NCBI GenBank assembly: GCA_021234155.1
Contig: JAJEKV010000066.1
Coordinates: 6,360,800 to 6,424,799 of the forward strand
Direction of reading: 5' to 3'
Origin: Isoetes taiwanensis
Lineage: Eukaryota > Streptophyta > Lycopodiopsida > Isoetales > Isoetaceae
DNA: 64,000 nucleotides
Shown: in pieces, positions 1 to 64,000 of the stretch
Layout of the letters: the number at the start of each line of letters is the position of its first letter
Numbering within the stretch: position 1 is the stretch's first letter
Notes under the pieces: model-generated
Seen by the model: only the letters and a program-made list of their open reading frames with translations
Databases searched by the model: none
What the model was told of the DNA's origin: nothing
Made by a program: the position numbers and the translations under genes

Positions 1-187
1 TCCGGTGAGTCATTCCATCCTATACGTGATGTGGACGAGAATTGTTATTTGGTCATTGTGCCAATGCCGGCTTTGAACCTCCTTTGTATTTTGATGTTTG
101 TAATTCTCAAAGAAAATCAATTACGTAAAACAATGGTGCCATCTTGGATATTGTCCAAGCACCTCTTGAATTGCATGGCCTCGCCAC

Positions 188-1203
188 CTAGCCCTGTAAA
201 TTGTGTGACACGAATATCTTCAACGTGGAACACGGATATGAAATGAAAGCCTTCACCGCCGTTCTCTTTGTAAGACAATCTAAGAACCGCTTTGGTCCTT
301 TCTTTTTTCCCCTTGCCATTTGAGGTCTCATCTTGTCTGTCAGCTTTATGACTTCAGTGTGTCCCACCAAATGCCTTGGATTCCTTACTTTTGTTTCCCT
401 TCTTCTCAACTTGTCTTGCAGCTTCAGTCGTGTCCCTACCAAATGCCTTGGATTTCTTACTTTTGTTTCCATTCTTCTCGGTTTGTCTTTGCAGCTTCGG
501 GAGTGTCCCACCAGCTACCTTGGACTTCTTACTTTGGTTTCCCTTCTTGGTGGCATTAGATCTTTTCTTTCTGCTGCCACCTGGCACTTCCTTGGTAACG
601 CAGGCTGCAACTCCATCAGCTTCTTCTGTCTCCACTGGAATCTGTAACAAGGTCTGTAGCATAAAAAAAAGAAGATCAGCGCAAGTTGAAAGCACAAAAG
701 CAGTAGTCAGCGCATGACAGCACATATCAGCATGCTTCAGCAAACAATAAAGAGAGTATTACCTTTTCAAACGTCTTCCATTCAAGCAAGAACTCGTGAT
801 TCTCTCTTTCTCTTGGACATATAGGAAGACTTTTCGTGCCACACTTCTGACATGTCTGCATCAAGCAGTCATGTTTATACCATTCTTCACCCTCGCTCTT
901 GTTGCAAACCACAGCCCTCCAGAGCTCGCTGGTTGAGTCATACGTATGTTGGCTGGCCAGACACTTCTCACCAGGTCCACAGACCTCGCAGGTGCACTTG
1001 CACTCTTCACCATGGAATCCAGTTTTCGCTGACCTTAATGCATTCAGTGCTACCCTGGCATACTCCAACTTCATATGGTATATGCAACAACAGGTTTCCC
1101 TTTCTGATACTTTCTTCACATAAATAGGCTTCAACTTCTCGAAAGCCTTTAAGCAAACAGGGTGTTCAGGATGTCCCTTTTTGTATTGTTGATATAGCCG
1201 CAA
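188..1203 (-). pseudogene. DUF7869-type transposon protein, middle part, two exons, frameshifted
   Basis: Exon 1 (1203-763) encodes a Cys-rich segment: a K-P-I/F-Y-V followed by E-T-C-C-C-I-Y-H motif near residues 28-43, then CxC/CxxC pairs, and a final C-x-x-C with CPRE before a Trp. From knowledge of the family, this layout precedes the DUF7869 catalytic half in transposon-encoded proteins of plants and animals. A clean intron lies at 654-762 (GTAATA donor after the codons for TFEK, CTACAG acceptor) and keeps the frame into exon 2 (653 down). Exon 2 starts TLLQIPVETEE and becomes a Lys/Ser-rich repeat tail. That frame stops near 354 and the coding sense continues in another frame to 188, so there is a frameshift. 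The DUF7869 half expected next is absent. It is probably a transposon fragment; no host function is suggested. Confidence 0.6.
361..555 (-). repeat. ~72-bp tandem repeat coding Lys/Ser-rich units
   Basis: About three direct copies of a ~72-nt unit lie inside exon 2 of the transposon pseudogene. On the minus strand each unit encodes a block of the type KKGNKSKKSKAFG. The copies differ by point changes, and the last runs into the frameshift. Confidence 0.65.
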
Positions 1204-2384
1204 AATTTAATGGTGGCCTTTGGTTAGAAATAGCGTAAAAAAAAGTTTGTATGGAAACTTATACACAGTGTGACCTCCGAAGGTGCAAGGGATAAGAAAT
1301 TCGAAGCCCCGACTCTCCAACAAGTGTTCACAACATCTTTCTTGCAAGGAGAGACTCTGCTGCTTTTTCTTTCCAGACTACGGTATGCTTTGCTTGCAAG
1401 CAGGGGTGAGAGAATCGCACCTCAACCTCTTTTGGAAAGCAGACCACGGACCATTTCCAAGGAAGGCTTCCGATTTCCTTAATGCAGCAGTTGCAATTGT
1501 TGACCTCATGCAACCTATCATAAGAAATATTGCACATGTATCAATGAACATATCCCAAACCAAAGATCACTTTCGGCAGATACAAGCACTTGAAAGCATG
1601 AAGAAGCCACGTGCATGAAGACAAGAAATAGATGTACCTAACAGCCCCCGCCATAGTGGAATTGCATCTCGAATTTGTGGAAGAAGCCATCACAAGTGTT
1701 GAGGTTCCGGCTCTCCAAATATCATGGTTCCTTAGCCTCTTTGTGGCTGCCATTGTCCGTTTCAAGTTGTTGAGCAAAGACTCCCGCCTTTTGCACTCCT
1801 TTGGATTTGGCAAAAGTCCGTGTTCGAGATTTCCATTTCGTGGTGATGAACCACCCTCTTCATCACATCAGCCTTTGAGTTCGTGAATGCTTTTGGTGAG
1901 CTTATTGAAGTAATCAACTACTTGCTTGGCTATTTCTTGCTCACCGTCTCATGCTCGATCCTCCCGCTCAACCGCTGCTCTTTTCATCTTATTCCTTAAT
2001 CAGATTCTCTCTTTCTCTCTGCATCCAATTTCTTGTAAATTGCGAGAGGAAACCGGATCTTCACGTGATATTTCCCCGTGTTGGATTGACATCCAACAAA
2101 TTTGGAACACCTTGTATTGGGATTCATCGGGCCGAAAATCCAATGCTAAACGCGTGATTGCCTCCAGGCCGATCGAGGGAGCCCATGAAATTCCCCGAGA
2201 GAGAGGATAATTGAATTGGAGGGAGAATTTTCGCGGCCCATGACGAAGTAATCCAATTTGCAACGTACTACCACACCACTCGCGCGAAAATCCAGCCAAA
2301 AACCCACAATCATTATCCTAACGGTTCATTCGTGAGGTGGACGTGTTAGTACATGAAGGGCGTAAAAAAAATGACGGGCAGTTA
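1204..2384. other. No gene recognised
   Basis: Short overlapping open frames only (the longest ~110 codons, 1283-1618), without a domain, intron-exon structure or codon pattern I recognise. The stretch may be upstream sequence of the transposon fragment. Confidence 0.5.
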
Positions 2385-2471
2385 CGCTTAAAGCACCCCA
2401 AATTAAGCAAAAGCAGGGGTGCTTTAAGCGGGCTAAAACCCTGCTATAAGCATGCGTCCGGACGCATGCTT
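2385..2471. repeat. Two adjacent perfect inverted repeats (foldback)
   Basis: A 15-bp perfect inverted repeat (arms 2385-2399 and 2416-2430, loop 16 nt) is followed after 17 nt by a 24-bp perfect palindrome at 2448-2471 centred on GTCCGGAC. Together they could form two neighbouring hairpins. This may be the end of a foldback or MITE-like element; no second end was found. Confidence 0.7.
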
Positions 2472-2641
2472 TTGCTACCCACCAGCACACTTTCACCCTA
2501 TGTCACCATAGATTTAGGATTAAGGTTTTCTAAAGATTAAGTTGTTTTTCTTGGATAATTTTGTAAGCATGAATTATATGAAATCAAAACAGATGCATGT
2601 GTTGTTTAGGCAGGCAAAAAATTAAAGTAAAATAGGAGCAC

Positions 2642-2854
2642 TCTTATATTGCACTATGTGATAGGAGGACTACACCCATTATCCAATCACAACTCATGTC
2701 CGACATCCTTAAACCTTAAACCCTTCACACTTGGCACCCTATTACATCTATGCACATTATTTACACGTCTTTATCTAACCTATAAAATCCATTATGTTTA
2801 CCATTCTTGCATGGCTGGGACTAATGCCCGGCATCGCCGGGCACACGTTTCTAG
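2642..2854 (+). mobile_element. Mini-Helitron (~213 bp)
   Basis: The 3' end has the Helitron layout: a GC hairpin with arms TGCCCGGC/GCCGGGCA around ATC (2825-2843), a short spacer, then terminal CTAG (2851-2854) followed by T. The proposed 5' end TCTTATATTGCAC resembles the start of the larger Helitron at 26,577. It is preceded by C instead of the usual A, so the left end is less sure. The 3' end matches the Helitron ending at 17,428 almost base for base. There is no coding capacity. Confidence 0.55.
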
Positions 2855-4930
2855 TAGGATGTAACTTTATAAGTAGGAATAATTTTGACTATGCCCACCC
2901 ATGTAGATTTTTATGTTGGCCTCGTATCTTAGGGCTAAACAGATTCGCCTCTCTAAGCTAGTATTAAGACTGGCAGTCGTACTTTTTGAATGTTATAATA
3001 CTTAATATTCACAACATCAAGATGACATGGCCTAAGAATTAACAAGATTTCATCTTTGACTTGGGAAATTAAATCTGGAATATTTGACTCTAACCAACCT
3101 TTCTTGATATACCAAATTGGGAGAATTATATGTTTACAAAAAATAAGAACAACTAAAAGGTTCAATATAAAAGCTATATCATGTGCTCTTGGGCATCTTG
3201 TTTTGGCATCCCATGCTCCTTGCATGTCAAAACATGCATAATTTGTGTTGGCTTGATACTCAATTAATTAATACATTTTTAAACTTGGACAAAGAAACGA
3301 AGTACGGATTACCTCCCCTACAAAGATGTAAAGTTAAAAAGGCATCACATGTTCCCTTGATGACCATGTTACTTTTGTGTTGTTTACCATCTATGTCTCT
3401 TGACAGCGACATGCCCAACAATGTCAATTAACTTTGCACATCATTATATTGGTATGATGCCATTGTTTAAGGAAAAATTCATGTCTACGTGCATTGATGA
3501 GAGTGTCGATGAGTGATATGCAATGATGCTGCTCATTTTGAGGGCGAAACAAGTGGAGATACAATAGTATTATTAAACTTTCCCAATTTCTTTGCCTCGA
3601 GAAATGAAGGCAAGTAGAATGTTTGGAAAGATCAATGGACGCTGATGTGGCAGTGCACGTGGGCAAACTAGAATTCAAGGAAATGTTTATACGAAAAATC
3701 AATCCGACATGGCATATAAGGAGAATGACGTGGAAGCAAGGGCAGAAAAATGTTGGGAGAAATGAGGCAACCGGGAAAACGAGGCAATTAATTTGTTGCG
3801 GACACATACGAGATCATGATAAGAACAGACCAGGTTGGAACGAAAAGCAGAAGCAAGAGATCTCCAGAACGATGTTTCTGGCGCGGAATCGAGAGTCAGA
3901 AAGGGCACGTGCAATAGGAGGTCAGCATCATATCCAAGCGACTGGATACAAGGTAGGCAAACCAACGGCTGAGATGATGCCACGACACCAGATAAGAATG
4001 GTGACTTCGTAAACCAACCGTCACAAGCAACTGCGGGTTGCACTCAATGTCTTGGAACACCAAGATTGACCTCAGATCTGTTTTTTTTCCAACCACAATA
4101 TTCTATCGTACAAACACAATTTCGGCTATATATTTATCATCATGTCCAACATTAACTCTTTGTACCACCTAGAAAAAAGCTCTAGAGGCAATAGGGGAAC
4201 AATATACCCCATGTATGTACTACTGCCAGTAGAAAATGACAAGTTTTCCGTTGCTTGGAGCTGAGCTTGATTTACTTGCAAGAGAGAAAAACTTTCTATT
4301 CTACACACAACCAACACGAACACATTAATGGAGAAAACTTGCAAGCAAGAAAACACTGGACCACTAAAAAGGACCACATGAGAAAAGATGAAGTCATGCA
4401 CTGACAAGCCCATAACAAAGAGACCCAATAAGCAACAACTGAAAGGGCCAGATCACGGAGATGGGCAAGGTCAAAACCAAGGAGTAATACGCATATGTTA
4501 CTAGATTGGGGCAGAAGGTCCATTTCGTGGGGCCACAGAGCTACCCTTTTCCTTTCTGGTGGCATTGTTGGCTGGCGGCCTAGCATGTGGCCAGGCCAGC
4601 AGAAATTATGTTTCGGGCTTGCTCGTATATTGGTAGGCCTAATCTGTATGTACGTATGTTCTGTGTCCTGTACAAGGCAGGCAAGGAGGCAGAAAGGTAG
4701 GTAATGCAACATTCAATACAAAGTAACTAGTGTCCAATATGCAAAAAAGAATATGACACCTACCAACTACTTACCCACAAAAAGGGAACCAACCAAAACA
4801 CTAACTAAACCTGCTCTTTTATTTCGAGCGGGGTAAATGTCTGAGAACAACAACAACAACAACGATGACGATGACAAAGAGGATGACGACGAAGACGGCA
4901 AAGGCAATATACCCGCCCACCGATACACTC
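2855..4930. other. No gene recognised
   Basis: AT-rich intergenic DNA with scattered short open frames (for example 3623-4012 and 4296-4712) that show no domain or supported splice structure. Confidence 0.5.
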
Positions 4931-4974
4931 TGTCATGCCGAACCCGACATGACTTGGCCGGGTTCGGTATGACA
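4931..4974. repeat. 15-bp inverted repeat, hairpin
   Basis: Arms 4931-4945 and 4960-4974 are complementary at 14 of 15 positions around a 14-nt loop. An AAC/GAT/GAC-rich microsatellite (about 4846-4900) lies just upstream. Function unknown. Confidence 0.6.
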
Positions 4975-6724
4975 GCCAGGGTCATTAACCCCCTTTTATG
5001 GGTGCACGAGAACACCCTTTTAATTTTACAGCTGTGTTTTTGCAGAGCTTATCAGCATGTGGCACATGGCGTGGCCCTGCCTGCAGAGCCCTGCCCCGGT
5101 GACGTGACCTTTGTTGAGCCGTGACGTATTCGTTATTTTGGATTGGCAATATTTATTTACGAATCTGCTGACCGCCTGTAGACGGGATCTGGCCCTGCCT
5201 GCTGCATGGAAGTTAAATATCCAGCCTTGGGTTAGGCCACTGTTCTGGACTTTTGGGCCATGACGCAATTCACCTACTTTTTCACGTCCCAATTCATCCG
5301 ATGGTCCACTTTGAATTAAAATAAGCTGTTTTTAAATGTAATGGTCCCTGTTCTTGGACTCTGTGCACGTATCCGGCAACGCTTACGTGATAATACGGAT
5401 TAGATATTTGCCCTCCCCTAGTTCTGCCTAATTCCTAGATTGACCCATTTTCTTACCCACTCGGTCTATTTTCTTTTCTTGGCGATTGACCGGATTTTTT
5501 CCTATCTTTGTGAGGTCAACCGACTTCATAGATGCTCCAAAACTTTTTTTCTGTTGGAATATCTTATTCGTCCAACCTCCCTAACTTACTTACCCCATGG
5601 ATCACTCATTCATTATGCGTTACTTAAAGAAGTAGGTCAACCCCTAGCATTTGTTAGCATTTTTTTTACAAAGCCCTAGCGTTTGTTAGCATTCTTTACC
5701 GAGGTTAGTTGAAAAGTAGAAAGGAATGTTGCTCCTACAACTTTGAGTTGTTGCTTTTTTGTCAGAACCTTTTGATTTTTGTTGTAGAGCAATCATTCAT
5801 AAAGTATCATGGTAAATATTTTTGCCAGCGGTGTTAGTTGTAAGGTTGGAGGAGAATGGTGATCCTATCCTAGCATTTGTTTCTTCTCAATCATCACATT
5901 GAGGAGCCCCAAGTGTTCGACACAAAGTTTACAATATTCACGTTTTACAATTTTGTTTTGTCAGAGGCATTTATTTTCTTGTGGATATATGGCAATCATT
6001 CCATTATATCCAAAGGCATTCAAAGTCAATGATTGACAAAAATTGCATTAGAGAACTCATATAATCATTTAATCAAATCTTTGAGAACAAAATCAATCAC
6101 GTTCCTATTTTAGATTTGCAAGCGACTCAACCATTACAATAATTAGTTTATGAATATCCAGTTGCTCACATACCAATGACATTACAAATTGCAAAAGAAA
6201 CAACATAAAAATGACATCCAACCAAAGTAACTGTTAACTGAACAAGTATGTATTATCAAATGTGGGAGATAGTTGGAAAGGAACAGTAGATAGAAACTAG
6301 AATATAACTATTGCTACAAAAGCCTTCAACTTGCATAGCTTAGTTAGTTTAAGGAAAACTGCAACTGATCAAAGGCGACAAGGAAGAGAACCAAAAGAAA
6401 AAAAATTGATGAGAACAGGGTTGTATATTGAGAGATGCTTTCCAATATTGATTGCTTAAGGTACAAATTCTCTCGATATTTGACCGGTTTAGATAGAGAG
6501 AGGTTGGAGCCATTTTGATTAGTAAATTCCTCAAGGGCAGGGCAAGTGCAAGGAGGGCACATCCTATCTGGAAGGGCAGAGAGACATGCCTATCAAAGAA
6601 TTGGATAGTTCAACCAACCACTTTACAAATGTCGATCAACAGCCTTTTTGTCTGGCGGATTCGTGGCCTCAAATCGGTCACATGCACGGGAGCATATTGA
6701 ATGCAAGCAAAGCAAGAGCTAGCG
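4975..6724. other. Intergenic, downstream of the MATE gene
   Basis: AT-rich sequence without a supportable gene. A short direct repeat of a CTAGC(A/G)TTTGTTAGCATT segment occurs near 5645-5693. The 6.5-6.7 kb part should hold the 3' UTR of the MATE gene; I could not identify a clear polyadenylation signal. Confidence 0.45.
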
Positions 6725-8648
6725 CTAGAGCACCACCTTGGGGGGAAGGAGGAGGGCTTTTTCTTCATCGATGGGAACATCAAGGGGAGAAGGAGAAACA
6801 TGAGCGACATTGTGAGTGTCTTTTTCTGGGAGGGGATGAGAAGGGGAGTCAGGATCAGAGCCACCTGTTAGGTCATGGGCGCGGGAAGCTTGGAGGTTCC
6901 AGTCGGTTTGGGAGAGGACGTAAAGCATGAGGGCGACGCAAGAGGCCTGGGCTGCGAGGAGGCCGAACCAGAGACCGACGAAGCCGACGTCGAAGACGAA
7001 ACCGAGCAACATGGCGGTAGGCATGCCAACGAAGTAGAAGGAACCGAGGTTAATGTTGGCGCCGGTGGAGGGGCGGGCGGAGCCGCGGAGGACTCCGCAT
7101 CCGGTGGTCTGGGGGCAGTTGCCGAGCTCGCAGAGGCCGACCACGGGCATGGCCAGAGCCGTGAGGGCGAGGATCGTTTTATCCGCAGTAAACATGGCGC
7201 CCCAAACATGCCTCATTGTGGTCGTGAATGTCATCGCCACCACACCAAGAATGCCTGCGCACCCCAGCGCCACCAGCATTGCTACCCTCGCCTTCCCCGG
7301 CCGCCCCGCTCCCAGCTCGTTCCCCACCCTCGTCGATACCGCTAGGCTCAACGACGACGGAAAAATATACACCAGCGCTGTCGTCTGTATCAGCACCCCC
7401 ATCGTCGCCACCGCTGCCCGAGCATTCCCCAGTAGCCCTGAGAATATTATCATCAGCTCATACCACCACCACTCCAGGCACACCGATACGCAGCTTGGCA
7501 CCGCTAACTGTAACAGCGGCTTCCAATCCTTTAGACACTCCCTTGTCCACCCTGGCCATGACGCCTTGTATATCCCTGACCATCTCAAATACCCCACCAG
7601 AAACACCACTAGATTGAAGTTTGTCCATGCAGCTGCCAACGCTACCCCCCTTACCTCCATCCCCAGATAATACACCAACAGCAGATTAATTGGTACGTGC
7701 AGAACTAGCGCTCCTGCTGCACAGTAGGTTAATGGAAGAGTAATCTTCTGGGTCCTCAAATAAATCCTCAGCGGATTTAACACTGCCTGAGCTAGCAGAT
7801 CAGGAAGAGACGATACTAAATACGTGCTTGCCATCGCTGTGATTTGTTCATCCTGGCCGCACCAGATTAGAATTCTTTGCATATTCATCCACAGGAAACC
7901 AATAGGCAGACATGCACAGAGTAGAAATATTACTGCCCTCTGAAGTGTTAGGCCCATTAGATGCCATCTCTTGGCTCCAAAAGCTTGGCCACATATGGGT
8001 TCCATTCCCATGGCCAATCCGGCCAGAACAGAATACCCTGTAATATTTGCAAATCCTATTGCTAGAGACCCTCCTGCCAATTCCAGATCTCCTAGCCTTC
8101 CCAGAAAGAGCATTGAGATCATCGACCTGGCATATAGAAGCAGCCCCATTAGTACCATGGGGCCGGCTATACTGCCTATTTGCTTCAGTTCCTCCACAAC
8201 CTGCATAGATCAGACAAAGTTTGTCAATTTCATCCGAATAGAAATAATGATTATAATACAAAAGAGAATCTGGAGAGAAAGAGGGGTGTTTTCACACAAG
8301 ATCCAGTTTATACATTAGTTCTCAGAAGATCAAAAGTAGTTTTGGGAGTAGAAAGTAACCAAAATTTGTGTAGAAAAAAACAAATTGGTCAGTGCGCGGA
8401 AGAAAACCAACCTCGACAGCAGAGGGCAAGCGCTTGAATTCATCTGCTACGTCAGGGTCGGGTTTGGCCTTCTTGGGAGAGTGGATAGGAGTCGGACCAA
8501 GGGATGCATCTGGGAAAGTGGGCGGATCAAATGAAGCGATTAAGGCATTAGATTTAGCAGAGGGATCTTGTTGTTCCATGTCCTCCTGATCTGAAGCATT
8601 TACATTATCCTCTGCACAAGTGGTGGAGCTAGCACTGAATCTGCACAT
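6725..8648 (-). CDS. MATE-family multidrug and toxic compound extrusion transporter (plant DTX48/49-like)
   Basis: This is an intact two-exon gene. Exon 1 is 8648-8412, the intron 8411-8201 (GTTGGT donor, TATGCAG acceptor), and exon 2 8200-6725, giving about 570 residues, normal for plant MATE proteins. The first ATG encodes MCRFSAS; an N-terminal MC start also occurs in the plant subfamily, so I prefer it over the later MEQQ ATG at 8579. After a polar ~75-residue N-terminus comes the MATE core with about 12 hydrophobic segments. Subgroup signatures visible are SMLFLGRLGDLELAGGSLAI, MGMEPICGQAFGAKR, WCGQDE, PLRIYLRTQ, CLEWWWYE, NELGAGRPGKAR and GNCPQTTGCGVLRG. Family members are membrane antiporters; several in this clade act at endomembranes in hormone, iron or stress physiology. 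The substrate cannot be read from sequence. The C-terminus is a hydrophilic tail ending KVVL. It is the only intact ordinary host gene in the window. Confidence 0.93.
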
Positions 8649-9495
8649 ACTAAAACTAAGAGGAACTGAGAAAAAGCAAAGGGAAAAACACAGAGGCTGG
8701 GGTATAGGAGGCAGCAGATTTTGCTCTCTGTTTTACAGGCAAAGGCTGAAGGAAGAAAGGAACTCTGGGGTGCGTCAATCCGTGTCCCTCTCTCTTCCAA
8801 CCACTCTCAAAATAAATCCCTTGCTATATCTTGACTTGATTCATTCTCTACTACAAAAAAACAAGGACAGGGGGCTGGGCTGCCCGTTTTTACTTTGGGT
8901 CTCCTTATCCCTCCCCTCTCTCGCTTACCATTGTCTAACTAGTCGCTCTCCTAACATTACACACATGCGATCTGTGCCCTCTCTTAGAACCACCCCTCCC
9001 TTGTCCCATTTATGGAGGACAAAGCCATGCGGCGGACCCCACACCATTGATGAAATATTGGTCACCCCTCCTCAGCAAGGAACCCCCTCCTCTCACTTAA
9101 CACACAAAATTGAGGAAAAAAAAATAATAATCACTCATATATCCAGAGTAGTTTTCAAGAATTTTGACAATAATCGCTCCCATAGCCAGCGTCTGGAGCC
9201 TGGTGGGACGTTCAAGGCGGATTTCAGAGTGCCTTTTCCAAAGCACTCAACATTACTAAAATTATCCCTGTATCAGAAAAGAAAAGGGTCCAAGCCATTG
9301 AAGGAAAGGAAATGTGTCTGTTTCGGCAAATGTGTCTGCACCTGGTGGCACTCAAGATATGAGATCTTCTTGGGCGCCTTAGTTTGCTTTTTTCCTTGTG
9401 TATATGTATATTGTGTGGGGCAGAGGAAGGGTTTCGTCTTGGATTGGCAGCCGTCTTTGGAAGTTGGGATGTAGCCTTTGAGAGGGAAGCCTTTG
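8649..9495 (-). promoter_or_regulatory. Probable long 5' leader of the MATE gene
   Basis: Between the MATE start codon and the TATA-like box at 9.5 kb there are about 820 nt rich in pyrimidine tracts. I infer an untranslated leader. A 284-codon open frame on the opposite strand here (8620-9474) has low-complexity composition and no domain, and I do not count it as a gene. Confidence 0.4.
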
Positions 9496-9507
9496 CTTTT
9501 ATATAGG
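9496..9507 (-). promoter_or_regulatory. TATA box, probably of the MATE gene
   Basis: Minus-strand CCTATATAAAAG is a near-consensus plant TATA box upstream of the MATE gene. Transcription would start near 9,470. Assignment rests on orientation and the lack of another gene. Confidence 0.5.
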
Positions 9508-10229
9508 ATGATGCCAGGGGTTGACGTGTATAGGGCTGTATTCTACACTTAGCCTGCGCCGATTGGCCAAATGCGTTTAATCTTGGCCTTCGTCAGTGGT
9601 CCACACATTCCTCGTGTGCCTCCCCCACCACGTTCTTCCCTTCTCGCTCTGAGAACGACAACGCCCACATCTTAAATTTTTTTTTTTTTAGCTTGGATTT
9701 CCTCGCTCGTAGAATACCCCTTTAGTCCACTGCACACGCCTGGCCCTTCCCCAGGTTGATTTCTTCGATACTGTGCTTCCCCCACCCCTCGTCATCCTCG
9801 GTCTCCTCCTACCCCCCTGCGTTATCCTTATTGGCCCTGTTTTCTTGCTTCTTGCTCCTGCTGTACCCTCCTACAATTTATGATCCATCCCCAATTCTTC
9901 CTTCACCAAAAATTTTGCCTGTCAGACATATCTTCTTCTATATCTGTACTAGGATTTCGTGTGCTCCCAAAGGCACCCCCCCTTCTTGTTTTGAACCTTG
10001 CTTCCCCATTCCCAGCAGCTTTTATCCTTTTCGATTTAGACATTTTGCTGTATTGGAACTGGCTTCCGTGTCCAGAATTTTTTTGTCCTTGCCTTTTTGA
10101 GCCGTTGGTATGATCGTCCCATCTCAAGAAGTATTTGCCCATCGTCTTCTTTGATATAGTTTATCTTCTCATTGTAATCTTATGTCGAGAATGTTTACGT
10201 TCAAACAAAAAAGAAAATGAGTTAGCTTC
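9508..10229. other. Pyrimidine-rich intergenic DNA
   Basis: Long C/T-rich tracts make several chance open frames on the plus strand. No gene is supported. The stretch may contain upstream promoter sequence of the MATE gene. Confidence 0.45.
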
Positions 10230-10380
10230 ACTATGTGTAGTCCATGTAACAATCCCAATACAAACTGATTCAAACAACCACCTAATACTTAAGGAATGAT
10301 CATGTGTAGTCCCACAATACAAGTCACAACCCATACTAATTCAAACAAACCACCTAACACTTAGGAATGGTCATGCATAC
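10230..10380. repeat. Imperfect ~70-bp tandem duplication
   Basis: Two diverged copies of a segment containing TAGTCC, CAATACAA, ACTxATTCAAACAA, CCACCTAA and CTTAxGGAATG follow each other. Confidence 0.6.
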
Positions 10381-10443
10381 TTCAAAGATGGGAAGTTCCA
10401 TCACTATTGCTTACATTCATTATGACAAAATAAAGACCTAGCA

Positions 10444-10625
10444 AAAGGGCAAGCTTGGGACAAAATTGGCAATGGTTACCATGTATCTAAAGGTAGGTGC
10501 AATTGTTACAAAGAATTTCTTTTTGTACAATAAGAGGGCAAGCTTGGAACAAAGGATTAGTAATGGTTACAATGTCTACAAGGTTTGGTGCAATTGTTAC
10601 AAAGAATTTCTTTTCTTACAATAGG
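10444..10625. repeat. ~90-bp tandem duplication
   Basis: Two copies share GGGCAAGCTTGG, AATGGTTAC and GGTGCAATTGTTACAAAG and end with a run of T and TACAATA. The second begins near 10,534. Confidence 0.7.
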
Positions 10626-10929
10626 AGAAAGAGACAGAGATAGCAGAAGTGAAGCATATGACAATAAAGCAGAGATCTCGCAAGAGGATAGGAGGTCAAG
10701 AACTTGGATGGCAGCGAGTACAACCACAGAACCATCCACCACGATAAAAAGCATAATTTCATTATATTGGAAAAAGTTTTAGTAAATTAGAATTTGTTTA
10801 CTGTAGACCTTATGCAGGGGTTGTATACACATATACAATACCCATGTATCATACATATGTTGTGTACACTACATGAATATTTAGAAAACATACTGACACA
10901 GTATCATACACCCTCCTTCCAAACATAGT

Positions 10930-11390
10930 TATGTATAGAATAGAATAGAATAGAATACATTATTGTCCCTTGTGCCCTAAGGCCCCTGGACTTATGTAGC
11001 ATGGGCGAGCTCCCTGATGGGTGCTACTAGCACATCATGCTGGTTTCTATTGTAGCCTTTTCTGAAGGCTACTCGTTTTTCTATTAATACCGGCACCCCG
11101 CTTTGGATCGGCTTCAAGGCCGTGCACAGGTGCGTCGTTATCAATCAGCTTTAAGCTGAGCATTTTTGGGCAGGTATGGTGCGCCTCCCGGGCAGCTCAT
11201 AACAGAAGCCCTTTTTCTTTATGTACTTCCCGATGTCTTGTCGTCATTTCCCGTATTGCGTCTGCCAGATCTCTCATTGTTTCTGTCCTTGCCATCATGG
11301 CGTGTACGGGCTGACCCCATCTTATGTTTCTGTATTTGTTCCTGATGTCTTCATATATTGGGCACTCATGTATATGTATAACACAAGATC
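10930..11390 (-). mobile_element. 5'-truncated LINE, 3' end with ATTCT microsatellite tail
   Basis: Minus-strand codons at 11,390-11,197 encode a zf-RVT-like C-terminus (VIHIHECPIYEDIRNKYR), the part that follows reverse transcriptase in plant LINEs; the LINE at 23.6-29.6 kb has the matching EHHVFTGCPAYKEIRDKF. A stop at 11,197 is followed by ~260 nt of 3' UTR and a (TTCTA)n tail at about 10,930-10,957. Sequence 5' of the HxxxC motif changes abruptly, as expected from 5' truncation. Confidence 0.6.
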
Positions 11391-11751
11391 TTATGAAATA
11401 CATTAATATGGTATCATACATTACACATGAAAAGATAGCTATTGATGCATTACAATAGTCACAAGAGAAATTACATACAGTATGATTATCAAGAACATGA
11501 CTGAGATTAAGAACCTTTAGCTGCTATGTCCCCCCACATGTCAACAATGTATTTTAGAATCTGAACAGTCTTCAGTCTTTTGCCATTTGCATCCCAAACA
11601 TAATGTATAGCATCTAACTTCTCATACCTTGAAGCAGGGATAGGTTCTGCACGTACGAAATCTAAATTCCTGACGTATAAAGTTAAAAAATACGTAATTT
11701 TTTGAAAAAATGTATTTTACGTATTTTTTAGTCGCCGGCCAGAAAAAAAAA

Positions 11752-11914
11752 TCGCGTACGCAAAACCTTCTAAACCGCGTACGCGGAAGCATTTTCGCGT
11801 ACGCAAAACAGTAAGAACCGCGTACTTGAAAAAAAAATGCGTATGCACTTTATACTGTTTTACGTGCGCAAAAAAGCTTTTGCATACGCGATTTAGAAGG
11901 TTTCGGGTACGCGG
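11752..11914. repeat. Long imperfect hairpin with repeated CGCGTACGC motifs
   Basis: Arms of about 75 nt (11,752-11,825 and 11,838-11,914) are reverse complements with scattered mismatches, separated by an A-rich loop of about 12 nt. Each arm carries the palindromic motif GCGTACGC or its variants several times, plus a shared ACCTTCTAAA block. It would extrude as one long foldback. No coding capacity. Confidence 0.7.
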
Positions 11915-12410
11915 TTTTCAAATTTCAAATTTTAACAAGGTGCTATGCACGAAGGGTTGCCCTTCGGTGGCCGAAGGTTGTGTTTTCACGGTTTTTTAAA
12001 AAATGGGTTTGTTTAGGTTTGATCAGTACTTGGGTTGCTTGTTCTATATTATAGAGCTTAATAGGGAAAATTTGATAGATTAGCCCGAAATTCAACACCA
12101 ATGTACTAACTTTAAGAAATTTCAAATAGGGTTTATATTTTTATTTTTCTTTTTTTCCACTTTCTTTCTTGTTCCAAGTACAAAGTTGAAGCATTAGAGG
12201 AAAAAGAACAATGTAGTCCCTTTTATTTTAGGTTTTTGAACATGTTCATGTATGTTTGTGTCTTGATTTGTCTTTGCCAAAATGCTTGGATTTTTTTGAA
12301 TTACTATAATGGCTAATATTTGCCTTTTCATTTTATGAAAGTTTCAAATTAGACATGGACAAATATTACAACCTCAATAAATCTTTCTTAGCTTAGTTTT
12401 ATAAAGATCC
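11915..12410. other. AT-rich intergenic DNA
   Basis: No gene or repeat recognised apart from A/T tracts. Confidence 0.5.
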
Positions 12411-12980
12411 TTTCCTCCTGCCTCATCGGGACTGGGAGATGCAACCCAGCGTAGCCCCTTTGGCTATGCACCCGGCAGGTTACGGTCCAACCCCAAGACT
12501 CTTCAACCTACTCTGCAAAGTGTGCATGGGAGGGGCGGATGGAGTGGACTACCCAACAACCATGTTCCTATGCCAGCCCAATCTATTGCAATGAATTCTG
12601 TCTGCATTCACTTTTGGAGGCCCAAGCCGTCAGTCCATACCTTGGAGTCTGAGCCCTTGGGTAGGATCCCCCATGTGATGATGATGCTATTGATATGCTA
12701 TTACATGTATGTTATGATGTGATCACCCTTCAAGGTGACTTTGTTGATGTATATTGATGTCATGTGCTTATGTTTACTTACGCTTCCGCAGCTAGGACGG
12801 CCCCGAGGGAAGACAGGGCAAATGACCCATCCATTCTTCCTCATTGATCCATTGTCAAGGATTGGTGTCTGGTGGATTGCCCCTGTCAGTTTGGCTGCCA
12901 GGGGGATGAGCTCCGCCTTCTGATACGATGGGAGCATCGTAGAGGAAGTAATGGACGTCAGAGTGGTATCAGAGCATGAT
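12411..12980 (+). mobile_element. Truncated LTR with primer binding site
   Basis: This matches the 3' part of the LTR at 48,743-49,576, with the same succession of CTCATCGGGA, GATGCAACCCAG, ACCCGGCAGG, GGAGGGGCGGATGGAGTGG, GATGTCATGTGCT and TTACGCTTCC. It ends ACGTCA, then a TGGTATCAGAGC primer binding site at 12,964-12,975 complementary to initiator-Met tRNA. The first half of the LTR is missing. It is an old, diverged relative of the two elements at 37-64 kb. Confidence 0.75.
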
Positions 12981-14183
12981 CTTGGTTGTTCGGCTGAAGC
13001 TCAAACTGGAGTGGTCCGGTACTGGCTTGGGCATTGGATGTGCAATGGGAAGCCTGTTCGCTGTGGTCGTGTCTCTATAGGGGGCTGTGGTTGCTCCTAA
13101 ACTGCCTCATGGATTGGGACATCTACAACCTTCACATATGAATGCATCTCGACTGTCGCCTCTGTTTGTACAATGGCATATGCTCGCAATATGTGTAGAG
13201 GTGTAGCGGGTGTTGGCGGCAGACTCTGAGCTAGTATATATTCCCTGTGCAAGATTTTGAAAAGGTATATCTAAGTTTTCTGGATTGGAGGAGATGCTTG
13301 CTGGAAGAGAAGAAGCTATAACGGGATTTGGGGACTCCACTACACCTGGCTCTGGTGTTGGCGGAGCTTGTTGCGAGCTTTACCTTTCTTGCCAAATCCT
13401 TTGCTTTCCTAGTCATGTAGAGAGGGTGAAAGACTGAATTGTGTAAGGAGCCGACTTGGGGGATGGACTAAGCTAGGGAAGACCAGACCTGGTGGGTAAT
13501 ATATGCAAATAACAGATCTGGAGGGGCTTGGGAAAGATCAAGTCAACCTGGGGATCATCAACTTAGCCCAGGGACAAAAACAATCCGAGCTGTGTGAGAA
13601 GAAAAAATTAGCCACGGCAATTGGAATATCAAACCAAGGCAATCGGAGTAAAAGGTTAAGCCCTGCATTGAATAGCTTCAACAGATAGCTTGTTCCAAAT
13701 ACATGAATACCCTATGCTAAGAGACTACATTGACACTGAACAAGAGCTGGAGAGCAATCCAACATATCCAAAAATAACCTATCTCATCATAACTGCCGAA
13801 ACGTATCCGTCTGTAGAATCACGAGGAAAGCTCTGAAATCAGGATCTTGTTGCACTGTGCTGGGTTTCTGTTCGTTGATGCTGAAGAGGGCTACCGAGGT
13901 GCTTATGAGCGATGAAGATGCTGGTGCAGAGCTGATGCTGGACTTTGCTAGGCAAAGGAAAAATTGTGATGCAGAAATCGTGTTGATGCAAGAACCGTAT
14001 CGAGGCAGAACCCCCTCCTCCCAATCTGATGCTGAACACGACTGGAGCTGTTGATTTGATGCTAGCCCCTAAGGGGGCTTAGGCTTGGCGCCTCAGGTCG
14101 AGCCTAACCAGTGAGGCGGCATGGAAGAAGAGGCCAATGGGCAGGTACAGATGGAGCAAGACACATAGAGCAATATAGCACGT
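12981..14183. other. Probable retrotransposon interior debris; no gene recognised
   Basis: The sequence directly follows the truncated LTR and may be its degenerate interior. No gag, protease or reverse transcriptase motif is visible. Confidence 0.35.
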
Positions 14184-15735
14184 ATGTCTCATAGACCAAC
14201 ACTGGATGTTAGGATGCTCTTTCTCCTTCTAAGCTGGATTTGGGCCTTTTCTTTGACCAACAATTGTGTCAGCTATAAGTGGAACCTCAAGAAATTTGTG
14301 CCTCAAACCATCTTATATGCTAGACTGCGTCAACTGGGGCTCCCGCTGCCTGTGCAGAATGCCATATACAGGTTGTATGAGAGTTGTTTTGGCAGGATGC
14401 AGCCGACGGGCCAAGCATTCACCAGTAGTATCGGGGGTCCGCGAGGTTGCCCCCTCTCGCCAACACTTTTTGGCCTCTACATTGATCGGTTAGAGCCACG
14501 GCTTCTCGAGCATGGGGGGATGGCATACGGCTTTTGCACCGGGTCATCCGCCGGCTCATCTATCTTGACGATGTTGGCTTTCTTTGCCCACACCCCGAAG
14601 CTATCGTAGATCTCACTGGATGCCCTAGACACATTTTGTCGGGCTCTGGACATGCGCGTCAATCAGCCAAGACCGGGTGGTTCTCATATCCTCTTCCGCC
14701 ACCCCATGCCTCCTGCACTCACATATCGGGGGCGGCACAGGGCGTCACGCCCACCTACAAGTACCTAGGTGGAGTTCCCTCCTCGCTCTATGGAGGCGCC
14801 TATCCGCTTAAGGGTGACAAAGAAGGCCGGAAAGCGCTTTTATGCCATGCGTAAACAACAGCCACCGTGCGAGCTATATGATTGGGGACATCGGCCACAT
14901 CCGCTCCGCACCGGTCGAGCCTCGCCCTTCAGCGGGGGGTCGAAAGTTTGGGGCCCTGGCCGCCTCTTTGGCGCACTGAATGACTTGGAGCAGTGTAAGG
15001 CATTTTTGGCACGGGCACTTGGGTGAAACCTTCAGTCCCCATCGATTCTCACTGCAGAAACCGGATTCTTGCCGCCTTCGGCAGCCCTTGATAGACACAT
15101 CGCCTATTTTCGAGTGGTTACTATGGGTGATGCTCTGCCCCGCGACTGGCTTACACATCGGGCCATGAGTCCGCAAATGCTTAGGGCCTTGTTGGAGGGG
15201 TAAGAGAGATCAGTGGTTCGCCAGATGGAACGCGGCAGAGCACGATGAGGCGTCGCGTCTGGTAATGGCCGACCGTCGTGATGACTGGAGTACCTAGATG
15301 CTTGTTTCTGGGCAAGCTCGGGACCCCATTGCTCTAGAGCAGTCAAAATGGCCCATTACAAGGAGCACATCAACCCGTGTTAGCGGGGCCCACTCTACTG
15401 CGTTCCCGGTACCCCCTGAAGCGCAGACTCATTGCCTCCATTCGCGACAGGTGCCCACCATCTTCGCGATCGAGGGCGGGAAGGTGGATTGGGGAGCCCC
15501 GCCAGGGCAGCTCTGTCAATCTTTGTCAAGCGGGTGCCATTGAGGATGAGTCTCACACTTTCCGAGTTGCCCAAATTCGGTCGGATCCGGGCGATATCGC
15601 TCCCTTAGTAATGCCGGACGGCGTGCCCTTGCATTTGCTGATGAACACACCGTCGATGTCGTGCCCCGGGGTCATATATCCGAGGTACCGGACCCGCGAG
15701 GTCACCTTTGCCCCCACTTTGCCGTCCGACTAGGC
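14184..15735 (+). pseudogene. LINE reverse transcriptase relic, multiply frameshifted
   Basis: Reverse transcriptase signatures occur in order on the plus strand but in changing frames. They are VPQTILYARLRQLGLP then GGPRGCPLSPTLFGLYID (14,290-14,500), the catalytic box as YLDDVGFL (about 14,560), GVTPTYKYLG, and a zf-RVT-like end with IEDESHTF and a PLHLLMNT block near 15,540-15,660. At least four frame changes and several stops separate them. The order matches the LINE at 24-26 kb, so this is an old, GC-rich non-LTR copy. A (CTTC)n tract at 15,950-15,972 may mark its tail. Confidence 0.7.
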
Positions 15736-15739
15736 ACTA

Positions 15740-17427
15740 CGGGGGTGGTGAAGCATGACTCAGTATATATTGGGATGTTTTACGCATTTTATATGATTAG
15801 CACGGTTTGTCGGCCCAGGTGATTGTTTGCCACGGTTTTTCCTCGAAAACCCCTTCGGGCGGGGGTTTTTAATCCGGGCGAAGAATCCGCTTCTTTTTTT
15901 TTGTATTGGGTCCCATAGACCGATTGGTCTCCGTGGACGATAAAAGTACCTTCCTTCCTTCCTTCCTTCCTCCACATCCATCAATCAATATAATCTTTTT
16001 TGTGGCTATCAAATTTTTAGATAATTATTGTTGAAGCAAGTTTCAACATTGTGTCCAATAATGTTGCTCCAAGTCCTTCCTTTTTCTTTTTCCTTCTTTG
16101 GGATCAAAGTGAGAGAATGATACAATGATCAACACGTTATACAAGCTCCTCCAAATGATAGAAGTGTCTAAGGGAGAAACTAACAAAATATTCATATTTA
16201 ACAACCATAATCTTGGACTTTCTAAAGGTGTGTATAGGAATGTATTAGCATTATGTAGTTATAAAACTGCTTCTATTAATTATATTTAATTGCTTACAAC
16301 TTTATCTAATATGTAATTGAGCAACATTAATGTTTCCCCGACAACAATGATATTGAGCAGTGTCAAATCTAAAATAGAACCTTCCGGTTAAGACGTATAG
16401 ACATGATGGGGGCTTTTTTCTTTTTAATTCTTCTGGAATGGCTCTAATTAATTCAAAGATGGTTTTATACAGAGACATTTAATGTGTCTGAAAAATGAGA
16501 TTAATGTTCCCTTGATAGCGACACGGAAATTGATGAACATGTCTGACGATATCTTGATGACGTTGCCATTGCTGAGGGAAGAATAGTAGACCAGAGAAAT
16601 TTTATACTTATTGCATAATCTAGACTATCTAGACTATATCGTCATAACCTAGAATACCTAGACTATCATTATTGCATAATCTAAACTATCTTGTTACTCC
16701 TCATAATTTTCATGTGATAATGAAACCAAACACATGGAGCAAGTTTGAGTTTGTTTATTTATGGGAATATAACAAAGCTTATTAATTGTACTTTTGATAG
16801 TAAACTAGGTTGGCATCTAGATAGTATTCCATCACCTTGCCCATGTGTTGTACCATCTTGCATCAAGAATTTATTCAATGGCAATGCTTGGAATAATCAC
16901 ATGGAATCAAACTTTACCCATTTAAAAGTGCAAAGAATCTGATGACCAGATGGATTTGTAGACTAGAATAAAGTAAGTGTATTAACCTCTTAACACCGTC
17001 GACATCAAATATTGACAACATTACTAACATGTGGGAAATAGTTTACTTAATTTCACAAATTTATTAGATATCTAGATGTTGAAGTGCTTGGGGAGAGATA
17101 CCCCACTATCTATGAACACTGACTTGTGGAACTTGTGAAACAACTGCTTAGTCCACATACATAGATGATTAATGCATGTTACAATAAGCTAGTCAATTGA
17201 AAGATCTGCTATGTTTAGTTAATTTTCCTCTAATTGATTTCTGTAAATGGATATTATTACTATTACATCGACTAACTTAGATATAGTTGTGTTGATTTGG
17301 AGCAATCAAGAATTGACTAACTTACATTATGCAAATTGCTCATAAAAGTGACATATTTTTGTGTAGGAAAGTAAAATATCTTACGAACTTAAAATTTTCA
17401 TCTCTTGAATATTGTTTATCCTTGAGA
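15740..17427. other. AT-rich intergenic DNA
   Basis: No gene supported. A CTAGACTATC-type motif recurs several times at about 16,615-16,692 in an imperfect short tandem array. Confidence 0.45.
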
Positions 17428-17761
17428 CTAGGAACGTGTGCCCGGCAATGCCGGGCATTAGCCGTGGACATGTGTTATGGTGGCTGTAATGGAGTTTGTA
17501 AGGAACAAAATGTTATAGATTTTCCATGTCTATAGATGGATCAAAGTGTGAAGATGTGAAGTTTTGTTTGCATGATTAATGTTGAAATGGATAATCTATT
17601 CAATGCATCCACCCCAACCTAGCCATTTTTCCTGTGCAAAACATTATTTGCATCAACCGTAGATATAACAAAGAATTGAAGATTTAAATGGCCAGATTCA
17701 ATAGAAGCAAAGGGGGGATCCAGGTTTCAAGCTATTATCTATATAATACAACATTATAAGA
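17428..17761 (-). mobile_element. Mini-Helitron (~334 bp)
   Basis: Read on the minus strand it begins A|TCTTATAATGTTG at 17,761. It ends with a hairpin (arms TGCCCGGC/GCCGGGCA, 17,457-17,439), ACACGTTC and CTAG at 17,431-17,428, followed by T. Insertion between A and T is the Helitron rule. The 3' end is nearly identical to the one at 2,825-2,854. Non-coding, so it depends on an autonomous element elsewhere. Confidence 0.65.
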
Positions 17762-18114
17762 TATACCATACTTGATGGTCGTTTCAAATGCAAGCAATAT
17801 CGTGTAGAACTGTACATAAGGGGGTCCTACCTCTGCCCAAATGAAGATCAGAAGATGATTCCACATCAAGAAAGAAAGCTATAAACGATAAAGAATGTAT
17901 AAGCAAATATGCCAATTCAGATCTCAAAACCAATCAGAAGGATCAAAATGAAAGAGCAAGTGACCTTTTACCTTTAAAGCATTGAGAGCAAATCTTTACT
18001 TCTAAAAACTGAAGCAGCCTTCAAATTTGCAAAACAGCAAGTTGACCCTAACCCCTGCAGATGCACAGTTTAAACTTATTACGAAACAATATAATATTTA
18101 CTGGATTAAATGGA
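17762..18114. other. Intergenic
   Basis: No gene or structured repeat recognised. Confidence 0.4.
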
Positions 18115-18265
18115 TCTCGCTTAAAGCATAGTCTAGTCTCTGGTTCACAAAAATTAATGTAAGAATCTAAGTTTAATCATTCTCTAGCATTTTTTTGGCT
18201 TAAAGCATAATCAAGCCTCCGGTTCACAAAGATTAATGTAAGAATCTAAGTCTAATCATCCTCAG
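18115..18265. repeat. ~80-bp tandem duplication
   Basis: Two copies share GCTTAAAGCATA, GGTTCACAAA, ATTAATGTAAGAATCTAAG and TAATCAT(T/C)CT with a few differences; the second starts near 18,198. Confidence 0.75.
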
Positions 18266-18375
18266 CCTACCTGATTGAATGATATTGCATTACAGTACCA
18301 ATATACACCCAGAAGCAAAACTGATAGAAGATCAAGACGTATTTCAAAACCACTAAAACTGTAAGAAGAAGCTCC

Positions 18376-18639
18376 TCACCCAAATTTTCCAGTTTGCTGA
18401 GCAAGCTTGAGAATATCATGGCCAATTTTCCATGGATTTGAGATCAAAATTGCACATTTGCAAACATAGAGATTCATATATGGACACTGGATATGGTTAT
18501 ATTGTGTTAAAACATCTAAATTATCCTGCAAGAAAGGTATGATAGCCTTAACAAACAGAGTAGAGAGATTACCCGAGCCCATCTCAGCAAACCCATCTTC
18601 AAAATGGTCGCTATGCCATTCTTCAAAACCTTCCATCAC
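18376..18639 (-). other. Unidentified open frame, possible exon
   Basis: This minus-strand frame of 87 codons reads like ordinary protein (MMEGFEEWHSDHF at the start, HDILKLAQQTGKFG at the end) and has balanced composition, but I do not recognise a family. Further minus-strand pieces lie upstream (near 18,850-18,960 and 19,080-19,230) without provable splice sites. It may be a degraded or captured gene fragment. Confidence 0.25.
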
Positions 18640-20983
18640 AATAAAGAATGGATTATGAAGTGATATCAGAGAGGCGGTTTCTCACCGTTGCATGATCTAC
18701 ATAATAAAAGCCAAGATTCATGAGTGCTATGCGTTCATGTGTTTTAGATAACTTCTAAAGCACAATAAGATGAACAACAACAAAAGATGAAGCCCACAAA
18801 CCTTGAGAAAAATAGCTACTTACCGAGGACGTTCCAAATCAAATCATCATCAGTTCAGACAAAGAATAAGGGGAATTGATAGAAGATGGGTTCACCTTCT
18901 TGCACAATAGTGAAACGACCTTGGATGATGCTTGATTTAGGGTCCTTACCAATCCAAAAGCAGTAACTTAATACAAAAATAAAAGCATTTGGAGTATAAA
19001 GCAAGGTCCTCCATTCCGGTGCCAAATCCCTTCAATGAGAATGGAGCAAGGCCCAAGAGCACCCAGAACTACTTTGGGTTCACCCGAGAGATGCTGTGCA
19101 GGAAGAGGGCATTGAAGAAGAGAGAAAAATGTGCAGGAAGAGTGCATAAAAGAGGAGCTGCCACATATTAGAGTAGAAAAAAGACATGCAATCAAACATG
19201 CAAAAAATAAATAAACATACAAAACCAAAAACTTTACTTATGACCCGAGCTTGATTTTTCTTTGTGAACTCTTTTTCCCTATGATATGGAGCTGCAAGGA
19301 TGAACTTGCGATGCTGCTCTTGTTTGCAGGAGACGAACAACGACCCCAAGCTGGCTAATGAACGGGTCGTGCAAGTTTGAAAACAAAGAAAGTAAGAGAA
19401 GAAAAGGGTCACCTTTGCTTCTGTACAGATTCTGTCGTGCAGAACAAATAACTGTGGACATGTAACTTGCAGTGCCATTACTTTCCATCCATTTCCTTCA
19501 AGGATCGCTCAAGATTTCCCAAGGTTCTGGCGAAGTAATGACCTGCAGTTTTCGTATCAGAAAAAGCGAGATGCATTTTAAAACTGTAACTTGCAGTGTC
19601 GTTACTCTGCATCCATTACCTTTAAAACGCCACTCCAAGTTGTCTCGGCCATGAGACAGGAGGCGCCAATCCAGGTGCTCTCGGCTTTGAGAGACAGGAA
19701 GCGAGGCTTGAATAAAATTCAAAATTTGCAGGGAATAGCATAGGCATCCCGCAAGCAGCAAAGGGAACGCCGCATGCGGCGTTACATGCGGCAATCGGTG
19801 GCACAGTCCCCAACCCCATCCCAAAATAAAAAAGAAGATGTACTAAGTAAAGGATACTTCTTACGAAAAATTGTATGTTTTGAAGTGCCAAATACAGAGC
19901 AAGCTGTATTTTATTGAAGAGTCCATGCCAGATTATATTAAAAAGGAAAAATAGATAGGAGAAAATGATATGACTTAGCCTTACCAAACAAATTTGGAAT
20001 CTAACTTAGTTCTCATTTCCTATGAGAACTAAAAAATCTATTCTATTCTATTCTTATATGAATGGAAAGTAACTGAGAGCCTGGCGCCATAGCAAAATGC
20101 TTGTGCATGCCTATAATCTTTATATATACTAAAGGGATTTTGAGGGTATGTGATCAACTTTCATTATGAACCATTGATGCAAATGAATGGTCCGGATTGG
20201 GAGATATATCTGGTTGAAATTAAGTTTTTAAGAAACATGGGAGTAAGTGGGCATTTTGGGCCGTTAATTTTTTTTTTTAATTTATTTTGATACATTGTAT
20301 TTACAGTTTTGTTTCACAGGCGACTCTATTAGTACCTACGACCTCTGTTCGACCCTTTCATCCAACAATGAACTGGCTACTATGGGTCTGTCTTCTTATC
20401 TAGAGATCTGTATTGTTGTTCGCATTGGTATTGCAAGCTACATGTCCTTTTTTCAATCCAGAGTATGTAGTCTTATAACTTTTTGAAAGATTTGCACACA
20501 TTACTTGTCGACTTTCTTCCTAATCCACCATGAAATTACAGGCATTCATGTAATTCACCTATTCATTCTAAGTTGCCGAGATCACTTGCTCGAATGGTTT
20601 TGGTTTAAAATACTTGCATGTTGAAAGCTAGGTCAAGCTTGAACTTGTGTACTTCCATGGCATAATGTTGATGTTTCTATTTTGGTGGCTCTTTTCATTA
20701 GCAAAACCAAATTTATGAACCCACAAGCTCTTGGAGCAGAGCGGAGCTTTGTGGAAGGAGCATTATGTTGTGGTTCCATTGACATACAAAAATGGCGCAA
20801 TGAATTTTTCTCCCTTCCAATCTGAGTTGGTTATCCTAGCTAAAGCTCTTGGCTAAGCCTTAAGCCATGGTCAGTTTTCTTTGGAATTTCATAGGAGACT
20901 GCAAATGGAGTGTAGATCAAGGCTCCTGATATCGATGACATACAAAATCCTTTGTGGAATGCCCCATTTGTTCTATGCCAATG
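18640..20983. other. Mostly unassigned; small repeats
   Basis: A short segment containing AACTTGCAGTG is duplicated at 19,465-19,498 and 19,587-19,620. A 9-bp perfect inverted repeat, AGTTCTCAT/ATGAGAACT, lies at about 20,009-20,031 beside a (CTATT)n tract. No gene is supported. Confidence 0.4.
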
Positions 20984-21302
20984 GGTAAAAGCATGTTAGG
21001 GTGTACCACTTTTGGAACCTGCAAAAGTACATACACTAGGTACTTCAGAACTGGGTACTTTCTCATTTTTCTTTTCATTAAAACTAGTACAAAAGTCCAA
21101 AATAAAAGTCAAGGACGTGTTAATATTTAAAGGTAAGATAAATATAATGCTATCTAAGCCCAAAATATATATAAAAGTTCTAAAATGTACCTTTTATTGA
21201 CATATTACACAGGTACCCAGTACCCAGTCCTGGGTACCTTTTTAGGTACTTTTTTAGTCACTAAATAATACTTTTTAAGGGACACCCTAACATGCTTTCA
21301 CC
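20984..21302. mobile_element. 319-bp MITE with terminal inverted repeats
   Basis: The left end GGTAAAAGCATGTTAGGGTG and the right end are inverted copies with one change near the tip. They are flanked by a 6-bp direct repeat CCAATG (20,978-20,983 and 21,303-21,308). The interior is AT-rich and has an inverted series of GGTACC-type motifs. A second, truncated copy in opposite orientation lies at 36,130. No coding capacity; the superfamily is not clear. Confidence 0.8.
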
Positions 21303-21802
21303 CCAATGTAAGTTTTTTCTGTTGTTTTTTATCAGAAGATGGCTTAAGTTTTTTTTTGAATGCTTCATTCCTTTATTGTCTAAATGTCTATCCTTTGCAG
21401 ATCTCTTCCGCAAAAATGGAGGCATGCCCCATCTATACTGCTCCAATGTAAGTTTCTTATTTTGGTTCTCAAACCAATGGTTTTGGGGGATTATATTCCA
21501 TGTATAATGTTTTTTTTTTTTGGCACAGAGCATGAATGTTTCTTGAAGCTCACAATTATTTTACTTTAATGGTTGGAAATTGAGTGTAAATTTATACAGG
21601 GTCTTTTTTCATGGGCACTTTGGTTTTTTTTTATCCATATCGAAAGTTTGAACGAAGTTAAGCATAATAAACAAGTTGGTACTAAGGAACATAACCATAT
21701 AACACAATCAATAAGTCATTATGTATCATGAATACACAGACACATAGAATGGCCTTTCATATAGATACTGAAGTTGTAATGAACATAAAGCTTCTATAAA
21801 CC
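21303..21802. other. Downstream flank of the Mutator-like gene
   Basis: T-rich non-coding sequence between the MITE and the Mutator-like gene. I could not identify Mutator terminal inverted repeats here. Confidence 0.4.
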
Positions 21803-24800
21803 TTACGACGCGAGCAAATTTGCTAAAGTAGTATCAGATAGAATTGGCTGAATCAAGGTCAAATCAGCTGCTGGATCTTTTCCTAATATCTTTATCAGAA
21901 CATAGAACATATGTTTGCAAGGAGTATAATTGTTCTTCAATGCTTTGCTTCGAAACTCAGGGCAAGTGCAAGCAGGCTCTTTCTTGATGCTGACCGTATA
22001 TGTTTGCCTCTCCCTCTCCAAAAGAAAATCAACATGCCAATTTACCTGTAGCACATATGGAGTTACACTAATGTTACCCATATCTTTGCTCCTTTCCAAG
22101 TTCACTTCACACTGCCTACTTAATTTTGACCTCCTCTTAACCCGTTTACCATCCCATCGCATCGATGTTCCTGAACGCAGGATGCTTGCCTCTTCTGTGT
22201 AGGATCCAGGGCTAGGCTCCATAACAGTCCTGTGTAAGCCCTCTAACTTGTACCCACCATTTTGAAGAACTTGAAGTTCATCCCGTGTGATGCATGTATC
22301 TGTTGCAACTGGCCATAGAATAGGTTTTGGTGGAACCTCTTGTAAACTAGGATGTGGATACCATGTGCACTTTAAGTTATCTCCACAGAACCAGAAGAAC
22401 TGCTCACAATTACCACCCCTAAATGTTCTGATACCATAAAATGAAGGAGCAGTTGTAGATACTATACCCTTGTTGACAAGCTTGTCATATTTTTTTCCAT
22501 TTATGCTTGTCCTCCCTTGACATCTGACTTTACTACCTGCTGTAGTCCTTCGAATAGCCCAGTTAGTGTTTGCAACCTGCCTTTCTCTTATTAGAATGTC
22601 TTTACTATTGAACAGATTTCTTACAACAGGATCATCTCTAGCTACACGAGGTATGTTAATAGCTTCCTTATCTGGTCTATGTGCTCCCTTTTCACTGTGA
22701 CTACTACCAGCTACGTCCAAATTCTTTCTTTTCAGTATAGTTTGATCGTTTCCTCCTGTTCCCATGCTATGTATGGGCATCCCTTGCCTCATAGCTTCTT
22801 TATTTACAAAAGAGCTTGCCTCAGAAGGTTTTATACCGCTATTAAGTCTACCTTGTAGCCTTGAAAATAACATAGAGAGTCCTGGACCAGTCCCTACGTA
22901 ATTGTGATCTAGATATGATTTGTACTTTGCACTCTGTAAAATAGCTTCTGTCAAATAAAATAAACTGGCATCATACAATGAGAGGGTCTTCTTGTAACCA
23001 GTCCCATGTCTGGATTCAGAGAGATTTGTGTCTAGAATATGTATTGCAGATGCTATACTTTTTTTGGCCTTCATAAAATTCCCCCATCTACCGACCCTTT
23101 GATGCCACCATGATAACCATGAAGATAGCGCATTGCATCAGTTTTTGTTGTATTTCCAGGAAGCCACTGAAGAATAGAATGATATTGATTTTCTGCATCT
23201 TCATGGCTACAACTGAGCCTCCAACTTCTGCATTGGTCTAGGAAAGATTGTCTACTCTCTGGGCTTAGATGCTTCTTTGTTTGCCTTTGCAAACACTGTT
23301 CAAAGTGGAAAACACATGATCTTTCCTTTTCTGAATTTGGCTCGCCTCTGAAGAAGACTTCTCGGACGACATTCCAATTTGCCTGGGCCTCGTCAGCCAT
23401 AAATCCATGAAATTGTGCTGGTGGAAAGCCCCTACTTTTTAGCACTTTGTTCATTTTTCTCCAGAACTTCTTTTGAGATTCTACATCCTCTGTCTTCATT
23501 TCGCATACAACAATAATTTGTAGACCTCGTATCCTAGTAAACAATATAGATACAATGGATATCTTTGTGCAATAAATATATTTTATAATTGTCAATAAAT
23601 ATATTTTATAATTGTAATGTAATGTATTAGTCAAGCTCACTTTGGGCCTTGAAAGACCATGGAGCTTCCAAGTACAGGTTTAAGCAATTTACAACTGCAA
23701 TAATAAAGAACGGTGTGAATCTACCGCCTTAAAATATGGACCTAATATTAGAGGTGACAACTGAAATAAAGATTTAAAATCAAGTGCTTGAATGCCGAAC
23801 TTGTCTCTTATCTCCTTGTAAGCGGGGCAGCCTGTAAAAACATGATGCTCATCCTCAATGCTATCTGACTCACAAACTTTACATAGCCTCTCCTCAACTG
23901 GGATTTTATACCAACGTCCTGTCTCCATTGCAAGTCTGTGTGAACTCGTCCTGTATCTCGCTATGACCTGCTTAAAATATTTTGGCATGTTAGCATTTAT
24001 ATAGTCTTGACTCTTATACTCACTGATTGAATTTACACATGATATGTAATGCGTTAGCCGACTGCCCTGAACTGCCCATAAGCGTTCAATGGAAAGCTGC
24101 TCAAGCAGGGTCCTTGTGTCTTCCTTATTTTCTGGTCAATTCGTATCAGTTACCCCCCATTTACTTGGCCAATTTTTCAGATCATGTAACCATCCCTGCT
24201 GATCCGTGGATACAAACGCTTGATATGAGATGCGATCAGACGCTTGATTCTTCACCCTGTTGACAAAATTGATTGCCTGAAATAGTGCTTCAAGCTCAAG
24301 TGGGAATATCCCTGTTTCTGCAAGCATTATTGCATATGGTGTCTGTGCTTTGATGCCTAACTCTTCTCGCATGAATACTTTTTGCACGTATTCAATCTGT
24401 CCCCAAAGCTTAGATGAGATACTTGGCCCCCAAATCGGTGCTCCGTAAAGCAAAACCGGTTGCACTAAGGTCTTATATAAGATCTTTTTGAGCCCCCAAT
24501 CTGAAAGTGATGCCTTCGAGCATTTTACAAGCATGCTATATAGAGCAGATTTTCCTCCAGTTACTCTTCTCTTAATACATTCCTTCCAATTATATTTTGT
24601 CGAGAAATCTAGCCCCAAGTATTTATAGCTCTCCACTGTTTCTAGCTCTTGTCCCTGATAGACAAATGTTGGCCTGTCCTTTGTTCCAAAGACCATTATC
24701 TTTGATTTTGATGTATTTACTCGCATTGTCTTCTCCTCACAAAAGGACTCCAAGATGTCCAAGAGATCTTGCAATGCTTTCTTCTTGTTTGCAACCAAGA

Positions 24801-26692
24801 CCACATCATCAGCATACAATAACAATTGTATTAAATGCATACCCAATCTCGTTCCTGCCAAAGAGCGATCACGCATCCATTCTTCCAATTCTTCTATGAA
24901 GAGGCCAAACAAAGTTGGAGACAATGGGCATCCCTGACGCACTCCTATGGTATTCTTGACTATTGTATCCAAATCACCTGATAATTTGATAAGCACTTTA
25001 GCGTATAGCTGTGAAACAACACTGCTCATCTCTACTGGAACTCCAATTTGTGCCATTCTTTCGCCTAGTTCTCTTCGTGGGACAGTATCAAATGCCTTGG
25101 CGAAATCTATGAATGCAACATATAATACCTTTTTTGGCTTTTTGGCTCTCTCAACGAGCACACACAATGTCAGAGCATGGTCAAGTGTATTATGCCCTCT
25201 TCTAAAACCTGCTTGACAAAAGGAACGCTTGTTATTTGCCTCTGCCCATGTGCTCAATTTGCATTCCAATAAGCTGCCTAATATTTTGGCAAAAACACTC
25301 CCAATTAGTATAGTTCTGTAATTGCTTGCATCCTTCTTGTCCCTTGATTTATGGATTGGGTGGACACGGTTCATCTTCCAGTTTTCTGGCAATCCTTGTC
25401 TGATGAACCCATTTAGCAGTCTTGTAAGAGAAGATAAAGTCCTCTGCCCTCCCCATTTGAACAATTCCACACAAAGTCCTTCTAGATCCTGTGCTTTGTT
25501 GTTTTCCATATCAGCAATAATATCTCCTACCTCTATCTCTGTAAACAAATCCGTTTGTGTGGCTGAAACCTGCATGCAACCTGCGCCTTCTTTATTGTAA
25601 ATATCATGTACCAATTTTAGCAATGCCTCTATTTTTAAAGTATGCTTTTCTGATCTTCCCTTCAGCGATGTCCAAAAGGTTTTAGGGCTCTTTTTGAGCC
25701 ACTCACTAAACTCTATTTGCTTTTGTCTGTAAAATGCGCGCTTTTTATTCCTCAGCAAATTCTTGTACCATGCAGGTTTATGAATACAATTCCGCGGCAA
25801 TTTCGTTCTTGCAACATGACATTCTCCATCCCACCAAGCATTACATGGTCTATTCTTTACAGGTTTCTTCGTGTATCCAAATACATCTCCAGCAGCTTGA
25901 TGAATGAGATGAGTGAAAGACCTTGCATCAGTATTCAGATTTCCCGTCCAGCTAACATGTTCAAGGAGTGCTTCAATTCTCTTTTTATAATTTTTACTTG
26001 CTTTATAGTCTATCTTCAATCTCGGATGAAAAATAGGATGCTGGATTTCAGATTTTTGCACTTGCTTTAGTAATAGGTGCAGGGGCTTATGGTCGGATTC
26101 TGGTAGCTTCTCTCCAATGTAAAATTCTTGAACAATGTCAAGATTCCTTGCCATGCAATAGTCAATCACACTAGCTCTAGAATGATTAATATACGTGAAC
26201 CCTTTTGATTCTGGAAAACATGTTATGCCATTGAGGATCTTCAAGTTGCATGTTGAACTCTAAAAGAAACTCTCCCATACTATTGCAAGCTTTGTCTTCA
26301 GACTGTCTTTGGAAATTCGGATCTTCTCTCTCATGTAGTTGGACATCTGTGATGTCTTCATACATATTGGACTGCTGGCAGCTTGTGCGGGCATTAAAAT
26401 CACCCAATATAAGTACTTCACCCTGCGAACTATACCTCAATGTGTCTGTACAAAGATTCTGAAACGGATCTTCCTTGTCCATGTCTCTTCTATTATAGAT
26501 TTTAGCATTGCTGGGCGCAAAATAGCATATAGCTATAAATATATCATGTCTTAAACCCTCTACTTTTAACCACATATCTTATATTATAATGTTATTGTGT
26601 AAGTGTTGGACCCAGCCCTAATTTGGGCGGCCCAGATTTGATCAAGCCAATGGAGGAGATGATGCCACGTCAGTCTGTTTAGATGTTTTTTT

Positions 26693-26758
26693 TTTGCCTA
26701 GGGTTCGCGAAGGCGGCAACTTCGTTTTTTCTTTTGCCTAGGGTTCGCGAAGGCGGCT
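26693..26758. repeat. 25-bp direct repeat in the Helitron
   Basis: TTTTGCCTAGGGTTCGCGAA followed by GGCGGC occurs twice, starting at about 26,693 and 26,734. Confidence 0.75.
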
Positions 26759-28200
26759 ATGGCACTGCGGGCTCCTCCTTCAGTACTTACACAGATGAAG
26801 ATGAAGATTTATTATGGTTATTTGCAATAGACACTGCTATCATATTAGGGTTCTTGCAAAGGGATGCTTCAGAGCTTTGATTGCAAAGGTATGCTTTGGT
26901 TACAAGGACAGACACTGATATCAATTTGCAGTTGCCGCAAACAAAGCCATTGGGAAGCATATGCGGTAATTCTGATGGTGTTGTTACCTTAGTTCGTCTG
27001 GAGAAGACAGTAGCATAATGGTTACCTTAGTTCTTTGTGGGCATAGGAGTTAATCGGTTCTGGTCTCTTGGTGAGGTTATGAAGACAAAGCCATAAGAAG
27101 ATTTTGTTCTTCTCAAGTAACATACTGCACAATAATTTTGTTCTTTCTATTTCTGCAAATTTAGCAAGACATTAGCTTTCTTGGTGGACTATTTCTGGAG
27201 CAACAACTGCATTAAGCATGATATCTCTCCTTTCCTATGTCATGCTTCAATGCACAATGTAACAAACAAACAGACGTATCAATGTACCTTCAGTTACTCT
27301 TTTTTCTAAACCCTGGCATTATGTGGACCCCAATTAATCTGTGGTCATTTCTCCGTGAAGAAGCAAAAATTGTTCTTGCAAAGGCTTTGTAAAGAGAAGA
27401 TAGACGTCACGGATGCAAGTGAGTAGTCTTATGTTCTGCTTTGTCATTTTGCCTTCTCATCCATATACTTATTCCCGCTTGGTAAATCTTTCCAGCCATG
27501 TCAAATATTGGCGTGTCCAATCATGCCTCGCATTTCTCGCTAGATATTGTCTCTGATCGGTCATGGAATCACCACTAGCCGATTTATGTAGATTCGTCTT
27601 TTAATTCAGGGGAATCTTCTTGGATCAGAAGTCGATCATGAACAAGCATCGCTTGATAAGGGAAGCTTGCTTGCATCTTCAACTTAAGCCACATGGATAA
27701 ATGGTACTTTGTTCCTGCGACCAAAATAAAGCTTCCAATATTAGTTTAACCAATTTACATTTGTGTCGCCAGTACAAAAGTTTGCTTTCTTAAAAAAATA
27801 AAGTTGCAAAATTCTATGTTTTATCTGTGTGCATTCCTTTCACCAGTGTCTTGAAGACAACTTTTAAGACCTGCGAAGCATAGTTGCGCACCTAAGCACT
27901 AAAAGTCACGGTTCTTTGGTTCTTTGAGAAGATGGAATAGCTCCTTTTGCAAGCCACAAACACCATATCAAGGTTTGATCCACTAAGTCCTGGAAAATGG
28001 CAACATATGCATTATTAAATTTTGATGGAATACATAATGCCCGGTTTGGAAGATTAGTTTTTATTGCTTTGAATTGTCATATTCAAAATAAAGCCACAAA
28101 GCTTAAATGAAAAGTTGTTCTTTTGGGCTCTATATCAAGTATAAAAATGGTTGTGTTTGTTTTATCTACCTTCAAATTTAGAATTTTGTTCAACAAATTT

Positions 28201-28690
28201 TGCACGCTTGTGGCACCCAAGAACTTTTAGACCTACTTCAACATCTGCGGCATATATATATTACAATGAAGGCATGCCCTATTAGCGCTTCGATTGAATG
28301 TGATTTGAGTTTTAAATTCTTATTTGGTTCCACTTGAATCCCAATCTTCTTGGTCTACTTCCAACATTTGCAACATATATAATAATAGCAAAAGGCACGA
28401 CTTTTGCAACGTTGTGGCACCCAAGAACTTTTAGACCTACTTCAACATCTCAAAGATATATATTACACGTAAGGCATGCCCTATTAGCAGCTTCTGATTG
28501 AATGTGATTTGAGTTTTAAATTCTTATTTGGTTACACTTGAATACCAATCTTCTTGGTCTACTTCCAAACAACATTTGCAACATATATAATAATAGCAAA
28601 AGGCATGCCCTATTAGCAGCTTCTAATTCAATGTGATTTGATTCTTAAATTCTTATTTGGTTTCATTTGAATTCCAATCTTCTTGGCACT
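28201..28690. repeat. ~205-bp tandem repeat, about 2.4 copies, in the Helitron
   Basis: Two complete copies and one partial contain GTGGCACCCAAGAACTTTTA, GGCATGCCCTATTAGC, AATGTGATTTGAGTTTTAAA and CCAATCTTCTTGG. Copies start near 28,201 and 28,405, the partial near 28,603. They differ by small indels. Confidence 0.75.
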
Positions 28691-28799
28691 CTAGAAAGCG
28701 GAAAAAAAAAAAAACAACCTACTCTCAATTTCACGTAGGAACATGGATATGCACATAATGATCATCTTAAAGAGATCTTAAATACATAGTTATGAATAA

Positions 28800-29090
28800 A
28801 CCAGATATGTCTATAAAGACTTCCTGGCATGTCTATAAAGACTTCCTGGCATATCGATAAACATATGAAGCATAAACATAAACAATTGTAAGCAATGCAC
28901 ATTTGATATAGTCTCACATTCGCCGACTTAAGTCATGGGATTATGGGCATGGGGTTATGGGATGATGACCTTTTAGAAATATGGGGATAATATCTAGAGT
29001 GTCACGATGTAGTCTCACATTTGGGATGATGACCTTTTAGAAGTATATGATAATATCTACAGTGTCTTGACGTAGTCTCACATTTAGCAA
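28800..29090. repeat. Short tandem duplications near the Helitron 3' end
   Basis: GTCTATAAAGACTTCCTGGC is repeated twice at 28,810-28,855. A ~66-bp unit with GTAGTCTCACATTT, GGGATGATGACCTTTTAGAA and GATAATATCTA is repeated about twice at 28,955-29,085. Confidence 0.65.
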
Positions 29091-29905
29091 CTTTTAATTC
29101 AACGACAGTACACATGACATTTGTCAAGTTCCAAATGTTAGCCCAGCAACGCTGGGCACTATTACTAGTACTGTTTGTTGATATCTGATTTCAGGACTTG
29201 AAGCTTCTGTGTACAATATTCTCTACTGTAAATCACTATTCCTCCAAAACCACGTCCTGCCCCTGTCTTCTTCTCATTCCATATGTGATCTACTACCATA
29301 AAACCAGGGATGTCCGGTAATGGGCGGGTTTGATGTTCCCATGTCTCAATAAAAAACAACAGATCCTGTTGCTTCCAGATTTCATAAGAGGCTGCTACCT
29401 TAGCCTGGCTCAGTCCACGAGAATTCCACATACTGATCCTCAAGGCCCCAAGTCCCTAACTGCGCTTTCTGTTTGTAACAATTGCCTTGCCGCTGTGATC
29501 CAAATAAGCCACATATCCTGCCTCCCGTGCTTCTTTAATTCTTGCCCATTCTTTCTTTCTAACTTCTAATTAGGTGTAGAAAATATACTTACATGGGATC
29601 ATATACATGACAGGCCATTGTTGTCCACCCATTTATTCGCTTAACATGATCAAAATGCAACCATGATGTTGCCAGATCTCCTGACGGACGCATTCGGTTC
29701 ACCAAATCCACGCCGAACCAGCCCCAATAGTTGACATCTTAAAGAAATATCACCTCATGTTGAGCATCATGCAACTGGTCCGGAAACTTTGAACCATGGA
29801 AGAACTCGTAACAAAATCTCCTTTTTAAATACAGCATGCTACTTAGCTCATCTTGGCTGCTCCTTGCAATATGCGCAACTTACTGAGCCATGCTCATCAC
29901 TTATA

Positions 29906-30235
29906 GGCCCAACATCTGGTCTGATATTCATAGAGCCCCTCCATTGAACGGAATTATGCTCCCCTTTATTAAGAAAGTAATCACAACAAGTGATTATTTA
30001 AGAAGTGCGTTAAAGTGTAATTTACAAAAAGTAAAAAATAAAGTATGTGGAAAAGAAGTGGTAGTTGCTGTAATTAGACATTGCTGGAGACAGAATAAGA
30101 GAATCCATTTTAAATTTCTTAGTGGATTTCCAAAACAATACAAAGGGCATTAATGCGAACATTAGAGAACAAAAAATTCAGTTCCTCGTACAAATCTATA
30201 CCGACATTTTAAAATTGAAACCTGTCGGTATAAAT
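29906..30235. other. Junction between the MULE gene and the methyltransferase region
   Basis: No gene is recognised; it may hold more upstream MULE sequence. A 9-bp inverted repeat ATACCGACA/TGTCGGTAT (about 30,198-30,232) lies just beyond the methyltransferase stop and belongs to the same TATAAATTTATA motif family as the intron repeats. Confidence 0.45.
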
Positions 30236-31452
30236 TTATATGACGGGAGGTTCCTCCCAGTCTACATGGCTCGCATCTCCCTTTTGCTCTGTTTCTTGTG
30301 ATGCCACGAAGCCTGAGACACCTGCTTCTGATTCTAATGGTACTGGAACTGACTGCTTGGGGGGCTCTACCTCCACTGGTTCGAGGTCTACAAACTCCAC
30401 CTCCTCGTCTTTTCTTCCTGTAATAGGAGGCTGGATTTTAGTGTAGGTGCCTTTGACATCCCCAGCACCATTTATTGATCCTAATTCCTCATTTTCATCT
30501 GGAAAGGACTCACAGGAGCTTATGCGAGTCCTAATGAAGTTGATTTTGTCTGGGTCAATGTCAACTGACACCACGTTACGCCCCTGCTTAAGAGCGCATA
30601 TAGCTGTGGTGCCAGTTCCTGAAAAAGCATCCAAAACCCAGTCCCCAGGGTGTGAAAACCATTGTATCAGATTGTTAATTAGCCTTTGGGGTTTCTGGTA
30701 GTGAGACACCACAGCGCCTTGCCTCTGCGGGTCTCTCAGCTTCTGTAAGACGGCGGGGAATTGGAATGCATTGCACGGTGGGGTCTTCTCACCTTAAGTG
30801 CACCATGATCTTCTTGGTGTCAGCGCTGTAGTAGCCTATGTGAAAATGTTCGAAGCAGCTGACTAACCGTGGACCACCACCATGACCTTTAACGTTTGTC
30901 TTCAGCCTAGAGCAGAAAGAAACTTAAGTCGAAAGTCTTGAGGAAATGGTATAAATGTATACGGCCGAGGGACTGCTGTATAAATTTATACCGCAGGTCT
31001 CCTGCTGTATAAATTTATACCGCGGGGTTCCTGCTGTATAAATTTATACAGCAAGGACTGCAGTATAAATTTGTGCAGCATAATCTTTTTAAAATACAAA
31101 AAGCAAGCAACTTCGAGGCTTACCAGATGCAATATTCAAAGCCGGCGTTGCAGACCAATGAAACGGGTTTTAACACAGACATCGTTTGAAGGTCGGAGTG
31201 AAAGATTATGACTCTCCAATTTGCCGACAACGTGACGTCCTTTAGACCATCCAAACATGCTTTTACTTGCACATGAGTAAAGGCTTCATCATCAAAAACC
31301 ATTGGAGGTTTGGTGGAGTCTATTAACGCCCTTGTAAGCCCTTCCCAAATTTGGATTTTAGTTGGTACCCGAACCTGCAGGTATGGGCAAAAAGCCCCCA
31401 CAAACCTTAACTCAACCTCAGCCCTGGAGCAACCGAACCTGTTAAACGTCAT
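30236..31452 (-). pseudogene. Bacterial-type beta-class DNA N4/N6 methyltransferase, transposon-borne, frameshifted
   Basis: Exon 1 (31,452-31,124) encodes DDEAFTHVQVKACLDGLKDV and NWRVIIFHSD. A 217-bp intron (30,907-31,123; GTAAGC donor, CTCTAG acceptor) restores the frame at a split Trp codon into LKTNVKGHGGG and HIGYYSADTKK. A one-base frameshift near 30,793 leads to GEKTPPCNAFQ, HYQKPQRLINNLIQ and the SAM-binding motif VLDAFSGTGTTAICALKQGR followed by VDIDP, then an acidic tail. QKP before motif I and motif I in the C-terminal half define the beta-class N6_N4_Mtase fold (PF01555-like), which methylates adenine N6 or cytosine N4. The catalytic D/N/S-PP-Y/F box expected upstream of DDEAF is not visible as such (KPPMVFDDEAF is the closest), so activity is doubtful even apart from the frameshift. 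The start at 31,452 is uncertain. Confidence 0.8.
30948..31079. repeat. Array of ~29-bp repeats built on a 20-nt palindrome, inside the methyltransferase intron
   Basis: Five copies are centred on TATAAATTTATA. The best, GCTGTATAAATTTATACAGC (31,033-31,052), is perfectly palindromic. Others begin at 30,975, 31,004 and 31,060, with a diverged one near 30,948. Spacing is 27-29 bp. The array lies entirely within the 217-bp intron. Confidence 0.85.
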
Positions 31453-31991
31453 TATTTACTTGTTGTTTTACTCATTACGCCTAAATCCCTCCTCCCCCAA
31501 CCTTCGCACCGAACTGAAGCTACAGGGAGTACTTCGAGCGGGACACCTCAAGAATGCCTCAATTGGGCACCAAAGCTTTGGAGGGCATTTCAAATTTAGT
31601 ATTGATGTCAATCCTCGCCCAAATTCGAAGGAATTCTCTAGTTTTCCTTCGTATTTTGGCGAAGAATTGCATCAATTTGGTCGCCGGACTGTGGAGCTCG
31701 GAAAGCGATCACGCGACTCTGAATTCGATCTATGGCAGAGGTAACTGTTCTATTAATTTCGAGCAATGACAATGAGTAATTCTTTTTTGAATACAGAAAC
31801 TGAAAGGCCAATTGAAGGTGGAAGTGCCCCAGAACTGCTTGCCCTACAAAAATCAATATAATCGGATTGCAATAATATTTCAAGTCATTCTGATGTGCAT
31901 TTGAGAACAATGTACAATCAATTGTGTGGAGTGCATTGCAATATGATAGCACACTGTAATTACCTCCAACAGTGTAACTATTTCTTAACCA
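31453..31991. promoter_or_regulatory. Divergent promoter region and possible first exon of the transposase-like gene
   Basis: The methyltransferase reads leftward from 31,452 and the transposase-like gene rightward, so control elements should lie here. An open stretch at 31,554-31,740 ends in GGCAGAG|GTAACT, a plausible donor, and could be a first exon, but I cannot confirm the join. Confidence 0.35.
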
Positions 31992-34120
31992 ACAGGTCTA
32001 AGAATACAGATGAACTGCAAGCTTCCAATCAAAGGTTGCTTATGGAGGTGGAGTCACTCAAACAAGGATTGAAGAGATGCTCTGAGAACAATGACAAACT
32101 GGAGAGGAAGTTAAAAAGATTGAAGATGACACCACTGGGCATGAGGGAGAGGAAAAAAGAACTGAAGGCCCTAAATGTACTTGCCCCTAGTGGTGGGGGC
32201 TCTAGAAGAAGAATCCACGCTATTAAAAATCTGGTGGATCCTACTATGGCTGAAAAGAAGAAGAGAAAACCTTGTAATATGGCTAGTTTGTTGAAAAAGC
32301 TTGTAACTAAAGAGGATGTTATAGATATGTTGAAGCTTCCTGGAGCTAACCATTTAAGAAAAGCTGTTGTCGAACAGGTGCTTACTGAATTGGGAAAGAG
32401 TCAAAGTGCTGATAGCATGCAAGAATTATGTGACAATGTGGGGTATCAGTCGACAAGATTACATTGCTCTCTTTAGATGTTTGCAGGATGGTATCAAACA
32501 ACAGGGTATTACGAAGACCATACTGCCAAGACTCAGTTATGTTAGAGCAAGCAGAACAAAGAGGAATGCAGAAGTACACGAACATTTGGGAGAGATGTAC
32601 CAGATCACCACATCCGTGCACTTGGGATCACTAATCACTGGGAAAAGTAAGAAGAAGGGTGGCTCCGGAAATGATCTATTTGTTCTTAATGAGAAGAATA
32701 ATTGTTGGATGGATCTCTCTAAAATGCTTCTTCTGTTAGTTCGCTTCTATGATATGAAAGTGGAAGAATGTGCAGGGAAACTCCAAATTGCTATAAAGTT
32801 GGATGAGATGGAACTGATCAAAGGTGAAAAGTATGAGAGGGTTTCTTTGACATTAATGAACAGGCGTTGTCAAATTCGATAATGAGGAAGGGAAGTTCTC
32901 TGCTCAATCGAGAGGACCATATTTGGTGGATAGGGATATTTCAAGCACCGGAAGAAAATCATGGTGTTCTTGATTGGGTCTTTTCGGCCAGACACCTATT
33001 CCTACTATTATTGCTTGCCGAGGAGTCCGAGAGAAGCTTCGGTTCCCGCTACGAGAGATTCACGAGGTTGAATGGCATTTGGTCTGCTGATCTAAAGACC
33101 ATCAAGTGCATGTATAACATGAAACATGGTTACGGTAAGACTACCCACGCATGTCCCTTACCGTTTGTATGCTAGGGTAGATGATAAGGGAAGGGAATGA
33201 ATACTCGAATGTGACCGGATGTTGAACCAACGCCGTGAAGAAGGAGGATCGAAACTTTGATTCCCATCCTTGCAATTCTGTGAAGAGAGTACATATCCAA
33301 GACTCTCCATGCCTTTCTATGAATAGTGGATAAGATGGTGTACATGAGCATTCTTTTTGCTTGGAATAAGTCTCCACAATCAGCCAGAGAAAAGTGTATG
33401 AAAGATGTTGAGAACGTACTTTCTGATCTTGGTCTTCATGGTGGTGACTATAAAATCTTGCAAGATCCTAAGAAGGGAGGCAGGGTTCCTTGTAAACCAT
33501 CCATGGGTGGGGTGAAAGCGAAAAGATTTCTGCCTTGTACTAAATTACGTAAGAATGGATCATTGCCAACTGGAAAGTGGGAGGGGTATAAGGACTTGCT
33601 GGTAGCAGAAGATGACCGTACTTCACGTGGGAGGGCAAAACTAAAGAAAATTAAAGCGTGGCAGAATCTGAGCAGTCTGGTAACTTTGATGGCAGAGAAG
33701 AAAATGGTGGGTGGAAAGTTAGATGAATTCAAAGTAGCAGTAATTGAATTCACGAAGTCGTTTATACAAGCATGGGGAGAATGCAATGTCACACATTACA
33801 TTCATATACTTCACGCCCATGGCTTGTGGTTTACCAAAGAGTACGGGAGCTTGGGAATATGGAATACGCAGGGAATGGAGAAGTCACATAAGTAAGCCAA
33901 GAATGCTTTTTTCAGGTTCACACAACATCGAGGTTCGTGTGGTAACTCATTGCAACAGATGTGCCAATAGTTCTATAGGAGGATTATCTGCAAGCTAGAG
34001 AAAAAAGATAAAGCTAAACAAGACACGACGTTGGCTAGAATATTGAGGAGAAAAGTTGAGCAGGAAAAAAAGAAGCAGATATGGTGTAGCTCTAGTGCAA
34101 CAGACAAGTTAAGGCACTGA
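31992..34120 (+). pseudogene. Transposase-like protein (coiled coil, YIH...YGSLG...QGMEKSH family), frameshifted
   Basis: The N-terminal part (31,992-32,440) is a charged coiled coil with MTPLGMRERKKELKAL. An extra G in GGGG near 32,440 shifts frame into GISRQDYIALFRCLQDGIK, followed by KLQIAIKLDEMELIKGEKYE and SLTLMNR. Another shift near 32,870 leads to HIWWIGIFQAPEENHGVLDW and ADLKTIKCMYNMKHGYGK. After a region with a probable intron comes a long frame (33,326-33,895) ending THYIHILHAHGLWF, YGSLGIWNTQGMEKSHK, continued by NAFFRFTQHRGSCGN. I know the H-Y-I-H / Y-G-S-L / Q-G-M-E-K-S-H signature from repetitive, transposase-like proteins of plants and invertebrates, but not its catalytic chemistry. 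It is divergent with the methyltransferase gene; the pair probably belongs to one mobile element. Confidence 0.65.
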
Positions 34121-34247
34121 CGATCCACAAGGATCAGACAGGGTAGAAGATATACTTCTGGGGTTTCAATTGTATGAACAATTTCATATTTATAGTATAA
34201 CTATTGACCATGATGTGCAACTATAATGTTTCAAATATGTTAGGTTG

Positions 34248-34511
34248 GCAGCGTGGGCATGGTGCGAATTTAGTTGGTATTCAATTGATGAATGACAAGT
34301 ATTCGCACTGTGGCCACGGTGCGAATGAAGTTGGGAATTAGTTATGGAATAACCAATATTCGCACCGTGGTCACCGGTGGGCACGGTGCGAAAATGACTA
34401 TTCCACATTCTGTGGGAAGGTCTATTTCGCATCGTCGCCACGGTGCAAAAATATCAGTTCCAACGTTTTTGGAGGGCACAATTTCGCACCGTGACTACAC
34501 ACACTGCGAAC
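34248..34511. repeat. Cluster of five copies of the CGCACCGTGG/CCACGGTGCG palindrome
   Basis: Copies lie at 34,301-34,326, 34,358-34,394 (with a split centre), 34,424-34,450 and 34,481-34,511, plus a weak one at 34,248-34,270, each bounded by A/T. The ideal form CGCACCGTGGCCACGGTGCG is a perfect 20-nt palindrome. Copies are ~58-65 bp apart. Non-coding. Confidence 0.85.
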
Positions 34512-34706
34512 AGAATGCTTATCTGAATTTAGAATCTACATGTAAGGAAAATGGCCAAGAGCTTTCCAAATTGAAAATGTGCGGTAAATAGATGGATCAC
34601 ATGTATCACTTATAGTTACATACTTATAACTAGCGAATGTCTGAAATATTCTAGTAATAGAATTTAGAACTCATATAAGAGGCATAGCATACATGAATGC
34701 AGAAGT

Positions 34707-34991
34707 TCATTCGCAATCGGGATCATCATGAGCAGGTAGTTGAGTGATGCGATTAATCTCATAGACGCGACGCTCTGGAACCCGATGAAGGTGGATAACA
34801 ACACGATAAAACCTGTTAGAAGAACGATTTCGACCCTCTGCTACTCCTTCCAGCCAGGGATCAAGGGGGATACCCACTTGAGAACATCTATAAAGATCAT
34901 TATATTTCATAGTGCAAGTAATGGAGTCTATATCTTCGGGACGAGGAGGCAAGACAGACCCCCTGTAATAAGAATAACCAGGCCGAGACAT
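34707..34991 (-). CDS. Small conserved protein of unknown function, LDPWL family, copy 1
   Basis: This is an open frame of 94 codons from an ATG at 34,991 (MSRPGYSYYRG...) to a stop at 34,707. It aligns with the plus-strand frame at 38,493: shared pattern RPE-x-I, then C-x-M/L-x-Y-N-D-L-x-x-C, G-[IV]-x-LDPWL, F-[YR]-V-x-[IV]-H, and E-x-YE-[IL]-N-x-I. No transmembrane segment or signal peptide is evident. I do not know this family. Conservation of a whole short protein between two places supports it being real. The stop-free frame runs further upstream (to 35,108), so an upstream exon or start is possible. Confidence 0.6.
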   Translation of the reverse strand: MSRPGYSYYRGSVLPPRPEDIDSITCTMKYNDLYRCSQVGIPLDPWLEGVAEGRNRSSNRFYRVVIHLHRVPERRVYEINRITQLPAHDDPDCE

Positions 34992-35164
34992 AGCAAATGG
35001 ATGCCTTCTGCATTGAATGGAGCTGTACTTATGTCGAACAAAATTATTGACATGCACTGTAGCAACATTATTAGTTATATATACGAGCATAATGTACAAA
35101 ATACACATGTAAATATAATGTACGTATATAGCATATATACCTGGTTTCTCTTTAAATAGACATA

Positions 35165-35326
35165 TATGCCTTCATTGTCTTTGTCTGCTTCTTGTTTGCA
35201 TGCTCTTTGCCTCCCTGTCTGCCTCTTGTTGCTCCTTGCCTCCCTGTCTGCTCCTTTCTTGCATGCTCCTTGCCTCCCTGTCTGCTCCACTAGTTGTTCC
35301 TTGTCTGCTCCACTAATTTTTTGCAA
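35165..35326 (+). repeat. C/T-rich imperfect tandem repeat, leader of the following gene
   Basis: Units such as TGCCTCCCTGTCTGCTCCTT and CATGCTCCT repeat imperfectly and end just before TTTTTTGCAAATG, the start of the next frame. The same arrangement precedes the paralogue at 36,615. Confidence 0.7.
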
Positions 35327-35860
35327 ATGGTAACTTTGCAAGAACATCCTCGCTGGGCTGATCCGGAATACCTGCAAGCATGCGGCAGAATAAATACGTG
35401 CACTTTTGATGAATTTTTTAGCAACTTTTGGGAGTATCGATGGCGTCACGGTCCAACCACAGAGCTTGCAAGGCAGCTGATCAACTTCATTATCGATCGC
35501 TATACTCGTCATCTCCCTCCACTGCAGGAGATCAGTTCGAGTCATGCAAGGATCACTCTAAGTGCTTTGGGACTTCTTGAACCCCCCTCAGATTTAGAAG
35601 ATAGGCTAGAATAGTTGAAGGACATGCTTTTCCATAGTTTCATGGCTGGATCACTATGTACCTCTGGTCATTCCTACTAGTGAAAAGAATAGGATTTATA
35701 TCCTCATTGAACTTTACAACTTCCATTACAAATCTTTTGTGGATATTGGTAAGCTCCTATTCCGTTCCCTTGACTTCAATATCCTGTGGTTACTGTCTAA
35801 ATTCCCCGAGTGGGATACAATTCCTTGGGATACACGTGACCTATGGCTACATAGCACACA
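35327..35860 (+). pseudogene. Unknown ~180-residue protein, WDTRxLW family, copy A (stop plus frameshift)
   Basis: The ATG at 35,327 lies in TTTGCAAATG. The first frame reads MVTLQEHPRWADPEYLQAC, FFSNFWEYRW, ELARQLINFIIDRY and LGLLEPPSDLEDRLE and stops at a TAG (35,612-35,614) where the paralogue has a Gln codon. After further damage another frame resumes with RIYILIELYNFHYKSFVDIG, LLFRSLDF and WDTRDLWL (about 35,690-35,855). Each block aligns with the paralogue at 36,615-37,212. The family is not one I recognise; it is mostly helical-looking, with conserved Trp, Tyr and Phe and no evident catalytic motif. Confidence 0.6.
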
Positions 35861-36129
35861 ACACATAATACGTACATATCACAGGTAAAGATACTCCATT
35901 GGAATATGTGTATAAACTGGTATAAAGATTTTCATAGAAATTAAGTATATAAGCAAGTGATTTTCGTGTAATTAAGTAACATCCTTATATTATCATGTAT
36001 TATCTTGGCAATCTTACACTTTTGATGTAATTGAATGATTTCTTCTACCATTTTCCTTGTATTTTCTCATGTGATTGTTCTATTTGTGGTCATATTCGGC
36101 ACCGTAGCCACGGTGCGAAATCGCTTTAG
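35861..36129. other. Spacer with one palindrome copy (36,093-36,121)
   Basis: AT-rich spacer. ATTCGGCACCGTAGCCACGG then TGCGAAAT at 36,093-36,121 is a near-perfect copy of the palindrome clustered at 34.3 kb. It directly abuts the truncated MITE. Confidence 0.6.
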
Positions 36130-36343
36130 GGTAAAAGCATGTTAGGGTGTCCCTTAAAAAGTATTATTTAGTGACCAAAAAAGTACCTAAAAAGGTACCC
36201 AGGACTGGGTACTGGGTACCTGTGTAATATGTCAATAAAAGATACAGTTTAAAACTTTTATATATATTTTGGTCTTCCATAGCATTATATTTATCTTAAC
36301 TTTACTTTTTTTTTGAACTTTTGTACTAGTTTTAATGAAAGGC
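36130..36343. mobile_element. Truncated second copy of the 319-bp MITE
   Basis: It starts with GGTAAAAGCATGTTAGGGTG and follows the reverse complement of the MITE at 20,984-21,302 through the GGTACC-type motifs, to the shared end of similarity at TAGTTTTAATGAAA. It has an internal deletion and lacks the far terminal repeat, being replaced by the C/T-rich repeat that follows. Confidence 0.8.
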
Positions 36344-36614
36344 ATCTTGCTACTTGATCTTGTTCCTTGCTTCCTTGCTCCATGATCTTCCTTGTTCCTT
36401 GATCTTCTTGCTCCTTGATCTTCTTGTTCCTTGATCTTCTTGCTCCTTGATCTTCCTTGATCCTTGCTTCTTGCTACTTGATCTTGATCCTTGTTCTTTG
36501 CTACTTGATCTTCGTGCTCCTTGTTACTTGGTCTTGTTCCTTGCTTCTTGCTCCTTGTTCCTTGCTCTGCTCCTTGTTCCTTGCTCCGTCGGTGATCCTT
36601 ACTTGCTTTTGCAA
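36344..36614 (+). repeat. C/T-rich tandem repeat, leader of the following gene
   Basis: Units of the type CTTGATCTTCTTGCTCC repeat many times with variation and end in CTTTTGCAAATG. Translation through it gives a Leu-rich stretch without a true ATG, so I read it as a leader and not a signal peptide. Confidence 0.7.
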
Positions 36615-37212
36615 ATGATTGGACCCAATCCTCCCTGGGCTACTCCAGAAGGCCTGCAAGCATGCCCTAGACATTCTGTGCGGCCTGAAACTGATGAGCT
36701 ATTTGACCATTTCTTGGAGTGGAGGTTGCACCACAGTCCCACCAAGGAGCTTGCAATGGAGTTGATCAACTTCATTTCTGGAGCGATTTGATTGTGGTCA
36801 TGAGCCACTGATGGAAATTAATCCATCTGAATGTTATAGGAGACTTGCAATGAGGGGAATTCTTGAACCCCCTCCTTATCTGGATGAGATGCTACAGCAG
36901 TTGAGGCCTCTTCTTCGTGCTGGTTATTTAGCACACTCTTTGGATCAATACATATCAGAGTTCATTCATGAAATTTGTAAGGGACAGATGTATGGCCTTA
37001 TTAGGGCATACTACAACGAGTACAACAACTTTGTGGAGTTGGGTCCGCTCTTCTTTCGTGAGTATCATCATCTGGAATTACTTTTTCTAATGACTAGGTA
37101 CCCCATATGGTGGGAAGAATCAGGCTGGGATACGCGTGAGCTCTGGTTTCCTAACCCAGCTGCGTGGGTTACTCCTCGCAGGGGAAGGGAAAGGGGAAGG
37201 GGAAGGGGTTAG
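36615..37212 (+). pseudogene. Unknown ~198-residue protein, WDTRxLW family, copy B (one frameshift)
   Basis: The ATG at 36,615 lies in TTTTGCAAATG. The first frame is MIGPNPPWATPEGLQACPR, ELFDHFLEWRL and ELAMELINFI. A one-base shift near 36,775 leads into ERFDCGHEPLMEINP, MRGILEPPPYLDEML, LIRAYYNEYNNFVELGPLFF, and WWEESGWDTRELWFPNPAAW, then an Arg/Gly tail (RRGRERGRGRG). Except for the frameshift the gene is complete, and it aligns end to end with copy A. The basic RG tail suggests nucleic-acid contact, but that is inference. Its neighbours (palindromes, LDPWL protein, methyltransferase) suggest a transposon passenger. Confidence 0.65.
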
Positions 37213-37398
37213 GAACCTAGGGGAAGGTTACTTGGGAAATACTGTCGTGGTCTCTAGTAACCTTTGCTATCTATCATACATAATTCATATGATACCGTGT
37301 TAATATGTTCTCTAAATGTTCTCTAATATGTTAATATGTTCTTTAATATGTTAATATGTTCCCTTTGATGTTGTGATTCACCTTCTATGGAATGATTC

Positions 37399-37485
37399 AA
37401 TTTTGCACCGTGGCCACGGTGCGAAATTGCCTGCCCTCACACAGTAATTTACACGCATTTCGCACCGTGGCCACGGTGCAAAATT
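37399..37485. repeat. Two inverted copies of the CGCACCGTGG palindrome beside the LTR
   Basis: Copies at 37,399-37,428 and 37,457-37,485 are each perfect over the 20-nt core and are inverted with respect to their T-rich/A-rich flanks. The LTR retrotransposon starts three bases later. Confidence 0.85.
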
Positions 37486-37487
37486 GC

Positions 37488-38200
37488 TGTGACGTTCCAG
37501 CATAACATACAGTATGAATACGTATATTATACTGACACGTCACTAGTACATGTCGACTCAGACGACATATACACGGCGACCGTAAAGGGTAGTACCCTAG
37601 GGTACGACCTTCTGAACCATTATATTGCACATGTTAAAGCAACATGTGAATATAATCCCTTTTTGCCACGTGGCAATGACCCATTGACCAAAAAGGGACC
37701 AACCCTAAATGCGTGGAGATAAAGGGGCATAAACCCTAAAAGGGAAACCCTTTCAGTTCTCAGCCCCTGAGTCTCGGATTGGAGCAGCAGAGGATGCATT
37801 TTCGCCTGAACGGAAGCAGAGAAGTCGGATCTCCCAGGTTGCAGCTCGATCCAAGATCAGCAGACCCGAGATCAGCAGCATGGACGCTTTCAGAGGAGTG
37901 GGAGCCGGCCAAGATGCGGGTGGGTGGTTGATTCAATAGGTAGATCCGAGTTATCAGGCCTCTTTCAGTAGGTTTAGCATCCATTCTTAGCTATAGGCGA
38001 CCCCCTACAGCCTAAGAATGATAGACACTAACAAAGGAACCTAACCATGTATGATTAGGTAGATTAGAATAGATGCATTCTGTTATGTTCAGTTCTGTTG
38101 ATGATGTTTTGACATTCTATGCGCCACTCTTGTGTATTGGGAAGGGGGGTAGAGACCCAGAGCCCAAGTAGTTGTATGATCATAGTTAGCGCCCATTAAT
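37488..38200 (+). repeat. 5' LTR, first part
   Basis: It runs from TGTGACGTTCC to ATTAAT at 38,195-38,200, which is duplicated at 48,737 by the insertion. It matches the 3' LTR (57,467-57,813) with four substitutions and carries a ~30-bp extra segment just after the first 11 bases. Confidence 0.88.
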
Positions 38201-38447
38201 TCCCAATTAAAGCATGATTTCATTAATTGGATAAAATAACGCAATTTTGAGAATTTTAAGCACACCTTATTTGCTCAAGCACGAATACTTTTACCTAGTT
38301 CTCGAGCCCAACAAACATGAGGTAATTAACATACACATATACATACAAATTATGTGTTATACTTGTACGTGTACATGATACTTGTAGAAGCCCAATAATG
38401 GCCCTACATTCTACACCAATAATTCACATCAATAATTTTCACTTCAC

Positions 38448-38455
38448 TATAAAAA
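38448..38455 (+). promoter_or_regulatory. TATA box of the LDPWL copy 2 gene
   Basis: TATAAAAA lies 45 nt before the ATG at 38,493. The same block (CACTATAAAA, CACTTCGGGG, CTCCCATGG) precedes the tandem copy at 39,186. Confidence 0.65.
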
Positions 38456-38492
38456 ATTATTTCGACTTCGGGGTAGAGATCATTCATCTCCC

Positions 38493-38723
38493 ATGGCTTC
38501 CTCGATGCCTCGTCCAGAGCACATCCGATCTTTCAAGTGCTACTTGAGCTACAACGATCTGAATGAATGCGCAAGAAATGGTGTTAATCTTGATCCATGG
38601 CTCCAATCTAAGGCCGATGGTCCTGCTAGTGCCTGCGGGGAAGCTCACTTTCGTGTTAAAGTCCACATTTATGGCTTCCCGATCGGGGAGATCTATGAGC
38701 TGAATAGCATCCGCGAGCTTTGA
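38493..38723 (+). CDS. Small conserved protein of unknown function, LDPWL family, copy 2
   Basis: An intact frame of 76 codons (MASSMPRPEHIRSFKC..., ending ELNSIREL) with a TATA box and short leader. It shares RPE-x-I, C-x-x-x-YNDL-x-x-C, G-V-x-LDPWL, FRV-x-VH and E-x-YE-x-N with the protein at 34,707-34,991. Those two lie in different mobile regions on opposite strands, so the protein travels with the elements. No membrane segment or known domain is seen. Its complete promoter-gene unit is duplicated downstream. Confidence 0.65.
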   Translation: MASSMPRPEHIRSFKCYLSYNDLNECARNGVNLDPWLQSKADGPASACGEAHFRVKVHIYGFPIGEIYELNSIREL

Positions 38724-39600
38724 TGTTGATGATGAGTGAATCAATGTTATCAGTGATGTTATCACCCGTTCAACATGTTATAGTGTAAGAGCTCTTGTGT
38801 TAAGATGAAAAATGCAAGACGTAATGAATAATAAATAGTCTATTGTAGTGATGTTATGGATAATAAATAGTATATTGTGAAATGCTTTAATGTACACAGT
38901 AAGACTCAAGTTTCATCTCCATCCTCAGATGCCTCTTTAGCAAGCAATTCCTGTAGCTGGATTCCTGTAGCAAGCAGTACGTAATTTCAACCACACCTGA
39001 ATTACTCAAGCACACGTTTTAAAAGCATACATATATCCATTCGAAAGATGTATTATACTTGTATTTATACAACGGTCTTATACACGAGCAATAATGGCGC
39101 CAAAGTCTACCCCAATAATTCACCTCAATAATTCTACCTCACTATAAAAGCTTCTCACTTCGGGGCTAAAGTTCATTCCTCTCCCATGGATTATTTGCCT
39201 TCATCAATTCACCACATCGAGGTGATCAAGTGCTCAATGAGCCACTCGATCTTGTTGGTTGCCTAGACAGGCATCTTCTTCTTGATCCCTACCGCGAAGA
39301 AAAGCTTTGGGCCCGAGATTAAGTTGCCTGCGTCAATTCGTGTAATGATCCATCTGATTTGGCTTCTGGCGAATGAGCTATGAGATATCGGGGATCACTA
39401 CTACAGATCCCTGAAGATGAATGAATCACACGCTTAACATTGTATAGTGTAAGAGCTCTTGTGTTGAGATGAAAACGCAGAGCGAATGAATAATAACTAG
39501 TCTATTGTAACTTGCATGTTATGAATGATATAGTAATTATGTAAAAGAGCATTGCATACCTCAAGAGTTCTCATCATCGCCCTTAGCTTCTTTAGCCACT
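38700..39600 (+). repeat. Two tandem ~0.7-kb units (LDPWL gene unit plus 3' end of the minus-strand gene), second halves
   Basis: Unit 1 (about 38,240-38,970) and unit 2 (about 38,970-39,600) share the region upstream of the promoter (CACACCT, TACTCAAGCAC/GCTCAAGCAC, CAATAATTCAC), the TATA block, the coding region, and the downstream block with GTGTAAGAGCTCTTGTGTT and TAGTCTATTGTA. Both also end with a Ser/Glu-rich 3' segment of the opposite-strand transposase (CTTTAGC(A/C)A). Confidence 0.65.
39186..39410 (+). pseudogene. LDPWL family, copy 3, broken tandem duplicate
   Basis: The ATG at 39,186 follows a TATA box at 39,143. The frame reads MDYLPSSIHHIEVIKCSMSH and then stops. The LDP block continues in another frame (RHLLLDPYRE). 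It is a decayed duplicate of the gene at 38,493. Confidence 0.55.
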
Positions 39601-42118
39601 AATTCTTGCAACCGAGCCCCCCCCACACTACTAGGGATCACCAACACGACAATGGCCTGGTCTCTACGGCCCAACCATAGTCTATTGTTTTCAAAGGTTG
39701 GTAGCGTGGCGGTCATTAGGATTGGGTCTCCAATTCTTGCTCCAGCAATCCCTATACTGCATTGCATATGAGGTTCCCTTTCTGGCAACAGGCTCAAACC
39801 AAGAGACAAACACCTCTTCGTAATGTGGGAGATTAGGGTCCTCTATTGGGTCCTCTTTGGCAAAAGCCAACCACGTCGGGTAGTTATCATGTGGTCTGAT
39901 TAGCAAGAGCATTCCTTTCTTGACATCTTGGTAGGGGTCGAATATTTCAACTGGGTTCTTGGGTCTACCCGAGAAAGGCCCAACGTAATGAGATGCTTCA
40001 ATGTGCTCATCCACAAACACTCTTTCGGGTTCTTCCAATGCACTCTGCCTGGTACTGGGCCAGAAATCTTGAATGACAGCTCTACCGGGCTGCACGTCCC
40101 CAAGCACTCGCAGCAAGGTGGACCAGTAGTCAATAACTTCATTCATGTATGTGTTGGACCATGACTTATCGCCAGCTCTAGAAATAGCTGCGCCCAAAGC
40201 ATCATGTACTTGGCAATAGAAGCTCTTAATGCACCTATATCTTTCAAGCTCCCATATGGTCTGCGGGACCTTAGGTGACCCTCTCTAAATCATAGGTAAA
40301 CCTTGGGCATCCTCCTTCCACATTCTGATTCCCTTTTCAGGGAGCCACTCCCTATGCCCTGGCCTCATCTTGTAGAACATTAGTGGCCATCCATCCTTCA
40401 TGCAAAACTTGAAGAGTAGAGGTTCCAAGTGACCACATAAACGGTCCTTCTTATCAGGGATAAAACCTTTCACGAATTCCTTCCAATCAGGAACCTCTGT
40501 CACAAGGTAAGGAGAAGGAGCCTTTGAACTACAATTGCTGAAGAGTTGCATAAGCTCGAAATAGTCAATGCATCCGATCTTCTCATTAGAGTAGAGTAGT
40601 TTCCAAATAGGGCATCTATGTCATCGTGGGTGTGTCCAACCATCATGAATCCCAGCTGCACTTGATCAAAGACACCTAACCAAACCAAGTATGACAAGTA
40701 AGAGAAAAGATATCTATTCTTATTCTGACCTGAGCAATTATCTAGTTGCAAGTAAAGCCTCCTAGGCAACTTGTTCGCTACCATGGGGCCTTTGATAGGA
40801 GGCATAAAATCATTTCTACTTGCCATTCATCATTTTTGTCCTAAGGTTATCGTGTTTTTAAAATTGCTCGCACCCCACTTTTCAGACGATCTGTATCTCT
40901 CAAATGGCCCCAATTATCCTCGGATCTATTCTCCGGTGTCTTCGGGTATGATTCAAGGATCCCACATGAAAATTAGAATCATCGGGCCGAGGGTCCAAGG
41001 GTGAGAAGTGGCCCAAGGCACCTATACCATGGCCGTGCATGAGAGCACACTGTAACACCCGACCTTGATCGTTCACCCCTCCATACGGACTTTGCTAGCT
41101 TCTCTAGGCGAGACCATGGTCTTATTCTGATCCATCTTATCATGTATAATGGTTAAAAGCGTGCTCGGGGAGATCTATGAGACAAAGCTCTCGGGACCCG
41201 ATAAAGGCTCCCCGCATGAAATCTGGGCGTCATATGTGATTTTCTCTCCATTGCAAGTACCCTTCTTTCATTTGGATCTCTGGTCTTAGCAAGCTTTTCC
41301 TTTATGACAATACAGTGTTACACTTAGAAAATGCTATCCTCTTAGCTATTGCCACCTCTGAATGATTCTCTTTCAAAGCATTTAAAGGACCGAAAGGAGA
41401 AATATGCTTGCCCTGTCATCTCCGTAACAGTAATATCTACTTCTTGGTGTATATCCTTCTTAGTCAAGACTGAAGGTAGCCTCTTAACATTTTGTCTGCT
41501 ACCCTCGCTCGTAATTTTCGAGCGGTGTGGCATCGTCTCTGCGTTTTCATCTATGAACATAGATAGCACGAAGATTGCCCGATAAAAGTATGAGACCTTG
41601 GCTTCTTAGACCCGGTATTTCCGTGCTCGGCAATTACGTGGCGTCATTGAAGAGCTTCTTCCACTTGTAAAAGTGGAAATGGGTATGCCATAGGCTTTAT
41701 GCCATGCTTTCACGCGACACCGTTTGTTATTCAACATCGGGTTCGCGAACTACACCATTTTCGAGCAAAGATCTAGCATGTTATATGCAAAGGTTGTGCG
41801 CTCCGAGGACTTCATGTTCCAGTAAAAGGTTCTCATGCAAGCTATCTCCTGGGATGTAAAATTTGCACAACATCGTTTCATGCAGCACAGTGATGACCTG
41901 AAGTCTAGAATAGCCTCAGCACTAGTTTTTCTTTCACATTTAGTCTGTGCTGGACGTGTCCTGGGTCTCCGATTGACCATGCTGTAAGGTCTCTTTTTGG
42001 TGATGCCAATTTCGGGTCTAATAGAGTAAGGTTCATTCTCCACATCCTTCTCCTTCACCGCAACCACGAGTAGTAGAACCGGAATGTTATCAACGAAAGC
42101 ACGAAGGCTATGGGCCAT
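39561..42118 (-). pseudogene. DUF7869-type transposase, several exons, disrupted
   Basis: In minus-strand order: a Cys-rich N-terminal piece (LCCMKRCCANFTSQEI, SSERTTFAYNMLD; 42,118-41,750), a poorly defined middle, then the DUF7869 core at 40,826-40,500. The core has RLYLQLDNCSGQNKNRYLF and GFMMVGHTHDDIDALF, whose D-N-C and GHTHDDID look like conserved catalytic-type acidic motifs of this family. It is followed by LVTEVPDWKEFVKGFIP (40,551-40,285) and a C-terminal BAH-like part with EHIEASHYVGPFSGRP and WLAFAKEDP (40,197-39,561). Frame changes and an LTR-like insertion at 41.05 kb break it. It is the best candidate for the transposase of the 10.5-kb element, though now inactive. The fragment at 188-1,203 belongs to the same family. 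Confidence 0.7.
41051..41322. mobile_element. Possible short solo LTR (272 bp)
   Basis: The ends are TGTAACAC and GTGTTACA, an 8-bp inverted pair, and TGTAACACCCGACC resembles LTR starts common in plants. It lies between coding parts of the DUF7869 gene. The flanks (CACAC and CTTAG) are not a target duplication, so this stays tentative. Confidence 0.35.
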
Positions 42119-42419
42119 CTGACAAGGTCATGCAGTTGGGGCATTTCTGCACAGGCTTGGCAGCGCATAGAGATCTTTTCAGGCATTGGAAATATGCTCA
42201 TGATAGTAGCAGCTATCGAGCCTTCCCCTAACTTCACGTCAGACACAGCATGGTTTGGATCGGCAAAAACGATAACACCATAGGCATAAGCCATGTGGCA
42301 GCATTCATGCATGAGTGTGCATGCCTTCTCAACTAACTCATCTCTAGAAAGCCCTTGCACATGATTCGTCTCATTACTGGCTAACCCCTCATTGCCTCTG
42401 TCCTGCCAGTTTATGCGTT

Positions 42420-42761
42420 TTATCTGACCTGGTGGGGTGCAAGCTTCCTCCTCTCTAACAAGTGGAGCAAAGAATGTCCTTCTTGTACCACAACACAAAA
42501 GTCCCCACAAATTTCTTCACCCATTTTTTCTATTTCCATTTCGTGAATTGGTAGCGGCAATTGTCCATCCAAAACGTTCACAATTGAAACAACAACCATA
42601 CCCTCCGGGACAGTCAAATTGTGATGGCGCTCGAAATTGTGGACTCTTCCCTCTGCCACCTTTTTTCCCAGTAGGTATAGCGGAATTACATCTGCCATCC
42701 TGCAAAGAAGAGGTCGAATATCGCGCCCACATCCTCGTAAGCAAAAAAGCACTGTGATCAT
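42420..42761 (-). other. Fragment resembling DUF8039-type transposon-associated domain
   Basis: The frame contains IPLYLLGKKVAEGRVHNF, LTVPEGMVVVSIVNVLDG and LPLPIHEMEIE, a pattern like the AxGxV...VxV domain found near plant transposases. Resemblance is by eye only. It may be the N-terminal part of the neighbouring DUF7869 gene or a separate one. The next minus-strand frame (42,510-42,055) overlaps it and has no recognised domain. Confidence 0.35.
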
Positions 42762-44487
42762 AAAGTACTACAGAAAATAGCGACTGAGAAATTAAAAAAT
42801 GTTCAGGACTTTCGCCACCGCGATCTTATCGAGCATGGGCAAGAACGCGGTCGCGCTTTTTGCAATCATTCAAACTAGCTGTTTCAATAAGAACTCATGT
42901 GCAAATCACATTTGGAGGTTAACAAGTGGTTTCAACTCATAGTTATCGATAGCTGGGAGTTCTTTGGTAAATAGCAAGTGTAGATGGTTGAAGGTATCGC
43001 GAGCGCCATCTCGTCGAAAGCACAAAAAGTTAAACGATTGACTTACGGACTAAAGCATTACTCATACCTCCGTAATATGGTGGCGTCAACGTCTACTTGA
43101 AGCCAAAGACCCGTCCGGAAGTCTGCGGTGTCATAAAAACAAGGTGTTTTGTATCATCCTCATGGAGAAAGAAAGCATATACTTGAAACACGCTTACATT
43201 GTATAATAAACACACCGGAATGCACGGTTTCCTTACAACATCTATTTTTACATAGTTGCACCAAAGTATCGGAGGTATCTTATCAATCCATGCAATACAT
43301 ATTGATGTTAGTGTAGAGACTTCGTCGGTTGTAGTTATAATTGAAATTCAAGCAAAGATAAACTTTGAGTTCACTTCAGCGAAAGGATATGCATCGAATA
43401 TGCCTTTTACCTCCTTGCAAACCCCTGAATTGATGCGGTTGAAGAATTCCAAATGTGCGATGGCGGAGTGCAAGCGGATTATGAGCCCTCGTCGGCGCGC
43501 CTTCAATGGATGCGGGATTCTGCAGCAAATCCTTGCCCGAACTTGGCCCAGCTTAGGCGCAGCTCCAGCTGTCTCGAAGATCTTGCAAAACAATCAAATT
43601 TGAATTGGCTTTTCCCGCTTTCACTTGAAATGTTTGTTATGGAATTCAAATTTTGCGATCCATTGTCCGTCCGTAATCCAATCGTCTTTGGAGCATTTAC
43701 GGTACGCATAGTCCGGCCATGTACCTTTAATGAATTGCCATTATGGCGTAAAGTTGAACGCGGACGTCCAAGTCGATAAACACCTTTTATGTAACGGATT
43801 ACTTGCTTTTTGGGCGAGCGATTATGCGACGGACGCATTTATGGCCGGTAATAATTACGGCCGGCCGGCCGGTAATTAATACTTCTGGGGTGCAATTAGT
43901 GCGCCCGCACGTGCGACGCCATTATGCCAGGCACGATTTTTCAAGCACCATTATGATGGGCGGGCATTTAAATTCCGCGGCCGCGTTCTATAAATTGAAA
44001 CTCAGAACCCCTCAAAACAAATTTCAAGACCGCGATTTCTTCAGCGCCGGGCTTCGACCTCGGGCGCTTCTCGAAGTCTCTCGAAAAGACTGGAATTTCA
44101 GACACACCCGCCCAGCATCCCATGGCACCAAAGGACTCCCTCGAGAAGGTAATTTCTAACATTTCAGCTCAAAGAAGATCGCGGCGGCGATCGTTACCTA
44201 CTAGAACTTCTATTGTTTTCATAAGTATAGCTTTCGGCAAAGATCGCGCCGCGGTCTTGGCCGGGCTAGGTTTTGTAATGTCTTGATAGTGTGGGTGCTC
44301 AACAAGATGCGACCGCGGTCTTGCTGAAAGCATAGATTTTCTTTCTTCGCGATGTTCATGAGTAGTAGTGTAGTAGGTCACTAGGATCGCGACCGCTGAT
44401 GTTCGTGGAGCGATGGAATTGTTTTCTTGCGTGGTTAGTCAAGCATACACAACATCAGCCGCGATATAGTGTGGAGTGCTATTTTAG
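42762..44487. other. Region between divergent genes of the 10.5-kb element
   Basis: No coding domain recognised. It is GC-richer than the flanks and holds GATCGCG-type palindromes at 42,844-42,857 and 44,177-44,401. A TTACGGCCGGCCGGCCGG block lies near 43,858. It is the likely control region for the minus-strand transposase and the plus-strand ParB-like gene. Confidence 0.4.
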
Positions 44488-44922
44488 TTGCTTGGAAGGA
44501 TCGCGGTCGCGTTTCTCTTGATGGTTTATACATTTTCGTTCCACAACATTTTGCGACCCATCGGGGCTCTCCACCACGAGCTTTTGTTTACAGCACTTGC
44601 TCTGTTTCGAGGACCGGATGTCGAACCCATCCGTATTATAACCCCTTCCAATGAAAGGAAATGGTGTATTGAGATTGCACAAGCCATACCGCACATTAAA
44701 GGTGATCGCAGAAAGGACCTGTGCCTGTTCCTGCGGACTGGAAAGAAACCTGAGGACGTTGAGCAAGTTGGCATAGTGGTAGCAATGTGGGAAGGCACAA
44801 AGAACAATGTGCAAGATGCTATCATATGCAGCATTGAGGACACACAAGCATTGCAATTCCTCGAGTACATTTTGAAATGGCGCAATTATGATCCGGCCCT
44901 TGATGACAAACCCAAAAAATGA
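44488..44922 (+). other. Open frame of unknown function upstream of the ParB-like gene
   Basis: A 144-codon frame, protein-like from about residue 55 on (KWCIEIAQAIPHIKGDRRKD, VQDAIICSIEDTQALQFLEY, ending DDKPKK). Its first part may be intron or leader. No family recognised. It could be an upstream exon of the following gene. Confidence 0.35.
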
Positions 44923-45278
44923 ACAAGCCGACCACTGAGGAAAAACGCCCCCACATCAGCTAAGGGTTATGGCTAGTTGTTGCCATCCTATGAATCTCTA
45001 TCTTTGTCGAATATAAAGGAAACAGAGACATATTGGTAGGGTTCTCGGCATGCGTAAATGGTTTGTCTACGCACAAGAAGCCTCCGAGCTGTGCTTTGAA
45101 AGCGCCGGACGAAAAATGCCCTCCGTGATGGACACCAATTGGCTAAGAGCCGTGGCCAAGGAAAAGAGTGTGAAACCTATTGCTACTTTGGGAGAGACGC
45201 CAGCACCAAAAAGGTTGTTGAAGAACCGAATCCACGATAAACCCCTCCCAGATTATTAACCCTACTCTTCCTCTTGCT

Positions 45279-47530
45279 TTGAAGGCCGATAGCACTACAT
45301 CTGATGGATTTATTCCAAAAAAACTCCCTCCTTTCAAAATTAACCTTAGAAATCTCACACCTGCTGACGATAGCCCGCAGCCCAGCAGCTCTCAAACCCC
45401 CCCCTCAGCCTCCTCTAAACTAGCATTGACATGGCCCCATGCACCTGCCATTCCAAATGAGTTGAAGTTCAATCCTAAGAGGAACGCAAGATGGCGAGCA
45501 AACCACTTTCGAAGCTTGAACAGTTCAAAAGGTTTTACCCCTTAGGGGTTAATTGGTTTACAAAGATTTCTATTTTTGATTGTGAACCTGCACCAGCAAA
45601 CTTGACACACAGAATGCGGTCAAATGACCATGTTCAAACTCTGGTTAAAAGCTTCAAGACATACCCGACAGAGGTCCTCACACCTCGGCGACGCCGTCGT
45701 CCGCTTGACCCTATTACCGTGTAACGATTTCATTATCTTTTGGACACTCGTTATGTAGATTTGACTTGATGGTTGTCTATCTTTCAGGAGGAGGGTGACA
45801 TGGAGCAATCCAGAAGATTTGAAGGGCAAGAAATTTTATATTATTTCTGGCAACCACAGTATTTGCGCGGCAAAACTCCTTTGTTCTATTGTCGGCCGTT
45901 GGAGCAAAGAACTAGAATTTGCCAAAGTATATGCTAGAAGAAGATCGAGGGTGCTCAACGGAAATCTTACAGACAAGGAATATATAGAGTTGAGTATTCA
46001 ATGCAACGAAGTAATTGCAAACACCGTGTACAGAGAGCCACTGATTGAAAAACTGCAACAACTTCGTCATCAGCACAAGGCTTATGGCTGTCCTCCACAA
46101 GGACCTATAGGGACAGCTACAACTTCAGCTTGGAAGGTATTTATTTATTTTCTACTCGCCAACATCGCGGCCGCGATCTTGATGACCTTTGCTTCTGCAG
46201 GATTTCCATGAAATTGCAACGACCACCTTGAAAGTGCAGGAGCTTAAGGATGAAAAACAATTCATTTTTATGGATGAGAAGGTTTTTAAGAAGTTAATGG
46301 AAGTTGCCGGTCTGTGGGTGAGTCGTAAACTCAGTGACGACCATGGTGAGTTTCCGGACAAGCCATCCAAAGATTTCTTTAACAAGACCTGGCTCCGGAT
46401 GCTACGAGGTATGTCGAATCTGCGAGGGTGTCACAAACCGCTTTCGATGAGATTATAGAAGGCAAGACGTATTTAAAGGTGCAAATGAGGGTTATAGCGG
46501 GAGATTTGATTGCAAACAACGGACAACCCGACATCGTAACCCTCACTTTTATGAGGCGCGAAATTTTATCTTATGCCACAAATTTGCTGCAGAAGGATTT
46601 CGATAGCTGGGAGGAATTGCTTCAGGCTTTTCCTGATCTGAATGAACAGAGAATACTGGATATATCGATCTGCGTACTGAGTGCGTGAAGGCTAACTATA
46701 ACAAGGATCATACACAAGGTAACCTACCACGTAGCCTTTCCGAGCCAATCAGAATATTCTAAAGCCAGAAGAGGCTAGAAAAAGAAAGGAAAAGAAAAAT
46801 ATTGTCATAGCAGTGACGAAGGATGGCATCCCTACTTCCTCCCAAGTGTCGAGAAGAATGCGACATTGATATTCATTGACATCCGAGGGATAAACAAGGT
46901 ATGGGATTGCAAGAAATACACGATCTATTTACAAGGATAGCTACCATGACGAATGCCAAAATTTATCACTTGGTTATTATCATGCGCCAAATGAATTTGC
47001 CCAATTGCTTGTATGCGATCGGGAATTCAAATTCAGGTGGCTACCTATCTTTAGGTTCTTATGAAGAAATGGGATGGGAGAGCAAACGAAGGGTGAAAGA
47101 ACATCGATGCTTTATTAGTCATATGTGCATTAACAGGAGTGATGTTCGGTAGCACCCGTGCAACCAGAGCTGGAGCTTAAGCCTATCTCCACACCGCAGC
47201 AAGGCTCCTAAGTCAACACCATTGCCTCCAATGCCGCTAACAGTAATGAGGATGCCGATGAGAAGATAAAAAAAGAAATTTCAGACTCTTTTACAGCAAA
47301 CCAAGATTCAAATGGGCGGCAATGGAAGGAGATCTTGTATTGAAATGTCACCTGAAAACCTCGATGCCTACCATATTGTTGAACAGCCGGTGCCAACCGA
47401 TGGTTGCATTCGATTTCTTTTCCGGCCGACTTCTCGTGTTGCTCTTATGCAAGGCAAAAAGAGCGTGGCCTTCGAAAAGTTCAGTAAAGTGTGCCGGTTT
47501 CGAGGGCGTTCTTGGAAACGCTTGAGAAAA
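45279..47530 (+). pseudogene. ParB-like domain / DNA methyltransferase fusion, multi-exon, decayed
   Basis: After a Pro/Ser-rich segment and a frameshift near 45,500 comes LEQFKRFYPLGVNWFTKISI and SNDHVQTLVKSFKTYPTEVL. An intron (GTAACG donor at 45,722, CTTTCAG acceptor at 45,787) joins in frame to TWSNPEDLKGKKFYIISGNH and SICAAK. The G-N-H-S/R motif in this setting is that of ParB/Srx-type nucleotide-binding domains. A 64-bp intron (about 46,137-46,200) carrying a GATCGCG palindrome leads to DFHEIATTTLKVQELKDEKQ and further helical frames (to 46,688). Near 47,430 a weak VAFDFFSG may be the remains of methyltransferase motif I, seen intact as VLDAFSGTG in the gene at 30.2 kb. ParB-methyltransferase fusions are known from bacteria and phages. 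The methyltransferase part here is uncertain. Confidence 0.55.
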
Positions 47531-48736
47531 TGGCCAATCAAAGTACGGGGAGTTTGAAGAAGAAGAGAAAGCGAGAATGTTGAGCCCGATCCACCGCCCA
47601 ACATCGGTATCACCCAAAAACACAGATCTATCAAACCCGATTCCATTTTGGAGAACCTCGATGCTAAGTCCTCTGAAGAGAAAATGGCGTAAACAAAAGC
47701 GCTTGCTTGAAGAGCTAAAAAGGTATAGAAGCCCCGAGCCCACTTTTCAAAAATTGAGTGCACTTAATGAGAAGTTTGATGGGTACATGCCTTTCTTGAC
47801 AAACGAACATAAGTTTCAATACGTGGGTGTAGAACACATGGAAACAGACCACCAAAGACATGGAAGGCACTAACAAAGACATGGAAGCGCACCAACAAAG
47901 ACATGGAAACCGACGAAGATGAGGTTCTCGGACACAAGAGCATCGTGTACACAAAGAAGAAGCGTAAGCTCTCTCATCCACGCAGATTGCTAATGAATCG
48001 GAGAAGGAACTTATAGGCGGGAGCAAAGGGCAGACGGATGAAAAATGGGAGCCTGATTCACATCTGCAAAGCGCCATCGCAAACGCCATGGGTGTTCGAT
48101 TCCGTGAGGTCACAAAGTTATTCGAGAGATGGACACAACACAAGCTATGGAATTGGGTAGAGAGCATGTCAACCGCATGGCCAATGAAATGGGTGTGATA
48201 CGATCAAGTATCTGAAACACAATCAGAATAATGAATGTTGTATATTACTTCCTTCAATGGAAATTTTGGTTTCAGGAATATGTATTACCATATCTTTTTG
48301 TCTTTAACCATAGCTTTTACCATATGTTTAATGCTAAAAATAATCACGACCGCAATCCTCTATAGCAATTATCTGGCTTTAAATACTGAATTTTTTGTGA
48401 TATGCTTGCTCCTCGGTACCTTATTTTAACACAATGCTCTCATATGGTCTTAATAAAAGGCTCATTATTTTGTCTCCTTTCAGGTAAAAACATCGCGTTC
48501 GCGATTCTTGCGATAAGTTTGTGCATTCCCTCCTACTACCTTCTACTGGCGATGGACCTTTGCATGAGCTGTAAAAATTATATTTCCGCAGAACACTGAA
48601 TCATTTGCAGAATTTGTGCAAAAAAAACGCCAACTTTTACTCAGTTGGTAGCAGTTTTTGAACTGTATGGCTACCCGCTAACCTATTTCATGCTAAACGA
48701 GAATTCCAAATTTCTCTAATTAATGAAATCATGCTT
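47531..48736. other. 3' part of the 10.5-kb element
   Basis: Degenerate coding-like sequence (for example 47,577-47,873, Lys/Arg-rich) followed by an AT-rich tail that holds one palindrome copy (48,490-48,508) and the right terminal inverted repeat. Confidence 0.45.
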
Positions 48737-48742
48737 ATTAAT

Positions 48743-49576
48743 GCGGCCTGTGCATAAGAGCCCGCCTGGCTGTGGGTGGCGGACCGGCTGACAAGGAAGG
48801 GCTTGTCTGATCACAGTTGATCCCTCTGGTGCGTAGCGATGGCCGGGGAACATTGTGGGCTAGGCCTAATACCCTGGCACTGCGTGAGGGCAGGGTATGG
48901 GCTCGACACCTCTTGGGTGATGCATCATCTTCTAGGGGTTCAAGTCAGATATCTGAAGCAAAGGCTCTCTAGCTCGCCTGTGATTGGCATGAACCTTCTG
49001 GAGGAGAGTGATCTCCTCCTGCCTCATCGGGAGCTGGGGAGATGCAACCCAGTAGTAGCCCTTTGGCTATGAACCCGGCAGGCTACGGTCAGGCTCCAAT
49101 ACTTTTCAGCCTATCTGCAAAGTATGCACAGGAGGGGCGGATGGAGTGGACTACCCAACGACCATGTTTCTATGCCAGCCAAATCCATTTGCCATGAATT
49201 ATGTCTGCATTGTTATCCGGAGACCCAAGCCGTCGGGCCTTTCCCCAAGAGTCTGAGCCTGGGTAGGATTTCCCCATGTTATGTTGATGTACGGATGTGT
49301 TGTTGCAGCTACTGTGATATGGTGGACCACCCTTCGAGGTGGGTATGTTATTGTTGATTGATGTCATGTGCTCATGTGTGTTTACGCTTCCACAGCTAGA
49401 TCGATCCCGAGGGAGACGGGATGAATGACACGTCCATTCTTCCCCGTCGGGTTCTTGGCCACCAGCAAGAGCCCGATGTTAGGTGGACGGCCTCATGTCG
49501 TGGCGAATCTTTGGTTTGAGGGATGATCTCCGTTTGTATCTGATCGGGGCATCGATATAGGAGCCGGGCCGTCACA
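48743..49576 (+). repeat. 5' LTR, second part
   Basis: It continues the LTR after the inserted element, from GCGGCCTGTGCATAAGAGCC to CGTCACA. It aligns throughout with the 3' half of the chromovirus LTR and with the truncated LTR at 12.4 kb. Confidence 0.88.
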
Positions 49577-49577
49577 A

Positions 49578-49590
49578 TGGTATCAGAGCC
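49578..49590 (+). other. Primer binding site (initiator-Met tRNA)
   Basis: TGGTATCAGAGCC, one base after the LTR end, is the standard plant primer site complementary to the 3' end of initiator-Met tRNA. Confidence 0.9.
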
Positions 49591-49796
49591 TTGATCGTGG
49601 CAGACCAAGATCGAGCACTGACCGTATTCCTATAGGAACTAACTAATCTAGACATTCAGTCTTGGAGATAAAAGCCCAGGAATAGAGTTAGTAATTATCT
49701 AGAATTAGGATAATTAGAGAACATAACTAAGATGGAATAGATAGAAGAAAAGCCTCCTAAGAAAGCCTAGTAAATTTTAGTCACTTTTTTGGCCGA

Positions 49797-50890
49797 CACC
49801 TCCAAGGATGCGCCAGGAGCATGTTAGGTTCATACCTAATTGGTCTCTCGCGCACGCTTAGAGGGGTCACCCCATATGAACCCTAGAACTCGGCCTTAGG
49901 CGCCCCAAATTGTAAAATAAAAGATAATATCCCATTTAAAAAGCTCGAATTAGCTAGATTTGTATGCTAAAACACAGAAAAACATTAAGTAAAAGTCATT
50001 TTGGAGCAACACCTCCAAGGGTGCGCCAGGGCATAGTTAGGTCATGACCTAACACTCTTCTCGCGCATGCTTAGAGGGGTCCCCTAAAAGTGACCTCGGA
50101 ATTTGATCAAAACTTACTCAAATTGTAAAAGTAATGATAGAATCTTGCTTAGAATGCTTAAATTAGTGGAAAAGGCATGTTAAATTGTGTAAATTGGATA
50201 AATTTAGAGCAGAAAGGATCAACACCTCTAAGGGTGCGCCAGGGCATAGTTAGGTCTGGACCTAACACCCTCCTCGCGCACGCTTAGAGGGGTTCGGGAG
50301 AAAAATAGTTGAAGAAGACCCAGATTCGATTCGAGATATGGAGGATTTCATCAACAAACCAAGAAAATAAGCAAGGCAGAGATGGAGGTCGTGCAACACT
50401 TTGAAGACTCATTGGCATGCACGCTCCATGCAAAAAGAGTCACGCTTCAACCAAAGAACATGAGACTGGCCAAATACATCAAGAGGACAGATAAATAGAA
50501 CAGAAGCTACTTTTTGTAACTAACAGGCTTATATGTAAAGTGTGAAAATTTGAATAATAAGGATATATAGTTGTTTAAAACGTGCATTGAATCAAGTATA
50601 GTAGTAGTTAAGGAGCAAATGTGAAATTTTGGGTAAAAAGAGGCCAACACCTCTAAGGGTGCGCCAGGGCATAGTTAGGTCTGGACCTAACACCCTCCTC
50701 GCGCACGCTTAGAGGGGTCCAGTCAACTGGACCCTTGATCAGCCACTTACCTGCTCCAAATGAAGTAAATAAGCAAAGAAACTTGCAGTTCAGAAGAAAA
50801 TAAGTAGGAATTCAGGTCTTTGAACTTGTTTTTGGCATCCATTAGACATAAATAGACCAACACTATGCTCTCGCGCATGCTTAGAGGGGT
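49797..50890 (+). repeat. ~212-bp tandem units each with a conserved double hairpin
   Basis: A ~72-bp block recurs at 49,797, 50,010, 50,223, 50,648 and as a half copy at 50,861, that is, at multiples of ~212 bp except the last. Each block has outer arms (CACCTCTAAGGGTGCGCCAG against the reverse complement of CGCGCACGCTTAGAGGGG). It also has an inner palindrome, for example GTTAGGTCATGACCTAAC. The spacers are diverged but alignable. The array sits just inside the primer binding site, where packaging or dimerisation signals usually lie. Confidence 0.8.
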
Positions 50891-53800
50891 CCGATTTTTC
50901 AAACCCCATAACTTGAGCTACAGAGCTCCAAATCGCCTGAAATTTGTTGCAATAGGACCATTAGACAGCCTAGAATCAATTTATGACCCAAATTAGACTA
51001 GAAATGCCAAACCCCAGCTCAAAATGACCAAAATTGCTCAAACCCTTGAATTGTTTTTCCAAACTGTGGTTTGTTTGTAAATAGAAGCATACCCCATTAG
51101 TACCTCACAAGTATTGCTCTCGGCTCAAAGCTGATGCCTTATTCCTAGATAGAAGTGCCCAAGAACACCCCTTTGTTATAGTCATCTAGACCTCAGCATA
51201 GCAACCCAAGTCCAACTGTTGGTACATCACCTCTGCTCATGCCAAAGGCATAAACCTTGACCTAATTTTGTGTCCTTCTAATTGACACTCCCTATTGCCA
51301 GGATACCTAGAAAGGAGCTAGAGTCTAGAGCTGCCCAAGTCACTCCATGTGTAGAGATTGGACTCCCCCAAACTAACTTTGCTAGTTATGCCTCAAACAT
51401 CATGGAGGTTTTGCAAAACAACCCTCATTTCATGCCATACCACACATCCTAATGTCCATAGACTTGGAGATTATAGATATGTCTCCAGTAATGCTGCTCG
51501 AGCCATCTTGCTTGCTTATAGAGCCCAAAATGTTGTAGGAGAGCCCTTCAAGTGGACCCTTAGACTCTAGAATATACGAGCATTGCTTTCGAAGTACAGG
51601 GCCAGAGCCACAGAAGAGCTAGAGGCGCAACTTCTTGAAGACATCAAGGTCCCAGCCGATGTACAGACAGATAAGGAGAGGAGACCGAAAAGGCAGACCC
51701 AAGAGAGGGAAGCACAACGACAAACACCTCAACTGACAAACGAGTAGAACAGGACAACACCGGCCTATCATCAATTCATCAAATGGGAAGAATATTTGGT
51801 AACCAGCGGCATCAAGAATTTTCTAGATGTCAACCTCCCGGCTACCATGTCCACGAGGTCACATCAGAAAGAGGATCTCGACGCCTTCACCAACTTGACG
51901 CACATGAGTTTCAAATGGAAGAATGCAAGGCAGCAAAATACAGTGCGGGGAAGGCGTTAGACATCGATGCCACGTTGGCATCACGAGCTAAGGTCGAGGG
52001 GCATAATCTTTCATCGAGGAGAGAAGTCATGGCGACCACGGGAGCCGTATAGAAACCAGGAGGGAAGACAACCCGCGACCTTGCAGCCCAAGAGCTCAAG
52101 CAAATGTAAGGCAACGTCAACAAAAGGAGCAACCAAGCTAAGCAACCACAAAGCACCTAAAGCGACCGGGGCGAGCTTCCGGCTCCCTTGCACCAGCGGA
52201 GAAACTTTCATCGGTTCCAAAAGTAGGAGACCATGAGGGAAGGAGGCGCTATATCGGGGAAGGAACATCTCCAACTTGAAGGCCTATATCAGCATTAGGG
52301 GCAAGATCAAGGAGGAGAATATTCGCTCGAACAAGAATTCGGGACCCGTAAAACACCTAGAAACCAAAGGAAGGGCGACTTTACTACGTCAGCCAAGGAG
52401 TCGCGAGACTTCGAATGGATAGGACCCAAAGGGCGGAGGAGGCGACCTAGCCAGCCAGGTACAAATCACGCAAAGGCAACGGGAAGGAGTTAGGGTAGGT
52501 GCAATGGAGATGACCACACTTCCAAGCACGGAGAGGCACCTCGGAATAAAGCAAAGCCCAATCAACAATGGTGCACTCCGGAAATTCAACCTCTGAGGAA
52601 ATGACAATGCACGCCTCACCGACCACGATCTCGAGCTTGAAGACATTCAAGAACGCCCGTACCTTGGCCGGTGATCAACCGATCAATGGCACCGCACATC
52701 GGGCAACCTTGCAAACGACACCCTTCGCATATAGGGGCGTTGGCGGTCACCACATTCCCTACGACGGACATACACATTAAGGAGGAGCATCTTTTCAAGG
52801 GATCACATCGGCGAACACTCTTAAACTTGGGGTGACGAGCTCGGATCAGACATGAAGCTCAACAATAGTAGCGACATCTCAAGGAATCACGAGTCAATCG
52901 AACGAAGAAGATGCAGCAAAACCCGAAGGATCAAACGCGATAGGAGGAGGGGAAACCCTAAAGGAGTATAAACATTTAAGTAGATCTTTGTAGTTGTTTT
53001 GAAAAAGTGGATGAATTAAAATCCCAATGTAAATGCGTATATGTCTATTGTATATCTCGGGTGCTCACAGATATAGTGGAGAAACATGAGTTTAAAGTCA
53101 TGTTTTATGGATTTAGCGCTTAGATCAGGAAGCTCCTTCACTTCGACTACCAAATGAGGAAGCACGGAAGCACAACTATAGCCCAAGATCAAAATGGAAG
53201 AGCAAGTACGAGGGAGAAACGACCAGATCGCCCAAGCAAACCTTCGACTCCAAACACTTCGGGAAGTGCCCTCAAGTAGAAGACCGCTCGTCCACCCAAT
53301 GTCAGAATAAGAGACAACACCGGTCATGTCAAGATCATTAGCGCTGCACCAGGACATCGTCAGGGCACACCACTACCTCTTGTGGCAGCGGCAACCCTTA
53401 ACGAACTTATGACACGAGTGGCCTCAACAATAGAAGGAGGAACGACCCGACATCAACGAGCCAACTAAGAAGGCAATATCTCGACAACCATAATTCCACC
53501 TTGTGGTAATATAGGGTGATGCGCTATGACACGTGTATTAGATGGAGATGCACTTACGAAAGGCACTGTGACGAGGAGATATGCCTTCCACAACTAGGTG
53601 ATGGCTTCGTCAGGTACTCCTACCAGTAATTAGAAGAGAACAAGCCGATCATATCTCCGACATGTGGCACGTCAAACGCCCAAGGTAGAAGCATTCGACA
53701 CCTTAACGACAAGGATAGCAACTGAAGCACCTTCGGCAAAAAGAGAGTTCAAGATAATAGCCAGGCTATTCGACGACAAGAGTATATCTAAGGTAGGTAC

Positions 53801-56800
53801 TTCTTCAACTCAAGGGTCAAGCTGTGCAGATATAAGGATCCATCATCCCGACAATATAGCCAGCAGGGAGGAGAGCCATGAAGCTTTACTTGACAGAGAG
53901 ACCGACATGCATATAGGGACAAAGATCAGGAACTGAAAGCTGGAGAAGTGCTAGCAACCGACTTCTTCCACGAGCTCCCTAGAGGCAACAGGAGGATCAA
54001 AACTGACGGGCACAATCAAAACCACCGGAGGGTACCTCAAGATAAGAAGACGGCATAGCACTGTGGAACGTGACAACGTCCAAGCCATGTGATCGAGGGC
54101 ATCAAACAAGTAAGATTGGAAGCTCGACGGAGAAGCAACTAGGCGAGCCGAGCCGATGACTTGCACGCGGACTTGCATGCAAATTGGTGAATCCAAGGAT
54201 CAACGATTCAAAGAACAACTGCAGAAGAGAACAACTCCAGAGGAGTATATAGCCAAAGGAATCGCGCACAGCCTCAAGAGACGCCTCCAAATAGCTTCAA
54301 GTATCATGAAGGAGGAACAATTACCGCCCAAGAACAGGATCAGGAAGCAAACCGAAATGTCGAAGCATCAACGACCAGCACACCTTTAGTTAGAATGTGA
54401 TGCAAAGCGTGTTGTGCCATAACCGACAAACACCGGAGGGCCCAAGTATATCAACAAGTTACCCCGGAGTACGAGATGACGTACAAATAGGAGGATATAG
54501 ATCGTCAACACCATTGCACCAGGAGGAACACCGATGACATTGCCAAGGAGTAGGTGTGCAACTCGAAGAGAGGCACAAGGGAGACTTAATAGCTCTAGTA
54601 GTAATTGTAATTATGTAAGCTATATGCTTTGCATATATAGTTCCCTTGTTATTCCTTCCCTCCCATAGCGTAATAAATCAAAGGAAGAGATGTCAGGCAA
54701 TTTGCAGGGATGAAGCAATCAACATCCTCAACATTCTTCGGGCAACAAGAGGACTCGACGTATGAGACGTCGATGGAGTCGAAGAAACAATATCGGATAC
54801 AGAGTCGTCCTTTAGCTGCCAAGACAAAAAGTTCAAGATGAAAGATCTTTTTCAATGGCACCACCTTCAGGCTTTTGAAAAGCGGCATGGAAGATTTCAA
54901 GTGATCAACTACACCATCAAGCCACCAGCAATGAGAGGCTTCTAACGAACAAAGTCAACCTCTACATCAAAGGGGAGCCACCGTCAAAGGAGAGATCAAG
55001 TATCGAAATGACTCGAAGAACGTACCTTGCTACTTCAAGCAGGCAACGAGTGGATGAGCTTCTAGCAAGCTCAGGGATCTAAGGCCATGGGGCCTAGTAG
55101 GTTAAATGTATGGACGGCAACATCCTTATGGACTAGAAGGCATTGCCGGATATTCTCGCTGAAAGGATTGCCCCAATATTGAGCTAAGCGTCAAGGATTG
55201 GGAAGGAAACGCATAGGAGTGACTAAAATTATACACGATTGTTAACAGTCATCCAACGTATTGAAACCACTTGGTGAGATTGATCTCCTCGCTAAGAAGG
55301 AATCATTACTAGGATAATTGTGACCATGTATAAATCTAGCACCTCCAAAAGAATAATCCAACCGAAAGAAAAGAAGTAATCTAACAAGTCCGGCCAACTT
55401 GTTACGATGGCATCAATTCGATTGGTAGGAATATTCCAAGAATTTAAATAACTAAGAAAGGGGGAATCTCTAGAATATAAAAGAATAATACATGTAAGGT
55501 ACATCTAAAATAAGAATTATAGTAATCAAATAGTCTTTTGAGACAAAAGGAATTGTCGTCATGACAAAACCTTGTGGTTTAGAATCGTTCTAACCAAGTA
55601 GGTAACCCATAACTATATTGAAATAAATGATAACATAATATGTGCATCCATCTTAGATGGTTATATATGTTAGCTAAGGCTAGTAAAGTAATGCGCTAAG
55701 TAAGAAGCGTATAACCTCTTAAGGGGAGAGAATAGATATGACGTTGTGTACAACGTCATTGAAGGGGTGCAGGACCATTTTCTTTTCGAAGAAAGTGGGA
55801 GGGCTCAATTTTTTTGATTGAACGTACTTGCATCGAATTGACCGACCCGTAGAATAGAGTTCACTCCGGCAATGGCCGAAGCGAATAGAGCGTAAGATAG
55901 ATAGATACCTTAGTGCTCAGGAGGCCTTCAACGTGCGAGACTGACGTAGTAGCTAACTACACCAATGAAGTGGAGCAAAACTATGGGAGCAATGCAACGG
56001 CCAAGTCATCTCCAAAATTACTCGACGCCGGCTCAATGGGTGGATGCGTTCTAGCCTTAGGTAAGGTGTGTGCATGCATTATAAGCTTTAATGTGTCTTA
56101 TAGATAAGTTAAATATAGATCCTAATAACTGGATAGAAATTGTTGTACGTATATGTATCATAGGGAAATAAGTTAAATAACAACGGTAATGTGAGGTACC
56201 ATGTTAATTAATCCTTCGCAAGGATGCAATTCCTTACAAGGATAGCTATATGACCTCGGGTCCTTATAAATATAAATAGAAAATAGGATTCAGATATACT
56301 TAAGTGCATCTTAGGGATATACTTCCAAGGGTAATGCAGGACCCAAGGAAGAGAATAAGAAGCACATCTAATTCTTGTGTATGATAATTAAAACCTTGTC
56401 TATGTAACAATAGGTCTAAACCAGGGTTATTGTTAAAATAATCGCGATCTAAAAGTCCTTAAATATTGCAAAGCTTAGAGTAAATATAATTGTACTATCG
56501 GAAGTAATGTATCCGATACTATGATAATGTTAATTCATAAATATTACCTTAGGGTAATTATGTTAATCGCATGCATTAAAAGAGCCAGCAGAAATCATGC
56601 AGGTTTCAAGTTAATCTACGCATGCAGCCTATGCTAGGTATGGGTTGCATGCGTTGTTACCGATGATGAGACCACTACGGTGATCTCTAGGACGTGGTGG
56701 AATGTCAATGTAGGCATGACCGCGGTTCCGCTTGGATGAGTAGAAGGTAGATTAAAAAGTCTACTTCCGTCCCACGGAAGTAGACGACCTCGAGAGATAA

Positions 56801-57453
56801 GAGGTCATTCAGGAATGCATTGATAGGAAAGCACCTCTAGTCAATGCCTACCATGGGAAGGATCCTTCACGCCCAAATACGGGGAGGACGCCATCCTTCA
56901 TGCCAAATGCCACTAAAGGTGTAGGCATGAGTGTCATCCTAGGCATTATAGGGCGCTGTCTCTACGGCCACGATGGAAGAAGCATCCTCTTCCTACGCCG
57001 GGAGATTAGTCATGCATCCATTTAGTTAATTAGATGGGTGGTTACCTTATAACCATAATTTTGTTAATAATTAAAATGGTATTAATGTAGTGTCGACCTG
57101 CGGGCCAATAGAGCGCTCCGGAGGGCAAGGAAGTCGAGCTACGAAGACTTGCAACACAAGTTTTGTTGGAGAGTACCTCGAAGGATAATTGTATATGAAA
57201 TTAATAAATCTTGATAAACTTAAATGTCGTATTAAGTAAGGCTAATAAGTACCTTGCTTTAATAAAGTTATAAATTGATAAGTTATTGGGATAATGCAAT
57301 GTCCTAGTAATGTTTTTAAAAAAATATATTACCTTAGAGTAATTCTAATAATTGTGTAAGTATAATAGTAATAAATTGTATGCATCAAGTTGGTTGCAGG
57401 ACAGGAAGATCCCAAGGTGGGGAGACTCCTGATGCTGCGGACAACATCAATTC
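50891..57453 (+). other. Non-coding interior of the LTR element
   Basis: Purine-rich sequence with only short open frames. I looked for protease, reverse transcriptase, RNase H and integrase signatures and saw none. The last ~820 bp (56,640-57,466) match, in reverse complement, the region between pol and LTR of the chromovirus (59,308-60,110). Confidence 0.65.
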
Positions 57454-57466
57454 AAGGTGGGGAGAA
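57454..57466 (+). other. Polypurine tract
   Basis: AAGGTGGGGAGAA directly precedes the LTR start TGTGACG. The chromovirus has the same tract on the other strand. Confidence 0.85.
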
Positions 57467-57813
57467 TGTGACGTTCCTAGTACACGTCACTAGTACATGT
57501 CGACTCAGACGACATATACACGGCGACCGTAAAGGGTAGTACCCTAGGGTACGACCTTGTGAACCATTATATTGCACATGTTAAAGCAACATGTGAATAT
57601 AATCCCCTTTTGCCACGTGGCAATGACCCATTGACCAAAAAGGGACCAGCCCTAAATGCGTGGAGATAAAGGGGCATAAACCCTAAAAGGGAAACCCTTT
57701 CAGTTCTCAGCCCCTGAGTCTCGGATTGGAGCAGCAGAGGATGCATTTCCGCCTGAACGGAAGCAGAGAAGTCGGATCTCCCAGGTTGCAGCTCGATCCA
57801 AGATCAGCAGACC
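57467..57813 (+). repeat. 3' LTR, first 347 bp, cut by the chromovirus
   Basis: It starts TGTGACGTTCC and matches the 5' LTR with four substitutions over ~330 bp. It ends at CAGACC where the next element begins. Confidence 0.88.
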
Positions 57814-59307
57814 TGTGACGTCCCTTACTCGTATACGATGCCCGCACCATATACAAACAGGAGTTCATCCCCCGCACCAGCTCCACACTGATACAGGGCC
57901 CTCCACATATCACTGTGACCGTCTAGAGTCCATAGTGGGAAGAGTGAAGGGGTCATTTTACCCCGTCTCCCTCAGGGCCTACCTAGCTGCGGAAGCGTAA
58001 ACATACACGTCAGTAACATAACATCATATATCCACCTCGAAGGGTGGCACATCAACATCTGCATAGACAAAGATCAGCACAATACAAGGAAGTTCCTACC
58101 CAAGGCTCAGACTCCAGGGGGACGACTGACAAGCTTGGGTCTCCAGAGTTCAGTGCAGACAGAATCATGACAATGGATTGGGCTGGCATAAGAACATGGC
58201 TTAGGGTTGTCCACTCCATCCACCCCTCCTGTGCACACTTTGCAGAGTAGGTTGAAAAGTGTTGGGACTCGACAGTGGCAGCCCCGGGTGCATAGCCAAA
58301 GGGGCTATTCCTGGTTACATCTCCCCATCCCGATGGGGCGGTAGGGATCACTCCCTCCGAGATCTACATGCCGACCCCAAGGTGACTAGAGGGCCACCGC
58401 CCTTATTCGACTTAACCCACGGAAGGTGAACACCACCCCGGGTGTCGAGCCCATGCCTTACCCACACTTTCGGTGGCAAGCCATTAGACCTAGTCACTCG
58501 ATCCCCCTAGACTTTACACGCCCAGGGATCGGTCAAAGGGTCGAACACCGAACCTCATCCTAAGCCGCCCGGCCCCTTCACCCACAACCAGGTGGGCTCT
58601 TGTACACAGGCCGAATTCTAGTAATGCACTAAGAGGGACTAGCTAGGAGCATCATCTACTAAGCTTTAAGTCTCTACCCCCCTTCCCAATACAATGAGTC
58701 CACAGAATACATCCATCCATCATATGAACATAAATAATAAGAACTAATCTAATACATAGAGTTAGGTTCTTTAGTTAGAGTCAATCTCAGGATCTGCTTG
58801 GCAACTAAGGGCGATTTAATAGGCTAAACCTACTGGTTCAAGGGCTGGAATAAGGTTTAGGCTATTCAATCGACCAAATACCTGATCCCTGGTTCACTCC
58901 TCTTGATCCGGCGCCCATGTCTCTCGCTTACGCCGAGATGCAAGTGGAAGGACGATCCGACAAGCCAGGCATCGGCAGATCGTGGGAGTTGGAATTGACT
59001 CCTCGGTAGCCGCGAATCGGAGCTCGGAACGCCTCAGGGGCTTAAAAAGGGAATGTTAGGGTTTGGTGCCTTATGAAGGCTATCAGTTAGGTTTAGGCTT
59101 TCCATGACCCTTGGTCTACCTTTAATGGGTTAAAGGTCTAAAGGTGCGCGCATTGCTAAGTGTGCGCACCTTTGCAAGTTGCCCCCTAGGGCGTCATTGC
59201 TTGGGTACACGTCGGCGTACACGTCAACTGGATGGCGTGGTAATGCTGCGTGGCCAACGCTTGATGCGATATCGCCTTGAGACCGTATATCGTACTGGAA
59301 CGTCACA
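57814..59307 (-). repeat. Chromovirus 3' LTR (1,494 bp)
   Basis: On the minus strand it starts TGTGACGTTCC at 59,307 and ends ACGTCACA at 57,814, with 8-bp inverted tips TGTGACGT/ACGTCACA. It aligns with the LTR of the element at 37,488 in its start, the GTATTGGGAAGGGGGGTAGA block and the whole second half, but is clearly diverged in U3. Confidence 0.88.
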
Positions 59308-59308
59308 T

Positions 59309-59321
59309 TCTCCCCACCTTG
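59309..59321 (-). other. Polypurine tract of the chromovirus
   Basis: Minus-strand AAGGTGGGGAGAA, directly before the LTR start. Confidence 0.85.
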
Positions 59322-60131
59322 AATTGATGCTGTCCGCAGCATCTTGGGTCTCCCCACCTTGGGATCTTCTTAACCTGCAATCAACCTGATGCATACCATA
59401 TACTTATTATTATAGTTATACATTTAATAGAATTACCTCAAGGTAATATTTATAGAACATTATTATACTATTATTCAATCCAATAGTTATCACTTGTCAT
59501 TATACAATAACTCCTAATGTTTCGGTCTATTATTATGTATACAATTATAGCTCGAGGTACTCTATTCCTTGCAACACATTATAACAAAATTGTGTTGCAA
59601 GTCTTCGTAGTTCGACCTCGTGGTCCTCTGGAGTGCTCTATTGGCCTGCAGGTCAACACTACGTTAGTACCATAATTATTAATAAACTTTTTGGTTATAT
59701 GGTGACCACCCCACCTATCTACATGAATGCATGGCTAATCTCCCGGCGTAGGAAGATGATGTTTCTTCCATCGTGGCCGAGGAGACAGCGTCCTATCATG
59801 CCTATATGGCGCTCATGCCTACACCTTTAGTGGCCCAACATGGAGGATAGGGTCCTTCTCGTATATGGAGCGTGAAGGATAGAGTCCTCCCCGTAGGCAT
59901 TGGCTAGAGGTGCTTTCCCTATCAATGCATTTCCTGAATGACCTCTTATCTCTCGAGGTCGTCTACTCCCGTGGGACAGAAGTAGACTTTCCAAGCAGTA
60001 CCGCGGTCATGCCTACACTGACATTACACCACGTCCTAGAGATCACCGTAGTAATCTCATCATCGGTAACAACGCATGCAACCCTTACCTCATAGGTTGC
60101 ATGCGTAGCTTATTCTTAACTAGGCAAGCTA
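59322..60131 (-). other. Chromovirus 3' untranslated region
   Basis: Non-coding. About 800 bp match the end of the interior of the non-autonomous element (56,640-57,466), including ACCGATGATGAGA, GGTGATCTCTAGGACGTGGT and AGTAGACGACCTCGAGAGAT. Confidence 0.7.
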
Positions 60132-63100
60132 TTAATCTACACAAATCGACATGCCTGAGCCGATTTCTTCGGAGATGACCTTGCCGTCCCATTGCTCCAT
60201 AAACTGTGGGTACTGTTTTTCCAGATCTCTTTTAAGTACCCATGTCGCGTCTTCCACTGGCAAGTGTTTCCACTTGACCAAGTATTGGAGGAACTCCGAT
60301 CTCCTTGTTTTCTTGAAGGCTTTATCAAGAATTAGCTCTGGAACTATTTCTAACTGCTCTTCTGTCATTTCCAACATCGTTGGAGTGTCCAGGACTGGGA
60401 GTGTGCTTCTTCAGCAAACTCACGTGGAAGACTTTGTGGATCTTTAAGTGTGCTGGCAAGTCTAGCTTGTAGGATTGGTTACCCACTCTTTGGACTATTC
60501 TGAAGGGTCCAGCCCACCTTGGAGCAAGCTTCTTGCAATTTCCGATGCGGAGTTTTGCCTGCTTTACCTTGATCTTGAGCCATACATCCTCTCCAACTTG
60601 GAATTCTCTGACTGTCCGATGTTTGTCGGCAATGCTCTTCTGCCGACTCCTTGCTGCTAGAAGGTACCCTCGAACTTCTTCCACAAGCTGCTGCATGTCG
60701 CTCAACATTTGCTGCGAAACTTCCACTTTTGACACGGGATTGTACCGTGTCTGGGGTTAGGCATTGGTAGCCGTAGTTGATCATGAACGGCGACATTTGG
60801 GATGATTCCTGCTTGGTGCTATTGTATGCAAACTCCACCAAGTGAATAAATTCCTCCCACATACCTTGCTTGTTCCAGACGTAGTTTCGGAGCATGTCTT
60901 CTAATATTCTGTTGACACGCTCCGTTTACCCATCCGTCTGTGGATGATAGGCGGTGCTCATGGATAGCTTCGTTCCAATCGTTGTGAAGAGATCCTGCCA
61001 GAAGGCACTGATGAACTTCGGATCTCGGTCGGAGATAATTTCCCTTGGCATGCCATGGAGTCTGAAGATCTCTTTGGTGAAGAGCTTTGCCGTATCCATA
61101 GCTGTGTCCGTGGTCCTGCAAGGCACAAAGTGTGCCATTTTCGACAACTTGTCGACGACGACCATCAAGGCATCCTTACCTCTTACCGTCCTCGGCAGTC
61201 CTGTTATAAAGTCCATGCTCACGACCTCCCACTTAGCGTTTGGCACTGCTAATAGTTCCAATGCCCCTGGTATTCGAAGTTGTTCTGCTTTTGTTTGCTG
61301 GCATAGCTGACACTCCTTGATGTAGCGGGCTATCTGCTTCTTCATTCCCGGCCAATAGTAGCTGCTACGCACTTTGAAGTATGTCTTCATGAATCCTGCG
61401 TGGCCAGCTATTGGGCTGTTGTGGGTGTCGTGGAGGATCAACTTCCTTACTCCAGATGATTCTGGCACGCACAACTTGTTCTTACGGTATAAGAGGTTAC
61501 CTTCCTTCTTAAAATTTTTGAAGGTTTCCCTCTCCTTATCTGTTCTTGCTTCCTTGCACAAGCTTGCCCATATTTCCTTGAAGTCCACATCTGTTGGCAA
61601 GGTTTCTTCTATCCTTTTCCCAAAATCGCTGAAGAGCGTCGACATTGCGTTGCAGTGCACTCTGGTTGTCAGTGGATGCCTTGAAAGCGCATCTGCTACC
61701 ACATTAAGCTTCCCGGGTTTGTAGACTATCTCAAAGTCGTACTCCTCGAGAAACTCCATCCACCTTCTCTGCCTCAGATTGAGATGTGGTTGTGTGAATA
61801 CGTACTGGAGGCTCTGGTGATCAGTGTCCAACTGGAACTTCCTCCCTAAGAGGTAATGCCTCCAGATTCTCAACGCCCTGACAACTGCTAGCAGCTCTTG
61901 ATCATGCGTCGGGTAGCGCGTTTCGGCGTCGTTCATCTTCCTTGAGTCGTACGCTATTACCCGCTCTTCTTGCATGAGCACTGCACCTGTGGCTATCTTG
62001 CTTGCGTCCGTCGCCACTAACTTGTCCTTTTCCAGGTCTGGCAGGGTTAAGACGGGGGCGGTTGTCAAAGCTTCCTTCAACAACTCAAATCCTGCTTGGG
62101 CTTTCTTGAGCCAATGGTCTGCCCAATTTTTTACTTTCTCCGCCTTTGTCAAGTCTGTCAGTGGGGCTGCTATCTTTGCGAAGTTCTTCACGAACTTCCT
62201 GTAATACCCTGCTAGGCCAAGGAAACTTCTGACCTCATGGACGTTCTTTGGTGCCGGCCATTGGATTACTACTTCAATCTTGGCGGGGTCTGTCGAGATT
62301 CCTTCTGCCGAAATCACATGACCGAGGTATTCCACCTTCTCTATCGCGAAGTGACACTTCGACAACTTGGCATACAACTGATGCCTCCTTAACTTCTCGA
62401 GCACCTTTCTGACGTGCTGAGCATGCTCTTCAATGGATTTACTGTACACCAGAATGTCGTCGAAGAATACTATCACAAAGGTGTCCAAGTATTCCCTGAA
62501 GATGTCATTCATGAGTCTCATGAACGTAGCTGGGGTGTTGGATAGCCCAAATGGCATTACGGTGAATTCGTAATGCCCATATCTGGTCCTCTTCTTTTAT
62601 TCTGATCTAGTGATAACCTGACCTTAGGTCGATCTTGGAGAAGACCTTTGCCCCTTGGAGCTGATCCATCAAGTCATCAGATCTGGGGAGTGCGTACTTG
62701 TTCGTGATGGTGTGTTTGTTCAGTTGCCCGTAATCTATGCACATCCTCAAGCTTCCATCCTTCTTCTTGACAAAGAGGATGGGTGCCCCAAATGGTGAGA
62801 CGCTCGATCTGATGAAGCCCAGATCGAGCAATTCTTGTAACTGCTTCTTTAACTCCGTAAGTTCATGTGTGGTCATTCTATATGGGGCCTTGCTCGTCGG
62901 CTTGGTCCCTGGTTCGAGTGCTATCTCACACTCTACTCCCCTGTAAGGAGGAAGCTTCTCGATCTCATCTGGAAAGAGATCGTGGAACTCCGTGATCAAG
63001 TTGGCGATTTGCTTGGCCAACTTGCTGAGCACTTTGTCTTCTTTGCTTCCCTCCGACTCGGGTTCCTCAATCTCGAGTTTGAAGATGTATGCTACCTGCT

Positions 63101-63482
63101 CGCTCTTTATAGATTTGAGCAGCTTCTTAACAGACATACACTGCATGATGGGAGTAACTTCTTTACCTGTGATCTCAATGGCTTTGCCGTCGGGCGTTGG
63201 GAAGGTCACCTTCCGCTTTCCACAATCAATGATGGCCCCTGCTGGTCCAAGGTACTCCATTCCAACGATCAAGTCATATTTGCCAATGCCCATTACTTCT
63301 GCCCCCATCTGGATATTAATCCCTGGCAAGTCGATGTCGAAGTTGATCCTTTTTCCAGCTGTATGTCTTACTGCTCCACTTGCCAAGATTACGGGTCTTG
63401 GTTTGGACTTTAGGGGTTTCAATTTCAACATTTCAACCATCCTCGGGGATGCGAAGTTATGGCTACTTCCGGAGTCTATCAA
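60132..63482 (-). pseudogene. Chromovirus pol: protease, reverse transcriptase, RNase H, integrase, chromodomain
   Basis: Frame 63,482-62,607 starts in a retropepsin ([10 protein letters not shown]) and runs into the first part of reverse transcriptase (DLRSGYH), ending in a TAG. A small deletion and frame change follow. Frame 62,557-60,926 holds the reverse transcriptase core with the catalytic FFDDILVYS, RNase H ([15 protein letters not shown]), the HHCC zinc finger and DDE core of integrase ([19 protein letters not shown]), ending in a TAA after YHPQTDG; coding sense then continues in the same frame. Later frame changes near 60,750 and 60,400 precede a C-terminal chromodomain (about 60,360-60,200, EFLQYLVKWKHLPVEDATW), which targets integration to particular chromatin. 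The copy is non-functional. Confidence 0.9.
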
Positions 63483-64000
63483 GACTATGAAGGACTTGGC
63501 CTTTGCCTTCCCTACTGTGGCGTGATTACCTTATAATGGGTCTCCGCCTATTCTGTATCTATAGCAGCGAAGATGTGGCACTCACCCTGAATGTAATCGC
63601 GTGCCTCCTCGCCGTCCTCGTCTGACGGAGTGTCCCATCCGCCCAATTCTGCCAGTGCTGAGCTCATAACAAATGGGCGTTTCGCGTTTCGGTGGTCTCC
63701 GTACTGGAAACATCTAAAGCGAGCCGCTTCTCTATGCATTCACGCCTTCTCCTTGGGCATCGCTTTAAGAAGGACCGTCTGGCTTTCGTAATTGGAACCT
63801 TCTGTTTGTCTTTGAAGGACACACTTTGTTTCTGTTGTTTCCCCAGTTTGCTATTGTATGGGGACTTTCTTTGGATTTGGGCTGGCTGCCCCTAGGAATT
63901 TTAGCTCCCTGTTGCTTTCCCTCTATCCTGATAGTAAGACTGCCTCTGTGCGCTGTTCTGCGGCCCCGATCCTTGCAAACTAATTGCTTTGGATTCTGCT
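63483..64000 (-). pseudogene. Chromovirus gag C-terminus, partial
   Basis: A degenerate zinc-knuckle region (RCFQYGDHRNAKRPF, missing its second Cys and its last residues) at about 63,720-63,675 is followed by an acidic linker. Upstream Lys/Arg-rich sequence runs to the window edge. The frame differs from pol. Confidence 0.6.

Follow-up and report, generated by a model that had tools for sequence, protein, structure and literature searches.

A MULE transposase and a DUF1985 protein are the hallmarks of the VANDAL/VANC system. VANC proteins bind arrays of motifs in the noncoding regions of VANDAL transposons, introns and upstream regions included, and methylation is lost (PMC5735166). The elements described here share with this system a transposon-encoded factor and family-specific short motifs that lie in introns and other noncoding parts and diverge between families, whereas VANC acts by binding and methylation loss and our elements carry a long palindrome and a predicted bacterial-type DNA methyltransferase (MTase) (PMC5735166 and PMC10398659). 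Fungal DNA transposons with TET/JBP dioxygenases likewise encode a DNA modification enzyme that may counter silencing by 5-methylcytosine (5mC), as proposed here; however, TET oxidizes 5mC, our enzyme is a predicted writer of the N6-adenine/N4-cytosine class, and palindrome arrays are not mentioned in the accessible text of that report (PMC12730594). C5 methyltransferases and Dam-like adenine MTases are also known from retrotransposons, the latter from DIRS elements (PMC5890265). These reported enzymes are mobile DNA MTases too, but of the C5 or Dam type, whereas in our case the carrier is a DNA transposon and the predicted enzyme is of the permuted beta class with a ParB-like part. Mariner elements that bear a methyltransferase are said to reside in large algal viruses. 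They combine transposase and methyltransferase in a DNA transposon, as here, but have Methyltransf_26 and C5 domains and an endonuclease gene, and the accessible text does not mention a ParB-like part (PMC3627910). The N4CMT protein of bdelloid rotifers is, like our enzyme, a bacterial-type beta-class amino-MTase in a eukaryote; it is encoded by a host gene, has a chromodomain, and helps to silence transposons, whereas our MTase gene belongs to a transposon (PMC8885841). The accessible part of the same report states that N4CMT has no eukaryotic homologs, and our MTase is another PF01555 enzyme in a eukaryotic genome beside it. All of these comparisons follow the accessible parts of the cited reports.

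Among the papers listed in full-text literature searches, neither a DUF7869 transposon nor a transposon-encoded combination of ParB and MTase was found, and the term DUF7869 did not occur in the texts searched; Repbase and most subscription papers lay outside the scope of these searches. As judged from sequence, what is new is the combination of a bacterial-type amino-MTase, a ParB-like part, and palindromes as candidate targets. N6-methyladenine (6mA) and N4-methylcytosine (4mC) are disputed as real eukaryotic marks, and a high-copy transposon with a conserved methylase provides a defined locus for a long-read test. The window analyzed here, by which we mean the whole 64-kb stretch of Isoetes taiwanensis DNA at positions 6,360,800 to 6,424,799 of contig JAJEKV010000066.1, contains one dead fragment of a family that we call family A (30.0 to 31.3 kb) and one dead element, E2 (38.2 to 48.7 kb). 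Genome-wide searches covered the whole assembly (1.66 Gb, 1110 contigs).

A methyltransferase fragment beside an unrelated repeat

The first-pass annotation had placed a spliced beta-class MTase with a QKP box and the motif VLDAFSGTGTT opposite a YIH/QGMEKSH transposase-like gene, and had taken both as one mobile element at 30.2 to 34.1 kb. The MTase at 30.2 to 31.3 kb is real, but the pair proved to be a wrong example. The MTase gene lies on the minus strand within a 1.3-kb fragment of family A (30010 to 31299) that comprises the MTase end, an intron with a palindrome array, and the 3' part. This fragment showed 98% identity to locus L014 and 89 to 94% identity to loci L015 to L019 and L022, and homology ends at position 31299. 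Exon B (30239 to 30906, minus strand) contains the QKP box, motif I (VLDAFSGTGTT), and an acidic tail, with one frame break near 30795. The remainder of exon A (31125 to 31299, minus strand) has lost motif IV, which reads DIPYG in other copies, through truncation. The intron between them (30907 to 31124) holds a tandem array of the palindrome TATAAATTTATA at 30948 to 31080, and a further copy of TATAAATTTATA is located at the MTase stop codon (30229 to 30240). The assignment of the two minus-strand exons to the beta class was borne out by a match to the Pfam family N6_N4_Mtase (PF01555) with an E value of 5.6e-15 and a score of 56.3 bits, which is above the curated cut-off of 26.7. In addition, MboIIA was matched in the PDB at 1e-8, and 29 phage and 23 plasmid records matched at an E value of 1e-5 or less, one of which aligned over 82% of the query with 26% identity. 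Protein-database searches yielded at most four PF01555 proteins, and scans of viral contigs reported one relative and returned no locus.

The YIH/QGMEKSH gene (exons within 31862 to 33895, plus strand) is a separate multicopy repeat with at least 150 genomic matches and open frames of up to 902 codons, and it has no Pfam match. We rejected it as the partner of the MTase gene, as it was absent from all 20 of the other MTase loci that we fetched. Among the 150 MTase and 150 YIH matches listed, the pair in the window was the only one within 10 kb, and one further pair was found at 10.6 kb in the same orientation. A convincing pair of terminal repeats was sought in the 30.2- to 34.2-kb region and not found. 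The MTase part there is a fragment, and homology and genome-wide pairing show the region to be the junction of two unrelated repeats.

Family A and its divergent DUF7869 gene

The genome search with the MTase scored 150 of 2793 candidates, all of which matched, including the window copy. No stop was present inside 98 of the 150 matches, and 52 had an internal stop. The genes are broken in the window, as noted in the first-pass annotation, but matches without a stop exist elsewhere, and exons are under purifying selection as described below. Twenty of the other 149 loci, mostly high-scoring ones with open frames, were fetched with approximately 7.3 kb of upstream and 2 kb of downstream sequence. 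A divergent DUF7869 gene was found in 11 of the 20 loci (E value of 3.2e-26 for the Pfam match in L024), and its first part was found at the edge of the stretch in 2 more. In L016, the strand of the MTase carried only a short DUF7869 match of 45 residues (40%), and no DUF7869 match was found in the remaining 6 fetched loci. Among the 150 DUF7869 matches listed, 44 pairs with an MTase match were within 10 kb compared with 0.27 expected, involving 43 of the 150 MTase matches; 43 of the 44 pairs were divergent, and 31 of these 43 had distances of 6.15 to 6.72 kb. For 107 of the 150 MTase matches, no DUF7869 match was present within 10 kb among those listed. The recurrent pairing is that of MTase with DUF7869, and the broader proposal, in which a mobile element combines a transposase with an oppositely oriented DNA-modifying module, gained genome-wide support from these 43 divergent pairs among the matches listed.

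In family A, the left end reads AACAAGGTTTAAAATGAAACGCACTTATTT, the right end is nearly its reverse complement, and the terminal inverted repeats span approximately 30 bp. Four of five extended copies had both ends and a 4-bp target duplication (TAAC, TAAC, ATGG, and TTAT), and the left end of the remaining copy, L018, is lost. The four elements with both ends are 8.5 to 8.8 kb long. In each, the MTase gene lies at the left on the minus strand and is followed by an intergenic region and then by the DUF7869 gene on the plus strand. Terminal inverted repeats and a target duplication of constant length, which characterize DNA transposons with terminal inverted repeats, were thus both present. Family A shares its duplication length with Sola2 elements, for which the accessible text of PMC3627910 also gives 4 bp. 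Candidate acid-triad stretches in the L015 transposase are VIDGMD, LQLDN, and GHTHDQID. The ParB-like exon lies upstream in the MTase gene in 17 of the 20 loci, and in L032 it lies within an inverted segment. The VANDAL/VANC hallmarks MULE transposase and DUF1985 were not found in L024, in which a Pfam scan at E values up to 1 of three minus-strand frames of 1401 to 5902 and three plus-strand frames of 5900 to 9849 gave no families other than those of methyltransferases and DUF7869. L016 additionally holds, to the left of the family-A element (positions 1 to 1468), a member of a second MTase family that is more distant, with 58% identity over the best piece.

Predicted enzyme and ParB-like part

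Profile comparison of the family-A MTase with seven MTases of bacteria and phages gave an alignment across almost the entire domain, with a probability of 99.5 and an E value of 1.7e-22 for this single comparison. The PF01555 match of L024 scored 58 bits. In the exons of L024 and in the profile alignment, motif IV precedes motifs X and I, which is the order of the permuted beta class. The stretch CIADIPYG was intact in 18 of the 20 loci, frame-broken in one, and missing together with its exon in one. Motif IV, for which the pattern is (D/N/S)PP(Y/F/W), reads DIPYG in these 18 loci, near the DLPYG of phage L001; it is absent from the window copy. From these features, the family-A MTase is predicted to be a beta-class amino-methyltransferase of bacterial type.

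The sole PHROG match of the family-A ParB-like exon was "ParB-like partition protein" at a weak E value of 0.062, and the corresponding exon of E2 had no PHROG ParB match. The ParB models in Pfam gave no match to the ParB-like exons at E values up to 10, and in the PDB the family-A exon matched best to an unrelated enzyme (E value of 0.002). The ParB-like part also contains a box, GGTHS/SGNHS, which we take to resemble GxHR. The ParB-like assignment, based on this weak PHROG match and the short box, is putative. A phage protein with weak similarity to the exon was set aside, as it has no ParB match itself.

The nested element E2

For the region at 39.6 to 47.5 kb, the first-pass annotation had described a DUF7869 relic that diverges from a ParB-like gene with a possible MTase end. 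This layout was recovered within a bounded transposon, E2 (38210 to 48736), with 19-bp perfect terminal inverted repeats and an ATTA duplication at 38206 to 38209 and 48737 to 48740. E2 interrupts the 5' long terminal repeat (LTR) of a retrotransposon (37489 to 49576, plus strand; primer-binding site TGGTATCAGAGC at 49578), and its left and right flanks adjoin each other in an LTR copy at 57.8 to 58.7 kb. The 5' part of the interrupted LTR aligned with 57467 to 57813 with 341 matches, 5 mismatches, and 33 gap columns. Because these parts differ at only 5 of 346 aligned positions in addition to the gap columns, E2 probably moved rather recently, though its genes are broken. We infer that the transposase for such a move would have had to come from a different copy. 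At 56612 to 60112, the ends of two retrotransposons meet head to head: a truncated LTR is joined to an inverted, diverged LTR, and the flanking inverted arms are approximately 0.85 kb long with 77% identity.

The broken DUF7869 gene of E2 occupies 39691 to 42825 on the minus strand, with the Pfam match at 40545 to 40778. It is separated by a palindrome-containing intergenic region (42831 to 44550) from a broken plus-strand gene (44551 to 48203) with ParB-like exons at approximately 45530 to 45718 and 45795 to 46136 and an MTase-like remnant at approximately 46742 to 47480. The palindrome ATCGCGGCCGCGAT lies in an apparent intron at 46164 to 46177, and others are located at 44178, 44500, and 48492. 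E2 also contains a gene for an LDPWL small protein (38493 to 38720, plus strand) with a decayed tandem copy near 39.19 kb; the gene lies in a tandem duplication of approximately 0.7 kb (38330 to 39510), the second copy of which has decayed. Two LDPWL-like matches were also observed in L016.

All 150 scored matches of the E2 ParB-like exon, from 3193 candidates and with the window copy included, were positive, and three E2-type matches (L047, L048, and L049) were fetched in full. L047 and L048 have the same right terminal sequence as E2 with other flanks, and both have DUF7869 remnants opposite the plus-strand gene; L049, which is more distant, showed no such remnant. In the plus-strand gene of L047, a motif-I-like stretch, VLDFFSAGTASRVALMQGKKSVAFE, aligned weakly with bacterial MTases (probability of 72 over 63 columns). 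The E2-type MTase part had no Pfam match and only unrelated proteins in the PDB. Because its motif IV reads DIRG, the predicted E2-type MTase may be inactive. The MTase end was not upheld on the window copy, as shuffle Z scores were -1.1 to 0.6 in seven of eight comparisons and 3.6 in one.

Direct similarity between E2 and family A was slight: in a one-to-one comparison, 24 residues of DUF7869 matched at 2e-7. Profile comparison gave probabilities of 18 for the MTase parts and 6 for the ParB-like parts, and common descent of the latter was not supported at this value. The common layout, DUF7869, and the 4-bp duplication lead us to infer that E2 and family A are related.

Palindromes, selection, and CpG content

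Eleven family-A elements that are complete or almost so contain the sequence ATAAATTTAT 19 to 30 times each (264 copies in total), and these palindromes would form the candidate address of each element. The family-A consensus is CGGTATAAATTTATACCG, the core of which consists of A/T only. Any other palindromic 10-mer occurred at most once per element, and the family-A palindrome did not occur in 16.6 kb of left flanks. The sites are located in the intron between both MTase exons, in a second apparent intron, and between the genes, and one is present at the MTase stop codon in 10 of the 11 elements. E2 and its relatives have the palindrome ATCGCG-NN-CGCGAT. The second MTase family in L016 contains TGTATTCYRGAATACA four times, with the outer GTAT...ATAC as in family A.

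Selection was estimated from copies without stops, after removal of pairs whose dS was saturated or did not exceed 0.05. The median dN/dS was 0.07 for the motif IV exon (11 copies, 26 of 55 possible pairs). The ParB-like exon, which was outside the query, had a median of 0.05 (10 copies, 21 of 45 pairs), as did the motif X-I core (21 copies, 115 of 210 pairs). The acidic tail had a median of 0.18 (21 copies, 163 pairs). The value for MTase exon B is lowered because the copies were picked by protein similarity to that exon. Two DUF7869 pieces gave 0.15 and 0.40 (6 copies each; 14 and 15 pairs). Seven E2-type copies gave 0.01 (19 of 21 pairs), with the same bias from the selection of copies; the window copy and L049, in which dS was saturated, were left out. 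The ParB-like and MTase exons of family A are under purifying selection.

The observed/expected (o/e) ratio of CpG was determined in 10 family-A elements; L032, with its inverted segment, was omitted. The median for the intergenic region was 1.32 and fell to 0.99 when palindromes were masked, compared with 0.51 in MTase exon B and 0.43 in DUF7869, and the stretch of the ParB-like exon was intermediate (0.39 to 0.85). Median TpG/CpA was 0.81 in the masked intergenic region and 1.14 and 1.30 in MTase exon B and DUF7869, respectively. The E2 intergenic region had the highest CpG o/e among 1.7-kb segments of the 64 kb (1.28; maximum of 0.93 elsewhere and mean of 0.63) and retained 1.19 with motif cores removed, and the intergenic regions of its relatives had values of 1.30, 1.37, and 1.03. 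The intergenic region thus looks as if it has evaded 5mC over evolutionary time, with coding constraint as a partial confounder, and the pattern could also be that of any unmethylated promoter.

Proposed function and alternatives

That DNA transposons of this genome carry their own bacterial-type methylase gene together with palindrome arrays suggests self-marking of their DNA. The best reading, to which we assign a little less than an even chance, is a self-targeted DNA-marking module that would counter host silencing. Two divergent genes would encode, respectively, a DUF7869 transposase and a protein in which a beta-class amino-methyltransferase follows a ParB-like part. The ParB-like part would bind the family's own palindrome and thus hold the MTase on the element. 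Such tethering is an obvious guess, since ParB proteins bind palindromic parS sites and spread. The MTase would then add 6mA or 4mC at the palindromes, 6mA being proposed because of the A/T-only core. The mark would keep the shared promoter region free of host 5mC, and the transposase gene would thereby stay expressible, which would amount to a sequence-specific anti-silencing system. A more specific form, in which the ParB-like domain reads parS-like palindromes, guides 6mA/4mC writing over the noncoding parts, and excludes 5mC, with the address co-evolving with the palindrome, is possible but doubtful. If true, the transposon would carry a self-addressed epigenetic writer, a natural module with a candidate targeting sequence, and transposon-encoded anti-silencing, so far a matter of 5mC being removed or blocked, might come to include the writing of a competing mark.

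Bacterial Dam controls IS10 via hemimethylated sites, and the methylase could likewise regulate transposition, with transposase expression or end cutting tied to replication through hemimethylated sites and no escape from silencing. The palindromes adjoin the transposase promoter region, their symmetry fits hemimethylation control, and the exons are under purifying selection; however, the majority of the palindromes are situated in apparent introns or intergenic DNA and not at the termini, CpG retention is not predicted, and we regard this explanation as unlikely. It is also improbable that the palindromes bind the transposase or host transcription factors while the ParB-like/MTase protein works at other sites or on DNA in general and CpG retention reflects ordinary promoter hypomethylation. 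Arrays that flank the divergent promoter region would agree with such a role, but arrays also occur in apparent MTase introns, the stop-codon site is kept in 10 of 11 elements, and palindrome identity differs between families with different MTases.

The module could instead silence or limit its own element through a mark that recruits repression and caps copy number, as the accessible text of PMC8885841 describes a bacterial N4C methylase of bdelloid rotifers that marks transposons for silencing. We consider this quite unlikely, since the CpG-rich, TpG-poor control region suggests little 5mC and a selfish element would not be expected to keep a self-limiting gene under strong selection. The first-pass annotation had suggested that the elements perhaps mark or silence themselves; the CpG pattern speaks somewhat more for an escape from silencing. 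The broken window copies and the internal stops in 52 of the 150 scored matches would suit an MTase gene captured once as a bystander with no transposon function. This explanation is disfavored and highly improbable in view of dN/dS values of 0.05 to 0.07, 98 of 150 matches without a stop, and a ParB-like exon in 17 of 20 loci.

Other features of the window

A third repeat (34245 to 37488) lies between the YIH/QGMEKSH gene and the interrupted LTR. It contains an LDPWL gene on the minus strand, two diverged copies of an uncharacterized open reading frame on the plus strand, and a palindrome family of its own, CGCACCGTGGCCACGGTGCG, near both ends and once internally. A short repeat is present in two inverted copies with approximately 87% identity at 21073 to 21306 and 36126 to 36340, the latter within the third repeat. 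In addition, a 494-codon open reading frame on the minus strand (6725 to 8209) presumably resembles an intronless MATE-type transporter.
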